This document shows, one piece after another, positions 1 through 64,000 of a stretch of DNA of 64,000 bases (position 1 is its first letter; each line of letters begins with the position of its first letter). Source of the DNA: Acidobacteriota bacterium (GTDB lineage: Bacteria > Acidobacteriota > Vicinamibacteria > Vicinamibacterales > UBA2999). A program made the translations under genes and the position numbers. The notes under the pieces are model-generated. The model did not search any database and was not told where the DNA came from. It worked only from the letters and a program-made list of their open reading frames with translations. Where the stretch lies: positions 62,001-126,000 of the forward strand of contig VFZN01000001.1 in NCBI GenBank assembly GCA_016871195.1, written 5' to 3'.

Positions 1-1910
1 TATTCGTAGGTCGTGTTGACGCGCACGCCTGACATCGGCCGCACGTCGACGCCCAGCTCGAGTTCGGTGCGCCGGCCCGAGAAGAACGTGCCCCACTCGA
101 ACCGCGGTCGCAGCGCCACGACGCGCCGATTGGCCGTGTTGGCCTGGATCTGGTAGCGCACAAACTCGTATTCGGCCCCGCGGGGCAGCACGACACCCGG
201 GGCAATCGTGAAGTTGTCCTTCAACCGTTCATAGGTGGGCGTGACGCTCACATCCCAGTTGTCACCCGAATGCAGTTCCATCCGGAACAGCTGGATATCG
301 CCGTAGATCGACTCTTTGCGTCCCTCGAGATCCGTGAAGAACGAGGGCCGCACGCCCATGCCCATGCGGCGGATATAGCGGTGCCCCTTCGGTCGCGGGT
401 TCCAGCGGAAATCGGGCGCATACCTCCGGAAATCCCTGCGGGGCACAAACCCCACGGCCGGGTCGTACCCGGGCTGCACCTCCTGGAAATCGGCCCCGAG
501 TTCCCAGATGTCATTCGGATAGTCGAACGACACGCCGTAGGCGGCGCTGCCCCGATCATCCGTCGACGAGTTCTGCACGTAGTAGCCCGTCACGTTCAGG
601 TTTTTCGTGCCGCGGAACCGCCGTGTCGCCAGACGGAAATCGATGCCCGCCGTGTGCTTCATGCCTTGTGACGTGGCCCCCCCGTCATCGCGACCGGTGT
701 AGATGACCCCGACATACGACTGCTCGAAGAGGCGACGCCGAAAGCGGCCGACGAGGAAGTGCTCCCCGATAGTGGCGTCCTGCTCGGCCGTGCGCACATA
801 GAGGGCCCCGATGTCGCTGCGCCCCGCCTGTCCGGTGAGCTTGCCGCCGCCGACAATGGGCTGCGGCTCGCCGTTCACCAACCCGACGCGCCGCGAGAAG
901 AACGCCGTCACCGGGAAATCAAAGAACGTCGCGCCGTCGAGAAAGAACGTGCGCCGCTCGGGAAAGAAGATGGGAAACCGCGTGAGGTTCACTCGCCGCA
1001 AGTCCACTTCCGTCTCGGCGAAATCCGTGTTCACGGTGGCCACGCCGCGCAGTGACGGCGTGATGTTGTAGGCCACGTCGACACCCACATCACCCACAGA
1101 TGTCCGCTGAAGCGGTGGCGTGCGCCCCTGCCCGTCGGTCAGGTAGCCTGACGTGTACGGCCGCACTTCGAAGCCACGCCCCTCGCTCACCTGCTGCTGC
1201 AGTCCCACCAGCAGGCCGGCATTGGCCATGCGACGCAGTCCCTGATTGCGCTGAATACCGGTCCACAGCAGTTCTTCCTGCTTGCGTCGCACCGTGCGCT
1301 GGAAGTTGATGCCCCACGCCGGCGCATTCGGGTCAAAGGCCAGCGACCGGAAGGGAATATCGACCTCGATGACCCAGCCGATCTCGCTCTGCCGCACACG
1401 CGCGTTCCAGATGCCGTCCCACTCGCGGTTGTTCGATCCGCCCGGGCCCATCAGCGCGTCGGCCATCAGGCCCGCCGGGTTCATCTCGAAGAAATAGCCC
1501 GTCTGCTGATTCAGGAACGTATCCATCGTCCACATGAATCGGTCGTCGGCGCTGAGGAATTCGTCGCGCTTCTTCGTGTTGCCCTGCAGCTTGTCAGGTT
1601 CCGAGTCAAAGTTGATCACGCCCATGTAGAGGTGATCGCGGTTGAAGGCAAAGCGCACCTCGGTGCGTTCGGTCGGCGCATTTCCGAGGATGGGATCCTG
1701 CATCACGAACTCGCCGGCGTGCACGGCGCGCTGCCAGACGGCTTCGTCGAGAACGCCATCGAGCACGATGCGCTCATCGTCTCGTAACCGTTCGGCGGTG
1801 ACCGCGCGCCGATCAGATTTCATGACCTCGAGTTGCGCCGGCGTCTGCGCCGCAGCGGCCGACACCAGCAGGCCGACCAGCCCGCCTGCCACGAAAAGTA
1901 CCCGGAACAT
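1..1910 (-). CDS. DUF5916 / CBM9-like outer-membrane-associated protein (C-terminus beyond window)
   Basis: The reading frame is open from the ATG at 1908-1910 down to base 1, giving 636 visible residues with the C-terminus outside the window. It starts with a signal peptide (MFRVLFVAGG, then a hydrophobic stretch ending VSAAAAQ). Residues about 40-230 look like the carbohydrate-binding family 9-like domain (LDGVLDEAVWQ near the start, then IEVDIPFRSLAF). The rest matches the DUF5916 region, with the typical FPIFFPERRTFFLDG and FFSRRVG stretches followed by alternating beta strands that suggest a membrane barrel. Family members are secreted, common in Acidobacteriota and Bacteroidota, and have no established reaction. 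It is the last gene of a minus-strand run. The family call is confident; a role in glycan binding is inference. Confidence 0.85.
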   Translation of the reverse strand, partial: MFRVLFVAGGLVGLLVSAAAAQTPAQLEVMKSDRRAVTAERLRDDERIVLDGVLDEAVWQRAVHAGEFVMQDPILGNAPTERTEVRFAFNRDHLYMGVINFDSEPDKLQGNTKKRDEFLSADDRFMWTMDTFLNQQTGYFFEMNPAGLMADALMGPGGSNNREWDGIWNARVRQSEIGWVIEVDIPFRSLAFDPNAPAWGINFQRTVRRKQEELLWTGIQRNQGLRRMANAGLLVGLQQQVSEGRGFEVRPYTSGYLTDGQGRTPPLQRTSVGDVGVDVAYNITPSLRGVATVNTDFAETEVDLRRVNLTRFPIFFPERRTFFLDGATFFDFPVTAFFSRRVGLVNGEPQPIVGGGKLTGQAGRSDIGALYVRTAEQDATIGEHFLVGRFRRRLFEQSYVGVIYTGRDDGGATSQGMKHTAGIDFRLATRRFRGTKNLNVTGYYVQNSSTDDRGSAAYGVSFDYPNDIWELGADFQEVQPGYDPAVGFVPRRDFRRYAPDFRWNPRPKGHRYIRRMGMGVRPSFFTDLEGRKESIYGDIQLFRMELHSGDNWDVSVTPTYERLKDNFTIAPGVVLPRGAEYEFVRYQIQANTANRRVVALRPRFEWGTFFSGRRTELELGVDVRPMSGVRVNTTYE

Positions 1911-1950
1911 GCCGGGCTAGCATACGACAGGCCCGCGCTCTGGCCGCCGC

Positions 1951-3558
1951 TCAACGCAGATGATCGGGCCAGGCCTCGGGGTGTTCGGCGGGATAGATAC
2001 GCAGCGACTGCCCCGTCGCGGTGAGCAGCTCGTCTGGCTCGCAGCCAAGCGCGGCGGCGGCCGTGCGGAGGCCCGAGTGCGTCACGCCGTTGATACCCGG
2101 CGCAATGATGCTGGCCCCGCACTGATACAGCCCTCGGATGTGTGTCTCGGTCGGGAAGCTGAACGGCCCGAGATTGCCCACGGTCTTCTCGGTGCCATAG
2201 ATGCCGCCATCAGTGGCGTGCAGGTAGTGCACGTTGCTGAGCGGTGTGCCCAGCGTGTGCATCACGACCCGATCGCGCAGGCCCGGAAGGAAGCACTCGA
2301 CCGCGTCGAGGATGCGCTCGGTGAGGTCGGCTTTCAGCTGGTAATACTCGGCAGGCCGCTGCCCGCGGGGCGTGTCGAGCCACGGCTCGAAGGGCGCCAC
2401 AGACGCTACGGTCATGGCTTCCACCGTGTGCAGGCCGTCGCGGCGCATGGTGGGGTCCTTGAGCGTGGTGGCGTTGAAGAAGAGGCCCGGCACCACTTCC
2501 TGGCCGGTGAGATGGTGAAGGTCTGCCAGGCCATAGACCGCGTCGATGTCCGGCGTCCGGCTGAACCAGATGTTGCCGCTGTCGATGCCGGCCGCGCGTA
2601 AATCCATGTCGACCGCCATGAACAGGCTGAGCGTCGAGATTGAAAAGCGCAGGTGCCTGACGCGGCGACGCAGACGATGCCCCTGATGCTCGGGCGCCAC
2701 GAGCCGCCCCCACGTGACGCCGGGATCGGCATTCGAGATGACCAGCGGTGCCCGCACCTCGCGCCCGTCAGCCAGCCGCACCCCCAGCACTTCGCCCTGC
2801 TCGACAAGAATCGCGGCCACGTCGGTGCGCAGATGCACCTCGCCGCGATGCGCCCTGATGTGTGCCACGAGCGTGTCGGCAATGTGGTGACCGCCCGCGC
2901 GCGGGTAGCAACCGCCGTCGAAGTAGTAGCCCTGCAGGCCGGCATGCAGCGCCGTCGGTGCACGCCCCGGTGCCATGCCATGATCGCCAGCCTGAATTGA
3001 CAGGATGGCACGCACCATCGGGTGATGCGTGCAGTCGTCCAGAAAATCGCTCAGGGGCCGCGTGCCGTGGCGCAGCAGCGTGCGGGCATGCCTCAGCACC
3101 GACACGGCCTCGCGCACACTGTGAATGGGCGTGGCGTAGCCCATCTCGTCGATCATCCGCGTGACCAGATCGAAGTAACGGGTGATGCCGTCGGCTTCCG
3201 AGGGAAACCGCTCGATCAGTCGATCGCGGAAATGCTCCTTGCCCTTGGGAATGTCGAAGCGGTCGTCGCCCACGAACACGCGGTCGTCACCGTCGGGGTC
3301 GAGCTCGAAAAACTCGAGGTCGTTGGCCACCCCGAGTCCTTCATAGATGCGCCGAAGGCTGCCGCCCGGATCGAGAGCCCCGACATAGTGAATGCCTGGA
3401 CTGAAGTGAAAGCCCTTGACCGAGAAGGTCTGGCTGTAGCCCCTGGGCAGGTAATGCTGCTCGAAGACCATGACCCGGCGACCGGCGCGTGCCAGCGCCA
3501 GCGCGGCCGTCAGTCCCCCGGAACCCGACCCGACGATGATGGCGTCGACATCGCGTAT
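1951..3558 (-). CDS. Phytoene desaturase / retinol saturase-like FAD oxidoreductase with no canonical start codon
   Basis: A FAD-dependent amine-oxidase-fold protein of the CrtI/RetSat type. The dinucleotide-binding motif VGSGSGGLTAALALARAG is at the N-terminus, a GGCYPRAGG-type stretch in the middle and a C-terminal FAD motif (LYQCGASIIAPGINGVTHSG). It would desaturate or saturate polyene or isoprenoid lipids. The first ATG in frame (3469-3471) lies after the Rossmann motif, so starting there (506 aa) would delete the FAD site. Upstream codons in frame are GTC, GAT, CGC, ATA (3556-3558), TCC, GCC, ACT and then TAG, which is the stop of the upstream permease. The only plausible initiator is therefore ATA, or a base is missing. 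Boundaries are given from ATA. Function by family is fairly sure; substrate is unknown. Confidence 0.75.
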   Translation of the reverse strand: MRDVDAIIVGSGSGGLTAALALARAGRRVMVFEQHYLPRGYSQTFSVKGFHFSPGIHYVGALDPGGSLRRIYEGLGVANDLEFFELDPDGDDRVFVGDDRFDIPKGKEHFRDRLIERFPSEADGITRYFDLVTRMIDEMGYATPIHSVREAVSVLRHARTLLRHGTRPLSDFLDDCTHHPMVRAILSIQAGDHGMAPGRAPTALHAGLQGYYFDGGCYPRAGGHHIADTLVAHIRAHRGEVHLRTDVAAILVEQGEVLGVRLADGREVRAPLVISNADPGVTWGRLVAPEHQGHRLRRRVRHLRFSISTLSLFMAVDMDLRAAGIDSGNIWFSRTPDIDAVYGLADLHHLTGQEVVPGLFFNATTLKDPTMRRDGLHTVEAMTVASVAPFEPWLDTPRGQRPAEYYQLKADLTERILDAVECFLPGLRDRVVMHTLGTPLSNVHYLHATDGGIYGTEKTVGNLGPFSFPTETHIRGLYQCGASIIAPGINGVTHSGLRTAAAALGCEPDELLTATGQSLRIYPAEHPEAWPDHLR

Positions 3559-3567
3559 GGAGGCAGT

Positions 3568-4830
3568 CTATTCGTATCGCAGGGCCTCGATGGGGTCGAG
3601 TCGTGCCGCCCGCACGGCCGGCACCACCGCGCTGACGAGGCCCACCACCATGAGGATGCCCGTCGACACGACCAGCAGGTCTGGTGACAGCGCGAGATAA
3701 ATGTCTGATCCGCGCGAGGGGTCGTCGAGAATCTCTGACAGGAAGGGCTGCGGGCTGAACTGCCACACCAGCACATACGACAGCGCAATCCCCACCACAC
3801 CGCCGAACGAGACGGTGACGAGTCCCTCGAGCAGGAACTGACCGAGAATGGCGCCGCGCCGCGCCCCCAGGGCCTTCCGGATCCCGATCTCGCGTGTGCG
3901 CTCGTTGACCGACACGAACATGATGTTCATGACGCCCACACCACCGATGGCCAGCGTCAGCACACCGATGAGCCCCAGCACGAGCTTGAGGCCAATCACG
4001 ATGCCCGAGGTGATTTCCGAGGCCTTGGTCGACCCGAACTCGTCCAGGGCCCTCGTGTCCCCGGGCACAAACCCGAGGCGATCACCCAGCACCTGCCGTA
4101 CGCCTCGGGTCGCTTCAGCCTCGAGCGCCGGCGTGACCGCCTGGTACACCATCACGTCCATGTACGTCGTGTTCCAGAGCTGACCCGCCGTGCTGTAGGG
4201 GATGTAGATGCATTCACCATCGGGAGTGCCGTAGTTGGACAGCTGCACCTTCTGCCGCTGCACCCCGATGACTTCAAACGACAGGCCGCCGATGCGGATG
4301 TGCTGACCGACCGGTGGTGTGCCACCAAACTCCTTGCGGGTCACCTCGCTGCCGATGAACGCGACACGCCGCTGCAGCCGCACATCCTCGTGCTCCAGAA
4401 AACGTCCGCTGTCAGGCCACTGGCTGCGCATCTCGGCATACGCGGGCTCGACCGCCCGCACGGTGTAGGTGGCCTGGCGCACGCCCCAGCGGAACGGCAG
4501 TGGCCGCCACGCCTCGGCGCTCACGTGGCGTACAAACGGCACAGCCGCCACGGCCTCGGCATCTGCCACCGTGAACCGGATGCGCTTGCCGGCACGCTCA
4601 CCGCCGGCCTGCTGGCTGGTCTGCCCGGGCCAGAGCACCACGACCGCATCTCCGAAGGCTCCGCGAAATCCGCGGGCCAGCGCGTCCCGGAAGCCGTTGC
4701 CGTACGACAGCAGCATCACGACCGACACGATGCCCCAGGCTATGCCGACCGTGGACAGCACGGCCCGCATGCGATTCCTCGAGAGGCCGATGACGGCCTC
4801 GCTGACGATGTCACGGAAGGGCGGGGTCAT
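3568..4830 (-). CDS. FtsX/MacB-type ABC transporter permease, second of a pair
   Basis: A 420-residue permease. The N-terminus (MTPPFRDIVSEAVIGLSRNRMRAVLS) precedes the first membrane helix, a long periplasmic MacB_PCD domain follows (about residues 50-290), and three C-terminal helices include the family signature GGVGVMNIMFVSVNERTREIGIRKALGA, ending in LRYE. I start it at ATG 4828-4830 because the upstream frame, open to 5277, is out of register with any family sequence. Its ATG overlaps the TGA of the upstream permease by four bases (ATGA), so the two are translationally coupled. It lacks a nucleotide-binding domain. With the MacA-like adaptor it should form an export or lipoprotein-handling complex in the inner membrane. 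Confidence 0.88.
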   Translation of the reverse strand: MTPPFRDIVSEAVIGLSRNRMRAVLSTVGIAWGIVSVVMLLSYGNGFRDALARGFRGAFGDAVVVLWPGQTSQQAGGERAGKRIRFTVADAEAVAAVPFVRHVSAEAWRPLPFRWGVRQATYTVRAVEPAYAEMRSQWPDSGRFLEHEDVRLQRRVAFIGSEVTRKEFGGTPPVGQHIRIGGLSFEVIGVQRQKVQLSNYGTPDGECIYIPYSTAGQLWNTTYMDVMVYQAVTPALEAEATRGVRQVLGDRLGFVPGDTRALDEFGSTKASEITSGIVIGLKLVLGLIGVLTLAIGGVGVMNIMFVSVNERTREIGIRKALGARRGAILGQFLLEGLVTVSFGGVVGIALSYVLVWQFSPQPFLSEILDDPSRGSDIYLALSPDLLVVSTGILMVVGLVSAVVPAVRAARLDPIEALRYE

Positions 4831-6122
4831 GATGATTCGTAGCGCAGCGCCTCGACCGGCGGCAGGAGCGCCGCACGCCGCGCCGGATACGTGGCCGTAA
4901 TCACGCCCACGCTGATGAGCGTACCGATGGCCAGCAGTGCCGATGGCCAGGTCAGCACCATTCCCGCAAAGCGCGCAGGCATGGGCAACTGATTGACGGC
5001 CAGCATGATGCCCGCCGCGAGCATGAACCCGAGGGCACCACTGAACAGCGTCAACAGCAGGCCTTCCAGGAAAAACTGCCGCTGAATCGCGCTCGTCGTG
5101 GCACCGAGCGCCTTGCGCACGCCGATTTCCCGCGTGCGCTCGCGCACCGCCACCAGCATGATGTTCATCACGCCGACCCCGCCCAGCAGCAGCGTGATCA
5201 CGCCGACGATGCTGAAGAAACGCTTCATGGCGCTGATGATGCGTCCGAACATGAGGCTTTCGATGGACGTGTCCCACACCCGGATGGCATCGCGATCGCG
5301 CGGGTCAAAGCCCCTGTGTCTGGCCAGCACCTCGCGCACGTTGCGCTCGAGCGGCCAGTCGATGTCGCGAATGGCTCCGGTGCGTGCCGCGAGCACCCCG
5401 GGCAGCGCATCGACCACGGTCTGATGCGGGGCCACCAGAATCTGGGACAGCGTCCCCGGCGGGACGTCCGGCCTTGGAAAGTCGCGCGCCATGGCCGTGA
5501 ACGGCACAAACAGCTTGCTGTTGTCCTGGCCGCTGTAGCTGCTGTCCTGATCTTTCCGCCGGATGCGGCCGACGATGGTGTAGGGCATGCCCCTGATGAG
5601 GAGACGTTCGCCAATGGACGGTCGGTTACCGAACAGCTGTTCCCAGGCTTCTGCACCGACGAGGGCCACGCGACGGCCTTCGCACTCATCGGCCTCGCTC
5701 AGCAATCGCCCCTCATCGACGTCGATGGTGCGGATGCCCTGATACGCCGGTTCGACTCCGTGCACCTGCAGCGAGGTATCGTTGAAGCGGCTCTTGATGC
5801 GAAGCGTGCGGTTGATTTCCGCACTGACGACCGCCACGAGCGCGGCTTCGCGCCTGACAGCCTCGACATCGCTGTAGGTGAGGCGCACCAGCGTGCCGGC
5901 ACGCTCGCCCCCGGCCTGCATGGTGGTGCGGCCACCCCAGACAATCGCAACGTTCCTGCCCAACTGCTCGAGTACAGCCTGATTGCCCTGCTGGAATCCT
6001 TCGCCGGTCGCCGACAGGATGACGACCGACACCACTCCCCACAAAATGCCGAACATCGTCAGGATGCTGCGGAGCTTGTGGGCCCGCAGATTGTCGAAGA
6101 CCTGGGTAATAGCGTCGCGCAT
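4827..6122 (-). CDS. FtsX/MacB-type ABC transporter permease, first of a pair
   Basis: A 431-residue paralogue of the downstream permease. It has an N-terminal helix after LRAHKLRSILTMFGILWGVVSVVIL, a periplasmic MacB_PCD-like domain, and C-terminal helices with GGVGVMNIMLVAVRERTREIG and a final PPVEALRYES. The two permeases are similar at both ends and probably form a heterodimer. It follows the adaptor gene by 33 bases and overlaps the next permease by four. Members of this family in Acidobacteriota often lack a fused ATPase and depend on a separate one; none is encoded in this window. Confidence 0.88.
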   Translation of the reverse strand: MRDAITQVFDNLRAHKLRSILTMFGILWGVVSVVILSATGEGFQQGNQAVLEQLGRNVAIVWGGRTTMQAGGERAGTLVRLTYSDVEAVRREAALVAVVSAEINRTLRIKSRFNDTSLQVHGVEPAYQGIRTIDVDEGRLLSEADECEGRRVALVGAEAWEQLFGNRPSIGERLLIRGMPYTIVGRIRRKDQDSSYSGQDNSKLFVPFTAMARDFPRPDVPPGTLSQILVAPHQTVVDALPGVLAARTGAIRDIDWPLERNVREVLARHRGFDPRDRDAIRVWDTSIESLMFGRIISAMKRFFSIVGVITLLLGGVGVMNIMLVAVRERTREIGVRKALGATTSAIQRQFFLEGLLLTLFSGALGFMLAAGIMLAVNQLPMPARFAGMVLTWPSALLAIGTLISVGVITATYPARRAALLPPVEALRYESS

Positions 6123-6155
6123 GACGGGAAGCCCGGGAATGGTGCCGAGCGCGTG

Positions 6156-7355
6156 TCAGCCTGGCAGCACCACGCGGTCGCCGGCCTGCAGTCCGTCGAG
6201 CACTTCGGTGCGCGTGCCGTTGCTGATGCCGATGGTGACTGGCACCGTGCGGCGGCCACCGGAGGCCGTTGCGTCGTACACCTGAACGGTGGCGGCGCGC
6301 TGGGCATCGTAGGTGATGGCCGCTTCCGGAATGTGCAGTGTGTCGGCGTGTTCCTCGAGAACGATTTCGGCATTGGCCGTCATGTTGGCCTTGAGCGAGT
6401 GATCGCTGTTATCGATCGACACTTCGACTTCGAAGGTGATGACATTGTCCTTGTCGACGCCGATAGGGGAAATCTGGGTGACCCTGCCTGTGAAGGTCTT
6501 GCCCGGAAAGCTTTCCGTGGTGATGCGTGCCGGCTGCTGCAGCCGCACGACACCGATGTCGGCCTCGTCAACCTTTCCGCGGACAAACACCTGGCCGATG
6601 TCGCCGAGGGTCATGACGAGCGTGGCATTGGCCCCCAGATTGAGAATCGACGAGACGGCGCTGCCGACCTCGACATCGCGGGTGAGCACGGTACCGTGAA
6701 TGGGAGCACGCAGCGTGGCATTGGCCAGTTCTTCTTCGGCACGCTCGACGGCGGCCTGTGACTGCGCCTGCTGGGCGCGGGCCTCGGCCACGCGGGCCCG
6801 GGCAATCAGCAGCTGCGACGCAGCGGCACGCTGGCGGTTGAGGGCCTGCTGATAGGCCGAGGCGGCCTGATCGAGTGACTCGCGAGAGACCAGCTGCTGG
6901 GCCTGCAGTGTGGTGGCACGGTCGACCGCGGCTTTGGCGAAGGCCACATCGGGCGCTTCGGCCTCGACGGTGCTCTTGGCTTCCTGGGCTTCGGCGGCCT
7001 GCAGCGAGGCGCTGGCCGCCTCGAGATTGGCCCGTGCCTCACGCAGGCGGGCGCGCAGCATTTCCTTGTCGAGCTCGGCGAGCACCTGACCGGCCTGCAC
7101 CTGCTGATCGACATCGACGAGCAGCCGCTCGATGATGCCGTTGGCTTTCGACTTGAGCTCGACCTTGGTGATCGGCTCAATCTTTCCCGTGGCGACCACC
7201 GAGCGCACCATCGGTCCGCGCTCGACCGTGGCCAGTTTCGACGGATCAATCGGGGGCACGGCGTTCGCCCGCTGATAGAGCATCCAGGCTCCACCGACGG
7301 CGACGACCACGCCTGCCAGCACCAGCACACGACGCAACGACATGACATCCAGCAT
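6156..7355 (-). CDS. MacA/HlyD-family periplasmic adaptor subunit
   Basis: A 399-residue membrane-fusion protein. An N-terminal membrane anchor (MSLRRVLVLAGVVVAVGGAWMLY) is followed by the first half of a barrel-sandwich domain (VATGKIEPITKVELKSK), an alanine/glutamine-rich coiled-coil hairpin (about residues 95-215), the second half (LRAPIHGTVLTRDVEVGSAV) and beta-barrel domains. It links the inner-membrane permeases to an outer-membrane channel. A second ATG 12 bases downstream (7341-7343) is an equally good start and places the anchor at the very N-terminus. First gene of the minus-strand unit with the two permeases and, probably, the flavoprotein. Confidence 0.88.
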   Translation of the reverse strand: MLDVMSLRRVLVLAGVVVAVGGAWMLYQRANAVPPIDPSKLATVERGPMVRSVVATGKIEPITKVELKSKANGIIERLLVDVDQQVQAGQVLAELDKEMLRARLREARANLEAASASLQAAEAQEAKSTVEAEAPDVAFAKAAVDRATTLQAQQLVSRESLDQAASAYQQALNRQRAAASQLLIARARVAEARAQQAQSQAAVERAEEELANATLRAPIHGTVLTRDVEVGSAVSSILNLGANATLVMTLGDIGQVFVRGKVDEADIGVVRLQQPARITTESFPGKTFTGRVTQISPIGVDKDNVITFEVEVSIDNSDHSLKANMTANAEIVLEEHADTLHIPEAAITYDAQRAATVQVYDATASGGRRTVPVTIGISNGTRTEVLDGLQAGDRVVLPG

Positions 7356-7514
7356 AGACGTGCGCCCGAGGGCGCAGGTTCCCGTGCGGGCCGATCATCG
7401 CGCCGCCGCTGATGCCATGCCGCACCGATGCGGTGCCTCCCTGCGCGGGACCACACCGCACCCACACATCCTGCGTGCGCACGGACCCCGGAGGTTGCAT
7501 ACACTGAGGGGCGT

Positions 7515-7802
7515 ATGTGGCAGCTTCATGGGTCCGACCCTGAGGTGTCCTTCCGTCTGTCCGCCGGTGACATCCGCACCGTCGGTCGCGCAACCGGGGC
7601 ACACTTCATCATCGACCATCCGCTCGTATCGCGCGTACATTGCCGGGTGACCGCCTCCGCGGCCGGCACGCTGTCGGTGGAAGACCTGGGCAGTACCAAC
7701 GGCACCTATGTCAATGGCACGCGCATCGACCGACCCACACATTTGAGGCTCGGCGACACCCTCACGGTCGGCCGCGTCACGCTGACGGTGCAAGAGAGCT
7801 GA
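7515..7802 (+). CDS. FHA-domain protein
   Basis: A 95-residue protein that is almost entirely one forkhead-associated domain: TVGRATGAHFIIDHP, then SRVHCRV, then EDLGSTNGTYVNGTRI, with the GR, SRVH and STNGT features that bind phosphothreonine peptides. I chose ATG 7515 because GAGGGG precedes it closely and the domain begins directly after; an upstream extension in the same frame has no resemblance to the family. Four bases separate it from the next gene, so the pair is probably cotranscribed. No kinase is encoded nearby, so its partner is unknown. Confidence 0.85.
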   Translation: MWQLHGSDPEVSFRLSAGDIRTVGRATGAHFIIDHPLVSRVHCRVTASAAGTLSVEDLGSTNGTYVNGTRIDRPTHLRLGDTLTVGRVTLTVQES

Positions 7803-7805
7803 GCG

Positions 7806-8480
7806 ATGCTGCTGTACACGGCTGCCGTGCCGCCCTTCATGAAGAACGGTTTGGTGATCGGCTGCGAACGCACACGACAGGTCGTGGTGATCGACCCCGG
7901 CGATGAGGTCGACGACCTGCTCGCGCACATCCGCGCTGAGCGGCTCGACACCGTGGCCATTCTGCTGACCCACGCCCACGTCGACCATGTGTCGGGCGTC
8001 GCACGTGCGCGCCGCGAGCTGCAGGTGCCCATCTGGATGCACCCCGATGACCGCCCGATCTATGCCGCGGCGGTCGATCAGGGCCGGCTGTTCGGCCTCG
8101 ACATCGAGCCGCTGCCGCCGGTCGATCACTATTTCGCCGGCGACGGCATGTGGGGCACGGTCGGCGACTACGACGTCTCGCTGCGTCACACCCCGGGGCA
8201 TTGCCCGGGCAACGTGTGCTTTGCCTTCAATCGCACCGGTGAGACCCCTGCGAGCGAGGGCCTCGTCGTGGGCGACACGCTCTTCGCCGGGTCAATCGGA
8301 CGCACCGACCTGCCGGGCGGCGACTATCCCACGCTCATGCGCGCGATCACCGAGGTGCTGTTCTCGTATCCCGACGACACGGTGGTGTTTCCGGGGCACG
8401 GCCCCGACACCACGATCGGACGGGAACGCCGCAGCAATCCCTTCGTGCTCGACTGGATGCGGCAGACCGGGGCCCGCTGA
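7806..8480 (+). CDS. Metallo-beta-lactamase-fold hydrolase (glyoxalase II-like)
   Basis: A 224-residue metal-dependent hydrolase. The signature THAHVDHVSG (HxHxDH) is near residue 58, a further His is in RHTPGHCPGN, an Asp ligand in VVGDTLFAGSIGRTDLPGG, and the last His in VVFPGHGPDTT. The FAGSIGRTDLP stretch is typical of the YcbL/glyoxalase II-like subgroup acting on thioesters such as S-lactoylglutathione-type substrates. Cytoplasmic, no signal peptide. It starts four bases after the FHA gene; the functional link is not obvious. Exact substrate is unknown. Confidence 0.9.
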   Translation: MLLYTAAVPPFMKNGLVIGCERTRQVVVIDPGDEVDDLLAHIRAERLDTVAILLTHAHVDHVSGVARARRELQVPIWMHPDDRPIYAAAVDQGRLFGLDIEPLPPVDHYFAGDGMWGTVGDYDVSLRHTPGHCPGNVCFAFNRTGETPASEGLVVGDTLFAGSIGRTDLPGGDYPTLMRAITEVLFSYPDDTVVFPGHGPDTTIGRERRSNPFVLDWMRQTGAR

Positions 8481-8668
8481 TCGACCTCCGGCGCATCTGC
8501 GCAGGGTATCGAGACGGCTTCCACCCGCGCGTGGCCTCGCGGAGCCGCATAACAGCAGACCAGACGGCGGCCAGACATATGGAAGGCCGGCGCCCGGTGG
8601 CGTGCGCGGTCGCAGACCCGCAGCCGTGACCCGGCTACAATTGCGCCTGCCTCTGGGAGGAGGCCGCC

Positions 8669-11600
8669 ATGGTGTTTCCCCGTCTGATCTTCGCGGTGTC
8701 GCTGGTGGCGGCACTGATGTTTCCCCTTGTCGGCCTGCGCGCGCAGCAGGCCCAGACGCCTGCCCCGGCCTCTTCCGAGGACGCCCCCCGGCAGCAGGGG
8801 CTCGTGCTCAAGACGGCAGAGACGCTGCGCTTCACGACCGACGAGGTGACCTGGCCTTCGGTCGATGTCTCCCCCGACGGCCGCGCGCTCATTTTCGACG
8901 TGTTGGGCGATCTCTACACGCTGCCGGTCGACGGGGGCACGGCGACGCGCCTGATGGGTGGCCTGTCGTTCGAGAGCCAACCGCGCTATTCCCCTGATGG
9001 CAGGCACATCGCCTTTCTGAGCGATCGTACCGGCGTCGAGAATCTCTGGATCGCAGACGCCGACGGCCGGAACCCGCGCGCGGTGTCCAAAGACGGGCTC
9101 ACACGCGACCGGCCGCAGATCATGACATCGCCCGCGTGGACACCCGATGGCCAGTATGTCGTCGTCTCGAAGTCGCGTCCGCCTGACCCGGGCACGTTCT
9201 GGCTCTTTCTCTATCACCGTGACGGCGGCAACGGTGTGCGCGTGGGCGCAGCCCCTCCCCCGCAGCCCGGTCCCGAGAGCACCGGGCCGCCTCCCGCGCC
9301 GCCCGCCAACCGCATGGGTGCGGTGGTCTCGCCAGACGGACGCTTCATCTACTACGCCCAGCGCACGGGCAGCTTCACCTATAACGCGCGGTTCCCGCTC
9401 TGGCAGATCTATCGCCACGACCGCGAGACTGGCGACGTCACGCAAATCACCAATGCCCAGGGCAGCGCCATGCGCCCAGTGCTGTCACCGGATGGCCGGC
9501 ACCTGGTCTATGGCACGCGCTACAAGACCGACACGGGCCTGCGCGTCCGCAACCTCGACACGGGAGCCGAGCGCTGGCTGCTCTGGCCGATCACTCGTGA
9601 CGATCAGGAGTCGCGTGCGTCGCGCGATACGCTGCCCTGCTATACGTTCATGCCTGACGGGCAGTCGCTCATCGTGCCCATCGGCGGCAAGCTGCACCGC
9701 GTCGACATGGCCACCGGCGCCGCTCGCGTCATTCCCATGACCGTGCCGATCGAAGCCGAGATCGCGCCCCGCGTCTACACGCCGGTCCGTATGGACGATG
9801 GCCCGAACGTGCGTGCGCGGCTGGTACGGTGGCCGACGGTATCTCCCGACGGCCGCCGCCTGGTGTTCAGTGCGATGAACCGGCTGTATGTGCTCGACCT
9901 GCCCTCGGGCACGCCCCGACTGCTGACGACGCTGCCGGTCACACCGTCGTCAGGCAGCATCACCGAGGGTGAGTTCATGCCGACATGGACGCCCGACAGC
10001 CGCGCCGTCGTCTACACCACCTGGACCACGCGAGGAGGCCACATCAAGCGGGTATCCGCCGAGGGTGGGGCGCCAGAGACGCTCACCCCGCATGAGGGCT
10101 ACTACCTCGATCCCGCTGTCACGCCCGACGGCACCCGCATCGTGTACCTGTCCGGGGCGGTCAGCGATCAGCTGTATTCCATCCTGCGCGACACGCCGCC
10201 CGAGGAAGACCCGCACCATGACGGCGACGGCATCGGGGAAATCAGCGGCATCTCGCCCCCGAACACGCTCGAGATCCGGTGGATGCCTGCGGCCGGTGGT
10301 GCCTCGACGCTCGTGGCAGCCGCCCAGAATGGCCGCCGCCCGCACTTTGTGCAGGCGCAGCCGACCCGCATCTATCTGAGCAGCAGCCGCGGCCTGCAGT
10401 CGATTGACATCAGCGGCTACTACCGCCGCATCCTGCTGCGTGTGACCGGCAGCGGACCGGGCAGCACGCCGCCGCCTGCTGAGGAACTGCGCCTGTCACC
10501 TGATGGCACGCGGGTGGTGGCCTCGCTGCAGGGCCGTCATGTGGTGGTGCCGATGCCGCGTGCCGGTCGTGAAACGGTCGACGTGCGCATCCAGGGCCGC
10601 GCTGACACGACGGTGCCCGTGACGCGGCTCTCGCCCGAGGGCGGCGACTATGTGCAGTGGACCGCCGACAGTCGCGACGTGACGTGGGCCCTTGGTGCTG
10701 TGTTCTCGCGACAGGCGGCCACGGGTGAGGGCACCCCCTCGACGCTCGACGTGGTGGTCGAGCGGCCGCGCGCGCGGCCTTCCGGGTCGGTGCTGCTGAC
10801 CGGCGCTCGCCTCATCACGATGAAGGGCGACGAAGTCATTACCCGCGGCGACATTCTCGTCACGGCCAACCGCATCGCGGCCATCGGTCCGCGGGGCACG
10901 CTGCGCGTGCCTGCCGATGCCCGACGCATCGATGTGTCGGGCAAGACCATCATGCCGGGCCTGGTCGACGCGCATGCGCACATGTGGACGCCACGCGGCC
11001 TGCACCAGACCGAGGTGTGGCAGTATCTCGCCAACCTGGCGTACGGCGTGACGACCACGCGCGATCCACAGACGTCGACACCCGATGTCTTTGCCTATGC
11101 CGACATGGTCGACGCCGGCATGATTCCCGGCCCGCGCGTCTACGCGACCGGCCCGGGCATCTTCGGCACGTCGGGCATCGACGATCGCGACAGCGCCTTC
11201 CGATTCATGAAGCGGTATCGTGATGCGTACCGCACCAACACCATCAAGCAGTACGTGGCCGGCGACCGGCTGGTGCGGCAGTGGCTGATTGAGGCCGCGA
11301 AGGAATACGGCATCACGGCCACCATCGAAGGCTCACTCGACCTGAAGCTCAACCTGACGCAGATGGCCGACGGCTACTCGGGCCAGGAACACTCGCTGCC
11401 GATCATGCCGATTTACCGCGATGTGGTCGACTTTGTCGCCCGCACGAAGACGTTCTACACGCCGACGATTCTCGTGGCCTACGGGGCGCCCTGGTCGGAG
11501 AATTTCTACTTCGAGACCGAGAATACCAACGGCGACACCAAGCTCAAGCGCTACATTCCCGAAGAGCTGCTCGACACGATGATCCGTCGGCGGCCGCAGT

Positions 11601-12046
11601 GGTTCCTTCCCGAAGAGTACGGCCACACGAAGATCGGCCGGCAGGTGGCCGACATCGTTCATGCGGGCGGCCGTGCCGCCCTCGGCAGTCACGGGCAGTT
11701 GCAGGGGCTCGGTGCGCACTGGGAAACATGGAACCTGGGCTCGAACGGCCTCACACCGCACGAAACGCTGCGCGTGGTCACGCTGTTCGGTGCCGAAGCC
11801 ATCGGCATGCACGAGGATGTCGGTTCACTCGAGCCCGGCAAGATGGCCGACCTGCTGGTGCTCGACCGCAACCCGCTCGACAACATCAGGCACACCAACA
11901 CCATCCGCCTGGTGATGAAGAACGGCGAGCTCTACGAAGGCGACACCCTGCGGATGGTGTGGCCCGACAACCGTCCGCTGCCGACTCCGTATTGGGAACA
12001 GTTCGGCCCGAGGACGGGCGGCGCTCAGGGCCCAGTGCCGCGCTGA
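8669..12046 (+). CDS. Secreted TolB-propeller / amidohydrolase fusion protein
   Basis: A 1,125-residue exported protein with a signal peptide (VSLVAALMFPLVGLRAQQ). The N-terminal ~680 residues contain repeated PD40/WD40-like motifs (VSPDGRALIFD, YSPDGRHIAFLSD, LSPDGRHLVYG, VSPDGRRLVFS, WTPDSRAVVYT), which should form a beta-propeller. Residues about 700-1,100 are an amidohydrolase domain: GLVDAHAHMW supplies the metal-binding HxH, and the C-terminus ends in GSLEPGKMADLLVLDRNPL. Proteins of this architecture are common in Acidobacteriota and are thought to hydrolyse amides or peptides outside the cytoplasm. A strong GGGAGGAGG lies about six bases before the ATG, and TACAAT is at 8635-8640. Single-gene unit; substrate unknown. 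Confidence 0.88.
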   Translation: MVFPRLIFAVSLVAALMFPLVGLRAQQAQTPAPASSEDAPRQQGLVLKTAETLRFTTDEVTWPSVDVSPDGRALIFDVLGDLYTLPVDGGTATRLMGGLSFESQPRYSPDGRHIAFLSDRTGVENLWIADADGRNPRAVSKDGLTRDRPQIMTSPAWTPDGQYVVVSKSRPPDPGTFWLFLYHRDGGNGVRVGAAPPPQPGPESTGPPPAPPANRMGAVVSPDGRFIYYAQRTGSFTYNARFPLWQIYRHDRETGDVTQITNAQGSAMRPVLSPDGRHLVYGTRYKTDTGLRVRNLDTGAERWLLWPITRDDQESRASRDTLPCYTFMPDGQSLIVPIGGKLHRVDMATGAARVIPMTVPIEAEIAPRVYTPVRMDDGPNVRARLVRWPTVSPDGRRLVFSAMNRLYVLDLPSGTPRLLTTLPVTPSSGSITEGEFMPTWTPDSRAVVYTTWTTRGGHIKRVSAEGGAPETLTPHEGYYLDPAVTPDGTRIVYLSGAVSDQLYSILRDTPPEEDPHHDGDGIGEISGISPPNTLEIRWMPAAGGASTLVAAAQNGRRPHFVQAQPTRIYLSSSRGLQSIDISGYYRRILLRVTGSGPGSTPPPAEELRLSPDGTRVVASLQGRHVVVPMPRAGRETVDVRIQGRADTTVPVTRLSPEGGDYVQWTADSRDVTWALGAVFSRQAATGEGTPSTLDVVVERPRARPSGSVLLTGARLITMKGDEVITRGDILVTANRIAAIGPRGTLRVPADARRIDVSGKTIMPGLVDAHAHMWTPRGLHQTEVWQYLANLAYGVTTTRDPQTSTPDVFAYADMVDAGMIPGPRVYATGPGIFGTSGIDDRDSAFRFMKRYRDAYRTNTIKQYVAGDRLVRQWLIEAAKEYGITATIEGSLDLKLNLTQMADGYSGQEHSLPIMPIYRDVVDFVARTKTFYTPTILVAYGAPWSENFYFETENTNGDTKLKRYIPEELLDTMIRRRPQWFLPEEYGHTKIGRQVADIVHAGGRAALGSHGQLQGLGAHWETWNLGSNGLTPHETLRVVTLFGAEAIGMHEDVGSLEPGKMADLLVLDRNPLDNIRHTNTIRLVMKNGELYEGDTLRMVWPDNRPLPTPYWEQFGPRTGGAQGPVPR

Positions 12047-12051
12047 CGTGC

Positions 12052-12076
12052 CGGCCAGGCTCAGGGCGTCTGGCCG
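12052..12076. terminator. Inverted repeat between convergent genes
   Basis: CGGCCAG (12052-12058), an 11-base loop, then CTGGCCG (12070-12076), a perfect 7-base-pair stem between the end of the propeller-amidohydrolase gene and the end of the TolC-like gene, overlapping the latter's last codons. There is no T-run, so it is only a candidate bidirectional terminator. Confidence 0.35.
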
Positions 12077-13407
12077 AGTACCTTCATCAGGTGTGCCCGG
12101 GCCAGGTTGAGGCCCAGGGCACTGGCAATCTGCTGATCGGTGGCCGTCGCTACGGCGACCTGCGCCTGAATGACTTCGAGGTTGCTGGTCACGCCCGCGG
12201 AAAACCGCGTGCGGGCCAGCGCCAGTTCCTGGTTGGCCAGAGCCACACGTTCACCGACGACGGTCACCTGCTGCTCGGCGGCCTGCAGATCGAGAAACGC
12301 CGTCTGCACATCGGCTTCGAGGCGCTGTACGAAATCGGCCGCCTCGGCCTGCCGCAGCTTGAGGGCCGCCATCGACTCGGCCACGCGCCCGCGGCGTCCC
12401 ACATCGAAGATGGGCACGCGCACGGCTCCGGCCATGGCGTAGGTGCGCAGGGCGTTCGAGGCCGACGTCCCGATGGTGCCCACGTCGGCGGTCACCGCCA
12501 GCGACGGCAATGCCTCGCGCCGCGCCGTCGTCAGGGCCGCTTCGGCCGCGCGCAACCGCGTGGTGGCCGCGCGATAGTCGGCGCGCTGCTCGGCGGCCAG
12601 CGCTACCGCGGCAGCGATATCCATCGGAGGCGAGGACAAGACCAGTGACCGGTCGGTGAGGTTCACGGCCTGGGCCACCGGCACACCGATCGCCCGCTGC
12701 AGCTGCAGCAGCAGCCGCCGGTGCTCGGTCTCGGCGGAGATGAGCCGCTGCTTCTGCTCCTGTACCTGCACGCCGGCGCGCACCACATCGATGCCGGGCA
12801 CCGTGCCTGCGGCCCGCATATCGGTCGCCATCTTCGATAGCGCCTCGGCCGTGGCCACCTGTGTGCGGGTCGTGGCCACGCGTTCGCCGCTCGCGGCCGC
12901 CTGCAAATAGAGCCGCGTCACGGTGAAGACGACCCACTCACGCGTGTCTTCCCGGTCGAACTCTGCCGCATCGACGACCAAGGCCGCGCGCTGCGCATCG
13001 CTGCGTGCGCTGAGGTTGACAACCTGCTGCGACGCATAGATGCGGGCATCAAAGATATTGAAAGGCCCGACGAGCGAACTCATGCTGGGGAACAGTGACA
13101 TGTTGAACCCGAAGGCGGCGAGATTGTTCGTCTGCCGCGATTCGGCGATCCGTCCGTTCACCTGCGGCATCAGCTCGCGACGCGTGCGCTGTTCGGCCCC
13201 GCGTGCCAGTTCAACCTGCTGCGCACTGGCCAGGACGCCCAGGTTGGTGCGCAGTCCTCTCGCCACCGCATCAGACAGCGACAGCGGCAGCACCTCGGCC
13301 CGCACCTCTCCTTCCGTCACACTTCCGGCCAGCATGGCACCCGACTGGGCGGCTGCCGGGTCTGCCGCCAATCCGACCAGACTCAGTGCGATGACTACAC
13401 GGCGCAT
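12061..13407 (-). CDS. TolC-family outer-membrane efflux channel
   Basis: An outer-membrane efflux protein of 448 residues with a signal peptide (MRRVVIALSLVGLAADPAAAQ) and two OEP repeats rich in Ala/Gln/Arg helices. The LALARTRFSAGVTSNLEVIQAQ stretch near the C-terminus is typical of the family. It forms the trimeric outer-membrane duct of a tripartite pump. Last gene of the operon with the EmrA- and EmrB-like genes; its ATG (13405-13407) is seven bases after the adaptor's stop, with GAGGG just upstream. A GTG three bases earlier, or one at 13425, would only lengthen the signal peptide. Confidence 0.88.
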   Translation of the reverse strand: MRRVVIALSLVGLAADPAAAQSGAMLAGSVTEGEVRAEVLPLSLSDAVARGLRTNLGVLASAQQVELARGAEQRTRRELMPQVNGRIAESRQTNNLAAFGFNMSLFPSMSSLVGPFNIFDARIYASQQVVNLSARSDAQRAALVVDAAEFDREDTREWVVFTVTRLYLQAAASGERVATTRTQVATAEALSKMATDMRAAGTVPGIDVVRAGVQVQEQKQRLISAETEHRRLLLQLQRAIGVPVAQAVNLTDRSLVLSSPPMDIAAAVALAAEQRADYRAATTRLRAAEAALTTARREALPSLAVTADVGTIGTSASNALRTYAMAGAVRVPIFDVGRRGRVAESMAALKLRQAEAADFVQRLEADVQTAFLDLQAAEQQVTVVGERVALANQELALARTRFSAGVTSNLEVIQAQVAVATATDQQIASALGLNLARAHLMKVLGQTP

Positions 13408-13414
13408 CACGCCC

Positions 13415-14626
13415 TCACTTTCCACTGACAGACACCGTCACGGAGGCCGACAACCCGGCACGCAGTTCGACATCGGGTGGCGCCGTCCAGGTCAGACGCA
13501 CCGGCACGCGCTGCACCACCTTGACGAAGTTGCCCGTGGCGTTATCGGGAGGAATCATCGAGAATCGCGCCCCGGTGCCACCCGACAGGCTCTCGACGCT
13601 GGCCTCGAAGCGGCGCCCCGGATACGCATCGAGATGCACCTCGGCGCGATCGCCGGTACGGATGCGATCGATCTGCGTTTCCTTGAAGTTGGCGACGAGA
13701 TACGTGGCCGTCGGCACTACCTGCGCCAGCGGCTGCCCCATCTGAATCATGCCTCCGGGCCGCGCGCCGATCTGGGTCACCACGCCGTCGGCCGGAGCAA
13801 CTACCTTCGTGTACGACAGCTGCAGCTCAGCCAGCCTGACTGCCGCCTCGGCGGCGGCCATCCGCGCCTCGGCCAGGGCCGTGGCCGCCTGCGCCGCCGC
13901 AATCTGCTGAGACACCGGGCGGGTCTGCGCCACGCGGGCCCGCGCTTCACCCACACGGCTCTGGGCCGTCTGCCTGGCCTCGGTGGCCGCGGTCAGGTTG
14001 GCGCGCGCTGCACGCACCGAGGCATCGGCTGCATCCCTGGCCAGCTGCGCCGCGTCGAGCTGCACCGTGGCAATGGCATCGACCGCCACCAGTTCCTTCG
14101 CCCGCGCCAGATCACGCGCCGCCTTGGCCAGCTCGGCCTCGGCGCGGCTGACCGCCGCCTGCGCCGCGCCGATCTGCGCCTCGGCTGACTGCACGGCCGC
14201 CGTGGAGGCCGCCACCTGTGCTTCGGCCCCCTGCAATCCTCCGCGCGCCGTGGCTTCCACCACCTGTGCCTGGGCCCGTGCTCCGGCTGCCTGCGCCATG
14301 GCCGTCTCACGTTCGGCCCTGGCCTGCGCGAGTCGTGCGCTGATGTCGGCATCATCCAGTGTCAGCAGCACCATGCCCCTGGTCACGGTCTGGTTGTCGT
14401 GCACATCCACTGTCGCAATGACCCCTGGAATGCGCGACGTGACGGCCACCACATCGGCCTCGATCTGCGCGTTGTCGGTCGTCTCCTGCCCGGCATGCAG
14501 CCAGGCGTAACCACCGAGGGCGGTGGCCACCATGAGGGTCAGCCCCCCCAGCACCAGAAAGGCCTTGCGGCTGTCGCCGCCTCCCGCGCCTGCCGGCCGC
14601 GTGCCTGACGTTGTCGGTTCACTCAT
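13415..14626 (-). CDS. EmrA/HlyD-family efflux adaptor
   Basis: A 403-residue membrane-fusion protein with one N-terminal transmembrane helix (AFLVLGGLTLMVATALGGYAWL). A biotinyl-lipoyl-like segment (TDNAQIEADVVAVTSRIPGVI) is followed by a very long alanine-rich coiled-coil hairpin (about residues 95-270), the second lipoyl half (VVAPADGVVTQIGARPGGMI) and the AEVHLDAYPGRRFEASVESL beta-barrel typical of EmrA. It connects the EmrB-like transporter to the TolC-like channel. Three bases separate it from the transporter gene upstream, so all are one transcript. Likely substrates are hydrophobic drugs or toxins, by family. Confidence 0.9.
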   Translation of the reverse strand: MSEPTTSGTRPAGAGGGDSRKAFLVLGGLTLMVATALGGYAWLHAGQETTDNAQIEADVVAVTSRIPGVIATVDVHDNQTVTRGMVLLTLDDADISARLAQARAERETAMAQAAGARAQAQVVEATARGGLQGAEAQVAASTAAVQSAEAQIGAAQAAVSRAEAELAKAARDLARAKELVAVDAIATVQLDAAQLARDAADASVRAARANLTAATEARQTAQSRVGEARARVAQTRPVSQQIAAAQAATALAEARMAAAEAAVRLAELQLSYTKVVAPADGVVTQIGARPGGMIQMGQPLAQVVPTATYLVANFKETQIDRIRTGDRAEVHLDAYPGRRFEASVESLSGGTGARFSMIPPDNATGNFVKVVQRVPVRLTWTAPPDVELRAGLSASVTVSVSGK

Positions 14627-14629
14627 CGG

Positions 14630-16240
14630 TCACATCTCCACATGCACATCAGGTTTCGGCCCCGCCGGCCGCGCCGGCGCCTTGAGGAAGATCAGCATCG
14701 GAATCACCAGCAGGAACAGCGCGCCGGCCACAATGAAGATGCGCTCGAAGCCCAGCACCACCGACTGCTGCATCACCGTGCCGGTCATGGCACGCATCGC
14801 CGCATCGTGGGCCGCGCCCGCATCGAGGCCCCGTGCGCGGAAAGCCCCCTCGAGCATCTGCATGCGCGACCACACCTCGGGGCGCGTCAGCGTCATCTGC
14901 GCATCGATGCCGCCGCGGGCCAGCTTGGCGTAGTTGTCGATGAAGCTGGCGAAGATGGCGATGCCGACGGCACCGCCCATCTGCCGGAACAGGGAATTGA
15001 GCCCTGTCGCGTCGGCGGCCTTGTGCTTCGGCACGTTCGACAGCGACACGGTCGTCAGCGGCACGAACAGACACGCAAACGCCACGCCCTGAATCAGCAG
15101 CGGCCCGACGATATCGGCGGTGCCTGAGTCGAGCGTCAGGTGGCTCAGCCGCCACGAACTGAACGAGAACATCAGCACGCCGACCGTCACGATGACGCGC
15201 GGGGACACCAGGTTATAGACGCGACCGACCATCGGCACGGCGGCCATCATGATGAGCGTGCGCGGCATGAGGGCCAGCCCCGATTGCACGGCGGTGAATC
15301 CCAGCAGCTCCTGCATGAAGACCGGCAGCAGGAACATGTTCGCCAGCAGCATGGCGAACATCAGTCCGCCGATGAGCGTGCCCGACATGAACACAGGGTC
15401 TCTGAAGAGCCTGAGGTCTACGGCGGGAAACGGCGTGGTGAATTCGCGCACGATGAACGCCGCCGTCGCAATCAGTCCCACCACAAACACGATGGTCAGT
15501 TCGCGGGAATCGAACCAGTCGTTGCGGTTGCCTTCCTCGAGGAAGTACTGCAGCATGCCGAGGGCCACCCACAGCAGTGCGATGCCTAGCCAGTCGACAT
15601 TGCCCCGCTCGCGCGCGGCCTGCATGCGGTTGTGCTCGAGAATCTCGGGATCTTCGTGGACGAACGAGGCCACCATGAACAGGCCCAGCAGGCCCACCGG
15701 CAGGTTGATGAAGAAGATCCACGACCAGTGATAGTTGTCGACGATGTAGCCGCCGAGGGTCGGTCCCAGCGCCGGTCCGAGCATGACCGCCATGCCGAAG
15801 AGGGCCATGGCGGTCGCCTGTTCATGCGGGGCAAACGTCTGCCGGAGAATAGCCTGCTCGGTGGGTTGCAGCGCGCCGGCCCCGAAGCCCTGAATCACCC
15901 GGTAAATCACCAGCGCGGTCAGTGACTCGGCCAGGCCGCACAGCATCGACCCCACGATGAACATGACCAGACAGGCCATGTAGACACGCTTCTGTCCGAA
16001 GCGCCGTCCGAGAAACGCCGTCAGCGGCATCACCAGCACCAGGGCCACGGCATACCCGGTGCTGATCCACGTGATTTCCTGCAGGGTCGCGCCCACAGCC
16101 CCGCGAATCTGCGGCAGCGCGACGTTGACGATGGAGGCGTCGATGGCCCCCATGAGGGTGCCGAACGTAATCGACAGCGTCACCAGCCACTTGTTCGTCT
16201 TCGGCCGTGTGGCAGGCACGGCCGATACTGCGGCGTTCAC
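14630..16240 (-). CDS. DHA2-family MFS drug exporter (EmrB-like)
   Basis: A 536-residue major-facilitator transporter with about 14 hydrophobic segments. TLMGAIDASIVNVALPQI in helix 1 and VIQGFGAGALQPTEQAIL (motif C-like) mark the DHA2 drug:proton antiporter group. The start is GTG 16238-16240, which overlaps the TGA of the upstream dehydrogenase (GTGA). With the adaptor and TolC-like gene downstream it makes a complete EmrAB-TolC-type tripartite pump spanning both membranes. Confidence 0.92.
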   Translation of the reverse strand: MNAAVSAVPATRPKTNKWLVTLSITFGTLMGAIDASIVNVALPQIRGAVGATLQEITWISTGYAVALVLVMPLTAFLGRRFGQKRVYMACLVMFIVGSMLCGLAESLTALVIYRVIQGFGAGALQPTEQAILRQTFAPHEQATAMALFGMAVMLGPALGPTLGGYIVDNYHWSWIFFINLPVGLLGLFMVASFVHEDPEILEHNRMQAARERGNVDWLGIALLWVALGMLQYFLEEGNRNDWFDSRELTIVFVVGLIATAAFIVREFTTPFPAVDLRLFRDPVFMSGTLIGGLMFAMLLANMFLLPVFMQELLGFTAVQSGLALMPRTLIMMAAVPMVGRVYNLVSPRVIVTVGVLMFSFSSWRLSHLTLDSGTADIVGPLLIQGVAFACLFVPLTTVSLSNVPKHKAADATGLNSLFRQMGGAVGIAIFASFIDNYAKLARGGIDAQMTLTRPEVWSRMQMLEGAFRARGLDAGAAHDAAMRAMTGTVMQQSVVLGFERIFIVAGALFLLVIPMLIFLKAPARPAGPKPDVHVEM

Positions 16241-16956
16241 TTCTTCCGGGGCGGGTGTGTCGGACGCAGTTCCACGTGACCAGGCAGGCTGCGAAGGGGA
16301 TGGCGCAGCAGGTCTTCAATGGCCTGCGCCACATCATCAGGAGACAGTTTCCAGTCGGCATCGGACGGAGAGGCCGGCCCCATGAAATCGGTGGCGACCG
16401 ACCCGGGCAGCACCGTGCTGACCCGGATGTTCTGGTGCCGCAGCTCGAACATCAGCGCATCGCTGAACGCGTTGAGCCCGGCCTTCGACGCACAATACGC
16501 GGCGCCCCCCACAAACGGGTTCTGGCTGGCGAGGCTGCTGACATTGATGATCCACCCGGCCCCGCGCGCCACCAGGTGCGGAATGGCCGCGCGACACACG
16601 TTGAACACACCCGTCAGATTGGTGTCGATGATGCGGTCCCACTCGTCGTGCGGCAGCTCGCTGATGGGCTGGCCCACGCCGACGCCCGCGTTGTTGACCA
16701 CGACATCAAGGCCGCCCCAGCGTTCCACCGTGCCCTGCACGGCACGGCCCACCTGTGCGCGGTCGCGCACATCGCAGGCGATGGCCATCACGCGACCCGG
16801 ACCACCGCGGGCCGCCTCGAGCTGCCGTTGTGTGCGCTCGGCACCCGACGCGGTGGTGCCGGTGACGGTCACGCTGTGCCCCTGCGCCAGCAACCGGTGC
16901 GCGAGTGCCAGGCCGATGCCCCGCGTACCGCCCGTGATGAAAGAGACTGCACCCAT
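16237..16956 (-). CDS. Short-chain dehydrogenase/reductase (SDR)
   Basis: A 239-residue classical SDR. The cofactor motif TGGTRGIG is at residues 8-15, NNAGVG near 90, a serine in INVSSLAS, and the catalytic YCASK. It would oxidise or reduce a small alcohol or ketone with NAD(P). It leads the efflux operon and its stop codon overlaps the transporter's GTG start, which suggests it modifies a pump substrate or is regulated with the pump. Only 17 bases separate its start from the divergent dehydrogenase-like gene. Confidence 0.9.
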   Translation of the reverse strand: MGAVSFITGGTRGIGLALAHRLLAQGHSVTVTGTTASGAERTQRQLEAARGGPGRVMAIACDVRDRAQVGRAVQGTVERWGGLDVVVNNAGVGVGQPISELPHDEWDRIIDTNLTGVFNVCRAAIPHLVARGAGWIINVSSLASQNPFVGGAAYCASKAGLNAFSDALMFELRHQNIRVSTVLPGSVATDFMGPASPSDADWKLSPDDVAQAIEDLLRHPLRSLPGHVELRPTHPPRKK

Positions 16957-16961
16957 GCGGC

Positions 16962-16967
16962 TACAAT
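16962..16967 (+). promoter_or_regulatory. -10-like TACAAT immediately before a GTG start
   Basis: TACAAT ends six bases before the GTG start at 16974, in a 17-base gap between divergent genes. A -10 element here would place transcription start at or very near the start codon (leaderless mRNA). No ribosome-binding site is seen. Confidence 0.35.
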
Positions 16968-16973
16968 CCTACC

Positions 16974-17819
16974 GTGTTCATCGTCGTTCTGGGGGCCGGT
17001 GATGTCGGCGGCGCGGTGGCGCAGCAGATCGGCGCCCGTCACCTCGGCGCTCCGGTCGTCATCGTCGACTCGAGACGCGGTGTGGCCGAGGGCAAGGCCC
17101 TCGACCTGCGGCAGAGCGCCCCGGTGGATCGTAGCGCGCCCGACATCCGCGGCACCGATGACCACGCGGTGCTGAACCAGGCCGCGCTGGTCGTCATCGC
17201 CGACGAAGCCACGGCATACCCGCACGATCCACCGGCCGATGCCGTCTTCCCTCGGCTGCTGCGCATCGCCCAACATGCGGCCCAAAGCGCCGTGCTGGTG
17301 GCCACCCCCGACGCCGAGCTGGTGATCGCTCGCGCCGTCACCGAACGCGGCATCGCCACCGGTCGCATCGTCGGCTCGGCGCCCGAAGCCCTGAGAGGCG
17401 CCCTGCGCGCCCTCATCGCCGACGAAGCCCGATGTCGACCTGATGAAGTAGCCGCGGCCATTCTGGGGCGTGCACCGGCGTCGCTGATTGTGCCGTGGGA
17501 AGGCTGCAGCATCAGCGGCCGCTGCGCCACCGACGTGCTGACGTCCCCGGCCATCAGGCGAATCGAACAGCGGCTCCCCACTCTGTGGCCACCCGGTCCG
17601 CAGGCGCTGGGACGCGCCGCCGCGAAAGTGGCCGAGAGCCTCTTCCGTGACGATGGCGAGCTGGTGTGTGTGCAGGTCGCGCTGGTACGCGGAGTGACAG
17701 GAACGGGACAGCCCGCAATCCTTCCGGCCACGCTTGGCCGACAGGGTATCAGGGCTGTGCGCGTGCCGACACTGACGGGTCGAGACCAGACCCGGCTCGA
17801 CTCCGTCGTGTCGACATAA
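16974..17819 (+). CDS. Malate/lactate dehydrogenase-like protein without the catalytic His motif
   Basis: A 281-residue protein whose first half matches malate dehydrogenase: VVLGAGDVGGAVAQ Rossmann motif, then VIVDSRRGVAEGKALDLRQSAP, which aligns with the family's GKALDL region. The second half keeps the fold (RIVGSAPEALRGALRALIADE, SLIVPWEGCSISG), but the active-site GHGD segment is replaced by RAPAS and the NPVD segment by TPDA. It therefore lacks the proton-relay His/Asp pair. The C-terminus is normal length. It may be a non-catalytic NAD-binding protein or have a changed reaction. Start is GTG 16974, directly after a TACAAT. Family is confident; activity is doubtful. Confidence 0.75.
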   Translation: MFIVVLGAGDVGGAVAQQIGARHLGAPVVIVDSRRGVAEGKALDLRQSAPVDRSAPDIRGTDDHAVLNQAALVVIADEATAYPHDPPADAVFPRLLRIAQHAAQSAVLVATPDAELVIARAVTERGIATGRIVGSAPEALRGALRALIADEARCRPDEVAAAILGRAPASLIVPWEGCSISGRCATDVLTSPAIRRIEQRLPTLWPPGPQALGRAAAKVAESLFRDDGELVCVQVALVRGVTGTGQPAILPATLGRQGIRAVRVPTLTGRDQTRLDSVVST

Positions 17820-17837
17820 GCCTGCGGCGACGCAGGC
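17820..17837. terminator. Short hairpin between convergent genes
   Basis: GCCTGCG, loop GCGA, CGCAGGC: a perfect 7-base-pair stem that begins directly after the stop region of the dehydrogenase-like gene and faces the end of the sigma-factor gene. No T-run follows; probable bidirectional terminator. Confidence 0.45.
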
Positions 17838-17854
17838 GCAGTAGCCGTGGCGGC

Positions 17855-18484
17855 CTAGTAGACCTCGGCCGGGCGGTGCAGCGACAGGCCGTCGGCAAAG
17901 ACCTCGAGCCGCTTGCGCAGCATGAGGCGCCCGCGGTGCAGACGCGACTTGAGCGTCTGATCCTTGAGCTTGAGGCGGCGGCTGGCTTCCTCGGTGCTGA
18001 GACCCTCGAGGTCGCGCAGGATGACCGGCGTGCGGTAGATGGCCGGCAGGGCATCCACGGCCTCGGCGAAGCGCTCGCGCAGCTGCTGTCGCAGCAGCTC
18101 CTCGTCAGCCAGCGCCGACCAGTCGGCCGGGTCGAGCGCGCGCATGCTGCCGGGCAGTTCCTCGTTCGAGGTGCCGATGGGAATCTCGGTGACTTCCGCC
18201 ATCCGGGCCGCGCGGGTGTTGCGCAGGCGCGACATGGCCGTGTTGAAGGTGATGCGGTAAATCCACGAGGAGAGTGCCGCATCGCCCCGGAAGAGGTCGA
18301 TTTTCTGGTAGACCTTCATCAGCACGTCCTGCGTGACTTCCTCGGCGTCTTCGCGGTTCTTCACGTAACGGAAGGCCAGCTGGTAGATCTTCGAGGTGTA
18401 ACGGTTGGCCAGTTCGGCCAGCGCCGAATCATCTCCGCTGCGGAGGCGATCGACGAGTACGGTGTCAGGAGTGTGTTCGCGCAT
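17855..18484 (-). CDS. ECF-type RNA polymerase sigma factor
   Basis: A 209-residue sigma-70 family protein. Region 2 is at about residues 20-90 (YQLAFRYVKNREDAEEVTQDVLMKVY, then SSWIYRITFNTAMSRLR). A linker of about 50 residues follows, then region 4 (LPAIYRTPVILRDLEGLSTEEASRRL, TLKSRLHRGRLMLRKRLE). It directs RNA polymerase to a stress or envelope regulon. I used ATG 18482-18484; an in-frame start at 18562 would add 26 residues with no family match. No anti-sigma factor gene lies beside it, which is unusual for this class. Confidence 0.9.
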   Translation of the reverse strand: MREHTPDTVLVDRLRSGDDSALAELANRYTSKIYQLAFRYVKNREDAEEVTQDVLMKVYQKIDLFRGDAALSSWIYRITFNTAMSRLRNTRAARMAEVTEIPIGTSNEELPGSMRALDPADWSALADEELLRQQLRERFAEAVDALPAIYRTPVILRDLEGLSTEEASRRLKLKDQTLKSRLHRGRLMLRKRLEVFADGLSLHRPAEVY

Positions 18485-18592
18485 GGGGTGTGGTCCTCTG
18501 CTTATTGATGTCAGCAGGTAGGAACCCCACGGCGGGCCCGGTTTATTCCCGCCGGGGCGCACCTTCCAAAATAATCCGTAACTGCCTGAGCA

Positions 18593-19561
18593 TCAGTCAC
18601 TTGCCACGGCTGACCGCACACGGTCGGCGGCCATCACCCCGGCCAGGACCACGACGCTGCCGGCCAGCTGGACCGGCGTCAGGGCCTCGCCGAGCCACCA
18701 CCACGCGATGAGGCCGGCCATGACCGGCTCGGTCATGCCCAGCAGGCTGGCCGTCGATGCCCGCAGCAGCCGCAATCCGTTGGCCACCAGCACGTAGGGC
18801 ACCACTGTGCCGAACACCACCACCCAAGTCAGCAGCGCCCATCCAGGAAGGGCCAGGTGGGCAAAGCGGCCCAGCAGCGGCAGCGGCATCGACAGCACCT
18901 CCACGGGGAAGGTGTGGAAGGGTTGCAGCATCACCATCATCACCGTCGTCACGGCGAAGCCCCAGGCCGAGAGGGTCATGCCTGAATAGCTGCGACTGAG
19001 CCGATCCCCAAGCAGGTAATACACCGCCAGGGCGAGGGCATCGAGCAGCGCTGCGGCCACGCCCACCGCGTCGAGCTTCAGGCCCTGCCAGGCTTCGGTG
19101 ATGAGCAGCAGACCCGAGAGGCTGAGGCCCAGAGCGAGCCACAGGCCCTGCGGCACGGCCACCCCCTTCCAGAATCGCAGGTACAGCAGAATCCAGACGG
19201 GGGCCGTGAACTCGAGCAGCAGGGCGATGCCGATCGAGACCCGGGCAATCGCGACAAAGTAGAGGGCCTGAACGACGGCAACACCCACGACGCCGAAGAC
19301 CACCATGCGCATGAGGTCGGCGCGCGCGATGCGGAGCGACGGGCCGCGTGACAGCAGCATGACTGGCCCAAGCAGCAGCAAAGCCCCGGCACAGCGCACC
19401 TGTGTGAGGCGCCACGGCGACAGGCCGCTCAGCAGGAGAATTTTGGCCACCGTGCCGCTGAAGGCAAAGCAGAGCGACCCCAGCAGGCAGAAGAGTTCGC
19501 CGCGATAGCGTCCGGGCACGGCGGGCAGTTTATCCGTGAATCGGCTGCCGGCCGAAGACAT
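18593..19561 (-). CDS. EamA/DMT-superfamily transporter
   Basis: A 322-residue inner-membrane protein with ten hydrophobic segments in two EamA repeats (first LLGSLCFAFSGTVAKILLLSG, second LLDALALAVYYLLGDRLSRSY). The EPVMAGLIAWWWLGEALTPVQLAGSVVVLAGV ending is typical of the RhaT/YdcZ-like metabolite exporters. The start codon lies inside the 3' end of lipB, a 32-base overlap; a GTG about 35 bases inside is an alternative start. Substrate unknown. Confidence 0.85.
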   Translation of the reverse strand: MSSAGSRFTDKLPAVPGRYRGELFCLLGSLCFAFSGTVAKILLLSGLSPWRLTQVRCAGALLLLGPVMLLSRGPSLRIARADLMRMVVFGVVGVAVVQALYFVAIARVSIGIALLLEFTAPVWILLYLRFWKGVAVPQGLWLALGLSLSGLLLITEAWQGLKLDAVGVAAALLDALALAVYYLLGDRLSRSYSGMTLSAWGFAVTTVMMVMLQPFHTFPVEVLSMPLPLLGRFAHLALPGWALLTWVVVFGTVVPYVLVANGLRLLRASTASLLGMTEPVMAGLIAWWWLGEALTPVQLAGSVVVLAGVMAADRVRSAVASD

Positions 19562-20198
19562 CGGCGAAGGCGGCGACGAGCTGATCTTCCACGGCGGCGA
19601 GATCGTGCGTGCGTCCCGTGGCCTTCTGCAGCGAGGTCACGCCACGGTCGCTGATGCCGCACGGCACAATGAGGCCGAAGTATGTGAGGTCGGTGTTCAC
19701 ATTGAACGCAAAGCCGTGGCTGGTGATCCAGCGCGAGACGCGTACGCCGATGGCACCGATTTTTTCGGGGCCTGTCTCCGGCGACATCACCCACGTGCCC
19801 GAACGACCCGCGATGCGGTCGGCCGTCAGGCCGTGGCCGTCGCACACGCGGATCATCACGTCTTCCAGATCGCGCACGTAGCGATGCACATCGCGACGGT
19901 CGGGATTGAGGTCGAGAATGGGATAGCCGACGATCTGGCCCGGGCCGTGATAGGTCACGTCACCGCCGCGGCCCGTCTCGTGCACCTCGACGCCAAGCGC
20001 CTCGAGACGTTCGGGCGTGGCCAGCACGTGCTGGTGACCGTCCTTCCGGACGCCGATGGTCAGCACATGGGGATGCTGAAGCAGCAGCAGGGTGTCACCG
20101 ATGCGTCCGTTCCGCCGGTCATCGACCAGCTGCTGCTGCAGCGCCAGCCCGTCGGCATACGGCACAACGCCGAGCCGACGGACATCAAGGGTGCGCAT
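19530..20198 (-). CDS. lipB: Octanoyltransferase (lipoyl-protein ligase B)
   Basis: A 222-residue LipB. It transfers octanoyl from acyl-carrier protein to the lipoyl lysine of E2 subunits. Signatures are RGGDVTYHGPGQIVGYPI, EKIGAIGVRVSRW with the catalytic Lys, and IVPCGI with the catalytic Cys. It sits six bases after the E2 gene, which carries a lipoyl domain, and in the same operon as the lipoamide dehydrogenase, so it supplies the cofactor to its neighbour. Lipoate synthase (LipA) is not in this window. Confidence 0.94.
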   Translation of the reverse strand: MRTLDVRRLGVVPYADGLALQQQLVDDRRNGRIGDTLLLLQHPHVLTIGVRKDGHQHVLATPERLEALGVEVHETGRGGDVTYHGPGQIVGYPILDLNPDRRDVHRYVRDLEDVMIRVCDGHGLTADRIAGRSGTWVMSPETGPEKIGAIGVRVSRWITSHGFAFNVNTDLTYFGLIVPCGISDRGVTSLQKATGRTHDLAAVEDQLVAAFADVFGRQPIHG

Positions 20199-20204
20199 GG
20201 CCGC

Positions 20205-21467
20205 CTAGGCCTGATTCGGATCGAAGTGCTCGATCGATTTCTTGAGGTCGGCCAGGAACTGATCGGCGACGGCCCCGTCCACCAGGCGATGGTCGAAGCC
20301 CATGGCCAGATATCCCATCAGCCTGATGCCGATCGCATCGTCGATGACGACCGGGCGCTTCTCGATGGTGCCGACGCCGAGGATGCCCACCTGCGGCTGG
20401 TTGATGACGGGCAGGCCGAACTGCGCGCCGTAATTGCCGGGATTGGTGAGGGTGAACGTGCCGCCCTGCACTTCCTCGGGGTTGAGCTTTTTCGCGCGTG
20501 CGCGGTCGGCGATATCCTCGATGGCCCGTGCGAGCCCCATGAGGCTGAGCTGTTCGGCTCCCTTGATCACGGGCACGATCAGCCCGTGCTCGAGCGCCAC
20601 GGCGATGCCCAGATTGACCGACCCGCGGTAGACGACGTTGGCCCCGTCGATGGAGGCATTGAGCATCGGATGCCGGTGGAGGCAGTCGACGAGCGCCTTG
20701 GCAATGAACGTGGTGTAGGTCAGCTTGAGACCCTCGCGTTCGTATTCGTCCTTCTTCGTGCGCCGGATGTGATCGACGCGCGAGTAGTTGATCTCGAACA
20801 CCGAATAGACATGGGCCGAGGTGTGCTTGCTGACCACCATGTGCTCGGCAATCTTGCGGCGCATGACCGACATCGGTTCGACGCGATCGCCGGCGAGTCG
20901 CATGACCGGTGCGGCCGTGTGTGCCGAGGCGGCCAAGGCAGGGGGCGGGGCGGCGGTCACCGTGGCCATGTCGCCACGGGCGATGAACGACAGGATGTCT
21001 TTCTTGGTCACGCGGGCGTTCGCACCGGTGCCGGGCACGCGGGCAATGTCGACTTGGTGCTCCTTGGCAATGCGGCGCACCAGTGGTGATGACCGTTGCC
21101 GCTCGCCGCCCGTGACGGCCGATGTGGCGACAGGGCCAGGCGCATCGACGCTGGTCATCGGCGCAGCTGTGGCAGCAGGCGCCGACGCGGCCGCAGCTGG
21201 TGCGGCCGTGGCTGCCACCGGCCGGCTGCCCGGAGCCCCGATGGTGGCCACCGGCGTGTTGACCGGTACCGTCTCACCCTCGCGCGCCGTGATCTCGAGG
21301 AGCACCCCGGCTACCGGCGAAGGAATTTCGGCATCGACCTTGTCGGTGGAAATTTCAAACAGCGGTTCGTCGCGATCGACGCTGTCTCCGACTTTCTTGA
21401 TCCATCGGACGATCGTGCCTTCGGCAATCGACTCGCCCATCTGGGGCATGAGTACGGGTGTGGACAT
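20205..21467 (-). CDS. Dihydrolipoamide acyltransferase (E2) of a 2-oxoacid dehydrogenase complex
   Basis: A 420-residue E2. An N-terminal lipoyl domain carries the modified Lys43 in STDKVDAE. An Ala/Pro-rich linker leads to a peripheral-subunit-binding domain (VRRIAKEHQVDIARVPGTGANARVTKKDIL, about residues 130-165). The C-terminal acyltransferase domain has the catalytic DHRLVDG. The sequence is closer to the branched-chain/pyruvate type than to the succinyltransferase at 33.4 kb. It lies 18 bases downstream of lpdA and six upstream of lipB. The E1 subunits are not encoded here, so its 2-oxoacid is uncertain. Confidence 0.9.
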   Translation of the reverse strand: MSTPVLMPQMGESIAEGTIVRWIKKVGDSVDRDEPLFEISTDKVDAEIPSPVAGVLLEITAREGETVPVNTPVATIGAPGSRPVAATAAPAAAASAPAATAAPMTSVDAPGPVATSAVTGGERQRSSPLVRRIAKEHQVDIARVPGTGANARVTKKDILSFIARGDMATVTAAPPPALAASAHTAAPVMRLAGDRVEPMSVMRRKIAEHMVVSKHTSAHVYSVFEINYSRVDHIRRTKKDEYEREGLKLTYTTFIAKALVDCLHRHPMLNASIDGANVVYRGSVNLGIAVALEHGLIVPVIKGAEQLSLMGLARAIEDIADRARAKKLNPEEVQGGTFTLTNPGNYGAQFGLPVINQPQVGILGVGTIEKRPVVIDDAIGIRLMGYLAMGFDHRLVDGAVADQFLADLKKSIEHFDPNQA

Positions 21468-21485
21468 GGTGCAATCGTCCCAGCG

Positions 21486-22916
21486 CTAAATGTGGATGGC
21501 CGCTCCGTGCGCCGCGTGCGAGGCCTCGCCGACGGCCTCCGACATGGTCGGATGCGCGTGGATGGTCTTCACCAGTTCCTCGACCGTGCATTCCATCCGC
21601 AGGGCCATCACGGCCTCGGCCACCAGTTCGGTCGCCCGGGGGCCCATGATGTGCACGCCCAGGATTTCGTCGTACTTCTTCTCGGCGACGATTTTCACGA
21701 AGCCATCAGTCTCACCGGCCATGCGCGCACGGGCTAGGGCACGGAACGGGAACACGCCCACCGTGACGTCGTATCCTTTCTCGCGGGCCTGCGCCTCGGT
21801 GTAGCCGACGCTGCCGATTTCCGGATCACAGTAGGTGCAGCGGGGCACGTGGTCGTAGTTGATGGGGGTCACGTGGTGACCGGCGATGCGCTCGGCCAGC
21901 AGAATCCCTTCCATCGATGACACGTGCGCCAGCTGATAGTGCGGTCCGCCCATGGTGATGACGTCGCCGATCGCGGAGATGCCCGGCACGTTCGTACGGA
22001 ACAGGTCGTCGACGACGATGTAGCCGCGGTCCATGCGGAGGCCGAGCGCCTCGGCGCCGAGTCCCTCGGTGACCGGGCCGCGGCCGGTCGCCACGAGCAG
22101 ATGCTCGAAGGTGGCCGTCTGCGTCTTGCCATCGGCCGCCTGCATCTCGACGGTAACGCCCGTGTCGGTGATGGTGGCGCTGGTCACCTTCATGCCGGTG
22201 TGCACCTTGATGCCGCGCCGCTTGAACGTCTTCTCGAGGTCGGCCGAGATGGCCTCATCCTCGCCCGGCACGAGCCGCGGCAGCAGTTCGATGATGGTCA
22301 CCTCGCTGCCGTAGCTGCGGAAGATCGACGCAAACTCGACGCCGACGGCGCCGCTGCCCATGATGGCAATCGAGGTCGGGACATGGTCGAGGTGAATGGC
22401 CTCGTCGCTGAAGATGATTTTCGAGCGGTCGACGGTGATGCCCGGCACGCTGCGCGGGGCCGAACCGGTGGCGACGATAATTTCCTTCGTCGCGCCGAGG
22501 GCCTGCGTGGTGCCGTCGTGCAGCGTGACCTCGACGCCGCCCTGTCCGGTGAGGCGGGCCGTGCCCTTGACCCACTCGATCTTGTTCTTCTTGAAGAGCA
22601 TCTCGATGCCGCCGGTGAGCCCGGTGATCATCTTGTCCTTGCGCGCATGCACGGCCGGCATGCTGATGCCGACGGCCTTGCCGTCGACGCCCGTTAGGCC
22701 CCATTCGGCCGCGCCCTTGGCGATCTTGAGTGCGTGGGCATGCTCGAGCAGGGCCTTGGTGGGAATGCAGCCCCAGATGAGGCAGGTGCCGCCCAGGGCC
22801 TTCTGCTTCTCGACCACAGCCACCTTGAGCCCCAGCTGCGACGCGCGGATGGCGGCGACATATCCGCCGGTGCCCGCACCCACCACGACAACATCAAACT
22901 CATGGGCCACAGTCAT
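21486..22916 (-). CDS. lpdA: Dihydrolipoyl dehydrogenase (E3)
   Basis: A 476-residue pyridine nucleotide-disulphide oxidoreductase that re-oxidises dihydrolipoamide with NAD. FAD motif VVVGAGTGGYVAA at residues 10-22; redox-active Cys45 and Cys50 in GGTCLIWGCIPTK; NAD-binding GSGAVGVEFASIFRSYGSEVTI; second FAD motif ISAIGDV; C-terminal catalytic His in HAHPTMSEAV. The start ATG 22914-22916 has AAGGAG just upstream; an in-frame GTG and TTG (22928) precede it. It probably serves both the neighbouring E2 and the 2-oxoglutarate dehydrogenase at 30.5 kb, which has no E3 of its own. Confidence 0.94.
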   Translation of the reverse strand: MTVAHEFDVVVVGAGTGGYVAAIRASQLGLKVAVVEKQKALGGTCLIWGCIPTKALLEHAHALKIAKGAAEWGLTGVDGKAVGISMPAVHARKDKMITGLTGGIEMLFKKNKIEWVKGTARLTGQGGVEVTLHDGTTQALGATKEIIVATGSAPRSVPGITVDRSKIIFSDEAIHLDHVPTSIAIMGSGAVGVEFASIFRSYGSEVTIIELLPRLVPGEDEAISADLEKTFKRRGIKVHTGMKVTSATITDTGVTVEMQAADGKTQTATFEHLLVATGRGPVTEGLGAEALGLRMDRGYIVVDDLFRTNVPGISAIGDVITMGGPHYQLAHVSSMEGILLAERIAGHHVTPINYDHVPRCTYCDPEIGSVGYTEAQAREKGYDVTVGVFPFRALARARMAGETDGFVKIVAEKKYDEILGVHIMGPRATELVAEAVMALRMECTVEELVKTIHAHPTMSEAVGEASHAAHGAAIHI

Positions 22917-23026
22917 CACTCCTTGCAAGGGATGCCGCGAGACGTCCGCGTCACGGCAGCCGGTAACTTCTCACTGTCGCTTGGATCCCGCAGCAGCGTC
23001 AAGCGACGCCACCTGCCTTCTCTTCG

Positions 23027-23257
23027 TCATGCGCCTGACTTCTTGATGGCCGTGAGTGGTACGAAGGCCGTCGGGGGCGGAGCCGACGCCGGCGGCACCG
23101 GGGGATTGACCTGGGCCTTCAGCGTGCCGTGGTCGTATTTGAGTTCCCAGTAGAGCTCGGTCAGGACATCGAGGCGGCGGGCCAGCGCCTGTGCGCGCAG
23201 GTGGGACGCCACCGCGAGCACCAGCGCCATCAGCGCGAGGCCCAGGGCAATGGTCAT
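23027..23257 (-). CDS. Small membrane-anchored protein
   Basis: A 76-residue protein. Residues 1-20 (MTIALGLALMALVLAVASHL) form one membrane helix, followed by a charged helical segment (RRLDVLTELYWELKYDHGTLKAQ) that could be a short coiled coil, then a Pro/Ala tail (PPVPPASAPPPTAFVP). I do not recognise a family. It is between the HU-like gene and lpdA on the same strand and has normal codon use, so it is probably a real gene. Confidence 0.6.
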   Translation of the reverse strand: MTIALGLALMALVLAVASHLRAQALARRLDVLTELYWELKYDHGTLKAQVNPPVPPASAPPPTAFVPLTAIKKSGA

Positions 23258-23296
23258 GTGCCCATCCTACAGCGACGGCATGTCGCCGGGGCCGGG

Positions 23297-23608
23297 CTAC
23301 CGGCGAGGAAGGACGGCGTCCTTGAGCTGCTTGATGATGCGGGCCTTGACAACCGTCTTGGCCGGAATGCGGATGTCTTCACCCGTCGCCGGGTTGCGAC
23401 CGATGCGGGCCTTGCGCCGCTGCAGCACCACCTTGACCATGCCGGGCACCGTGAATTCGCCGGCGCGGTGCAGTTCGGCTTCGCAGAGCGCATTGAGCTC
23501 CTCGAAAATCGCGCGCACATCCGCACGCTTCATGTCGAAACGGTCGGCGAAGTGCGCGTAGAGTTCAGACTTGCCCATGCGCCGGGCCTCGGCCATCGTG
23601 GTCTCCAT
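23297..23608 (-). CDS. HU/IHF-family DNA-binding protein
   Basis: A 103-residue histone-like protein. Helical dimerisation part ([29 protein letters not shown]), then [41 protein letters not shown], which has the GRNPATGE turn and beta-arm typical of HU; the arm is followed by a C-terminal helix. The [11 protein letters not shown] wording resembles the HU-like subgroup found in Acidobacteriota and some phages. It binds and bends DNA in the nucleoid. The start could also be at the internal ATG of MGKSELY. Confidence 0.9.
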
Positions 23609-23697
23609 TGCGTGTCGGGTGCTCAGGCGAGGTGGATGCTATCGCCGGGGACGCATGCTGTCAATTGCGCCCGGCGTTCGTATCAGTACACAATCGC

Positions 23698-24057
23698 ATG
23701 GTGGCTGACAATCCAGTAGCGCTGCTTGAAACCTTTCCCAACCCGCGGCCCGAACGCGAATACGAAATCGCCATCGACTGCCCCGAGTTCACGTCGATGT
23801 GCCCGAAGACCGGGCTCCCCGACTTCGGCACCATCCGCATCCGATACGTGCCCGATGCCACGTGCGTCGAGCTCAAGTCGCTCAAGTACTACCTGCTCGA
23901 GTACCGCAACCGCGGCATCTTCTACGAGGCGGCGACGAACCAGATCCTCGACGATCTCGTCGGCGTGTGCCAGCCGCGCCGCATGACCATCATGGGCGAC
24001 TTCAGCGCACGCGGTGGCATCAGCACGTCGGTCACCGTCGAATTCACCAAGGCCTGA
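23698..24057 (+). CDS. queF: NADPH-dependent 7-cyano-7-deazaguanine reductase
   Basis: A 119-residue type I (unimodular) QueF that reduces preQ0 to preQ1 in queuosine biosynthesis. [14 protein letters not shown] contains the covalent Cys35 and the catalytic Asp42, and [17 protein letters not shown] is the QueF-specific ESK-like motif. I start at ATG 23698; a GTG three bases later is possible and would sit six bases after CACAAT. Divergent from the HU-like gene. The other que genes are not in the window. Confidence 0.94.
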
Positions 24058-24060
24058 CGC

Positions 24061-24733
24061 GGTCGGCATCTCCCTTGCCTGTTTCCCGGTAACGGGCCGC
24101 CATGTGCGGGCGTTCCGTCTCGACGACCGCGAAAGCACTCGGGAGGCCGATCGCGCAGCGGTGCAGCAGCGCCTCGGCACCGGACCCGGCCCCGGTGCCG
24201 TGCGCGTGGGCTATCGCGACGTGGCCTCGCGCACCAATCGTGTGACGCTGATTGCCGCGCGGCTTCCTCCCGGTGTCGTCTCGACACACACCGTCTTCTG
24301 CAGCCGGCGTCCGCTCGCCGATGACGAGGCCTGGTGCCTCGTCGGTCTGCTGAACAGCCTCGTCGTCAACTATCTCGTGCGGCTGCAGGTCAACGTGCAC
24401 GTCTCTGCCAGCATCATGGCCCGGCTTCCGGTGCCGCGGCCGTCATCCGATGTGCAGGCACAGCTGGCGGTGTGGGCGCGCGCGCTCGGCGAGGTGGCTG
24501 ATGCCGAGACCTTGCCCGACACCTATGCCGACCTCAATGCCGGCGTCGCGGATCTCTATGGATTGAGCACGCACGAATTTCGGCACGTGCTGTCGGGATT
24601 CCCTCTGATTCCCGAAGCGCTGCGGGAACGCTGCGCCGGTGCGTTTGCTCAACGGGGCAGATGGCGTTCCATCGCCCCGTATACCCACGTACCAGCTGTG
24701 GCACCGAGCAGCGTGACGAGGATGGCACCGTAA
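24061..24733 (+). pseudogene. C-terminal remnant of an Eco57I-like N6-DNA methyltransferase / type IIG restriction enzyme
   Basis: The frame starts inside queF without a credible initiator and reads like the last ~200 residues of large Eco57I/TaqI-type adenine methyltransferases: FPVTGRHVRAFRLDD, then GYRDVASRTNRVTLIAA, LPPGVVSTHTVFC, LVGLLNSLVVNYLVRLQVNVHVSASIMARLPVPRP. These are target-recognition and C-terminal segments; the catalytic methylase domain (NPPY-type motif) that should precede them is absent, replaced by queF. The final ~28 codons run into the antisense YeeE-like gene. I infer a deletion remnant. A free-standing recognition fragment is possible but less likely. Confidence 0.6.
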
Positions 24734-25062
24734 CCCATGCCCACCTGCGCAAACAGCGGACCGGGACACGCGCCTGTCAGTGCCCATCCCGTGCCGAACA
24801 GCAGGCCGCCGTAGACCACGCCCGGCGTGAACCGTTTGGGCCTGATCACAATGGGATCTCCGGACAGCGTGGTGATGGGCACGCGCCGGATCAGCCACAC
24901 CGACGCCATGCCGACGGCCACGGCGCTGCCAATGACACCGTACATGTGGAACGAGTCGAACCGGAACATCTCCTGAATACGGAACCATGAGACGATCTCG
25001 GCCTTCACAAACACCACCCCGAACATCATGCCGACGAAGAGATATCGCAGGTGACCGCGCAT
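24649..25062 (-). CDS. YeeE/YedE-type (DUF6691-like) sulfur-transport membrane protein, second half
   Basis: A 137-residue membrane protein with about four helices, from YLFVGMMFGVVFVKAEIVSWF to GAILVTLLGATAGTWVYGAM. It contains GTGWALTGACPGPLFAQVG, with the conserved Cys of the YeeE/YedE family, which moves thiosulfate or related sulfur species. ATG 25060-25062 gives the family start. It follows the larger YeeE-like protein by five bases and probably pairs with it to make one complete transporter. Confidence 0.85.
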   Translation of the reverse strand: MRGHLRYLFVGMMFGVVFVKAEIVSWFRIQEMFRFDSFHMYGVIGSAVAVGMASVWLIRRVPITTLSGDPIVIRPKRFTPGVVYGGLLFGTGWALTGACPGPLFAQVGMGYGAILVTLLGATAGTWVYGAMERHLPR

Positions 25063-25067
25063 GCCCC

Positions 25068-25655
25068 TCACTCGCCTCCCACGATGCGGAACACCAGCGG
25101 CAGCACGACCCACGTGCCGAAGAACCCGCCGGCCATGAAGGCGATCGATGCGACCAGTGACGGCCACTGCAGGCTCGACAGGCCCATGATGGTATGGCCT
25201 GACGTGCATCCGCCGGCCCACCGCGTGCCGAAACCGACCAGAAAGCCACCGATGCCCATAAAGACGAGCCCCTTGAGGCTCAGCACCTGTTCCAGCCCGA
25301 AGACATCGCGCGGCATGACGCCGCTGAAGTCGCGCACGCCGAGGGCCTCAAGGGCCGCTCGGGTCTCAGCCGCCACCTGAAACGGTTCGGGATCGGGCAG
25401 GCCCCATGTGGCCAGCGCGGCTCCGAGCATCACGCCGGCCACGAAGAACAGATTCCAGCGTTCGGCCTTCCAGTCGTACGTGAAGAAGGGCAGGCCCGCC
25501 GGTGCACAGGCTGCACACAGATGGCGCAGGCTCGACGAGATGCCGAAGTTCCTGTTGCCGATGATGAGCAGCACAGGCACGGTCAGGCCAATGAGCGGCC
25601 CGGCAACGTACCAGGGCCAGGGACGCGAAATCACATCAAGCATCGCGTCGTCCAC
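25068..25655 (-). CDS. YeeE/YedE-family sulfur-transport membrane protein, first half
   Basis: A 195-residue inner-membrane protein with five to six helices. The conserved [20 protein letters not shown] motif supplies the Cys that passes sulfur species through the family's pore, and a second Cys pair is in [12 protein letters not shown]. Together with the smaller protein downstream it resembles a split YeeE/TsuA-like thiosulfate uptake protein. The DUF1634 and TSUP genes upstream on the same strand suggest a sulfur-compound import/export module. Direction of transport is inference. Confidence 0.87.
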
Positions 25656-25697
25656 TTTACCAGCCTCGTCCCGTATCGGCCGGTGGCCTGATGCGTG

Positions 25698-25958
25698 TCA
25701 GCGCGTCGCGAGATAGCCGCCCGCAGCCACCAGAACCAGGATCGCTGCCGTCAGCAGCGCCGACAACCGATCGCCGTCACGCACATAGCCGATGCACGCC
25801 ACGACGACCCGCGTGATGGGCGTCACCATCAGCATGAGCAGACCCACGTGAATGAGCTGCGTGGACCACGCACGGTCAGGCCACAGTCCCGAGGCCAGAA
25901 GGCCCGCCACCAGCAGCAGCGTGGTGGCCAGGCCTGTGAGCGCAAACAGGCGGGTCAT
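25698..25958 (-). CDS. DUF1634 membrane protein
   Basis: An 86-residue protein with three hydrophobic segments ([59 protein letters not shown]), length and pattern typical of DUF1634. This family is nearly always found next to TauE/SafE-type permeases. Its ATG overlaps the TGA of the TSUP gene (ATGA), which supports a joint complex. Role unknown. Confidence 0.82.
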
Positions 25959-26788
25959 TGCGGCAGCCTCGCGATCATGACGGCCGCCACCAGCACGAGG
26001 ACGATGGCCAGCATGACCTTCAGTCGACGGGGGGGCCAGATGCGGGCGAGTCTCAGGCCGATCAGTGATCCGACCCGCACACCTAGCACGGCGGCGGCGG
26101 CGAGCGTGGGCAGCAACAGCCCCCGGCCGAAATAGATGAGCGCCCCTGACGTCGCGGTGACGCCGATCATGAAGGCCGATGTCGTTGAGGCCACACGCAT
26201 CGGAATGCCGCACCAGGCGTTGAGCACCGGCACCTTGATGACGCCACCCCCGAGCCCCAACAGGGTCGACAGTGTGCCGGCCACAAACGAGGTGCCAATC
26301 GCCACCGGCATGCGCTCGAGCCGATAGACGACGAGGCGTCCGGTCTGTGCGTCGGTATAGCGACCTCCCCATGGACCAGTGTCGGCATCCTCAGGCAGGG
26401 CGTTCTGGTGATCGCGGCGCAGGAAGGTGATGAGACTCATGAGGGTCATCACCACACTGAAAGTGATCATCAGCGTGCGCTGCGGCAGCAGCGTGGCGGC
26501 GACGCCGCCCAGCAGACCGCCCGCCGCCGTGATGAGTTCCAGCATGAGGCCCATCCGCAGGTTGATGAGCGGACGACTGCCTGCGGCCCCCGAGACGGCG
26601 TTCGAGGTGGCAATGACCGTGGTCAGGCTCACCGCCACGGCCTGCGGCATGGGCACGCCGAGCCCCTGCACTAGAAGCGGCACGAGAAACACGCCGCCTC
26701 CGAGGCCAAGCATGCCGCCTAGGGTCCCGGCCACGACGCCGCCCACTGCGGCCAGGGCCATCAGGGAAAACGAGACGGTGGTCAGCAC
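25955..26788 (-). CDS. TSUP-family (TauE/SafE) anion permease
   Basis: A 277-residue permease with about eight membrane segments in two repeats, each with a glycine-rich signature (GTLGGMLGLGGGVFLVPLL and GTLSTLLGLGGGVIKVPVLN). The family exports or imports sulfite, sulfoacetate and similar organosulfur anions. It heads the four-gene sulfur cluster and is translationally coupled to DUF1634. Substrate cannot be told from sequence. Confidence 0.9.
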   Translation of the reverse strand: MLTTVSFSLMALAAVGGVVAGTLGGMLGLGGGVFLVPLLVQGLGVPMPQAVAVSLTTVIATSNAVSGAAGSRPLINLRMGLMLELITAAGGLLGGVAATLLPQRTLMITFSVVMTLMSLITFLRRDHQNALPEDADTGPWGGRYTDAQTGRLVVYRLERMPVAIGTSFVAGTLSTLLGLGGGVIKVPVLNAWCGIPMRVASTTSAFMIGVTATSGALIYFGRGLLLPTLAAAAVLGVRVGSLIGLRLARIWPPRRLKVMLAIVLVLVAAVMIARLPQ

Positions 26789-26797
26789 AACAGCACG

Positions 26798-27730
26798 TCA
26801 GGCTTGGGGCGTGCCGACCGCCCAGGGACGCAGCGCGGCATACAGCGTGGCGATGATCGGTGTGGGCACCCCGTGTGCCGCCGCCTTGCGCAGGGCCACG
26901 CCCTGCAGCGCCTCGACCTCGATGCGCTTCTGCTGGCTGAGATCGATGAGCAGCGACGACCGGGTGCTGTGGGGAATGTGATCCATGTAGTGCTGCAGCG
27001 TCTCCCAGCGATCGGGCGACAGGGTGATGCCTTCAGCGTGTGCGATGGCCGACACCTCGCGCGCGGCGGCATAGAACATGTCGCGTGCCTGCGGTGACGA
27101 CCACAGGAAACCGATCGGCAGGCGCGCCGCGCCGGTGAAGCCCGAGAAGGGCACCAGATAGACGAACTTGTCCCACAGTGGCGTGCGCGCATCCGGCACC
27201 GCACGCACCTCGATGTCGGCCATCGACAATGCCGCGACGAGCGCCTCGACCCTCGGGGTCAGACCGCGGGCCCCGAACACTTCGCCGAAGATGATGGACC
27301 GGTGCACACCGGTCTGCACGATGCGCCCGGACGCCTCGAGGGCCGTGGCCACATAGGTCGTGCCGCCGAGCACGCGGGCCTCTCCGTACAGTGCCGCCAG
27401 CTGATCGACATTGTCGACACCGTTCTGCAGGGTGAGCACCACGGTGTCTGGCCCCAGCAGTGGCGCAATCATCGGGTAGGCCGAGGCGTTGTCGTAGGTC
27501 TTGATGGCGACGATCACGACGTCGACCGGCCCCACGGTGGCCGGGTCTGACTCGGCGCGCACCTGCACGGTAAAGTCACCCAGCATCGGGCTCTGCACCG
27601 TGAGGCCGCGTGTGCGAATGGCCTCGAGGTGTGGCCCGCGTGCTATAAGCGTAACAGGGTGTCCCGCCCGCGCCAGCTGTGCCCCAAAGTAACCTCCAAC
27701 CGCGCCGGAGCCGAACATGACGACACGCAT
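26798..27730 (-). CDS. panE: 2-dehydropantoate 2-reductase (ketopantoate reductase-like)
   Basis: A 310-residue protein with the N-terminal NADP motif MRVVMFGSGAVGGYFGAQLARAG, VVIVAIKTYDN and LTLQNGVDN, followed by the helical C-terminal domain (WDKFVYLVPFSGFTGAARLP, SLLIDLSQQKRIEVEALQG with the conserved Glu-containing loop). It would reduce ketopantoate to pantoate for coenzyme A synthesis; related reductases act on other 2-keto acids. Start is ATG 27728-27730, overlapping the divergent gene's start by 14 bases. Confidence 0.88.
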   Translation of the reverse strand: MRVVMFGSGAVGGYFGAQLARAGHPVTLIARGPHLEAIRTRGLTVQSPMLGDFTVQVRAESDPATVGPVDVVIVAIKTYDNASAYPMIAPLLGPDTVVLTLQNGVDNVDQLAALYGEARVLGGTTYVATALEASGRIVQTGVHRSIIFGEVFGARGLTPRVEALVAALSMADIEVRAVPDARTPLWDKFVYLVPFSGFTGAARLPIGFLWSSPQARDMFYAAAREVSAIAHAEGITLSPDRWETLQHYMDHIPHSTRSSLLIDLSQQKRIEVEALQGVALRKAAAHGVPTPIIATLYAALRPWAVGTPQA

Positions 27731-28667
27731 ACGGCCCCCAGCATATCTTCCCTGCCTGGTCGCCTTGATCGTCCTCGCCTGGCTGGGCGCCACCACCGTG
27801 CCGGTGCGCACGGCGCAGTCTGACCTCGACGCCCTGATGACCCGGGCCCTGGCCCGCCGTGACACCAGCTGGAAGGCCCTGCCGCAGTTCGTCCTCGACG
27901 AGCGTTCCGAGGCCGAAGTGGTCGGGCCGACCGGAGCGCGCATTCTCGCGGAGCGCCGTGATTATGCGTGGTTCCCCCGCGATGGCGTCTTTGTGCGGAG
28001 CCCACTCCGCGTCAATGGCCGGACCGTCAGCGAGGCCGAACGCCGGACCGAGGAGGCCGACTTCATCACGCGCGAACGACGGCGCGACGAACGCCGGCGG
28101 AAGAACGAGTCTGCCCGCGAGGACGCCGCCGAAGCGCCCGCAGGCGATGACACGGCCGAGGCACTGGCCGCCGCCGTACGGCCGTATTTCCTCGTCAACA
28201 ACTCGGTCCTGCTCGACCTCAAGCACGAGCCCGGCCGCTACGGCCTGGTCGGTCGGGAAACGCTGAACGGCCGCGAGGTCATGAAGGTCGAGTACTACCC
28301 CACGGCCCTGTTCCAGTCTGGCCGGGCGCGCCCCAACCGCCGCGCCCGCGAGCGCGACGAGCGGATCACGGAACGCGTCAACAAGGCCGTGCTGGTCACG
28401 CTCTGGATCGACCCGGCGATCTCGCAGATCGTCCGGTACGAACTCGATGATGTCGACCTGGGCTTCCTCCCGGGTCAGTGGCTGGTGCGCATCACCGAAG
28501 GGCGCACGACGATGACCCTGTCCGAGGTGCTGCCGGATGTCTGGCTGCCGACCGTTGTCGAGACGATGGTCCGCATGCAGTCGCCGGCCGGGCCTGTCGA
28601 GGGACGCTGGCGGCTGACGTACACCAACCACAGACGGGCAGACGTCGGGACCCGCCTGGTCAAGTAG
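27717..28667 (+). CDS. Secreted protein of unknown function, possibly LolA-like fold
   Basis: A 316-residue exported protein: hydrophobic N-terminus (YLPCLVALIVLAWLGATTVPV), a central highly charged stretch (RRRDERRRKNESAREDAAEAP), then beta-rich sequence (LLDLKHEPGRYGLVGRETLNGREVMKVEYYP, WIDPAISQIVRYELDDVDLG, WLPTVVETMVRM) that resembles outer-membrane-lipoprotein-sorting or DUF4292-like folds. I do not recognise a named family. It is followed after 14 bases by an Omp85-type gene and probably shares its transcript, hinting at an envelope role. Confidence 0.6.
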   Translation: MTTRIRPPAYLPCLVALIVLAWLGATTVPVRTAQSDLDALMTRALARRDTSWKALPQFVLDERSEAEVVGPTGARILAERRDYAWFPRDGVFVRSPLRVNGRTVSEAERRTEEADFITRERRRDERRRKNESAREDAAEAPAGDDTAEALAAAVRPYFLVNNSVLLDLKHEPGRYGLVGRETLNGREVMKVEYYPTALFQSGRARPNRRARERDERITERVNKAVLVTLWIDPAISQIVRYELDDVDLGFLPGQWLVRITEGRTTMTLSEVLPDVWLPTVVETMVRMQSPAGPVEGRWRLTYTNHRRADVGTRLVK

Positions 28668-28681
28668 TCCGGAGCGCGCTC

Positions 28682-30037
28682 ATGCTGCGGGCCCTTTTGC
28701 GTGTCGCACTGGTCTTCCTCTGGGCTGGCTCGGCCTCAGCGCAGGGGGTGGTGGAAGTGGTGCTGGTACACGGCAATCACACGACGCCCACCGACCAGGT
28801 GCTGGCGCTGGCGGACCTCACCCCGGGGCAACCGGCGACGGCGGCCCTCGTCGCCCAGGTCGAGCGCCGACTCCGCGAGAGCGGTCGATTCGCCGACGTG
28901 TCCGTGCAGGTCCGGCAGCGCTCGCTCGATCCGGCAGGCCCGGTGATGGTGGTCATTGTCGTCACGGAACGAGCGGGCGTCAGCGACCGCGTCCTCTCAC
29001 CCGGCCTCGCACGCCGCCTCCGTGCCGCCCTCATGCTCGGCCCAATCCTGCAGTACGACGATGGGTATGGCGCGACGTACGGGTTGCGACCGACCCTTGT
29101 CGACCGCCCCTGGCGGAACCTGAACATCTCGGCCCCGCTGACCTGGGGCGGCGAGCGCAAGGCCGCGATCGAGGCGGCCCGGACCCTGACGGATCCGCTG
29201 CGCGGGCAACTGCGGGCCGGCGGCGGCATCGACCGCCGCGTCAACCCGTTCTACGACGTGGCCGACACGCGGCGCAGCGGGTGGGTCAGGGCCGATCTGT
29301 CGCCGACGAGCTGGTGGCGGGTGTCAGGAGACGTGCGCCGCAGCCTGGTGCGGTTTGCCGGCACCGACGCGCGGCAATGGTCGGGCGGTGTCGCGACCGT
29401 CTTCGACCCGCGGGCTGACGACTACGCCACTGCTCTGGGCATGCGGGCCGGGGCGGGCGTCGACTGGCTGCAGCTCGATGGACGATCGGTCCCACCCATT
29501 CGCAGGACGAGCGCCGATGTCGCCGTGTCGCTGCCCCTCATCAGACTGGTCACCGTCCGTTCCACGGCACCACCTGCCGACGGCGATGAGGACGGGGACG
29601 GGGATGCGGACCAGGACGCCGGCGGCGGTTCGGGTAGCGGGTCGGTCAGGTCGGTGGTGCTGGCGCTGCGGGCCCGAACGACGAGGGCCTCGGCCCAGCT
29701 GCCCGCCTGGGAGCAGGCGCTGCTCGGCGGCGCCCTGAACCTGCGTGGCGTACGTCCCGGAGCTGCCGTGGGCGACAACGTCACGGCCGTGTCTGCCGAG
29801 GTGCGGTTTGCGGGGGGACTGACCCCGCTGGCCCGCGCCGGGCTGCGGGCCTTCCTCGATGGCGCCGCCGTGTCGCCCGCCGGTGTGCGGCTGCGCGATG
29901 AGGCGCTGACCTGGGGAGCCGGCGGCGGGCTCTTTCTGCAGCTCGGCGGCCGGACGGCCTCGCTCGACGTGGGCTGGCCGCTCAGCGGCGGCCGCCCCCG
30001 CCTGCACGTTCAGTTCGGCGTCGGCCTTGGCCGCTAG
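28682..30037 (+). CDS. BamA/TamA (Omp85)-like outer-membrane protein with a single POTRA domain
   Basis: A 451-residue protein: signal peptide (MLRALLRVALVFLWAGSASAQ), one POTRA-like domain at about residues 22-105 (VVLVHGNHTTPTDQVLALADL, VERRLRESGRFADVSVQV), then a beta-barrel whose later part has LNLRGVRPGAAVGDN, matching the Omp85 loop-6 VRGF/Y-like motif (here LRGVR). An acidic and Gly/Ser-rich insert (DGDEDGDGDADQDAGGGSG) lies in a barrel loop. It may insert or secrete proteins or lipids across the outer membrane. Shorter than BamA, which has five POTRA domains. Confidence 0.75.
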   Translation: MLRALLRVALVFLWAGSASAQGVVEVVLVHGNHTTPTDQVLALADLTPGQPATAALVAQVERRLRESGRFADVSVQVRQRSLDPAGPVMVVIVVTERAGVSDRVLSPGLARRLRAALMLGPILQYDDGYGATYGLRPTLVDRPWRNLNISAPLTWGGERKAAIEAARTLTDPLRGQLRAGGGIDRRVNPFYDVADTRRSGWVRADLSPTSWWRVSGDVRRSLVRFAGTDARQWSGGVATVFDPRADDYATALGMRAGAGVDWLQLDGRSVPPIRRTSADVAVSLPLIRLVTVRSTAPPADGDEDGDGDADQDAGGGSGSGSVRSVVLALRARTTRASAQLPAWEQALLGGALNLRGVRPGAAVGDNVTAVSAEVRFAGGLTPLARAGLRAFLDGAAVSPAGVRLRDEALTWGAGGGLFLQLGGRTASLDVGWPLSGGRPRLHVQFGVGLGR

Positions 30038-30468
30038 CTGATGCGCGCGACGAACGCGTCGTACGCGGCGGCGTCGCTGGCCTTCATGTATTCGGCAAAC
30101 TCGTGCCCGACCGCCTCGAGGTTCCGCATGTAGTTGGGATCCTTGTAGGTCTCGCGGAGCGCTGGCAGCAGCTGGCGCAGCCGCACCCACACGACAAGCA
30201 GCTCGCGCCCGCTCTGGAAGAACAGCTCGCGGTGCAGCACTCCGCTCGCCACGAACGACGCGACGAGATCCCAGTACGACACCACCATGCGGAACGAGGC
30301 GTTTTCCTCGCTGCCTCCTGGTGCGATGGCCATCAGGGCCTCGAAGGTATGCACGCCCTTGCACGTCGAGGCAAACCAGGCGCGGGCCTTCCGCATCCGG
30401 TCTTCGCGCCGCATTTCATACAACCGCAGGATCAAATTGGCATCGTCGTAGGTCGGTCGTGGGTGCAT
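30034..30468 (-). CDS. DUF4760-like hypothetical protein
   Basis: A 144-residue soluble, helical protein (YDDANLILRLYEMRREDRMRKARAWF, FRMVVSYWDLVASFVASG, ELLVVWVRLRQLLPALRETYKDPNYMRNLEAVGHEF). It resembles the DUF4760 group, with no known function. I start at ATG 30466-30468 because the homologous pattern begins there; the upstream frame is only the antisense of the sucA gene. Its stop codon shares the palindrome CTAG with the stop of the convergent Omp85-like gene. Confidence 0.72.
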   Translation of the reverse strand: MHPRPTYDDANLILRLYEMRREDRMRKARAWFASTCKGVHTFEALMAIAPGGSEENASFRMVVSYWDLVASFVASGVLHRELFFQSGRELLVVWVRLRQLLPALRETYKDPNYMRNLEAVGHEFAEYMKASDAAAYDAFVARIS

Positions 30469-30525
30469 ATGATTTTTCAATGAATGGAATACGTGACAGA
30501 CGTGGATGGGAACGGGCCGTTCGCC

Positions 30526-30531
30526 TAAGAT
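30526..30531 (+). promoter_or_regulatory. -10-like TAAGAT close to the sucA start
   Basis: TAAGAT (overlapping GATAAT, 30529-30534) lies nine bases before the ATG at 30541. No Shine-Dalgarno sequence precedes the ATG, which fits a leaderless or very short 5' untranslated region. Confidence 0.35.
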
Positions 30532-30540
30532 AATGAACTT

Positions 30541-33357
30541 ATGAACCCGTGGGAACAGTTTACCGGCGCCAACGCCGGGTACGTGCTGGAACTGTACGAA
30601 CGCTATCAGCAGAATCCCCAGTCGGTCGATGAGGCCACGCGCCAGGCCTTCGCCGCCGGTGGTCCCCCACCCGAGACGACCTCGACGGCGGCCGGCACTG
30701 CGGCACCGGCTGACGGCACGACGGTGCGCGCCGGCATCGCCGCCTACACCCTCGCCGAGTCTATCCGCCGCTTCGGCCACCTGGCCGCTCACCTCGATCC
30801 GATCGGTTTCCACCAGCCCGTGGGCGACCCGTCGCTCGACCCTGCCGCGCATGGCCTGTCGCCAGACACGCTGCGCCAGCTGCCCGCCGACATCATCGGC
30901 GGCCCCGCGGCGCGCGGCGCCGCGCACGCCTTTGACGCCATCGCGCGGCTGCGCACCACCTACTGCAGCACGACGGGCCACGACTTCCATCACGTGTTTG
31001 TCCCCGCCGAGCGCGAATGGCTCCGCGAGGTCGTCGAGTCGGGCCAGTTCCGCCCGCCCCACTCGGCGATCAATGCGCGCGAGCTGCTCGACCGCCTGAC
31101 ACAGGTCGACAGCTTCGAGCGGTTCCTTCACCGGACGTTCACCGGCAAGACACGCTTCTCGGTGGAAGGGCTCGACATGATGATTCCCGTCCTCGACGAG
31201 ATCATCAACGACGCGGCCTCGGCCGGCGTCAAGCACGTGATGATTGCCATGGCGCACCGCGGCCGCCTCAACGTGCTGGCGCACGTGATGCAGAAGCCCT
31301 ACGCGCAGATTCTGGCCGAGTTCAAGGAACCACTGTTCTCACTGGAAGGCCGCGTTGACATCGGCTGGATGGGCGACGTCAAGTATCACGCCGGTGCGCG
31401 CGTGGCCCGCAACGGTGCCGCCCCCGACACGCTGATCGTGTCGATGCCGCCGAACCCGAGCCATCTCGAGGCCGTCGACCCGGTGCTCAACGGCATGGCC
31501 CGCGCGGCCCTGACCGACGCCCGGCAGCCCGGCGCGCCGACCTGCCGCAAGCACGAGGTGCTGGCTATCCTGATTCACGGCGACGCCGCCTTCCCCGGTC
31601 AGGGCATCGTGGCCGAGACGCTCAACCTGTCGCGGCTGCAGGGCTACGACGTCGGCGGCATGATTCACATCATCGCCAACAACCAGCTGGGCTTCACGGC
31701 CGACCCGCACGAATCGTTCAGCACCAGCTACACGAGCGGCCTGGCGCGCGGCTTCAAGATTCCCATCACCCACGTCAACGCCGACGACCCGGTCGCCTGC
31801 ATCGAGGCGGCACGCCTGGCGTGGGCCTATCGTCACCGCTTCGGGTTCGACTATCTCATCGACCTGGTCGGCTACCGCCGCTACGGGCACAACGAGGGCG
31901 ACGAGCCGGCCTTCACGCAGCCCTCCCTCTACGGCCGCGTCACGTCGCATCCGACGGTGCGCGAGCAGTACGCCGCAGCCCTCACGGCGCAGGGCGTGAT
32001 CACCGCCGCCGATGCCGACGCCATGGTGCAGAAGCACTTCGGATCGATGGAACGCGCGTATGCCGAGCTCAAGCCCGAACGCGACTTCATCCCCGACTAT
32101 CCCGCGATTCCCGATGCCGCCGAGGCGCAGCGTGCCGTGACCGGTGTGCCGCTCGAGACGCTGGCGACGCTCAACACGCAGCTGATGCAGGTGCCCGAGG
32201 GCTTCACCATCCACCGCAAGCTCGAGCGCGGGCGCGAACGCCGGAAGGGCATGTTCGCCGACGCGGGCGAGCGGACGATCGACTGGGCCACGGCCGAAGA
32301 GCTGGCCTATGCGTCGATCCTCGCCGACGGCATTCCGATTCGCCTGACCGGCGAGGATGTCGAACGCGGCACCTTCTCGCACCGTCACGCCGCCCTGCAC
32401 GATGCCGTCACCGGCGCGAAGCACATTCCGCTGCAGCGCATCCCTGCGGCTCAGGCATCGTTTGAAATTCACAACAGCCCGCTGACCGAGAACGCCACCA
32501 TCGGCTTCGAGTTCGGCTACAACATCCAGGAACCGGGCCGTCTGGTGCTGTGGGAAGGCCAGTACGGCGACTTCATCAACGGCGCACAGACCATCCTCGA
32601 CGAGTTTGTGACGTCGGGTCGTGCCAAGTGGGGGCTGGCTCCCTCGATGGTGCTGCTGCTGCCGCACGGCTATGAAGGCCAGGGCCCTGATCACTCGAGC
32701 GGTCGCCTCGAACGCTTCCTCAACGCCGCCGCCGACGACAACATGCGCGTGGCCAACTGCACGACGGCCGCCCAGTTCTTCCACCTGCTGCGGCGCCAGG
32801 CGCTGCTGCTGCACTCCGACCCGCTGCCCCTGGTCGTGATGACGCCGAAGAGCCTGCTGCGCCACCCGATGACGGCCTCGACGCCGCGCGACCTGGCCGA
32901 GGGCCGCTTCCAGTGCGTCATTGACGATGCGGCGATCAGCAGCCCGGCCTGGGTCAAACGCCTGGTGCTGTGCAGCGGCAAGGTCGCCGTCGACCTCTTC
33001 TCGGCCGAGGCCCGCAAGGACAACAGCTCGGTGGCCATCGTCCGCGTCGAGCAGCTCTATCCGTTCCCCGCCGCCGACATCACGGCCCTGCTGCAGAAGT
33101 ACTCGAAGCTGAAGGATGTCTGCTGGGTGCAGGAAGAGCCCGAGAACATGGGCGCCTGGGAATTTGTGCGCCCGCTGCTCGAGCAGCTCATCGACGGCCG
33201 CTGGCCGCTGCGCTACATCGGCCGCGTGCGCAACTCGAGCCCGTCTGAAGGCTTTGCCACGTGGCACGCCGCCAATCAGCGCGCCATGGTCGATGGCGTG
33301 TTTGATCAGAAGGCCGAAACCAGGACCCTCGACCGCGTGCTGTCGAGGCAGGTGTAA
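30541..33357 (+). CDS. sucA: 2-oxoglutarate dehydrogenase E1 component
   Basis: A 938-residue thiamine-diphosphate enzyme decarboxylating 2-oxoglutarate in the citric-acid cycle. The N-terminus (MNPWEQFTGANAGYVLELYERY) is the short E2-binding segment. MAHRGRLNVLAHVMQKPY (near residue 237), SMPPNPSHLEAVDP (near 300) and the ThDP/Mg motif GDAAFPGQGIVAETLNL (near 345) are intact. The transketolase-like C-terminal half has LLLPHGYEGQGPDHSSGRLERFL. Length is typical. The E2 gene follows after 30 bases; E3 would come from lpdA at 21.5 kb. Confidence 0.95.
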   Translation: MNPWEQFTGANAGYVLELYERYQQNPQSVDEATRQAFAAGGPPPETTSTAAGTAAPADGTTVRAGIAAYTLAESIRRFGHLAAHLDPIGFHQPVGDPSLDPAAHGLSPDTLRQLPADIIGGPAARGAAHAFDAIARLRTTYCSTTGHDFHHVFVPAEREWLREVVESGQFRPPHSAINARELLDRLTQVDSFERFLHRTFTGKTRFSVEGLDMMIPVLDEIINDAASAGVKHVMIAMAHRGRLNVLAHVMQKPYAQILAEFKEPLFSLEGRVDIGWMGDVKYHAGARVARNGAAPDTLIVSMPPNPSHLEAVDPVLNGMARAALTDARQPGAPTCRKHEVLAILIHGDAAFPGQGIVAETLNLSRLQGYDVGGMIHIIANNQLGFTADPHESFSTSYTSGLARGFKIPITHVNADDPVACIEAARLAWAYRHRFGFDYLIDLVGYRRYGHNEGDEPAFTQPSLYGRVTSHPTVREQYAAALTAQGVITAADADAMVQKHFGSMERAYAELKPERDFIPDYPAIPDAAEAQRAVTGVPLETLATLNTQLMQVPEGFTIHRKLERGRERRKGMFADAGERTIDWATAEELAYASILADGIPIRLTGEDVERGTFSHRHAALHDAVTGAKHIPLQRIPAAQASFEIHNSPLTENATIGFEFGYNIQEPGRLVLWEGQYGDFINGAQTILDEFVTSGRAKWGLAPSMVLLLPHGYEGQGPDHSSGRLERFLNAAADDNMRVANCTTAAQFFHLLRRQALLLHSDPLPLVVMTPKSLLRHPMTASTPRDLAEGRFQCVIDDAAISSPAWVKRLVLCSGKVAVDLFSAEARKDNSSVAIVRVEQLYPFPAADITALLQKYSKLKDVCWVQEEPENMGAWEFVRPLLEQLIDGRWPLRYIGRVRNSSPSEGFATWHAANQRAMVDGVFDQKAETRTLDRVLSRQV

Positions 33358-33387
33358 GTCAGTCGAAGGGACTGCAGAGAATCTGTC

Positions 33388-34605
<1,218 letters not shown>

Positions 34606-34622
34606 GCCGCATCGGGTTCGGG

Positions 34623-34628
34623 TACGAT
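34623..34628 (+). promoter_or_regulatory. -10-like TACGAT before the FKBP start
   Basis: TACGAT ends six bases before ATG 34635, in the short space after the sucB stop. It suggests an own, leaderless promoter for the isomerase gene; no Shine-Dalgarno sequence is visible. Confidence 0.3.
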
Positions 34629-34634
34629 AACGCC

Positions 34635-35447
34635 ATGAGACTGATCGCCACTGCGCTGCTGGCGCTGACCACCGTCGGCGTCTCGGCGCAGGCACCCATG
34701 AGTCAGGTGCCGGCTCCGCCCGATCTGGCACGGCCCCCGGCCGATGCGCAGAAGACCGCGTCGGGTCTCAGCTACAAGGTGCTGCAACCCGGCCAGGGGA
34801 CAGCCACGGCTGCCGAAGACGACTATGTGACGGTGCAGTTCACCATCTGGACCGCCGATGGCCGCACCTACGACAGTTCGATTTCGCGCGGCATGACCGG
34901 CACCTATGCACTGCCGAAGACCATCAAGGGCTGGAACGAGGGTGTGCGGATGATGACGGTCGGCGAGAAGCGCCGCCTGTGGATTCCGAAAAATCTGGCC
35001 TACGACGGCATGGCGGGCCGGCCGCAGGGCGCGGTCGTGTCTGATGTCGAGCTGATTGAAATTATCAGGCCCCCTGACAAGCAGGCCCCGGCCGACGTGG
35101 CTGCGCCGCCGAGCGATGCCGAGCGCACGGCCTCGGGCCTGGCCTACAAGTACATCCGTCGCGGTGATCCGAACGGCCCGAAGCCCACGCGCGAGAACCG
35201 CGTGACCGTGCATTACACAGGCTGGACGACCGACGGCAGTGTGTTTGACAGCTCGCTGCCGCGTGGCCAGCGTTCCACCTTCGGCCTCGGCGACGTTATC
35301 GAGGGCTGGACTGAAGGCATGCAGCTGATGGTGCCCGGCGACAAGATGCGGTTCTGGATTCCCGAGCGGCTCGCCTACAAAGGCGAAGCCAACGGACCAC
35401 GGGGCATGCTCGTGTTCGAGGTCGAGCTGCTCGCCGTCACGCCCTGA
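34635..35447 (+). CDS. Exported double-domain FKBP-type peptidyl-prolyl isomerase
   Basis: A 270-residue protein with a signal peptide (MRLIATALLALTTVGVSAQAP) and two tandem FKBP domains (about residues 40-135 and 155-268), each introduced by a TASGL(S/A)YK strand. The second has the better active site (VHYTGWTTDGSVFDSS, IEGWTEGMQLM, FWIPERLAY); the first has VQFTIWTADGRTYDSS in place of the usual Tyr, so may be weaker. It should help fold proteins in the periplasm. I start at ATG 34635 because the signal peptide begins there. Confidence 0.9.
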   Translation: MRLIATALLALTTVGVSAQAPMSQVPAPPDLARPPADAQKTASGLSYKVLQPGQGTATAAEDDYVTVQFTIWTADGRTYDSSISRGMTGTYALPKTIKGWNEGVRMMTVGEKRRLWIPKNLAYDGMAGRPQGAVVSDVELIEIIRPPDKQAPADVAAPPSDAERTASGLAYKYIRRGDPNGPKPTRENRVTVHYTGWTTDGSVFDSSLPRGQRSTFGLGDVIEGWTEGMQLMVPGDKMRFWIPERLAYKGEANGPRGMLVFEVELLAVTP

Positions 35448-35467
35448 CCGACTTCGGCCTCCTCCGG

Positions 35468-35484
35468 CACGGGGATTACCCGTG
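35468..35484. terminator. Small hairpin between convergent genes
   Basis: CACGGG, loop GATTA, CCCGTG: a perfect 6-base-pair stem at the junction of the FKBP gene and the aldehyde dehydrogenase gene, overlapping the latter's stop codon. No T-run; weak candidate. Confidence 0.3.
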
Positions 35485-36909
35485 ATGGATCGCCACCGTC
35501 TTGAGTGTCGTGAAGCCCAGCAGGGCTTCGAGTCCTTTCTCCCGTCCGTAGCCGCTCGATTTCACGCCCCCGAAGGGCAGTTCCACCCCGCCGGCGGCGC
35601 CGTAGTTGTTGATGAACACCTGCCCGCTGTGCAGACGGCGGGCCATGCGGAACTGCCGGCCGCCGTCGCGCGTCCAGACACCGGCCACCAGGCCGAAGCG
35701 CGTGCAGTTGGCAAGGGCCACGGCCTCAGCTTCCGTCGTGAACGACATCGCTGCCAGCACGGGACCGAACACTTCCTCCTGCGCCAGCCGATGCGTCGGG
35801 GGCACGTCGCGCAGCAGCACCGGTGCCTGATAGAACCCGCCCGCTGGCACATCGGGCTGTACCGTGCCGGTCGCCACCACCGTCACCCCGGCGTCGTCCG
35901 CCTCGGCCAGGAACGCACGCACACGGTCCCGCTGCGACTTGCGGATGAGGGGACCCACATCGAGGTCGAGTGCAGCCGGCCCCACACGCAGGGCCCGGAA
36001 CGCCTCGCCCACGCGGGCCAGCAGCGTTTCATAGATGGGCGCTTCGATCAGCAGGCGCGACCCGGCCGAGCAGGTCTGGCCGGCATTCTGCACGATGGCG
36101 TTGATGATGGCGGGCACCGCCGCGTCGAGGTCGGCATCGGCGAATACGATCTGCGGCCCCTTGCCACCGAGCTCCAGCGTCACCGGGCAGTGCCGCTCGG
36201 CAGCCACCTGCTGAATGATCGTCCCCACGGACGGGCTGCCCGTAAACGAAATGTGATCGATGCCCGGGTGGCGGGCCAGCGCATCGCCCACCTCATGCCC
36301 CAGCCCCGTGACGATGTTGAGGGCACCGGGGGGAAAGCCGACCTCTGCGGCCAGCTGCGTCACGCGAATCAGTGACAGGCAGGCGTCTTCGGATGGCTTG
36401 ACGACGCAGACGTTTCCGGCAGCGAGGGCCCCACCCACACTGCGACCGAAGATCTGCATCGGATAGTTCCACGGCACGATGTGTCCGGTCACGCCGTGCG
36501 GCTCGCGCCAGGTGAGCACGCTGTAGCCTTCCAGGAACGGAATGGTGTCGCCGTGCAGCTTGTCGCAGGCGCCGGCATAGAACTCGAAATAGCGTGCGAG
36601 GGCGGTGGCATCGGCACGGGCCTGCCGGGTGGGCTTGCCGCAGTCGCGCTGCTCGAGGGCGGCCAGTTCGTCGGCGTGGGCCGTGACGGCGGCCGACAGC
36701 TTCATCAGCAGCCGACCGCGCTCGGCGGCGGTGACATGGCTCCAGGGGCCGTCGAAGCAGGCGCGGGCCGCGCGGACGGCGGCATCGACATCTTCGGCTG
36801 CGCTGCGAGGGATGGTGTCAAACACCTCGCCGGTCGACGGATCGATGACCGACAGGGTGGCGCCCGAGAGCGCGGACTGTGACTGGTGATTGATGACGTT
36901 CAGCGCCAT
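35476..36909 (-). CDS. NAD(P)-dependent aldehyde dehydrogenase
   Basis: A 477-residue aldehyde dehydrogenase, closest in wording to betaine-aldehyde or gamma-aminobutyraldehyde dehydrogenases. ITGHIVPWNYPMQIF-type cofactor region, ISFTGSPSVG, catalytic Glu in VTLELGGKGPQ, catalytic Cys in NAGQTCSAGSRL, and the C-terminal LPFGGVKSSGYGREKGLEAL. I use ATG 36907-36909; an in-frame TTG at 36963 would add 18 residues. A 92-base piece of this gene (36686-36777, N-terminal coding part) is repeated at 39989-40080 beyond the TonB-dependent receptor. Confidence 0.92.
   Translation of the reverse strand: MALNVINHQSQSALSGATLSVIDPSTGEVFDTIPRSAAEDVDAAVRAARACFDGPWSHVTAAERGRLLMKLSAAVTAHADELAALEQRDCGKPTRQARADATALARYFEFYAGACDKLHGDTIPFLEGYSVLTWREPHGVTGHIVPWNYPMQIFGRSVGGALAAGNVCVVKPSEDACLSLIRVTQLAAEVGFPPGALNIVTGLGHEVGDALARHPGIDHISFTGSPSVGTIIQQVAAERHCPVTLELGGKGPQIVFADADLDAAVPAIINAIVQNAGQTCSAGSRLLIEAPIYETLLARVGEAFRALRVGPAALDLDVGPLIRKSQRDRVRAFLAEADDAGVTVVATGTVQPDVPAGGFYQAPVLLRDVPPTHRLAQEEVFGPVLAAMSFTTEAEAVALANCTRFGLVAGVWTRDGGRQFRMARRLHSGQVFINNYGAAGGVELPFGGVKSSGYGREKGLEALLGFTTLKTVAIHHG
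36686..36777 (+). repeat. Direct repeat, left copy (inside the aldehyde dehydrogenase gene)
   Basis: 92 bases identical at 91 positions to 39989-40080 (offset 3,303); the only difference is A at 36710 against C at 40013. Identity stops sharply at both ends. This copy is within the intact dehydrogenase coding sequence and is therefore the source. Confidence 0.95.
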
Positions 36910-37046
36910 GGCGTTATTCTGCGCCAGCTCCCGCGGCATCTGAACCTTGACAGCGTACGACAAAAGGCGTTAGGTTGCCGCGAACTCGCTCCCGCACCAC
37001 CACGGACTTCCGCGACTCGGGCTGCCCTGCCAGCCAGGAGGATTTG

Positions 37047-39983
37047 ATGTCGAACGGTCTGCGCGCGACGCTTCTCGCCCTGATTGTCGTGGGCTCACCG
37101 GTGGCTGCTGGCGCCCAGAGCGCCATTGTCGGGGTGGTTCGAGACTCGTCAGGGGGCGTCTTGCCCGGGGTGACGGTCGAGGCGACCAGCGACGCGCTCA
37201 TCGAGCGGACCCGAGCGGCTGTCACCGACGAGCAAGGGACCTACCGCATTGTCGACCTCAGGCCCGGAACCTATGTCGTCACGTTCAGCCTGCCCGGCTT
37301 CAACAGCTTCCGGCGCGACGATCTGCTGCTGGCCTCCGAGTTCACCGCCACGGTCAACGCGGACCTCAAGGTTGGCGCTCTCGAGGAAACGATCACCGTC
37401 ACAGGGGCGGCGCCCGTTGTCGACGTGACGACGGCTGCGCGCGCGCAGGTGCTCGACCGCGAGGCCATCGATTCGATTCCCACCGGGCGCAGCATTCAGG
37501 GCATGGCGCAGCTCGTGCCGGGTGTCAGCCTGAATCTGCCCGACACTGGCGGAGCCCGCGCCATGCAGCAAACCTACATGTCTGTGCGAGGCATGTCGAC
37601 GTCGAACACCACTATGCTGGTCGACGGGATGCTCGTCAATGGCCTGCAGTCTGATGGTGCCGTCCAGAGCTATTTCAACGACGCCATGAATTCAGAGGTC
37701 AGCATCCAGGTCAGCGGCATCTCGGCAGATACCTCTGCCGGGGGCGTCCGCATGAACATGATCCCCCGCGAGGGTGGCAACCGCTTCAGCGGTGACCTGA
37801 AGGCCTCGTATCGACCGGGAAACTGGCAGTCGAGCAATCTGACCGACCGCCACGTGGCCCGCGGGCTCCGGGCCGGTAATGCCATCGACCGGATTCTTGA
37901 CAGCACCCTCTCGCTCGGCGGCCCCATCCGGAAGGATCGGTTGTGGTTCTTCACGTCCGGCCGGTATTTCACGGTCAACAACTACATTGCCAACACGTTC
38001 TTCAATGACGGCAGTCGCGGCCTGGATGACCAGTACATCGGCAGCGCCATGGCACGGCTGACGTGGCAGATTTCAAGCCGGAGCAAGCTGTCTGCGTACT
38101 TCGACGAGATTGACAAGTACCGGGGCCACGACATGCAGAGCAACGACGATCCTGAAGAGGCGTCGCTGCAGTGGTTCTCGCCCGCGTATCACACAGGGGC
38201 CATCAAGTACACATCGACGCTGACGAACGCGATGCTTCTGGAGGCGGGCTACTCCCGGAATCTCGAGTACTACACCAACAGCTATCAGGACGGCGTCGAG
38301 CAACCTCGCGGCACAGCAGCCTGGTTCGCCGGTGCGTCGCGTCTCGAAAGTGACCTTGGCGGTCGTCGAACCGCAGCGACGGCGCAGAACACGCAAAGCC
38401 CCGAACGCCATGCAATGCAGGCGTCGCTCTCGTACCTGTGGCGCTCGCACAGCTTCAAGGCGGGTGCGCAGCTGACCTGGGGTGATTTCTGGCACACCGT
38501 CGATGCCAATGCGGACCTGACGCAGCAGTACCGCAGTAACGCCACTGGCATCCGATTCTCGGTGCCCGACAGCGTCATCATCCGGAACACCCCACTTCGC
38601 TATGGCGAGCGCCTGAATCGAGACCTTGGCTTCTACGTCCAGGACTCGTGGCGGCTGAAGCGCCTGACCGTCAACGCCGGCATCCGATGGGAGCAGATCA
38701 AGGCGCAGGTGCTGGCCTCCGAGTCGCCAGCCGGCCGATTCGTTCCCGCGAGAAGCTTCTCTGCCATCGAGAACTTGCCGAACTGGACTGATTGGGCGCC
38801 CCGCTTCTCTGCCATTCTCGACGTGTTTGGTAACGGTCGAACGGCTGTCAAGTACTCGCTGAACCGCTACAACCAGATCCGGACGACCGGCATCGCAGGG
38901 AACTACAACCCGCTGCTGTCGCAAACCGCCACGCTGCCCTGGCGTGATGCCAACGGCAATGATATTGCGGAAGGAGAGCGCGGCTGCACGGGATACCCCA
39001 GGGTGGGATGTGAAATTGATTTCACGGCGCTCTCCCCCAATTTTGGAATCGCCGCCCTCAATGAATACGGCCGCTATCCACGCACATGGAATTTTGAAAA
39101 CGCCGTGGAAGTGCAGCATGAGCTCCTCCCGGGATTCTCGCTATCCGGTGCTGTGTATCGCGGCGAGTTCCGCAATCTGACGACCACCATCAACCAGAAC
39201 TGGACTCTCGCCGACTACACGCCCTTCACCTTCTACAATCCGGCCCGCGGTCAGCCGTTCGAGGTGTTCGCGCGCAGTGTCGCCGCGCAGGCGCGCCCCG
39301 CACGCTTCCTCGATACGTACGACCCCCAGCGGCGCCGTCAGTACCAGGCCCTGATGACCAATCTCACGTGGCGCATCCCTGGCGGAGGGCAGGTGTTCGG
39401 CGGCTACACCATGGAGCGCGAGCGCCAGCGTGCATGCACCGCGCCCGATGATCCGAACTACGCAGCCGCAGGATCCAGGACGACCTTTACCACCAAAGCC
39501 TTCTGCGACGATTTCGTGCTGGATATCCCCTGGAAGCACCAGTTCAAGCTGTCAGGCACGCGCCAGATCGGGTGGGGATTTGACCTGAGCATGGCGTTTC
39601 AGAGCAACCAGAGCCCCAATAGTTCACGCCTGATGAATGTGACGCGCGGGGTCACACGGTATCCGGCGACATGCCCGGCCCCGTGTCCCGCCAATCAAAT
39701 CATCATGCCGACGGGTACCTTCGGCCAGGGTTCGCTCGTGGTCTATCTCGAGCCAGAGCGAGCGACGTTCGTTGAACGCATCGTTCAGCTCGACTTGAAA
39801 CTGCAGCGCCGTTTCACGATTGGGCGCGTCTCGTTGCTGCCGGTGATTGAGGTCTTCAACGTGAACAACTCCGACGCCATCATCAGCTTCGTCACGACCA
39901 ACGCCCTGAGCAATTCCTATCTCGTACCGAACAGCATCATGCAGGGCCGTATCCTGGGTGTTGGTCTGACAACACGCTGGTAG
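37047..39983 (+). CDS. TonB-dependent receptor with N-terminal carboxypeptidase-regulatory-like domain (Oar-like)
   Basis: A 978-residue outer-membrane receptor. The signal peptide (LRATLLALIVVGSPVAAGAQ) leads to a carboxypeptidase-regulatory domain (IVGVVRDSSGGVLPGVTVEATS to YVVTFSLPGF, residues about 25-105). A plug (ITVTGAAPVVDVTT, about 115-250) and a large beta-barrel follow, ending in an aromatic-terminated strand (GVGLTTRW). It imports large substrates such as oligosaccharides or peptides with TonB energy. AGGAGGA lies five bases before ATG 37047. Codon use has more A/T than its neighbours, and the gene is bracketed by a 92-base direct repeat, which suggests it was inserted. Confidence 0.92.
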   Translation: MSNGLRATLLALIVVGSPVAAGAQSAIVGVVRDSSGGVLPGVTVEATSDALIERTRAAVTDEQGTYRIVDLRPGTYVVTFSLPGFNSFRRDDLLLASEFTATVNADLKVGALEETITVTGAAPVVDVTTAARAQVLDREAIDSIPTGRSIQGMAQLVPGVSLNLPDTGGARAMQQTYMSVRGMSTSNTTMLVDGMLVNGLQSDGAVQSYFNDAMNSEVSIQVSGISADTSAGGVRMNMIPREGGNRFSGDLKASYRPGNWQSSNLTDRHVARGLRAGNAIDRILDSTLSLGGPIRKDRLWFFTSGRYFTVNNYIANTFFNDGSRGLDDQYIGSAMARLTWQISSRSKLSAYFDEIDKYRGHDMQSNDDPEEASLQWFSPAYHTGAIKYTSTLTNAMLLEAGYSRNLEYYTNSYQDGVEQPRGTAAWFAGASRLESDLGGRRTAATAQNTQSPERHAMQASLSYLWRSHSFKAGAQLTWGDFWHTVDANADLTQQYRSNATGIRFSVPDSVIIRNTPLRYGERLNRDLGFYVQDSWRLKRLTVNAGIRWEQIKAQVLASESPAGRFVPARSFSAIENLPNWTDWAPRFSAILDVFGNGRTAVKYSLNRYNQIRTTGIAGNYNPLLSQTATLPWRDANGNDIAEGERGCTGYPRVGCEIDFTALSPNFGIAALNEYGRYPRTWNFENAVEVQHELLPGFSLSGAVYRGEFRNLTTTINQNWTLADYTPFTFYNPARGQPFEVFARSVAAQARPARFLDTYDPQRRRQYQALMTNLTWRIPGGGQVFGGYTMERERQRACTAPDDPNYAAAGSRTTFTTKAFCDDFVLDIPWKHQFKLSGTRQIGWGFDLSMAFQSNQSPNSSRLMNVTRGVTRYPATCPAPCPANQIIMPTGTFGQGSLVVYLEPERATFVERIVQLDLKLQRRFTIGRVSLLPVIEVFNVNNSDAIISFVTTNALSNSYLVPNSIMQGRILGVGLTTRW

Positions 39984-39988
39984 ACCTC

Positions 39989-40080
39989 ACGGCGGCCGAC
40001 AGCTTCATCAGCCGCCGACCGCGCTCGGCGGCGGTGACATGGCTCCAGGGGCCGTCGAAGCAGGCGCGGGCCGCGCGGAC
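39989..40080 (+). repeat. Direct repeat, right copy (dehydrogenase gene fragment after the receptor)
   Basis: Copy of 36686-36777 with one mismatch. It begins six bases after the receptor's TAG and ends 15 bases before the stop codon of the convergent hydrolase gene. Here the sequence has no coding role, so it is a relic of duplication or recombination. Confidence 0.95.
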
Positions 40081-40095
40081 AGATGAGCGTGCGCC

Positions 40096-41385
40096 TCACT
40101 TCTGCGCAAGGAACGCGACGAGCTGTTCGACGACGCGGGCGGGTTGCTCCTGCTGCACCCAGTGGCCGGCACCGTCAATCAGGTGCGTGCCCGCATAGCG
40201 CGTCGTGTGCGTCGACTCGAGGCGCTCGAGGGCACCGGGGCTCTGATACACGCCCCAGTCCTGGCGGCCCCCGATGAACATCGACGGCACGTCAATCTTC
40301 CGACCCGCGAACACGCGCAGCGCGGCATCACCACCACCTGAGCGATAGCCGTTGAGCCCGCCCTGAAATCCGGTGCGCTGATACTCGGCGGTATAGACGG
40401 CGAGGTCGGCATCACGCAGCCACCGGCACGCCGCCACCTGCTGCGGTGTCGGCATCTCGGGTGCCACTGACTCCGCCATGCCGACGGCGAGATCCATCAC
40501 GTAATAGCGGGGCAGCCGGGCCCACTCGGCCGCCGTGCGCCCGGCGAGCGGCTGCGGCTGGTTCGGTGCCCAGTCGGCGCTCTTCATGTGGTAATACGCA
40601 CGCAGAAATGCGTGCAGTCCCTGCGGCGGATGCCACAGGTTCTCATTGGCCTCGCGCGACTGGTAATAGCGCTGATAGTGCTTGCGCGGCGGCGACAGAC
40701 GGGCCAGGTCGTCGTAGATGGTGTCGGGCGCCGGACGCGGAGGCGGGGGCGCACCATTGGCCGTATTGAACGGCAGCGTCGCGGTGCCGCCGAAGGGCGC
40801 ACTCATCATCACCACCGAGCGGAACAGATCGGGCCGGATGACCGCACACCACCCTGCCTGCGGTGATCCCTGATCGTGGCCGATCACGGCATGCACGGAC
40901 CGATGCCCGAGGGCATACACCAGCGCCACCATGTCGTGCACCTGGTTGAACGTGCCGAACGGCCCCAGGTCATCGTCGTAGTTCGTGAGGGTGGTCACCG
41001 ACCGTCCATAGCCTCGGCGATCGGGCGCGACGACGTAGTAGCCGGCGTCGGCGAGGGGCCCCATCACCTGACGCCAGCTGTAGGCCAGTTCGGGGAATCC
41101 GTGCAGCAGCAGGAGCATCGGTCGATTGGGGGTCTCAAAGCCTGCTTCGAGCACATGCACACGGAGGCCATTCACCCCGTCAACAAACCGCGAGCGGATG
41201 CCGCGGGGCAACACACGGGCGTCGTAGGGCGCGAGGGCACCTGATGCCGGCGCCTGCGCGCCCGTGGCAAACAGCGGAACCTGTGCGGGTCGCAGGGCTG
41301 CGGCGGCGACCATACCCAGCCAGAGGCTGACGAGGTCGCGACGAGACACGAGGGAGGGGGGCGTGAGAGGGGAAGACGGACGCAT
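40096..41385 (-). CDS. Exported alpha/beta hydrolase, epoxide-hydrolase-like
   Basis: A 429-residue alpha/beta-hydrolase. The N-terminus has a Tat-like signal (SRRDLVSLWLGMVAAAA). LLLLHGFPELAYSWR carries the oxyanion HGFP, APDRRGYGRS follows, VIGHDQGSPQAGW contains the nucleophile Asp (so epoxide hydrolase or dehalogenase type rather than esterase), and the late GGRQDWG and LIDGAGHWVQQEQP supply acid and His. It would open epoxides or related substrates in the periplasm. ATG 41383-41385 is preceded by GGAGG at good distance. Substrate unknown. Confidence 0.88.
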   Translation of the reverse strand: MRPSSPLTPPSLVSRRDLVSLWLGMVAAAALRPAQVPLFATGAQAPASGALAPYDARVLPRGIRSRFVDGVNGLRVHVLEAGFETPNRPMLLLLHGFPELAYSWRQVMGPLADAGYYVVAPDRRGYGRSVTTLTNYDDDLGPFGTFNQVHDMVALVYALGHRSVHAVIGHDQGSPQAGWCAVIRPDLFRSVVMMSAPFGGTATLPFNTANGAPPPPRPAPDTIYDDLARLSPPRKHYQRYYQSREANENLWHPPQGLHAFLRAYYHMKSADWAPNQPQPLAGRTAAEWARLPRYYVMDLAVGMAESVAPEMPTPQQVAACRWLRDADLAVYTAEYQRTGFQGGLNGYRSGGGDAALRVFAGRKIDVPSMFIGGRQDWGVYQSPGALERLESTHTTRYAGTHLIDGAGHWVQQEQPARVVEQLVAFLAQK

Positions 41386-41517
41386 GGGAAACCTCCGCAG
41401 GATCCGGTGCAGGCATCGCTCCCGCAGGTGCGGGAACCCGGGCACGCTGGCGGTGACCGGTCCCTCGACGGGCGAAGCACGCCCTCAGGCACAGGCGACC
41501 AGCGACCCGTGCCGGCA

Positions 41518-41549
41518 GGCGGGACCGGACGACTCGGCCCCGTCCCGCC
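41518..41549. terminator. Inverted repeat upstream of the hydrolase gene
   Basis: GGCGGGAC (41518-41525), 16-base loop, GTCCCGCC (41542-41549) in the 172-base space between two minus-strand genes, just after the HD-like gene's stop. Could end its transcript; no T-run, so uncertain. Confidence 0.35.
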
Positions 41550-41557
41550 GGACACGA

Positions 41558-42385
41558 CTAGAGGGGGTTGTCGGGAAACATCATCGTGCGCCACATGTGG
41601 GCGACGGCACTGTTGTCGTTCCCGAGGCCTTCCTTGGGCTGCTTGAACTGGCGCCCGATGATGTCGATGAACGGGTCGAGCGACACCTCGACGCTGGGAT
41701 CGAAGGCATACAGATCATTCACCGTGATCATGCGTGCCTCGAAGTACCACTTGTGCTTGCGGGCGTACTCATACGCCTTCTTGATGTGCTCCTGCGGCAC
41801 GTAGTCCTTGCCGTAGATGCGGTTGTAGAGTTCGGGGTACTCGTAGCCGTGCGCCGGATCCGGATAGAACCGCAGGGCCTGGTGATAGCGGATGGCCCAG
41901 CTGATCTTCTCGGACACGTAGGGCTCGAGCATCTGGGCGCCCCACCAGGCGTGGTCCACCTTGACGAGGTTCTGCACCACATCGTGCAGCAGGCACGCCA
42001 TGACGATCTCCTCGCTCATACCGGTCTTGAGTGCCCGGTTTGCACTCTGCAGCACGTGCCGGGCGGGGGAAAACCGCTTCTCGAAGAACTCTTCGAGTGT
42101 CGGCTTGGCCGACATCGGCGCGAGCGTGGGCATCCGCTGGTTCCCCGGGGGCCCGATCGGCGCGAACAAGCTGCCGACGCCGCGCCTGACCGTCGCATCG
42201 GCGGGTGAGGGCAGCAGTTGTTCCGCCTCGGGGAGGAGCCCTCCGGCCAGTTCGTCGAGCCGCTCGACCATGTAGTGTTCGAGCGCTTCGGCTTTCGTTT
42301 CCGAGTCCATCCGCTCGACGACGGCCAGGCCGCCGAGACTCGCGATAAACGCACGCCGGTCGATGTCCATGTTGCCGAATCCCAT
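41558..42385 (-). CDS. HD-domain-like protein with a Tat-like N-terminus
   Basis: A 275-residue protein. The N-terminus (DIDRRAFIASLGGLAVV) resembles a short Tat signal. Residues about 105-175 have an HD-type metal pattern: RHVLQSAN, MACLLHDVV, VDHAWWGAQML and IRYHQALRFYPD. The C-terminus is aromatic and charged without a known motif. It may be a metal-dependent hydrolase or an oxygenase of the HD superfamily; I cannot name a family. It is probably transcribed from the shared 110-base divergent region with the PhzF gene. Confidence 0.6.
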   Translation of the reverse strand: MGFGNMDIDRRAFIASLGGLAVVERMDSETKAEALEHYMVERLDELAGGLLPEAEQLLPSPADATVRRGVGSLFAPIGPPGNQRMPTLAPMSAKPTLEEFFEKRFSPARHVLQSANRALKTGMSEEIVMACLLHDVVQNLVKVDHAWWGAQMLEPYVSEKISWAIRYHQALRFYPDPAHGYEYPELYNRIYGKDYVPQEHIKKAYEYARKHKWYFEARMITVNDLYAFDPSVEVSLDPFIDIIGRQFKQPKEGLGNDNSAVAHMWRTMMFPDNPL

Positions 42386-42495
42386 GCGTGAACCTCCAGG
42401 CGCGCATCCTAGCAGACCCTGTGCGGGAGGGCTACGGGAAATGCCGTGCCCTCCAATCCCGTAGAATCGGACGAGTCCTCAGCCCGGCCAGCCCT

Positions 42496-43335
42496 ATGCC
42501 AACCACCCGCCGCTTCCACCAACTTGATGTATTCACCGCGACGCCGCTCCTCGGGAATCCCCTGGCGGTGGTGCACGACGCGCACGACATCGACGAGGCC
42601 ACCATGGCGGCCTTCGCCCGATGGACCAACCTCTCGGAAACCACGTTTCTGCTGCCGCCCACGGACCCTCGGGCCGATTACCGTGTGCGCATCTTCACGC
42701 CCGGGGGCGAACTGCCGTTTGCCGGGCATCCCACGCTCGGCAGCTGCGCGGCGTGGCTCGATGCCGGCGGGATGCCCAGGGATGCGAACGAGGTGACCCA
42801 GGAGTGCGGTGTGGGCCTGGTTCGCGTCCGTCGCGACGGCTCGCGGCTGGCGTTTGCCGCGCCTCCCCTCCGGCGCACCGGTCCACTCGATGCCTCTCTC
42901 GTCGAACGCATCAGCCGGGGACTCGGCATCGACGCTGCGCAGGTGCGGCATCACCAGTGGGTCGACAACGGCCCGGGCTGGTGCGCCGTGATGCTGCCCT
43001 CAGCCGAAGTGGTGCGGCAGCTGCGTCCCGACATCGCGCAGCTGGAAGGACTGATGCTGGGCGTCGCGGGTGCGTGTGCGCCCGGTGACGACGCGGCCTT
43101 CGAGGTGCGGGTGTTTGTGCCGGGTCACGGCGTGGCCGAAGACCCGGTGACCGGCAGCCTCAACGCCGGCCTCGCGCAGTGGCTGATTGGGGCGGGACTG
43201 GCGCCAGCGCAGTATGTGGCGGCGCAGGGCGCGGCCCTGGGTCGTGCCGGCCGCATTCACGTCGCGCACGACGGCGTCGATGTGTGGATTGGCGGTGATG
43301 TGGTGGTCTGTATCCGAGGGGATGTCACACTCTGA
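42496..43335 (+). CDS. PhzF-family isomerase/epimerase-like protein
   Basis: A 279-residue PhzF/diaminopimelate-epimerase-fold protein: QLDVFTATPLLGNPLAVVHDA at the N-terminus, catalytic Glu in NLSETTFLLPP, FTPGGELPFAGHPTLGSCAAWL, and the second-half AEDPVTGSLNAGLAQWL. Members isomerise small molecules (for example in phenazine synthesis), but most have unknown substrates. ATG 42496 was chosen because the family begins at TRRFHQLDVF; TAGAAT (42462-42467) may be its -10. Confidence 0.9.
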   Translation: MPTTRRFHQLDVFTATPLLGNPLAVVHDAHDIDEATMAAFARWTNLSETTFLLPPTDPRADYRVRIFTPGGELPFAGHPTLGSCAAWLDAGGMPRDANEVTQECGVGLVRVRRDGSRLAFAAPPLRRTGPLDASLVERISRGLGIDAAQVRHHQWVDNGPGWCAVMLPSAEVVRQLRPDIAQLEGLMLGVAGACAPGDDAAFEVRVFVPGHGVAEDPVTGSLNAGLAQWLIGAGLAPAQYVAAQGAALGRAGRIHVAHDGVDVWIGGDVVVCIRGDVTL

Positions 43336-43577
43336 GCGAGGCGTGCCGGCCGCGTCCGTGCCGGCGACAAGAGTCTATGACGCGAATATCGCGACGTGGT
43401 CTCTCGCTGGCGCCTGCCAGGCCGGCTCAGCGTTCTACGCGCGGCTCCTGCACACGGAATTCCTACCGCGTCTGTTTCTTCTTGCGTGTCGCGGTGATTG
43501 GGTTGGGCCAATCGATGCTGGGTGTGACTGCCACGGCGCTCCAGCTGTCACCGCGCGGCCACCGGTGATGGGGGGTG

Positions 43578-44927
43578 TCAGCCCCTGGCGCCGGCGCTCA
43601 TCTTCGCACCGACACGCAGTGCGAGCTCGAGGGCCTGGCGATAGTTGAGGCGGGGATCGCAGACCGACAGATACCGCCGATCGAGATCGGCTTCGCTCAA
43701 TCCGCCACCGATGCACTCGGTCACATCCTCGCCGGTCAGTTCAAAGTGCACACCTCCGAGGACAGTGCCGAGCGCGGCATGCACGTCGAAGGTGCGCTCG
43801 AGCTCGGCGAGGATGTCGTCGAAGCTCCGCGTCTTGAGCCCCGTGACGGTGGTCATGCCGTTGCCGTGCATCGGGTCACACACCCACAGCACGCGGCGTC
43901 CGGCACGGCGCACGGCCTCGACCAGGGGCGGCAGCCGACGTTCGACCTCGGCGGCCCCCATGCGCGTGATGGCCACCAGCTTGCCCGGTTCATTTTTCGG
44001 GCTCAGCACTTCCAACAGCCGCACCGCGTCATCAGGAGCGACGCGCGGCCCGAGCTTGACGCCCACGACGTTCTCGATACCCCGGAAGAACTCGACGTGC
44101 GCGCCGTCGATTTCCCGGGTGCGCTCGCCAATCCACGGCATGTGCGTCGTGAGCAGATAGTGACCGCTGCGCCGGGGTACGGTGCGGGTCTGGGCCGACT
44201 CGTAGTGCAGGTTGAGCCCTTCGTGACTCGTATAGAACGTGACGCGCGTCAGTTCCTCGACCGCGCGCTCACCGATGGCTTCCATGAAGTGCAGCGCCGC
44301 GGCGAGCCGCTCGGTGGTTTCGCGGTACTGCGCGCGCAGGGCATCGGGAAGGTCAGCCCGCGACATGAAGCCGAGGTCCCAGTACTCGGGATGATGCATG
44401 TCGGCAAACCCGCCGATGGCGAGCGAGCGCACGAAGTTGAGCGTCATGGCCGCGTGGCCATATGCATCGAGCAGCGCCCGCGGATCGGCACGTCGGGCCG
44501 CAGGCGTAAAGTCGGACTGATTGATCAGATCACCGAAGTAGCTAGGCAGGGTCATGCCGTCGCGGGTTTCGGTGGGGTTCGATCGGGGCTTGGCGTACTG
44601 CCCGGCCAACCGTCCCACGCGAATGACAGGCCGCTTCGACGCATGGATCAGCACGAGCGACATCTGCAGCAGGATTTTCAGCTTGTTGGCGATGATCGCC
44701 GGCTGGCAGTCGGCGAGGGTTTCCGCGCAGTCACCGCCCTGCAGCAGGAAGCGCTTGCCCTCCTGCGCTTCGGCCACCAGCTCCTTGAGGCGCTCGACTT
44801 CCCATGAGGTGACCAGCGGTGGCAGCCCGCGCAGCTTGCCGACGACCGCGCGCAGCGCCTCGGGATCGTCGTAGCCGACGTCCTGAGCGTACGGTTTCCC
44901 GGTCCAGGAGTCGACGCGCCAGATCAC
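43578..44927 (-). CDS. Class II 3-deoxy-7-phosphoheptulonate (DAHP) synthase
   Basis: A 449-residue plant-type (class II) DAHP synthase, first step of the shikimate pathway, condensing phosphoenolpyruvate and erythrose 4-phosphate. Signatures are LLQGGDCAET, RVGRLAGQYAKPRS, HWIGERT-like MPWIGERTREIDGAHVEFFRG, KLGPRV, and WVCDPMHGNGM with a metal-binding His. Typical length. The start is GTG 44925-44927, seven bases after TACGAT. Shikimate genes are otherwise absent from the window. Confidence 0.93.
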   Translation of the reverse strand: MIWRVDSWTGKPYAQDVGYDDPEALRAVVGKLRGLPPLVTSWEVERLKELVAEAQEGKRFLLQGGDCAETLADCQPAIIANKLKILLQMSLVLIHASKRPVIRVGRLAGQYAKPRSNPTETRDGMTLPSYFGDLINQSDFTPAARRADPRALLDAYGHAAMTLNFVRSLAIGGFADMHHPEYWDLGFMSRADLPDALRAQYRETTERLAAALHFMEAIGERAVEELTRVTFYTSHEGLNLHYESAQTRTVPRRSGHYLLTTHMPWIGERTREIDGAHVEFFRGIENVVGVKLGPRVAPDDAVRLLEVLSPKNEPGKLVAITRMGAAEVERRLPPLVEAVRRAGRRVLWVCDPMHGNGMTTVTGLKTRSFDDILAELERTFDVHAALGTVLGGVHFELTGEDVTECIGGGLSEADLDRRYLSVCDPRLNYRQALELALRVGAKMSAGARG

Positions 44928-44934
44928 GCCCGCG

Positions 44935-44940
44935 ATCGTA
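44935..44940 (-). promoter_or_regulatory. -10-like TACGAT before the DAHP synthase start
   Basis: On the minus strand TACGAT ends seven bases before the GTG start of the DAHP synthase, with no ribosome-binding site between them, consistent with a leaderless message. Confidence 0.35.
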
Positions 44941-45106
44941 GCATGGCGATTCGCAAGGCCTCGCCACGATCGGATCGCAGCGGCCGGGCTCGACCCGTGA
45001 CTACGACGTCGCCAACCGGGCAGGACGCTGGCACCTGCCCGGAGCTGGCGGCCCGCATCTCCGCAGGCGCAGGCCGCCTGCTCTCGGCAGCACCCGTGGC
45101 TGCGGC

Positions 45107-46123
45107 CTACTGCTTCGGGGCCGTCGTCGACCGGGGACCGGGGGTCGGCACGTGGGCAAATGCAATCCCGGTCAGCATGCCCATGCGGGTACCCAGCGTG
45201 CGTCGACCCTTTCCGTCGAGCCTGGCAGACACCACGTTGCCACCCAGGTCGGTCACATAGAGACGGTTGCCCGGGACATCCAGCGCCACACCGATGGCTT
45301 CATCGAGACCGCCGAGCAGAATCTGGATGTCGGTACGGTGCCTGGGATCGGCCCCGGCAGGCCGCTGCATCGGCGCACGGTTGACGGTGTTTCCACGAGG
45401 CGCATCGCCACGGTCCGTCCAGTAGATCATCCGGGCCGTCAGGTCGAGGTCGAGGTCGATGGGCTCTGGCAGGGCATCAAAGAGCACTTCAATGTCGGTG
45501 CGCGTGCCGGCCGTCTGTCCCTGGGGCATGTCCATCCTGGCTCGGCGGATGCTGCCACGGAATGCATTGTCGCCCCCCTTCTGCGTCCAGTACACCATGC
45601 CAGCGTCAGGATCGACCGCAATGCCCACGCACCAGTTGGCGGCGTCAAGCCGATCCTGTGCGCCCTTCCCCGTGACGACCAGGGTTTCCACCTGCGACCC
45701 GTCCAGGTTCGCACGCTGGATGCGCATGCCTTCGCGATCGGCCCAGTACATCTTCCCGTGCTTCTCATCGATCTTCATCTGCTTGGCGGTGAATGTGCCG
45801 CCTGCCGGCACCAGCGTCGTCACCGTCCCTCCCTCGAGGGACGTTCGCATGACCGAGCCGTCGTCTTCACTCGCCCTGCCCATATTGGACCAGTAGATGT
45901 GCCCGTGGGCCACGTCGACGGCAATCCCGTCGGGGCTCTCCGTGCGCTTGTCCACGAGTATGCGGACATCGCTGCCATCGGGCGTCATCGACAGGACACG
46001 CCCCCCGCGAATATCCAGGAAGAACAGCCGCGGGGTCGTCGCAGCGGCCAGCAGCGAGAGGGTGAGCCCGCTTGCCATCAGCGCTGCGACCGCACCCAGA
46101 AGACCTGCGGCTCGACGTGTCAT
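45107..46123 (-). CDS. Secreted YWTD/LDL-receptor-type beta-propeller protein
   Basis: A 338-residue exported protein: signal peptide (LLGAVAALMASGLTLSLLAAA) and a six-bladed propeller with YWTD-type repeats (HIYWSNMG, KMYWADREG, MVYWTQKG, MIYWTDRG, RLYVTDLGG), each followed by a stretch such as IAVDVAHG or IAVDPDAG. Such propellers bind proteins or ligands at the cell surface. GGAGGAGG precedes ATG 46121-46123. Partner unknown; divergent from the amidohydrolase gene across 197 bases, which hold TAGACT-like elements on both strands. Confidence 0.87.
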   Translation of the reverse strand: MTRRAAGLLGAVAALMASGLTLSLLAAATTPRLFFLDIRGGRVLSMTPDGSDVRILVDKRTESPDGIAVDVAHGHIYWSNMGRASEDDGSVMRTSLEGGTVTTLVPAGGTFTAKQMKIDEKHGKMYWADREGMRIQRANLDGSQVETLVVTGKGAQDRLDAANWCVGIAVDPDAGMVYWTQKGGDNAFRGSIRRARMDMPQGQTAGTRTDIEVLFDALPEPIDLDLDLTARMIYWTDRGDAPRGNTVNRAPMQRPAGADPRHRTDIQILLGGLDEAIGVALDVPGNRLYVTDLGGNVVSARLDGKGRRTLGTRMGMLTGIAFAHVPTPGPRSTTAPKQ

Positions 46124-46320
46124 GTCCGGCACCCTCCTCCGGCAGCGGACATGACCAACGTTCATGCGACGCCGCCCGGCGGAAGTCTACAGCATTCCGG
46201 CGTGTGCACTCGCGGATCCGCAGGAATCGTCCGCACACCGGGGATCAATCGACCGGATTCTCCGGTAGACTCAGGCCGCCCGTGGCAGGCGACCTGCCGC
46301 ATTCCCAAAAGGAGCCTGTG

Positions 46321-47670
46321 ATGTTCTGCCGCCGTGCCGGTGCGATTGCTGCGGTGCTCGTCGCGTTCATTGCCGCGCTGCGTGCGCAGCCGACCGTCAT
46401 CGCCTTCGACGGCGGCCGGCTGATCATCGGCGACGCGTCGGCCCCCATTGAACGCGGCACGCTGCTTGTCGAAGGCGGGCGCATCACGACTATTGGTGAA
46501 AGCGGACGTGTCGCCATTCCCGCAGGGGCCACCCGTCTCGACATGCGCGGCCGCACACTCATGCCGGCCCTGATCAACGCGCACGTGCACATCGGCTACG
46601 AGGGCTTCGGCAGCTGGGGTGCCGACAACTACTCCGAACGCACCGTGCTTGATCACCTGCGACGACAGGCGTTCTACGGCGTGGCGGCCACACAGACGGT
46701 GGGCAGCAGCCCGATCGCCGAATCACTCGCGTTTGCGAAGGCGCAGCAGGCCGGGCAGTTTCCTCCGGCGTCCCGTTTTCTGGCGGTGCCGGGCATGGCG
46801 CCCCCAGGTGGCGGACCTGATGCGATCCTGCTCAGGGGCACCCGCGTGCTGAAGGCCGTGACCGAGATCTCGACCGCCGACGAGGCGCGTGCCGCGGTGC
46901 AGCGCATGGCGGCGGCACACATCGGCCACGTCAAGATCTGGGTCGATGATCGGCGCGGCACGTATCCCAAGATGCCACCCGAGGTCTACGAGGCGGTCAT
47001 CGCCGAAGCACATCGGCTGGGCATGACGGTGCATGCGCATGCCATCCAGATGGCTGACCAGAAGGCGGTCGTCAGGGCAGGCGCAGATGTGCTGGTGCAC
47101 ACCGCCCTCGGTGAACCACTTGACGAGGAACTGATGGCCCTGCTCCGCGAACAGCGTCCCTACTGGACGACGGTGGTGGGGCTGAGTGATCGGAGCGAAG
47201 CCTGCAACCGGGATCCGTTCGTAGACCAGAGCTATCCCGCACATGTGCTCGACGAGATCAGGAACAAGGACTGCGCCCCTCCCTCACCGGCAGCCCTGAA
47301 TCGCGATCGGCTGTGGGCCATCAACTTTCCGAAGTACATCAGCAGCGGCGCGCGGCTCGTGCTGGGCACCGATGCCGGCATCGATGCCCGACATGCGTTC
47401 GGGTGGGCCGACCATCACGAGCTGTCACGCTGGGCACAGGCCGGTCTGACGCCCGCTGAGGCCATCATCGCCGCCACGTCGCGTCCGGCGGCACTGCTGG
47501 GCCTCGCCGATCTCGGCACGCTGGCGCCGGGCAAGCGTGCCGATCTGCTGGTGCTCGGCGCCAATCCGCTCGACGCGATCAACAACACCCGCCGCATCGA
47601 AGACGTCTACCTGAACGGCGTCGCGCTCGACCGTGCGGCGATGCTGCGCGAGTTCAAGCGCGAGCGCTAA
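46321..47670 (+). CDS. Secreted amidohydrolase-family protein
   Basis: A 449-residue metal-dependent hydrolase with a signal peptide (GAIAAVLVAFIAALRAQ). INAHVHIGY gives the HxH, VKIWVDD the position of the bridging Lys, TVHAHAIQ a metal His, and LGTDAGID the catalytic Asp; the C-terminal GTLAPGKRADLLVLGANPL closes the composite beta-sandwich. It resembles imidazolonepropionase/prolidase-like exported amidohydrolases. AAGGAG lies just before ATG 46321. Substrate unknown. Confidence 0.9.
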   Translation: MFCRRAGAIAAVLVAFIAALRAQPTVIAFDGGRLIIGDASAPIERGTLLVEGGRITTIGESGRVAIPAGATRLDMRGRTLMPALINAHVHIGYEGFGSWGADNYSERTVLDHLRRQAFYGVAATQTVGSSPIAESLAFAKAQQAGQFPPASRFLAVPGMAPPGGGPDAILLRGTRVLKAVTEISTADEARAAVQRMAAAHIGHVKIWVDDRRGTYPKMPPEVYEAVIAEAHRLGMTVHAHAIQMADQKAVVRAGADVLVHTALGEPLDEELMALLREQRPYWTTVVGLSDRSEACNRDPFVDQSYPAHVLDEIRNKDCAPPSPAALNRDRLWAINFPKYISSGARLVLGTDAGIDARHAFGWADHHELSRWAQAGLTPAEAIIAATSRPAALLGLADLGTLAPGKRADLLVLGANPLDAINNTRRIEDVYLNGVALDRAAMLREFKRER

Positions 47671-47731
47671 TCGCGCCCGGTGAGCCGGTTTTCAGCCGAC
47701 CTGCGCACTCTCCTCATGAAGGAGACTGCTG

Positions 47732-48124
47732 ATGACCCGACACGCTGTGAACGTCGCAACCGTTCTGCTGCTCTGCTCCGTAACGACCGCGTCGGCCCAG
47801 GTGGCCGTGGTGTCGCCCGACGCCGCTGCCCCCGGTGCCACGGCGCTGACACTGGCAGCCATCCCGCTGGTTGCACCGGTGCCGGTGATTGACGCGCGAC
47901 CGCTCGCCCTCGACGCATCGCACCCACCCGCCGCCCTCGCACAGCCTGCCACGCAGCAGCGCCCGACGCTTCGGTCAGGGGGAGAGCGACTGGCCGTGGG
48001 CATGCTCGCCGGGACTGGCGGCGCTGCGTTAGGTCTTCTGGTTGGCTCCATCGGAGGACCTCTCGGCGCATTGATCTGCATCCCGCTGCTGGCCGCCACA
48101 TCCGCAGCCGCAGCCATGAACTGA
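47732..48124 (+). CDS. Small exported hypothetical protein with a glycine-zipper helix
   Basis: A 130-residue protein with a signal peptide (VNVATVLLLCSVTTASAQ), an Ala/Pro-rich middle and a C-terminal glycine-rich hydrophobic segment (AVGMLAGTGGAALGLLVGSIGGPLGALICIPLLAA), which looks like a glycine-zipper membrane helix or hairpin. GAAGGAG is located upstream of ATG 47732. No family recognised; probably membrane- or envelope-associated. Confidence 0.65.
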   Translation: MTRHAVNVATVLLLCSVTTASAQVAVVSPDAAAPGATALTLAAIPLVAPVPVIDARPLALDASHPPAALAQPATQQRPTLRSGGERLAVGMLAGTGGAALGLLVGSIGGPLGALICIPLLAATSAAAAMN

Positions 48125-48284
48125 GCCCGCACGGCTGCACGCGTCACCGTCGTGAGTGGGGCGTGATGTACTCGCCGCGGGCGAGTTGTGCGAGGCATGG
48201 CCACGCGAACGCACTGCGCGTGACGAGCCGCCGCCTGGAAACCCGTGAGGTGCCAGCGCGTCCGGTCGAGCGGCGATGGCCGCG

Positions 48285-49829
48285 CTACGAAGGCCCCTCC
48301 GTGGGACGCACCGTGAACGACGGGGCCGGTGGGGGCAGAGGACACCGTGGCCTCGGGTCACTCACGCCGGGAACGCGCAGGGTGGGACCGTCGGGTTTCG
48401 ACGGGTCGAACAGCAGGGCGGTACCCTCGACGTGCGGGGCCCGATACGCCAGCACCGGTGCCAGCGTCAGCTGCCCCAACGGACTATGCGCACCGAATCG
48501 TTCACGGAACACGGGCAGTTCCGAGTCTTCCAGCAACAGGAACACGGGGCGCTGCTGTTCGTGCAGCCAGGCCACCGTCCGATCGAGCCAGGCGGGGTCG
48601 AGCTGATCGAACCGCAGGGACAGGCGCCCGCCGTAGTAGCGCACCGCACCGACATACGGCCCGGCAATTACGACGCTGCCGGGACGTGTGACGCCAGCGA
48701 CCAACTGCGCGAGCGTGGCATAGCGACGTTCGCCTTCCCCGGCCGGAAACACACCCAGGCGCACCGCCGCAGATGCCGTGTACACGCCGATCAGGCCCAC
48801 GCACAGCGCGGTCACCAGGTGACCCTGGCGCACGACAGACGTGACCGAGAAGACCGCGATGACGGTGGCCACCAGGATGGCTGGCCAGGCCGGCAGCAGG
48901 AAGTGCAGGAACCACCAGGCATCAAACGGGGTATAGGCCGCATACGCCGCAATCACTGCCAGAGTCATTCCACCCTGGAGCAGCGCACCTGATGGGCCTG
49001 TTGCGCCTGACCTCCACACCCGGCGCACAGGCACGCACAGCGCGGCGAGACCTGCCAGCACCAGCGGCGTCTGCGTCTCGATCATCCATGCGCCGTAACG
49101 ACGAAGGTTCACTGGAAGATGCGCCCGCGAGAACAGCTGACCGAGATCGCCGTAGCCAGATTCGACAGGCGAGCCGTTCACCGACTGATTGACGAGGGCC
49201 ACGGCGACAACGCCCACGGCCGCCGGTGCCGCACACAGCACCAGCCGCTGCACCGCCGGCCGGCGTGCCCTGAGGTCGCGCCAGAGTCCCCAGGCCAGCA
49301 GCACGACCACAAGAGGTCCTAGGTTGGGCCGGATCGTGATTGCCACGCCCGCGGCGACGCCGGCACCGGCCACAGTCCGTGGCGTACCCGCCAGCATTCC
49401 CGCCATGGCTGCAGCCCAGGCCGCCGCCGCCGGCACGTCGCTCATCACCGACTTTCCCATGCTGAGCACCGTCGGGCTCGTGGCCACCAGCCATGCGGCT
49501 CCGAGACCGATGCCCGGTGTCGACACACGCCTGCCGATGACAAATGTGCACCAGACCAGCACGCCTGTTGCGAGCGGTGCCACGATGAATGCCGCCCAGT
49601 GTCCGAGCAGCCCCTTCATGCCGGCCATGATCCACGGCAGCCCCGGCGCGGTGATTGAGGCGATGGCCATCAGGTCGTGACGGGGACGCATGCCGAGCGG
49701 CGTCAACGTGACGAGGGCCAGGTATACCGGTCCCCACCTGAGCACAAAGCCATCAGTCAGCGCGATCGCAAGGGCATACACGCCGCACAGCACGGCGAGC
49801 GCGGCGAGGACGGTTCTGGTGGTGAGCAT
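48285..49829 (-). CDS. GT-C-type membrane glycosyltransferase-like protein (GT39/ArnT-like)
   Basis: A 514-residue polytopic protein with about 10-11 membrane segments (MLTTRTVLAALAVLCGVYALAIAL first) and a soluble C-terminal region of ~120 residues containing VVIAGPYVGAVRYYGGR. The layout fits GT-C glycosyltransferases that transfer sugars from polyprenyl phosphates in the periplasm. The catalytic Asp in the first loop is probably in ALTDGFVLRWG. I begin at ATG 49827-49829 because the hydrophobic core starts there; the frame upstream to 50000 is low-complexity. Donor and acceptor unknown. Confidence 0.68.
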   Translation of the reverse strand: MLTTRTVLAALAVLCGVYALAIALTDGFVLRWGPVYLALVTLTPLGMRPRHDLMAIASITAPGLPWIMAGMKGLLGHWAAFIVAPLATGVLVWCTFVIGRRVSTPGIGLGAAWLVATSPTVLSMGKSVMSDVPAAAAWAAAMAGMLAGTPRTVAGAGVAAGVAITIRPNLGPLVVVLLAWGLWRDLRARRPAVQRLVLCAAPAAVGVVAVALVNQSVNGSPVESGYGDLGQLFSRAHLPVNLRRYGAWMIETQTPLVLAGLAALCVPVRRVWRSGATGPSGALLQGGMTLAVIAAYAAYTPFDAWWFLHFLLPAWPAILVATVIAVFSVTSVVRQGHLVTALCVGLIGVYTASAAVRLGVFPAGEGERRYATLAQLVAGVTRPGSVVIAGPYVGAVRYYGGRLSLRFDQLDPAWLDRTVAWLHEQQRPVFLLLEDSELPVFRERFGAHSPLGQLTLAPVLAYRAPHVEGTALLFDPSKPDGPTLRVPGVSDPRPRCPLPPPAPSFTVRPTEGPS

Positions 49830-50231
49830 GCCCGCCGCGATTCCGTCACGGGACCCGGTCCGCAGCTGCCAGCCGCTCACGAAACCTGCGGCCACACGCA
49901 CGTCGGAAGGCGCCCGCACGCGCGTCACACCGACCACCGGAGACGGCGACCACACCGCGCCACACCAGATACCTCCCGAGGGCGCCGCACCGCTCGGCAC
50001 AGATCGGACGCATGAGTTCAGGGCGCTCTATGCCCCTCGTCCGCATGGCACCGACGCACAGGTCTCTTCCCGTGCGTCGCATGCAGCACCCGCCATGCCC
50101 GTCCGCGCCGTACAATCGTCATCATCGCCGCCCTGCTGATTCCCCATCGCCGCCGCCGACGTGTCGCTGACACGCGCGAGTCGACTGCACCCGCCTGGCG
50201 CACGATCGCATTCGATCGCGGGGACACCGGT
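49830..50231. other. 402-base divergent intergenic region
   Basis: Between the divergent GT-C-like gene and the RluA-family gene. I see TACAAT at 50111-50116 (plus), a possible -10 for the pseudouridine synthase, but no tRNA, repeat or protein-like frame. The frame of the RluA gene remains open upstream to about 50112 without ATG, GTG or TTG. Confidence 0.4.
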
Positions 50232-51194
50232 GTGCGCGTCGATCTCGTGCTGCTGCGTCACCTGGGGCACGAACCGCAGATGTCACGCGCCCGCATCCAG
50301 CGCTGGATCGAGTCGGGCCGCGTCACCATTAACGGCCATCCGGTGCCACGCGTGGCCTGGCGCGTTGCAGCAGGCGATCGCCTCTGTGTCGACATGCACG
50401 ATGTGCGGAGGCGCGAGGTGCCCCGCGGTGAACCCGTGCCCCTTGACGTGATTTACGAGGACGCCCACCTGCTGGCCGTAAACAAACCCGCAGGGCTCGT
50501 GGTGCATCCGTCGTACAGGCACGACACCGGTACGCTGCTGAACGGCCTGCTGCACCGCGCGGCGCACTGGCCCTCGGGCGACAGCCCCGCCCTGCTGACG
50601 CGACTCGACAAGATGACCTCGGGATTGCTGCTGGTGGCGAAGCGCGCCGAAGTGGTGGCGGCGCTGCAGCGCGACATGCGCGCGCAGCGCATCGAGAAAG
50701 ACTATCTCGCCCTCGTGCACGGGCTGCCCTCACCGGCCCGCGGCACAATCACGCTCGCCCTCGATCGCGATCCGTGGGATCGCCGTCGCGTCACGGTGAC
50801 CGACCGCGGCGGGCAACCGGCCGTCACGCGCTACCAGCGTCTGGCCACCTCACCCGCAGCCGCAGACGACGATGCGGGCCGTGACACCCAGCGTGTGTCG
50901 CTGATGCAGTGCCGGCTGGTCACCGGGCGCATGCACCAGTTGCGCGTTCATCTCTCGCACAAGGGCTGGCCCATTGTCGGTGACCCGACGTATGGGCGTG
51001 CAGACACGCCGGGCCGGGGCCGCCAGGCGCTGCACGCCTGGCGCCTCTCGCTGATGCATCCGGTGACCCGTGAAGGGCTGACGCTCGAAGCCCCGCTACC
51101 TGACGACCTGCAGCGGCTGCTGGTCGAGCACCACATCGCGTGGCCGCCCGACCGGCACGCCGATCAGACCACGGTCAGGCCCGAGCCAGCCTGA
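50232..51194 (+). CDS. RluA-family 23S rRNA/tRNA pseudouridine synthase with S4 domain
   Basis: A 320-residue pseudouridine synthase. N-terminal S4 RNA-binding domain (SRARIQRWIESGRVTINGHPVPRVAWRV, about residues 17-60), then the RluA catalytic domain with YEDAHLLAVNKPAGLVVHPS, TRLDKMTSGLLLVAK (catalytic Asp), EKDYLALVHG and RMHQLRVHLSHKGWPIVGDPTYG. It isomerises uridines in rRNA. Start given at GTG 50232; the preceding in-frame codons (WRTIAFDRGDTG) look like the usual N-terminus of homologues but have no standard start codon, so the true start may be non-canonical. Confidence 0.88.
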   Translation: MRVDLVLLRHLGHEPQMSRARIQRWIESGRVTINGHPVPRVAWRVAAGDRLCVDMHDVRRREVPRGEPVPLDVIYEDAHLLAVNKPAGLVVHPSYRHDTGTLLNGLLHRAAHWPSGDSPALLTRLDKMTSGLLLVAKRAEVVAALQRDMRAQRIEKDYLALVHGLPSPARGTITLALDRDPWDRRRVTVTDRGGQPAVTRYQRLATSPAAADDDAGRDTQRVSLMQCRLVTGRMHQLRVHLSHKGWPIVGDPTYGRADTPGRGRQALHAWRLSLMHPVTREGLTLEAPLPDDLQRLLVEHHIAWPPDRHADQTTVRPEPA

Positions 51195-51209
51195 GCCGTA
51201 CGCGCCACC

Positions 51210-51329
51210 TCAGCGCGGACGCCTGGTGATGCGGCTGATGACCGCCGATCCCCAGCTGATGGCGGCCGGCACACCGGCCAGCACCCACAGTACGGTGGCA
51301 GCCGAGGCGGCTTCGTGATGGTGTCGCAT
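51210..51329 (-). CDS. Very small single-helix membrane protein
   Basis: A 39-residue frame read from ATG 51327-51329 to TGA 51210-51212: MRHHHEAAS, then a membrane helix (AATVLWVLAGVPAAISWGSAV), ending ISRITRRPR. A GGAAG lies about six bases upstream. It has the hydrophobic core and positive C-terminus of small inner-membrane proteins. No homology known to me; it fills the gap between the RluA and P5C dehydrogenase genes. Confidence 0.4.
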   Translation of the reverse strand: MRHHHEAASAATVLWVLAGVPAAISWGSAVISRITRRPR

Positions 51330-51361
51330 GGCGAACTTCCAACGATAACACCGATCGCCGG

Positions 51362-52999
51362 CTATTCCTCAGTCATGAACGGATAGCGATAGTCGGTGGG
51401 CGGCACGAACGTTTCCTTGATCGTGCGGGCCGACACCCAGCGCAGCAGGTTCATCTTCGAGCCGGCCTTGTCGTTGGTGCCGCTCGCCCTCGCCCCCCCG
51501 AACGGCTGCTGGCCGACCACCGCACCGGTGGGCTTGTCGTTGATGTAGAAGTTGCCCGCGCTGTTCCGCAGCGCCGACGATGCCTCGCGGATGGCCTGAC
51601 GGTCGCGTGCGAATACCGATCCGGTCAAGGCATACGGTGACGTGCGATCGACAATCGCCAGCGTCTCGTGCCACCTGGCATCGTCGTAGGCATGCACGGT
51701 GAGCAGCGGCCCGAAGATTTCCTCGCAGAGCAGGCGGTAGGCCGAGTCGTCGGTCTCGACAAGCGTGGGCTCCACGAAGTAGCCGCGGCTGTCGTCACAG
51801 CCACCGCCCTCAATGACACGCGCATGCTGCCGGGCATCGGCGATGTAACTGCTGATGCGGTGGAACGCCTTCTGATCGATGACCGCGCCCATGAAGTTGC
51901 GGAAGTCGCGCACGTCACCCATGCGGATGTCGCGCATCATGGCGACCATGCGGTCGCGCACGTCGGGCCACATCGACCGGGGCACATAGAGTCGGCTGGC
52001 GGCCGAGCACTTCTGCCCCTGAAACTCGAACGCCCCGCGCACGGCGGCGACGGCCAAGGCCTGTGGATCAGCCGACGCATGGGCCACGATGAAATCCTTC
52101 CCGCCGGTCTCGCCGACGATGCGGGGATAGCTGCGGTAGCGGCCCATGTTCTGCCCGACGCGCGTCCACATGCTGCTGAACACGGCCGTGCTGCCGGTGA
52201 AGTGAATGCCGCCCAGGTCGCGATGATCGAGCAGCACCTCCGAGATGGCGACCGGATCGCCGGGCACAAGGTTGATGACACCAGGCGGCAGACCAGCCGC
52301 TTCGAGCAGCTTGTAGGTGTAGTAATTGCCGAGCAGCGCCGTGGCCGCAGGCTTCCACACCACACTGCAGCCCATCAGCGCGGGCGCACCGGCCAGGTTG
52401 CCACCGATGGCGGTGAAGTTGAACGGTGTGACGGCGTAGACAAAGCCCTCGAGGCCGCGATAGTCGCTCTGGTTCCACACGCCGTGCGAACTGATCGGCT
52501 GCTCGTCGAGCAGCTCCTGCGCAAAGGCCACGTTGAAGCGCCAGAAGTCGACCATCTCAGACGCGGCATCGATTTCCGCCTGATACGCCGTCTTCGACTG
52601 ACCGAGCATCGTGGCCGCATTGAGCGTCGAGCGCCACGTCGTCGTCAGCAGCTCGGCGGCGCGCAGGAACACCGCCGCGCGATCGTCAAACGACCAGCTG
52701 GCCCACTCGCGCCGTGCCTCGAGGGCCGACGCGGCGGCCTCGGCCGCAAGGGCCGGCGTGGCCTTGTGCCAGGTGGCCAGCACGTGGGCGTGATCGTGCG
52801 GCATCACGACTGTGCCGGTGTCGCCGGTTCGGATTTCACGGCCGCCGATGATGATCGGAATGTCGATGACCTCACCGGCCATCGCCGCGAGGCGCGCCTT
52901 AAGCTCGGCGCGTTCCGGCGACCCGGGTCGATAGGTCAGGTTGGGATCGTTCTCGGGCAGGGGCACCCGGCGGCGGGCGGCTGATACGTCAATGGTCAT
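51362..52999 (-). CDS. pruA: L-glutamate gamma-semialdehyde (1-pyrroline-5-carboxylate) dehydrogenase
   Basis: A 545-residue aldehyde dehydrogenase of the RocA/PruA type, oxidising glutamate semialdehyde in proline breakdown. VYAVTPFNFTAIGGNL, NLVPGDPVAISEVLLDH, GIHFTGSTAVF, GETGGKDFIVAH, and the catalytic Cys in FEFQGQKCSAASRLYVP are typical. The C-terminus has GQQPFGGARASGTNDKAG. It starts at ATG 52997-52999, 12 bases after the MATE gene. No proline dehydrogenase is in the window. Confidence 0.93.
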   Translation of the reverse strand: MTIDVSAARRRVPLPENDPNLTYRPGSPERAELKARLAAMAGEVIDIPIIIGGREIRTGDTGTVVMPHDHAHVLATWHKATPALAAEAAASALEARREWASWSFDDRAAVFLRAAELLTTTWRSTLNAATMLGQSKTAYQAEIDAASEMVDFWRFNVAFAQELLDEQPISSHGVWNQSDYRGLEGFVYAVTPFNFTAIGGNLAGAPALMGCSVVWKPAATALLGNYYTYKLLEAAGLPPGVINLVPGDPVAISEVLLDHRDLGGIHFTGSTAVFSSMWTRVGQNMGRYRSYPRIVGETGGKDFIVAHASADPQALAVAAVRGAFEFQGQKCSAASRLYVPRSMWPDVRDRMVAMMRDIRMGDVRDFRNFMGAVIDQKAFHRISSYIADARQHARVIEGGGCDDSRGYFVEPTLVETDDSAYRLLCEEIFGPLLTVHAYDDARWHETLAIVDRTSPYALTGSVFARDRQAIREASSALRNSAGNFYINDKPTGAVVGQQPFGGARASGTNDKAGSKMNLLRWVSARTIKETFVPPTDYRYPFMTEE

Positions 53000-53011
53000 G
53001 GTGTCCTCGCG

Positions 53012-54421
53012 TCAGGTACGGGCACTGTCGAGTTCGACTCTAATCTGCCGCCACTTGCCCTGGCGGAACCGCAGAAAGGTGAGCAGGCCGCGTGTGACAT
53101 GGCCCAGCACAATGGCGAGCCAGATGTCGTGCGCCTCGAGCGGGCGCACCCACTGGATGGCCGTGCACATGCCGAGGGGAATGGCAATCTGCGAGGCCAG
53201 CGTGATGAACAGCGGACTTCGCGTGTCGCCCGTGCCCTGCAGCCCGCCGTTGTATGTGAGTGCAATGGTGATGAAGAAACCCGACACGGCGAGATACCGC
53301 AGCAGCTGCACGCCGAGCCGTGTGACCTCAGGTTCGGTGGCCCCGAAGATGCCGAGCAGCAACTCGGGCGCAATCACGAACGCCGAACCCACAATCGCTG
53401 CGACGCTGAGGCCGATGCGCGAGGCCGCATGCACACCGGCGATGGCCCGCTCGGGATGCCCGGCGCCGAGGTTCTGCCCGGCGACGGTGGCGGTGGCTCC
53501 CATCAGCCCGACCGATGTCCACGTGATGAGCGAGAACAGCTCGGTGTACCCGATTGCATAGGCCGCCTGCGCCGCGGCACTCTGCTCGAGCGAACCGATG
53601 AAGCGGAGCAGCAGCACGCCGGCCACGTTCATCGCGATGCCCTGCACGCCGGTCGGCAGCCCGAACCGGAAGAGCGATCGGATAACGGCCCAGTCGGGGC
53701 GGAAGTCCATGTCCTTCGAGAACCGGATGACCAGTTGTCCCCGGAACACGAGGACAATCGCCACGATGCTGACGATGCCGGCTGCCAGCACCGTGCCCAT
53801 CGCCGATCCTGCGGTGCCGAACTTGGGAATCAGCACCAGGTTGAGCAGCAGATTGAGCACAGTCATCGATACGCCGAGAAACAGCGGCGTGCGTGCATCA
53901 CCGGCCGCGCGCAGGGCCGAGCTGAGCATGAAGAACAGCATCATGCCGATGGCAAACACAAAATTGATGCGCAGGAAGGGCAGCGCCAGGGCCTTCACCT
54001 CTGGCGCGGCGTTGACCATATCGAGCAGCAGCGGCGAGGCAAAGTACCCGACCGGCGCCATGATGAACAGATACATGGCCATCGCTGTCAGGAACGCCTG
54101 ATACACCGTGCGATTGACCTTGTCGGGTTCGTTGGCCCCGACAAACCGCGCCACCAGCACCGCCTGTCCGGTGAACAGCGACGCCATGAACACGATCACG
54201 ATGAGGAAGATTTGCCAGCTGACGCCGATGGCCGCGTTGGCGGTATAGCCGATGAGGTTACCGACGAGCACGTGATCAACGACGCCCTGCAGTCCGGCGA
54301 TGATGTTCTGGAGCATCGTCGGCCAGGCCAGCTTCCAGACTGCGGCGCCGACCGGGCCTTCAACCAGTGAACGATCGAAGGATTGTAAGCACTTCTGTGC
54401 AGCAGTCGCCGAGTCGGCCAT
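53012..54421 (-). CDS. MATE-family multidrug exporter
   Basis: A 469-residue transporter with 12 hydrophobic segments in two MatE repeats (first helix AWPTMLQNIIAGLQGVVDHVLVG; second half FRFGLPTGVQGIAMNVAGVLLLRF). The conserved helix-7 part matches NorM/DinF-like Na+/H+ drug exporters. It is upstream of pruA on the same strand and divergent from the Pfa-type operon across 91 bases; a product-export role for that operon is possible but speculative. Confidence 0.9.
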   Translation of the reverse strand: MADSATAAQKCLQSFDRSLVEGPVGAAVWKLAWPTMLQNIIAGLQGVVDHVLVGNLIGYTANAAIGVSWQIFLIVIVFMASLFTGQAVLVARFVGANEPDKVNRTVYQAFLTAMAMYLFIMAPVGYFASPLLLDMVNAAPEVKALALPFLRINFVFAIGMMLFFMLSSALRAAGDARTPLFLGVSMTVLNLLLNLVLIPKFGTAGSAMGTVLAAGIVSIVAIVLVFRGQLVIRFSKDMDFRPDWAVIRSLFRFGLPTGVQGIAMNVAGVLLLRFIGSLEQSAAAQAAYAIGYTELFSLITWTSVGLMGATATVAGQNLGAGHPERAIAGVHAASRIGLSVAAIVGSAFVIAPELLLGIFGATEPEVTRLGVQLLRYLAVSGFFITIALTYNGGLQGTGDTRSPLFITLASQIAIPLGMCTAIQWVRPLEAHDIWLAIVLGHVTRGLLTFLRFRQGKWRQIRVELDSART

Positions 54422-54475
54422 GGAAGGGGGTTTGGAGGGAGCGTCTGTCGGTGAATCGATGACAAAAATATTACC

Positions 54476-54503
54476 TTACAACGACCACCCCCCCCGGTAG
54501 TCT
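54476..54503 (+). promoter_or_regulatory. Candidate promoter of the Pfa-type operon with a C8 tract in the spacer
   Basis: TTACAA (54476-54481), a 16-base spacer and TAGTCT (54498-54503), which ends nine bases before the GTG at 54513. The spacer contains eight consecutive C (54488-54495). The region upstream is an AT-rich island, unusual here. Promoter assignment is by eye only. Confidence 0.35.
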
Positions 54504-54512
54504 CTGTGGGTC

Positions 54513-56162
54513 GTGCCCGCTGAATTGCGCACCGCCATGGCACCGCTGGCGTATCTGACGCCGTCGGCCGCTCATCCTCCTGATTTCGGTACCTACGGCC
54601 TGCTGCAGGCGATGGCCGAGCCGTGGCGTCCCGTGTGGGTGGTCGGCCGATCAGAGGCCCGCGGGCTGCGGCTCGGCGTGGCGTTCGAGGGTGGCGTATC
54701 GGCCGCATCGTCACCCGACGCGGTCGCGGTGCATGCGCTGCTGCCGGCCCTGCATGCCGAGTGGCTGGGTGATCGGTCGTTCTGCGAAGAGCATGGGACG
54801 CGCTTTCCGTACGTCACCGGGTCGATGGCCACCGGCATTGCCTCGATGGACACGGTCGTCGCCGCCGCTCGTGCGGGCTTTCTGGGCTTCTACGGTGCAG
54901 GCGGTCTGAGCCTCGAGCGCGTCGTGCGCGAAGTCGAGCTGATCGCCGCGCGCCTCGCCGACATGCCCGGTGCCGCCTGGGGCGTGAATGTCATTCACTC
55001 GCCCGATCAGCCCGCGCTCGAAGATGCCCTGGTCGATGCGCTGCTCGCGCGCGGCGTGACCCGCATCGAAGCCTCGGCCTTCATGAGCCTGTCGCCCGCG
55101 ATCGTGCGCTATGCCTCGACGGGCCTGCGGCTCGATGCGCAGGGCCGCGTGGTGCGTCCGCACCGTGTGATGGCGAAGATCAGCCGCGCCGAAGTGGCCC
55201 GCCACTTCCTGCAGCCGCCGCCGGCCCCCCTGCTCGACGCACTGGTCGCGCGCGGGGCCCTGACCGCCGAGGAGGCCCGCCTCGCATCCCTCCTGCCCGT
55301 CGCCGACGATGTGACGTGCGAGTCTGATTCCGGAGGGCATACGGACCGGCGTCCGCTGGCCGTGCTGCTGCCGGTCATCCGTCAGCTGCGCGACAGCCTG
55401 ACACCCGAGGGTGGCTGGCCCCGCCCGGTGCGCATCGGTGCGGCGGGCGGGCTGGGTGATCCGGCATCGGTCGCCGCCGCGTTTGCGCTGGGTGCCGACT
55501 ATGTCGTCACCGGAACGGTCAACCAGCTGGCCATCGAATCGGGCACCTCTGATCTGGCGAGGGCGATGCTCGCGCAGGCCGGCCTGGCCGACGTCATCAT
55601 GGCTCCGGCGGCCGACATGTTCGAGATGGGCGTCGAGGTGCAGGTGCTGCGGCGGGGCACCCTGTTCGCACAGCGCGGCAAGCGGCTGTATGAGCTGTAC
55701 CGCGAACACGGGGGCATCGACGCGCTGCCTGCCGACGTCCGCGCGAAGCTCGAGCGCGAGGTCTTCCGCGCCAGCCTCAATGACATCTGGCAAGAATGCG
55801 AACGCTTCTGGCAGGGCCGTGAGCCAGCGCAGCTCGAGCGCGCGGCGCGCGATCCGCATCACCGCATGGCGCTCATCTTCCGCTGGTATCTGGGCAATTC
55901 GAACCGCTGGGCCCGCGAAGGTGTGGCCGATCGGCAGCAGGATTACCAAATCTGGTGCGGCCCTGCGATCGGGGCCTTCAATGCCTGGACGGCCGGCAGT
56001 GCGCTGGCAGCGCCATCGGCCCGCACGATTGCGCGCATCGGGCGCAGCCTGCTGGCCGGGGCCGTGCGTCTGACGCGCGCCCAGCAACTGCGCAGCGCAG
56101 GGCTGGCGGTGCCTGAGGCGGCCTTCATGACCGCCCCCCTTTCCGAGGAGAACGCGCAGTGA
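54513..56162 (+). CDS. pfaD: PfaD-type enoyl reductase of a secondary-lipid (PUFA-like) synthase
   Basis: A 549-residue PfaD, a flavin-dependent (FabK/nitropropane-dioxygenase-fold) enoyl reductase that works in trans on the synthase. VTGSMATGIASMDTVVAAARAGFLGFYGAGG, WGVNVIHSPDQPALED, and VTCESDSGGHTDRRPLAVLLP with the catalytic His276 are PfaD-typical, as are GAAGGLGDPASVAAAFALGADYVVTGTVNQ, MGVEVQVLRRGTLFAQRGKRLYELY and IWCGPAIGAFNAW. The GTG at 54513 (or ATG 54537) starts it. TGA overlaps the GTG of the next gene (GTGA). Here pfaD is first, whereas in marine EPA clusters it is usually last. Confidence 0.93.
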   Translation: MPAELRTAMAPLAYLTPSAAHPPDFGTYGLLQAMAEPWRPVWVVGRSEARGLRLGVAFEGGVSAASSPDAVAVHALLPALHAEWLGDRSFCEEHGTRFPYVTGSMATGIASMDTVVAAARAGFLGFYGAGGLSLERVVREVELIAARLADMPGAAWGVNVIHSPDQPALEDALVDALLARGVTRIEASAFMSLSPAIVRYASTGLRLDAQGRVVRPHRVMAKISRAEVARHFLQPPPAPLLDALVARGALTAEEARLASLLPVADDVTCESDSGGHTDRRPLAVLLPVIRQLRDSLTPEGGWPRPVRIGAAGGLGDPASVAAAFALGADYVVTGTVNQLAIESGTSDLARAMLAQAGLADVIMAPAADMFEMGVEVQVLRRGTLFAQRGKRLYELYREHGGIDALPADVRAKLEREVFRASLNDIWQECERFWQGREPAQLERAARDPHHRMALIFRWYLGNSNRWAREGVADRQQDYQIWCGPAIGAFNAWTAGSALAAPSARTIARIGRSLLAGAVRLTRAQQLRSAGLAVPEAAFMTAPLSEENAQ

Positions 56163-59100
56163 GTTCCACTTCCATTGCCATTGTCGGGCTGGCGTCGCTG
56201 CTGCCGGGCAGTGACGACCTGCAGGGCTTCTGGCAGAGCCTGCTCGAGGCGCGCGACTGCTTCAGTGACGTGCCCGAACAGCACTGGCGGATCGAGGATT
56301 ACTTCGATCCGAAGCCGCGGGCCAAGGACAAGACCTACGGCAAGCGCGGCGGCTTCATTCCGCATCAGCCGTTCGACGCCCTCGGCTTCGGCCTGCCGCC
56401 GTCGACCCTGCCCAGCACCGACGTTGCGCAGCTGCTCGCGCTGCTGATTGCGCAGCGCTGCCTGACTGACGCCGACCATGGCACCCCGGGCCGGTTCGAC
56501 CGTACGCGCACGGCCTGCATTCTGGGCGCGGCCGCGACGACCCAGCTGGTGGCCCACATGTCGGGCCGCATGGCGCGGCCGATGTGGAAGCAGGGCCTGC
56601 GGAACCTCGGCATGGACGAATCGCTGCTCGACAAGGCCTGCGATGCCATTGCCGATCAGTTCGTGCCGTGGCAGGAAAGCACGTTCCCCGGCCTGCTGGG
56701 CAACGTCATTGCCGGGCGCGTCGCCAACCGCTTCGATCTGGGCGGCACCAACTGCGCGCTCGATGCGGCGTGCGCCAGTTCACTGGCGGCGCTGTCGATG
56801 GCCATCAACGAACTGCGCAGCGGACAGGCCGACACGGTACTGACCGGCGGCGTCGATGCCCTCAATGACGTGCTGATGTTCCTGTGCTTCTCGCAGACAC
56901 CCGCCCTGTCGCTGTCTGGCGACTGCCGTCCCTTCAGCGATCAGGCCGACGGGACGATGCTGGGAGAGGGTGTGGCGATGCTGGCCCTGCGTCGCCTCGA
57001 GGACGCCGAGCGCGACGGCCACAAGATTTATGCGGTGATTCGCGGCCTCGGCAGCAGCTCTGACGGCCGTGCCAAGAGCGTGTATGCCCCGCGGTCGCAG
57101 GGGCAGGCCATGGCCCTGCGCCGGGCCTACGACAACGCCGGCTACGGCCCCGAGACTGTGGAACTCGTCGAAGCCCATGGCACTGGTACGGTTGCAGGTG
57201 ATGCCGCGGAATTCGGCGGGCTCACCGAAGTGTTCGGCCCTGCACGGCCCGAGGTGCGCCAGTGGTGCGCCCTGGGCTCGGTCAAGTCGCAGATTGGGCA
57301 CACCAAGGCGGCCGCCGGAGCGGCGAGCCTGGTCAAGGTGGCGCTGGCCCTCCACCACCGGATCCTGCCGCCCACCATCAAGGTCGCGCGGCCGAACCCG
57401 GCGATGAAGCTCGAGGACAGCCCGTTCTACCTGAACACCACCGTGCGTCCGTGGTTCGCGCGGACCGGTGAGGCGCGGCGCGGGTCGGTCAGCAGCTTCG
57501 GATTCGGCGGCAGCAACTTCCATGTCACCCTCGAGGAATATCGCGGGACGCATGCGGCCGCCCGCCTCGACGGCTCGCCCGTGCACCTGTGGCTGCTCGG
57601 CGAGGCGTCGGTCGACGCCATGCGGGCGCGCCTGGCGGCACTGCCGGGACAGGTGACCAGTGCGGCAGCCCTCGCCAATGCGGCACACGAGAGCCACACC
57701 GCTTTCGACCCGGGTGCGGCTGTGCGTGTGGCCCTCCTGATTGACCATCGCGACACCCTGCCAGCCGCCTGTGACGAAGCGTCGGCGCTGCTGGGCGGCA
57801 CGGTCACTCATGCACGGGGCACCCACTGCGTGGTGGGCACCGGCCCGGCGGTTGCGGCCTCATCGGTCGCCTTCCTGTTTCCGGGTCAGGGCAGCCAGTA
57901 CGTGCAGATGGGACGCGACCTGGCCATCGCCTTCCCCGACGCCTTCGCGGCGTGGGAAGCGGCAGATGCCGCGCTGCCCGCTGACGGATCGACACCCGCG
58001 CTCGGGGATGTGGTGTTCCCGCGCGCCGCCTTTGACGAGGCCGGGGTGCAGGCGCACGAGCAGCAGCTGCGCGCCACCAGCCAGGCACAACCCGCGCTGG
58101 CGGCCGCCAGCCTCGCCCAGCTGGCGCTGCTGCACCGTCTGGGTCTGAAGCCTGCAGCGGTAGCCGGACACAGCTTCGGCGAGCTGGTGGCCCTGCACAC
58201 GGCCGGCGTCTTCGACGCGACCACCCTGGTGCAGCTGGCCAGAGCCCGCGGCGCGGCCATGGAAGCCTGTGCGACAGGCGGCGAGGGTTCCCTCGGCAGC
58301 ATGCTGGCCGTGGCGTCCGATGCCGCTACCGTGCGTGCCGTGCTCGACGAGCATGGCGACGCGTCGCTGGTGCTGGCCAATGACAACCATCCGAAGCAGG
58401 CCGTGCTGAGCGGACCGGTCGACAGCCTCAAGCGCATCGAAGCGCGTCTCTCGGCCCGGGATCTGAGCTTCCAGCCCCTGAAAGTGGCGGCGGCGTTCCA
58501 CTCGCCGCTGGTCGCCCCGGCTGCCTCGGCCTTCGGCACGGCGGTGCGTGCGCGCCGCTTTGCGCCGCCGACACTGCCCGTCATCGGCAATGCCACGGCC
58601 GAACCGTATCCGACGGGGGCCAAGGCCGTGCAGACGCAGCTGGCCGATCAGCTGGCGCAGCCGGTGCGGTTCCGCGACAGTCTCGACGCGCTGTATGCGC
58701 AGGACTGCCGTGTGTTCGTGGAGGTGGGCGCCGGTGCGGTGCTGACCGGCCTGGCGTCACGGTGCCTGAAGGGCCGCGACCATGTCGCGCTCAGCCTCGA
58801 CACCCCCGGCACCCACGGGCTGCGCGCCTTCTGGCGCGGCCTCGGCGAGCTGGCGGTACTCGGGCTTCGGCTCGACTTTGCCGCACTGCACGCCTCGACC
58901 GGAACCTGGACGCCGGCGCCGCTGCCGCCCACCGGTCCGGCCGTCATCTCGGTTGGCGGTGCGAACCTCGGCAAGCCCTATCCGCCGCTGCCGGGCCAGG
59001 CGCCCGTGCGTCCGTCCCAGCGGGTGATGGAAGTGCCACTCGGCAGCGCCGGTTCCGTGCCGGTCGCGCCGCTGTCGGCTGTGACCAACGCCCCAGGGGC

Positions 59101-59878
59101 GGCACCAGGCGTGCCGACCGGGGGGCCTGTGATGTCCGGGGCCGTGTCTCCGGCTGTGCCTGCGGCTGGCGCACCTGCGCCGATGCCTGGGGCGTCGTCT
59201 GGTGTTTCATCGAGTGTGCCTGCTTCGCGAGTGCCGACCATGTCTGATCACACCGTGCCGTCTGTTCCTGTTGTCCTCCGTCCCGCGGAAGGGGCGTCTC
59301 CGATTCTCGAGGCCCAGCGCCTGACCCAGCAGGCCCTGCTGGAAAGCTTCAGCATGACGCTGCGCGGCCTGGGCGGGTCGGCCCTGCCGGTGGCCCCGGC
59401 GGCGCTGGCTGCCGCCCCGGTGATGTACGCGCCGGCGCCTGTTGCGGTGCCCGTGCCGATGCCGGCACCGGTGGCCGCGGCAGCGCCCGCTCAGGCGGCG
59501 CCCCCGGTGGCGGCCCCTGCCGCTGCTTCCGTCCCCGCGCCTGTCGCGGCCCCTGCTCCGGCGCCCGCCCCCGCTCCGGTGGCCGCCCCGGTGGCCGCGG
59601 CACCCGCCGCCCCTGCCGGCGGCTCGTCGTCGACGGTGCTGGCGATCATTGCCGAGAAGACGGGGTATCCGGTGGATGCGCTGTCGCCCGAGATGGATCT
59701 GGAAGCCGACCTCGGGATCGATTCGATCAAGCGCGTGGAGATTCTCGGGGCGGTCAATGACCGGGTGCCCGGGCTGGATGCGAGCAAGGTGTCGCCGGCA
59801 GATGTGCGTCTGGTGAGCGACCTGCTGGCGCTGCTCGGAGGCGCCCCCGCGGACCCTCAGCAGGCCGCGGCCCGGTAG
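56159..59878 (+). CDS. pfaA: PfaA-like synthase subunit: ketosynthase, acyltransferase, one acyl-carrier domain
   Basis: A 1,239-residue multidomain protein. KS at about residues 1-460: Cys205 (DAACASSL), His340 (EAHGTGT), His381 (SQIGHTKA), all present. AT at about 570-880: FLFPGQGSQY and nucleophile Ser672 (GHSFGE). A ~280-residue Ala/Pro/Val-rich linker follows, with an embedded helix (ILEAQRLTQQALLESFSMTL) that precedes the carrier domains in PUFA synthases. One ACP (about 1,160-1,232) has Ser1189 in the PUFA-type motif LGIDSIKRVEIL. KR and DH, normally on the same chain, are encoded in another frame directly downstream. Start GTG overlaps the pfaD stop. The single ACP points to a product other than EPA/DHA. 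Confidence 0.92.
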   Translation: MSSTSIAIVGLASLLPGSDDLQGFWQSLLEARDCFSDVPEQHWRIEDYFDPKPRAKDKTYGKRGGFIPHQPFDALGFGLPPSTLPSTDVAQLLALLIAQRCLTDADHGTPGRFDRTRTACILGAAATTQLVAHMSGRMARPMWKQGLRNLGMDESLLDKACDAIADQFVPWQESTFPGLLGNVIAGRVANRFDLGGTNCALDAACASSLAALSMAINELRSGQADTVLTGGVDALNDVLMFLCFSQTPALSLSGDCRPFSDQADGTMLGEGVAMLALRRLEDAERDGHKIYAVIRGLGSSSDGRAKSVYAPRSQGQAMALRRAYDNAGYGPETVELVEAHGTGTVAGDAAEFGGLTEVFGPARPEVRQWCALGSVKSQIGHTKAAAGAASLVKVALALHHRILPPTIKVARPNPAMKLEDSPFYLNTTVRPWFARTGEARRGSVSSFGFGGSNFHVTLEEYRGTHAAARLDGSPVHLWLLGEASVDAMRARLAALPGQVTSAAALANAAHESHTAFDPGAAVRVALLIDHRDTLPAACDEASALLGGTVTHARGTHCVVGTGPAVAASSVAFLFPGQGSQYVQMGRDLAIAFPDAFAAWEAADAALPADGSTPALGDVVFPRAAFDEAGVQAHEQQLRATSQAQPALAAASLAQLALLHRLGLKPAAVAGHSFGELVALHTAGVFDATTLVQLARARGAAMEACATGGEGSLGSMLAVASDAATVRAVLDEHGDASLVLANDNHPKQAVLSGPVDSLKRIEARLSARDLSFQPLKVAAAFHSPLVAPAASAFGTAVRARRFAPPTLPVIGNATAEPYPTGAKAVQTQLADQLAQPVRFRDSLDALYAQDCRVFVEVGAGAVLTGLASRCLKGRDHVALSLDTPGTHGLRAFWRGLGELAVLGLRLDFAALHASTGTWTPAPLPPTGPAVISVGGANLGKPYPPLPGQAPVRPSQRVMEVPLGSAGSVPVAPLSAVTNAPGAAPGVPTGGPVMSGAVSPAVPAAGAPAPMPGASSGVSSSVPASRVPTMSDHTVPSVPVVLRPAEGASPILEAQRLTQQALLESFSMTLRGLGGSALPVAPAALAAAPVMYAPAPVAVPVPMPAPVAAAAPAQAAPPVAAPAAASVPAPVAAPAPAPAPAPVAAPVAAAPAAPAGGSSSTVLAIIAEKTGYPVDALSPEMDLEADLGIDSIKRVEILGAVNDRVPGLDASKVSPADVRLVSDLLALLGGAPADPQQAAAR

Positions 59879-59925
59879 CTGCGGCTGCCGGACCGGCGGC
59901 CGCCTCCGCTGTCGAACGACGTGCC

Positions 59926-62274
59926 GTGCAGTGGCTGCCGGTGTCGGCACCCGGCACGCCGGTGCCGGCGTTTCCGGCGTGCCGGACGCTGGCGGTGCTC
60001 AGCGACGCCGCGGGCGGCGGCGGAGCCGCCGGCGCCGAGGCGCTGGTGCGCGCCCTGGCCGCGCGGGGCACGGCGGTCACCGTCGCCGACGCCCAGACGG
60101 CCGACCTTGTCGTCGTCACGCACGGGCTGCTGTCCCCCGGCGGCCTCGCCGCGGGCCCCTCAGGCACCCCGGATTCGGCAGCCGCCGCACGTCTGGCCGA
60201 CGCCGACGCCGGCGCCGGGGCCGGGGCCGGTGACGCACAGCGCCCCGGCCCCGCTGGGGCCTCGGCGGCCGCTGCCGCCACGACGGGTGCCGACGCGGGC
60301 CTGTCCGACGGCCCCGCCGCCGCGCCCCGTGTGCCCGTGCACGCCGACGACCCCGGCCTGGCGCGCGCGTTCGCCGATCTGACCGCCCTGGCCGCGCGGC
60401 CCGTGCCGCCGCGCCTGCTGGTCGGCCTCGCCGGGGCCTCGCCCCTGTCGGCGGGCCTCGCCGGGCTCGTGAAGACGGCGGCCCTCGAGTGGCAGGCCGC
60501 CTGGCTCTCACTCACCCTCGACACGCCCGCCCCCGCGACGCTGGTGGACGCGGCCCCGCAGGTGGCCGACGCCCTGTGCGGCGGCGGCATTGCGCGCGAG
60601 GTGCGCCTCGGCGCGCGCCGCCACGTGCGGACCCGGGTGGCCGGGCCGGCCGCTGGCGCGGCGCGCGGCCTCACGCCCGGCCCGTGGGTCATCTCGGGCG
60701 GCGCCCGCGGCGTGACGGCGAACTGCGCCGTCGCGCTCGCCCAGGCCGGCGCCTCGCGCATCCTCCTGCTCGGGCGTTCGCGCCTCGAGCCCGAGCCGGC
60801 CGTCTGCGCCGGCCTCACCGACGAGCCCGCCCTCAAGCGCGCCCTCATCGCCGCCGCTGGCCCCAGGCCCGACCTGCGCGCCATCGGACGGCAGGTCGCA
60901 TCCATCCTTGGACAGCGTGAAATCAGGGCCACCATCCATGCCCTCGAACAGGCCGGGGCCGAGGTCCGCTATGCCCCCGTCGACGTCGCCCGCCACGACG
61001 CCGTCGCCGCCGCCGTCGCCGAGGCCCGCATCGCCTGGGGTCCGTTCCGCGGACTCATCCACGGTGCCGGGGTCCTCGCCGACAAGCGCCTCGGCGAGAA
61101 GACCGCGGAACACTTCGCCAGCGTCCTGCAGCCGAAACTCGACGGCGTCGACGCCCTGCTCGCCGCGTGCGACTCCGATCCGCTCGAGCAGATCTGCTTC
61201 TTCTCCTCCGTCGCCGCACACAGCGGTAACGCCGGCCAGTCTGACTACGCCGCCGCCAACGCCGTGCTTGATGCCCTCGCCGCCACTGAACAGGAGCGAC
61301 GCGGTCCCCGGTGCCACGTGGTCTCGACCGCGTGGGGCCCGTGGGCCGGGGGCATGGTCACCGAGTCGCTCGCGCGCCACTTCACCGCCCGCGGCATCGC
61401 ACTGATTCCTCAGCACGACGGGGCACGCGCCCTCGTGCAGGAACTCGCTCACGGCACCGCCACCCAGGTCATCCTCGGGTGCGGTCTCGACCAGATGGAC
61501 GCGCCGCCCGTCGAACGCCTCCGCCTCTCACAGGCACGCTGGCCCCTGCTCGACGGCCACCGCATCGAACACGCCATCGTCCTGCCCATGACCATGGCCC
61601 TGGATGCGCTGATGGGCGTGGGACGCGAACACCTCGGCGAGGCCTGCGAACTGCGCGATCTGCGTCTCGTCAAGGGCGTGGTGCTCGGTGATGGCGAGGC
61701 CGAACTCGACGTGCGCGTCACCGCCGGAGTCAGTGGTGACGTGCAGGTGTCGCTGGTGCATCCGGAAGGCCGTCCGGCGTATCAGGCCACCGCACAGCGC
61801 GCCGACGCCCGCGAGGCCAGACCGGACGTCACGACGCTGCCCGCGAAGGACGCGACCGCACTGCCCGAGGTGTGCCGCACGCCGTATGCCGCGGCCCTCT
61901 TTCATGGACCCTCGTTCCAGGTGATTCGCGAGATCACCGTGTGCAACGACCACCGGATCGCCGCGCGGCTCTCCACGGCGGGCGCCATGGGCTGGCCCGA
62001 CGAGTGGCAGATCGACCCGGCCGCGCTCGATGGCGCCCTGCAGTTGCTGCGCGTGTGGGGCGTCGCCCGTGACGGGCGGCACAGCCTGCCCACCAGCATC
62101 GGCCGCTGCCGCGTGTGGCAGGCCTGGCCTGCACAGGGCGAGGTGGGCTGCGTGCTCGAGTGCCGCAAGGACAAAGCGTTCAAGCTGACCGCCAATGCGA
62201 GATTCTTCGACCTTGCCACTGGCGCGGCCCTGCTGTCACTCGACGGCATCGTGATGCACGTGCACGGATCATGA
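59926..62274 (+). CDS. Detached C-terminal half of PfaA: ketoreductase and dehydratase domains
   Basis: A 782-residue protein. Residues 1-260 are a structural (pseudo) KR half containing a low-complexity Ala/Gly/Asp insert (about 75-145). The catalytic KR follows (ISGGARGVTANCAVAL near 265; Ser428 and Tyr441 in FSSVAAHSGNAGQSDYAAAN). A hot-dog dehydratase is at about 530-780: His545 in LLDGHRIEHAIVLP, Asp702 in IDPAALDGALQLL. These are the C-terminal domains of PfaA. The GTG 59926 start falls in the usual linker/KR boundary wording (ERRAVQWLPVS), whose first residues lie upstream in frame with no start codon, so this is probably one gene with the preceding ORF, split by a frame change. The stop overlaps the next ATG. 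Confidence 0.82.
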   Translation: MQWLPVSAPGTPVPAFPACRTLAVLSDAAGGGGAAGAEALVRALAARGTAVTVADAQTADLVVVTHGLLSPGGLAAGPSGTPDSAAAARLADADAGAGAGAGDAQRPGPAGASAAAAATTGADAGLSDGPAAAPRVPVHADDPGLARAFADLTALAARPVPPRLLVGLAGASPLSAGLAGLVKTAALEWQAAWLSLTLDTPAPATLVDAAPQVADALCGGGIAREVRLGARRHVRTRVAGPAAGAARGLTPGPWVISGGARGVTANCAVALAQAGASRILLLGRSRLEPEPAVCAGLTDEPALKRALIAAAGPRPDLRAIGRQVASILGQREIRATIHALEQAGAEVRYAPVDVARHDAVAAAVAEARIAWGPFRGLIHGAGVLADKRLGEKTAEHFASVLQPKLDGVDALLAACDSDPLEQICFFSSVAAHSGNAGQSDYAAANAVLDALAATEQERRGPRCHVVSTAWGPWAGGMVTESLARHFTARGIALIPQHDGARALVQELAHGTATQVILGCGLDQMDAPPVERLRLSQARWPLLDGHRIEHAIVLPMTMALDALMGVGREHLGEACELRDLRLVKGVVLGDGEAELDVRVTAGVSGDVQVSLVHPEGRPAYQATAQRADAREARPDVTTLPAKDATALPEVCRTPYAAALFHGPSFQVIREITVCNDHRIAARLSTAGAMGWPDEWQIDPAALDGALQLLRVWGVARDGRHSLPTSIGRCRVWQAWPAQGEVGCVLECRKDKAFKLTANARFFDLATGAALLSLDGIVMHVHGS

Positions 62275-64000
62275 GCGCACGTGTCATGCCTATCGCCGTG
62301 GTCGGTCGCGGCACCGTACTGCCCGGCGCTCTCGACACCTCAACGCTGTGGCAGCGCATCCTGTCGCGCGATGACCTGACCGGCCCGAGCACGCGGGCGA
62401 TGTGGGGGCTGTCGCCCGCTGCCGTGTGCGACGACCCGCGCGAGCCGGCGGCCTGCGCGCGCGGCGGCTATGTCAGCGGGTTCGACCGCGTGTGGTCGCC
62501 AGAGGGCTTCAGTGTCGGCGCCGAACAGCTAGCCGCGCTGCCTGAAGGGTGGCGCTGGCTGTTGCACGCCACACGGCAGGCGCTGCGCGAGGCCGGCATC
62601 GAGTCGCCGGGCGCACGCGCAGGTCTCGTGCTGGGCTCGCTCGGCTATGCCACGCGGACATTCGCCGACACTGCAGCCCGCCGGTGGTGCGGCGATCTTG
62701 ACGCCGACAGTCCCGCACTCGCCGGACAGTACGGGGCCGTGTCATGGACCGCCGCCGCGTGCGGCCTCGATGGTCCGCGCTTCGCTCTCGACGCCGCCTG
62801 TGCCTCGGGCCTCTATGCCCTCACGGCGGCCTGCGATCTGCTCGAGTCGCGTCAGGCCGATCTCGTGGTGGCCGCAGGCCTCAATGCGGCAGACGATCTG
62901 TTCCTGCACGTCGGCTTCACCGCCCTGTCGGCGCTGAGCCGCACGGGCCGAAGCGCTCCGCTCAGCACAGAGGCCGATGGCCTGCTGCCGGCAGAGGGCG
63001 CGGCCGCGCTCGTGCTCAAGCGTCTGGATGACGCGGTCGCCGCCGGCGATCGCATCTACGGCATCGTGCGCGGAGTCGGGCTCAGCAACGACGGGCGCGG
63101 ATCGGGCCTGCTGCATCCGGCCACCGTCGGACAGCAGCGTGCCATTCGCCGCGCCTACGAAGGCACGGCGCTCACCCCCGCCGACATCCAGCTGCTGGAA
63201 TGCCATGCGACGGGCACCCTCGTGGGTGACCGCGAAGAGATTCTGAGCGTGCGCGCTGTCTTCGGCGATGCACACGAGATGGCCATCGGCTCGCTGAAGG
63301 CGCAGCTCGGGCACCTTATCACCGCCAGTGGCACAGCAGGCGTGCTCAAACTGCTCGGCGCGTTCGAACATGCACAGCGCCCACCAGCGCCTCTCGTCAG
63401 CCTGGCCCATCCCATCAACGCCCTGCAGGGCAGCCGCCTGCGCCTGCATGATGCCGCCGATGCGTGGACACCCGGGCATGCCCCGAGACGAGCGGCGATC
63501 AATGCGTTCGGCTTTGGCGGGTGCAATGCCCACGCCGTTCTGGAAGGGCCCGAAGGAGCCGACGACCTGCGCCGCACCGCGCGCCCTCGCCCCGCGACAC
63601 GCCGCGAGGCCGCGCCGGTGGCAGAGACACCATCGACAGCACCCGCACTGGCGCTGGTAGCCTGCGAGATGTCCGTCGGTGCGGCCGCTGACGTGACGAG
63701 CGTGCTGCGCGTGCTGCTGTCGCTCGATGCCGCCACGCGCCGGACCGGCGCCATCGATCTCGAGCTCAAGGGCCTAGGCTTTCCCCCAGCCGATCTCCAG
63801 CAGACCCTGCCGCAGCAGGTGCTGCTGCTGCGTGCCGCGCAGTCGCTGCGCGCGCACCTCGGTGATATCGACCGTGACCGCCTCGGGATCTTTGTCGGCA
63901 CCGATGTCGACCCTGCCGGTGCCCGGCACGGCTGCCGCTGGCGGCTGTCGCAGTATCTCGGCCGCGACACCAGCGAGGCCGAACGTGACGCGGTGGTGTC
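62271..64000 (+). CDS. pfaC: PfaC-like ketosynthase / chain-length-factor protein (partial)
   Basis: Open from ATG 62271 to the window edge (576 residues visible). The first ~425 residues are an active-looking KS: Cys177 (LDAACASGLYAL), His312 (ECHATGTLVGD) and His348 (KAQLGHLITASG). From about residue 460 a second KS-like domain begins (GFPPADLQQTLPQQVLLLRAAQ, then IFVGTDVDPAGARHGCRWRL), which matches the chain-length factor of PfaC, where two DH domains should follow beyond the window. The ATG overlaps the previous TGA (ATGA), so it belongs to the same operon. Confidence 0.88.
   Translation, partial: MSARVMPIAVVGRGTVLPGALDTSTLWQRILSRDDLTGPSTRAMWGLSPAAVCDDPREPAACARGGYVSGFDRVWSPEGFSVGAEQLAALPEGWRWLLHATRQALREAGIESPGARAGLVLGSLGYATRTFADTAARRWCGDLDADSPALAGQYGAVSWTAAACGLDGPRFALDAACASGLYALTAACDLLESRQADLVVAAGLNAADDLFLHVGFTALSALSRTGRSAPLSTEADGLLPAEGAAALVLKRLDDAVAAGDRIYGIVRGVGLSNDGRGSGLLHPATVGQQRAIRRAYEGTALTPADIQLLECHATGTLVGDREEILSVRAVFGDAHEMAIGSLKAQLGHLITASGTAGVLKLLGAFEHAQRPPAPLVSLAHPINALQGSRLRLHDAADAWTPGHAPRRAAINAFGFGGCNAHAVLEGPEGADDLRRTARPRPATRREAAPVAETPSTAPALALVACEMSVGAAADVTSVLRVLLSLDAATRRTGAIDLELKGLGFPPADLQQTLPQQVLLLRAAQSLRAHLGDIDRDRLGIFVGTDVDPAGARHGCRWRLSQYLGRDTSEAERDAVV

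Follow-up and report, generated by a model that had tools for sequence, protein, structure and literature searches.

Short-patch double illegitimate recombination has reportedly been described by Harms and co-workers in Acinetobacter baylyi, with joins formed by microhomology only. The locus analysed here resembles that system in that a segment of the same genome appears to have been pasted at a second site, with candidate microhomology at both joins; it differs in that the insert is of 92 bases and lies in the genome of a natural isolate, where the mechanism is inferred from sequence. Related work on illegitimate recombination is cited among the references of PMC8116780 and includes PMC3240628. 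In E. coli, the perfection of quasipalindromes is a known mark of template switching (PMC7202029). A single substitution likewise perfects an 8-bp inverted repeat at our locus, but this is one event with a short stem and could be due to chance (3 in 276, see below). Microhomology-mediated templated insertions have been described for eukaryotic rearrangements (PMC5120786, PMC12426944). These also copy nearby DNA into a rearrangement junction, but are made by eukaryotic pathways, and Ku was not found in the present genome. Bacterial tandem duplication and amplification of repeat-flanked genes is comparable in that the direct repeats surround a whole gene, giving an amplifiable unit of 3303 bp; a second unit, however, is not seen here.

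The bacterium is uncultured, and the locus offers what is probably a clean natural case of short ectopic duplication next to a gene that was acquired recently; the same genome holds a possible second case. Also documented here are a site of gene accumulation in the family, between an FKBP-type prolyl isomerase gene and a pseudouridine synthase gene, and the transfer of an aldehyde dehydrogenase (ALDH) gene from Comamonadaceae. These findings have little significance beyond the locus itself.

The two copies of a 92-base direct repeat

We analysed a window of 64 kb, by which we mean the whole stretch of DNA under study, from a genome of 3.08 Mb that is assembled in 51 contigs and is 98% complete. 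The window contains a 92-base direct repeat whose two copies lie in the same orientation at an offset of 3303 bases, are identical at 91 of the 92 positions and have sharp ends (Table 1). This confirms, at both coordinates, an observation made in an earlier note on this DNA. The sole difference between the copies is an A at 36710 in copy 1 and a C at 40013 in copy 2, with exact blocks of 24 and 67 bases on either side. Chance origin of the repeat is excluded; apart from these blocks, the longest exact repeat that the window contains has 22 bases. No long homology of the donor and acceptor flanks extends beyond the insert, the bases differing immediately outside both repeat ends.

The earlier note had also advised that the genome be searched for more copies at receptor genes. 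A search with the 92-mer returned two matches at E<0.01, these being the two copies themselves, and the third-best match covered about 33 bases at 85% identity. Self-comparison of 2.02 Mb of the 3.08-Mb genome yielded 13 repeat pairs of at least 40 bp, among them a tRNA, a short tandem array and contig-end repeats. The presence of two copies only, together with this small number of repeat pairs, indicates that the 92-mer belongs to no repeat family and is not the product of a systematic gap-fill artefact.

The polarity of the duplication can be read from the context of each copy. Copy 1 lies within an intact and conserved ALDH gene. Copy 2 is an isolated fragment without gene context. The gap that separates the stops of the receptor and the abhydrolase is 112 bases long, and copy 2 takes up 92 of them, beginning 5 bases past the former stop and ending 15 bases before the latter. 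Translated in the frame of the ALDH, the substitution in copy 2 is L85R. Residue 85 was examined across 85 homologues and found to be L in 60, V in 16, I in 5, M in 2 and A in 2, with R in none (0/85). Because copy 1 lies in a conserved gene and the Arg of copy 2 never occurs among the homologues, copy 2 is the derived copy, free of the constraint acting upon the ALDH. These data bear out the earlier suggestion that the repeat derives from the neighbouring gene. The insert thus has both a near-exact match elsewhere in the same genome and an intact donor, and the 91/92 identity indicates that the duplication is recent.

Table 1. Positions within the window of the repeat, its associated motifs and the surrounding genes
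Feature	Position	Strand	Remarks
Copy 1 (donor)	36686..36777	+	ALDH codons 63-93 (ALDH gene in minus orientation)
Copy 2 (displaced duplicate, 91/92 identical)	39989..40080	+	Intergenic gap between two convergent genes
GACGGCGGC, 9-bp direct repeat, left donor end	36685..36693	+	
GACGGCGGC, second copy, right donor end	36775..36783	+	90 bp further on
Perfect 8-bp hairpin GCCGCCGA-CCGCGC-TCGGCGGC in copy 2	40011..40032	+	Made by the C at 40013
Aldehyde dehydrogenase (ALDH; Aldedh)	35476..36963	-	Pfam E=2.5e-153; intact, 495 codons
TonB-dependent receptor	36975..39983 (ORF)	+	Carboxypeptidase-regulatory domain and plug
Alpha/beta hydrolase (abhydrolase)	40096..41445	-	Convergent with the receptor
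FKBP-type prolyl isomerase	34602..35447	+	Behind sucA-sucB; conserved left border of the 14.8-kb stretch
Pseudouridine synthase	50232..51194	+	Conserved right border of the 14.8-kb stretch
14.8-kb lineage-specific stretch	35448..50231	.	Between FKBP and pseudouridine synthase

The surrounding stretch and the origin of the ALDH gene

The ALDH and receptor genes diverge from a shared upstream gap, and the likely start of the receptor is the ATG at 37047, which stands behind an AGGAGG. Pfam analysis of the genes examined around the repeat revealed no transposase or integrase domain, consistent with the absence of a transposase noted earlier.

The organization of this region was compared with that in relatives. 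In many genomes of the family, sucB has FKBP as its neighbour. Two congeners carry the pseudouridine synthase gene about 140 bp past FKBP, as opposed to 14.8 kb away in the window. In other genera FKBP is followed by a second ALDH gene (ALDH2) and a MatE gene, the window counterparts of which are at 51362 and 53012. Since either the pseudouridine synthase or the ALDH2-MatE pair is directly next to FKBP in these relatives, the intervening 14.8 kb, the ALDH included, is extra and non-ancestral in this lineage. Its gene set consists of the ALDH, the receptor, the abhydrolase, an HD protein, PhzF, DAHP synthase, an LDL-receptor-repeat protein, an amidohydrolase and a mannosyltransferase-like protein. 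Base composition does not separate the stretch (0.666 versus 0.670 and 0.702). Different inserts, about 1.3–8 kb in size, occur around the same genes in four relatives (G004, G005, G024 and G010), indicating that this site tolerates insertions. As at a genomic island in a hotspot, extra genes are thus found between neighbours that adjoin in relatives, and the inserts differ in other relatives.

Counterparts of the receptor, the ALDH and the abhydrolase occur in relatives at unrelated places, with no neighbours in common. The receptor family is represented in a sister genus at 82% amino acid identity. In several relatives (four loci) the receptor counterpart is in tandem with a 45% identical paralogue; the window receptor stands alone. 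The HD-domain protein (41558-42385) has matches in 9 of 43 family genomes; it shares 86% identity with its counterpart in another genus (G024) but 79% with the one in a congener (G004), and was possibly also transferred.

The closest ALDH proteins that we found are 77–78% identical and come from Comamonadaceae, compared to about 64% identity within the same family, and matches below 1e-160 were confined to 2 of the 395 further genomes that were compared from across the phylum. In a quick tree, for which support was assessed by SH-aLRT only, the window ALDH falls within a 32-row clade containing Comamonadaceae and unclassified Betaproteobacteria (SH-aLRT 100) and is set apart from the family's own ALDHs. 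Given this nesting within the Comamonadaceae, the ALDH was acquired horizontally from a Comamonadaceae-like donor. Joint transfer of the ALDH with other window genes was considered and rejected, the best matches to other window proteins beside the Comamonadaceae ALDHs being only about 24–35% identical. As far as the donor-side neighbours show, no other window gene would have travelled with the ALDH.

Effect of recombination between the copies

According to the earlier note, the receptor is a self-contained 3.2-kb insertion that recombination between the repeats would excise cleanly, restoring the dehydrogenase gene. Two direct copies do flank the receptor, and an exact block of 67 bases is long enough to support RecA-dependent recombination. 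Recombination between copy 1 and copy 2 (36777 joined to 40081) would, however, remove 3303 bases, and with them ALDH codons 1–62, the gap from which the two genes diverge and the receptor. In the product, residue 63 is preceded at a distance of 6 codons by the in-frame stop of the abhydrolase, and the first in-frame start left is ALDH residue 87. Excision would therefore break an ALDH gene that is whole now and leave a start-less remnant, and this refutes the restoring part of the model. The portrayal of the receptor as a self-contained insertion also fails, because the whole stretch from FKBP to the pseudouridine synthase is non-ancestral with the ALDH included; the foreign gene is the ALDH, whereas the receptor belongs to a family that occurs in relatives. 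The earlier note had proposed that relatives be examined for the locus without the receptor, but an empty site, in which the ALDH and the same flanks are present without it, was not found in any genome searched. A mobile cassette or transposon was likewise rejected, there being no transposase or integrase domain in the surrounding genes examined, the ends being direct repeats and the 92-mer being present only twice.

We conclude that the receptor is not a mobile unit, nor is the repeat, and we regard insertion of the receptor by repeat-mediated recombination, with clean excision and restoration of the ALDH, as highly unlikely. What stands of the proposed repeat-mediated or duplicative insertion is that some duplicative event made copy 2; the receptor as the inserted element does not. 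The locus serves as a caution against inferring mobility whenever a gene is flanked by direct repeats, strand and frame showing in this case that excision would be destructive.

Formation of copy 2 and alternative explanations

Copy 2 is probably the scar of a single unprogrammed ectopic duplication of an ALDH fragment, formed via template switching or microhomology-mediated (short-patch illegitimate) recombination. The data show the repeat and its polarity, the intact donor, the foreign origin of the ALDH and the non-ancestral state of the 14.8 kb; the molecular route is inferred from them. The ALDH would first have been gained from its Comamonadaceae-like donor and would have become part of a 14.8-kb mosaic of guest genes. 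Later, about 90 bases of the ALDH, from a position 3.3 kb off, would have entered the gap between the receptor and the abhydrolase. In the likeliest route, a replication or repair strand would switch template at very short homology, copy the 90 bases of ALDH and switch back. The dinucleotide AC fits both joins and would suffice as the microhomology for such a switch, although two-base homology is weak. The ancestral acceptor would have been TAGACCTC-AC-AGATG, and the gap without the 92 bases would be expected to read TAGACCTCACAGATGAGCG. The receptor-abhydrolase junction, with or without the 92 bases, was found in none of 396 genomes spread over the phylum and 99 relatives. Alternatively, the same product could arise if illegitimate recombination captured a short DNA fragment; the genome contains ComEC and DprA, which permit, without showing, such capture by transformation. 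A search of the genome for Ku found none, which makes Ku-dependent end joining unlikely, and it was set aside as a candidate.

Template switching fits two features of the sequence, considered along with the E. coli quasipalindrome precedent (PMC7202029). A 9-bp direct repeat is found at both ends of the 92-bp donor segment, an arrangement that holds for 0.9% of positions in the ALDH gene and 0.2% in the window. In addition, the A to C substitution turns GCAGCCGA...TCGGCGGC into a perfect 8-bp inverted repeat; of 276 possible substitutions, 3 would give an equally good hairpin whose loop does not exceed 10. Both statistics were computed post hoc, with the data already seen. Copy 2 is ordinary in kind, a piece of mutational debris from a real and recent ectopic duplication of a gene fragment.

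The main rival is tandem duplication of the 3303-bp unit (36686-39988), which contains the 5' part of the ALDH and the whole receptor, followed either by deletion of all but 92 bases of the second unit or by collapse of the array in assembly, which would then display a single unit and the partial copy at its end. The join of 39988 to 36686 is exactly what such breakpoints would make, unequal exchange between copies would leave the leftmost ALDH intact, and perfect arrays collapse in short-read assemblies. A duplication with later deletion nevertheless requires two events where one suffices, and the end of the deletion would have to fall only 15 bases beyond the abhydrolase stop. For the array to have collapsed, all of its units would need to be nearly identical. 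We therefore consider this explanation unlikely, though it is the most credible of the alternatives. In a further reading the receptor is a 3303-bp amplicon, the genome carrying or switching among several receptor copies that were assembled as one, with the essentiality of the ALDH acting as a ratchet against losing the last copy. If so, unequal exchange would multiply the receptor and its upstream region while the leftmost ALDH stayed intact, and loss of the unit would break the ALDH; we judge this reading to be improbable.

The earlier note had raised an assembly join as an alternative, and an error of joining or gap filling at copy 2 is conceivable in a genome of 51 contigs, 92 bases being shorter than a typical read. 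The synteny on either side of copy 2 argues against it. The genes at its two borders, FKBP and the pseudouridine synthase, adjoin in congeners and have kept their order and orientation here, which places both sides of copy 2 in one neighbourhood, and the ALDH2-MatE pair that comes next after FKBP in other genera also follows here. A false join would thus have had to involve both ends of a single neighbourhood. In addition, copy 2 carries its own substitution, giving a residue unseen in functional ALDHs, and the 2.02-Mb self-comparison revealed only one other such duplicate at contig interiors. The probability of an artefact is accordingly small. Retention of copy 2 as a regulatory element is very improbable. 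Since the ALDH is on the minus strand and the receptor on the plus strand, copy 2 in the 3' tail of a run-through receptor mRNA would be complementary to ALDH codons 63–93, placing 92 bases antisense to the mRNA of a gene that diverges from the same upstream gap. Against this reading, there are two copies only, conservation in relatives is absent, no terminator-like or promoter-like site is present, and the predicted RNA fold is not unusual (z of -0.5 and 0.1). An RNA element was rejected on the ground that the fold is no better than that of shuffles and that a terminator-like site is lacking.

The other displaced duplicate in the genome is located at 255564-256171 of contig C2. It consists of pieces matching 266495-266780 (98%) and 267443-267772 (97%) of the same contig, so that two pieces from 11 kb away are fused, in the same orientation, at a 9-base overlap. 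This looks like the same kind of scar as copy 2, or a decayed duplication. It lacks 662 bases from inside its donor, which is what decay of a duplicate would leave, and this patchwork keeps duplication followed by deletion alive as a rival to ectopic copying at the ALDH locus. The C2 duplicate is intergenic and precedes a probable TonB-dependent receptor gene (256554-259481) with the same type of N-terminal domain.

Follow-up and report, generated by a model that had tools for sequence, protein, structure and literature searches.

The closest described relatives of the operon analyzed here are the pfa1-pfa2-pfa3 systems of Aetherobacter, Minicystis rosea and Sorangium cellulosum, in which the ER gene comes first and is followed by a Pfa2 of the form KS-MAT-ACP-KR-DH and a Pfa3 of the form KS-CLF-AT-DH-DH-AGPAT (PMC8436480, PMC6731297), and in which pfa2 has been described as a single gene (PMC8436480). 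The Type L arrangement of Shulse and Allen is close to the acidobacterial layout (PMC3098273). Split pfaA genes are also known, in Types D (Psychroflexus) and H (PMC3098273); these share with the acidobacterial operon the placement of KS-AT-ACP and KR on separate ORFs, and have been described as two genes, unlike the one-gene acidobacterial Pfa2 proposed here.

The operon lies in a window of 64,000 nucleotides (C1:62001-126000) taken from a 3.08 Mb draft genome that is 98% complete (Table 1). It shares with the myxobacterial type the leading ER gene, a Pfa2 of KS-MAT-ACP-KR-DH, a Pfa3 of KS-CLF-AT-DH-DH-(PKS-DH)-AGPAT and a PPTase located elsewhere in the genome, and departs from it in having a single ACP, an acidobacterial host and a Pfa2 split by a -1 frame change with a slip motif and a stem-loop. 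This kind of synthase and its layout are already known, and it is the -1 frame change inside Pfa2 that constitutes the unusual part. The layout had been called unusual in an earlier note on this DNA, a description that does not hold: a leading pfaD, an AT fused in Pfa3 and the lack of pfaB make up the known myxobacterial or Type L layout (PMC8436480, PMC3098273), and this published precedent, together with the 311 candidate stretches with a Pfa3 relative that were found in one genome collection, from myxobacteria to mycobacteria, makes the arrangement an ordinary one. On the other hand, the order of the pfaD, KS-AT-ACP, KR-DH and KS-CLF ORFs given in that note is borne out by their coordinates, and all the catalytic residues it named are present (KS C205/H340/H381, AT S672, ACP S1189, KR Y441, DH H545/D702 and, numbered from the ATG at 62271, C177 of the second KS). 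Its assignment to a Pfa-type secondary-lipid synthase in an acidobacterium likewise stands, on the basis of the TIGR02814 match, of TIGR02813 over two ORFs (897 bits for the KS-AT part and 264 bits for the KR-DH part, each ORF scored alone falling below the cut-off of 1010), of a match to 6riw and of the genus shared with SJ750.

Table 1. Features of the pfa operon, in window positions unless a contig or locus is named.
Feature	Position	Strand	Basis or remark
pfa1/pfaD, trans-acting enoyl reductase, 549 aa	54513..56162	+	TIGR02814 609 bits, curated cut-off 449
KS-AT-ACP ORF	56159-59878	+	ORF call
pfa2 0-frame part: KS-MAT-linker-ACP, residues 1-1233	56159..59857	+	Pfam and TIGR02813 matches, catalytic residues
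Proposed slip site C_CCT	59854..59857	+	Frame-conservation switch in window, L020 and L019; C_CCY motif
Spacer CAGCA, 5 nt, slip codon to stem	59858-59862	+	
Proposed stimulatory stem-loop	59863..59901	+	Fold z-scores, same fold in three sequences
0-frame TAG, end of short form (1239 aa, KS-MAT-ACP)	59876..59878	+	
pfa2 -1-frame part: linker-KR-DH, 805 codons plus stop	59857..62274	+	Open frame without stop; KR and PS-DH matches
KR-DH ORF from GTG 59926	59926-62274	+	ORF call
pfa3, first part in window: KS, start of CLF	62271..64000	+	Continues to C1:132472 (L010:8473)

The host is a soil-type acidobacterium that has its GTDB genus in common with the Acidobacteria MAG SJ750, the contig of which (L020) was found in genome G002 with 4800 of 4800 bases identical over the fetched stretch; a search for 16S in the host's own genome found none. 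The neighbors of the operon are all ordinary: genes for an aldehyde dehydrogenase and for a MatE transporter lie upstream, and a DNA gyrase B-type gene lies downstream. The third gene, the ATG of which (62271) overlaps the KR-DH stop as ATGA, runs beyond the window edge (C1:124115-132472) and encodes KS-CLF-AT-FabA DHs-PKS DH-AGPAT, as scored with Pfam/NCBIfam profiles on L010:116-8473. In particular, the CLF is a second KS-like stretch without the Cys motif, the best PDB match of Pfa3 (6riw, residues 197-697) spans KS and CLF, three stretches match the FabA-type DH (277 bits in all), a further match is to a PKS-type DH, and the C-terminal AGPAT matches Acyltransferase PF01553 at 2534-2661. 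The AGPAT motif reads NHQVAVE (residues 2542-2548, L010:7740 region), as compared with the usual NHx4D. The DNA rightward of the window contained the Pfa-type DH domains that the earlier note had proposed to seek there, and also a PfaB-like AT (Acyl_transf_1 at 823-1110) of weak PfaB similarity, with 50 bits to the PfaB family against its cut-off of 144; the reported lack of such an AT is thereby corrected, there being no separate pfaB gene but a domain fused in the third gene, past the window edge. The proposed search for a PPTase also returned two candidates, located not to the right of the window but away from the operon on contigs C7 and C22. The operon is best read as a pfa1-pfa2-pfa3 iterative long-chain fatty acid synthase of myxobacterial type, probably one for polyunsaturated products. 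By analogy with the myxobacterial enzymes, a natural guess is a long-chain PUFA that the AGPAT domain would place on phospholipid, and the different long-chain lipid suggested in the earlier note is conjectural.

The KS-AT-ACP and KR-DH ORFs had been regarded as separate genes, and comparison with relatives speaks instead for two frames of one gene. Conservation of the 0-frame protein ends at Pro1233 (59855-59857), though that frame runs to 59878, and the -1 frame is open from the slip codon into KR-DH without a stop, giving a joined protein of 2038 aa. The frame switch falls at the identical codon in three separate assemblies, those of the window, SJ750 (L020) and L019 (ACCCTCAGC, ACCCTCAGC and ACCCTTAGC, respectively), the KR-DH parts of which are 61-69% identical, L019 being the 61%-identical relative. 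From the slip to the first possible start, the -1-frame sequences (SAGRGPVAAAAGPAAASAVERRA, SAGRCPVAAAPESAAASAVERRD and LAGRWPVASAAEPTAVHTIERSV) align without gaps, and in the 23 codons compared between the window and L019 the -1 frame retains 12 of 23 residues and the two other frames 4 and 6, the differences by codon position numbering 7/5/16. The first start in the -1 frame lies inside conserved sequence, at codons 23, 26 and 22 in the window, L020 (where it is TTG) and L019, and a start codon at one common place was sought in these three sequences and not found. The 0-frame stop directly follows the slip codon in L019 and lies 7 codons past it, not adjacent, in the window. At the transition, the window carries the tetramer C_CCT in register, followed 5 nt downstream of the slip codon, the usual distance for a stimulatory structure, by a stem-loop with z of -3.10 (-3.46 in L020 and -6.04 in L019); the fold is the same in all three, and their alignment contains only 2 compensatory pairs. 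In E. coli, C_CCY is a frameshift-prone tetramer that is weak as a slip motif, C_CC.Y ranking behind A_AA.G and U_UU.Y (PMC4066793). The L019 contig (VGQX01000067.1) sits in a MAG labelled Cyanobacteria, pointing to mis-binning or transfer.

Pfa2 ACP-KR junctions were gathered from named genomes, Acidobacteriota, Mycobacterium, Myxococcota and plasmids, yielding 154 distinct junctions, 127 fused and 27 not fused. Exclusion of four of the latter (one with an in-frame stop and three with frame breaks that looked like errors or were incomplete) left 23 usable splits, in which the frame change is -1 in 21 and +1 in 2. Breaks in the ACP, at gaps or in multiple were left out as errors or gaps (L085, L119, L172, L087 and L072), as was L183, with ACP and KR in one frame, and the short KR ORFs that occur at contig ends in many Myxococcota and mycobacterial genomes were not scored as splits. 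A canonical heptamer lies within 4 codons of the stop in 11 of the 21 -1 splits, and C_CCY occurs in 10 of the 21, comprising the window clade and seven members of one Myxococcota clade; the in-register heptamer background in fused controls is 0.33% per codon, and the motif search was made after the first cases had been seen. The heptamers before the stop are A_AAA_AAG (L098, L262 and L263), A_AAA_AAA (L023), G_GGA_AAG (L022, L265 and L142), G_GGA_AAC (L264), C_CCT_TTC (L070 and L257) and C_CCT_TTT (L066), G_GGA_AAG and A_AAA_AAG being among the most efficient slip motifs in E. coli (PMC4066793). The 60 nt past the slip fold with a mean z of -2.45, against -0.21 in 116 fused controls. Since locus counts are not independent, the comparison is fairer when made by lineage. 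On the KR tree the split state requires 13 changes, at least 12 of them forced by well-supported branches, and by our count the -1 change occurs in about 11 independent lineages, in 9 of which the stop is adjoined by a canonical slippery heptamer.

The two +1 cases, L052 without a motif and L081 at an A10 run, fit the frameshift model poorly, and L081, as well as the A-run cases L098 and L023, could reflect transcriptional slippage or sequencing error. The +1 change of L081 (L081:7735-7760, Elusimicrobia) lies in the ACP-KR linker; that genome also contains a second, fused copy (L140), in which AAAAAAA is accompanied by an early -1 stop and a stem. Among the mycobacterial splits, L066 and L070 seem to stem from recent indels next to a slippery site that was already present.

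A mirror form of this arrangement is found in fused genes. At the ACP-KR boundary of fused mycobacterial Pfa2 (CCCTTTTGA), where CCCTTTT is conserved, the sequence CCT TTT GA is such that a -1 slip leads at once to TGA. CCT TTT is kept in 16/16 mycobacterial genes, and both codons are rare in the KR-DH part (TTT in 12 of 185 Phe codons and CCT in 19 of 461 Pro codons). A long stem comes next, with z between -3.2 and -9.8; its pairing holds in 94.6% of cells, against 31-45% when slid, with 20 doubly changed (compensated) cells against 7.2 in shuffles, none of 500 shuffles reaching as high. Among fused genes as a whole, 24 of 6605 codons at the junction, compared with 3 of 69014 KR-DH codons, have a heptamer followed by a -1 stop no more than two codons on, and the junction cases amount by lineage to about eight. 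Sister genomes of Persicobacter carry a split (L142) and a fused (L143) gene with GGGAAAG in both. It seems to be the two-length output, rather than one arrangement, that is kept. Two fused Pfa2 genes nested in the split Myxococcota clade (L274 and L275, from G993 and G907) keep CCCTTTT and the same GC hairpin, with the -1 stop 17 codons off, and suggest that the long form has switched from one frame to the other.

The sequences show a conserved frame change accompanied by slip motifs and stems, and we infer that ribosomal slippage would give short and long Pfa2 at a fixed ratio, as in dnaX. In the window, we propose, with a probability of about 0.83, a pfa1-2-3 synthase the Pfa2 of which is made through a programmed -1 frameshift at C_CCT (59854-59857). 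The 0-frame Pro codon CCT (59855-59857) would re-pair to CCC under stimulation by the stem-loop at 59863-59901, the next -1 codon being TCA (59857-59859); ribosomes remaining in frame would stop at 59878 and release a short KS-MAT-ACP protein of 1239 aa, and slipping ribosomes would make the full KS-MAT-ACP-KR-DH protein of 2038 aa. Both forms would assemble with Pfa1 and Pfa3, and the proportion of ACP/KS to KR-DH would then be fixed by how often ribosomes slip. The tau/gamma system of dnaX is alike in its slippery motif, downstream stem-loop, -1 frame and two products from one gene, and its A_AAA_AAG is present in L098, L262 and L263. It differs in that split Pfa2 usually has the long product in the -1 frame and codes for a lipid megasynthase; the fused Pfa2 of mycobacteria, and a few others, have the dnaX-like sense, the 0 frame being long and the -1 frame stopping at once. 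The survey suggests that about 11 lineages either acquired or retained this device, with the mirror form in mycobacteria and a few others. With somewhat less assurance than for the window itself, we regard it as likely that Pfa2-type megasynthases of Acidobacteriota, Myxococcota, Mycobacteriaceae, Bacteroidota, Planctomycetota and Pseudomonadota are produced in two lengths, one including KR-DH and one lacking it, through a programmed -1 frameshift where ACP meets KR, the frame of the long form having flipped repeatedly and the two-product output having been kept.

Split pfaA genes being already known (PMC3098273), the ORFs might instead reflect true gene fission, in which KS-MAT-ACP and KR-DH would be independent translation products and KR-DH would be made by reinitiation or from its own start at GTG 59926, as in Types D and H. 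Some relatives do have a start at or near the stop (GTGA in L022, TTGA in L070 and an SD-like GGGGGG before GTG in L256), but L265 has GGGAAAG and then TAA without a start there, L262 lacks a start for 57 codons and its relative L263 for 18, and in the window clade the -1 frame is conserved as protein from the slip codon, ahead of any start. Fission, moreover, leaves unexplained the slippery heptamers, the stem-loops, the 21:2 bias to -1 and the mirror arrangement of fused mycobacterial genes, and we deem it unlikely, although reinitiation at GTG 59926 may supply a share of KR-DH protein alongside the proposed frameshift.

A false 1-nt shift introduced by sequencing or assembly, for instance through collapse of a tandem ACP array, might be suspected from the single ACP of Pfa2, from the many relatives with contigs that end in the ACP array and from the error-like breaks in L085 and L172. 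The shift, however, lies past the ACP and coincides with a slip motif that is conserved, as is its stem, two assemblies show one ACP with linkers on both sides, and three separate assemblies agree on site and bases; assembly error was rejected as the cause of the split on this agreement and, largely refuted by L020 and L019, is very improbable. Slighter still is the chance that pfa2 is a pseudogene and the frame change mere damage: frame breaks are a usual sign of decay, but this one persists between proteins that are 61% identical, with codon-position bias both before and after it, a conservation that refutes the idea, the catalytic residues are all intact, and PfaD, Pfa2 and Pfa3 contain no other frame break.

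No description of frameshifting in PKS, PUFA synthase, ketosynthase, ACP or biosynthetic clusters was found in the open-access papers searched. If the proposed frameshift is real, a ribosomal slip sets the ratio of carrier and condensing to reducing parts in PUFA synthases, a control layer found in none of the open-access papers searched on these enzymes, and the annotation of many pfa2 genes as split or pseudogenized would be accounted for. Slip site and stem would then offer a simple handle to tune heterologous PUFA production, and programmed frameshifting in cellular genes would gain a recurrent, independently evolved case.

The ACP count is provisional, because tandem ACPs break assemblies in relatives: this assembly has only one ACP, as the earlier note stated, and two of the three assemblies of the window clade show one with linkers either side. 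Short-read contigs of many genomes (e.g. G546, G450, G456 and G1013) end inside the pfa2 ACP array, and database ACP counts and split calls are therefore unreliable there. Finally, contig C22 carries a second type I synthase cluster of the host genome (L007:2309-13716, genome G000), comprising genes for an AT-KS..KR-DH protein and a two-ACP-plus-SDR protein, a DUF1702 gene, a halogenase/FAD-like gene and a PPTase-like stretch.
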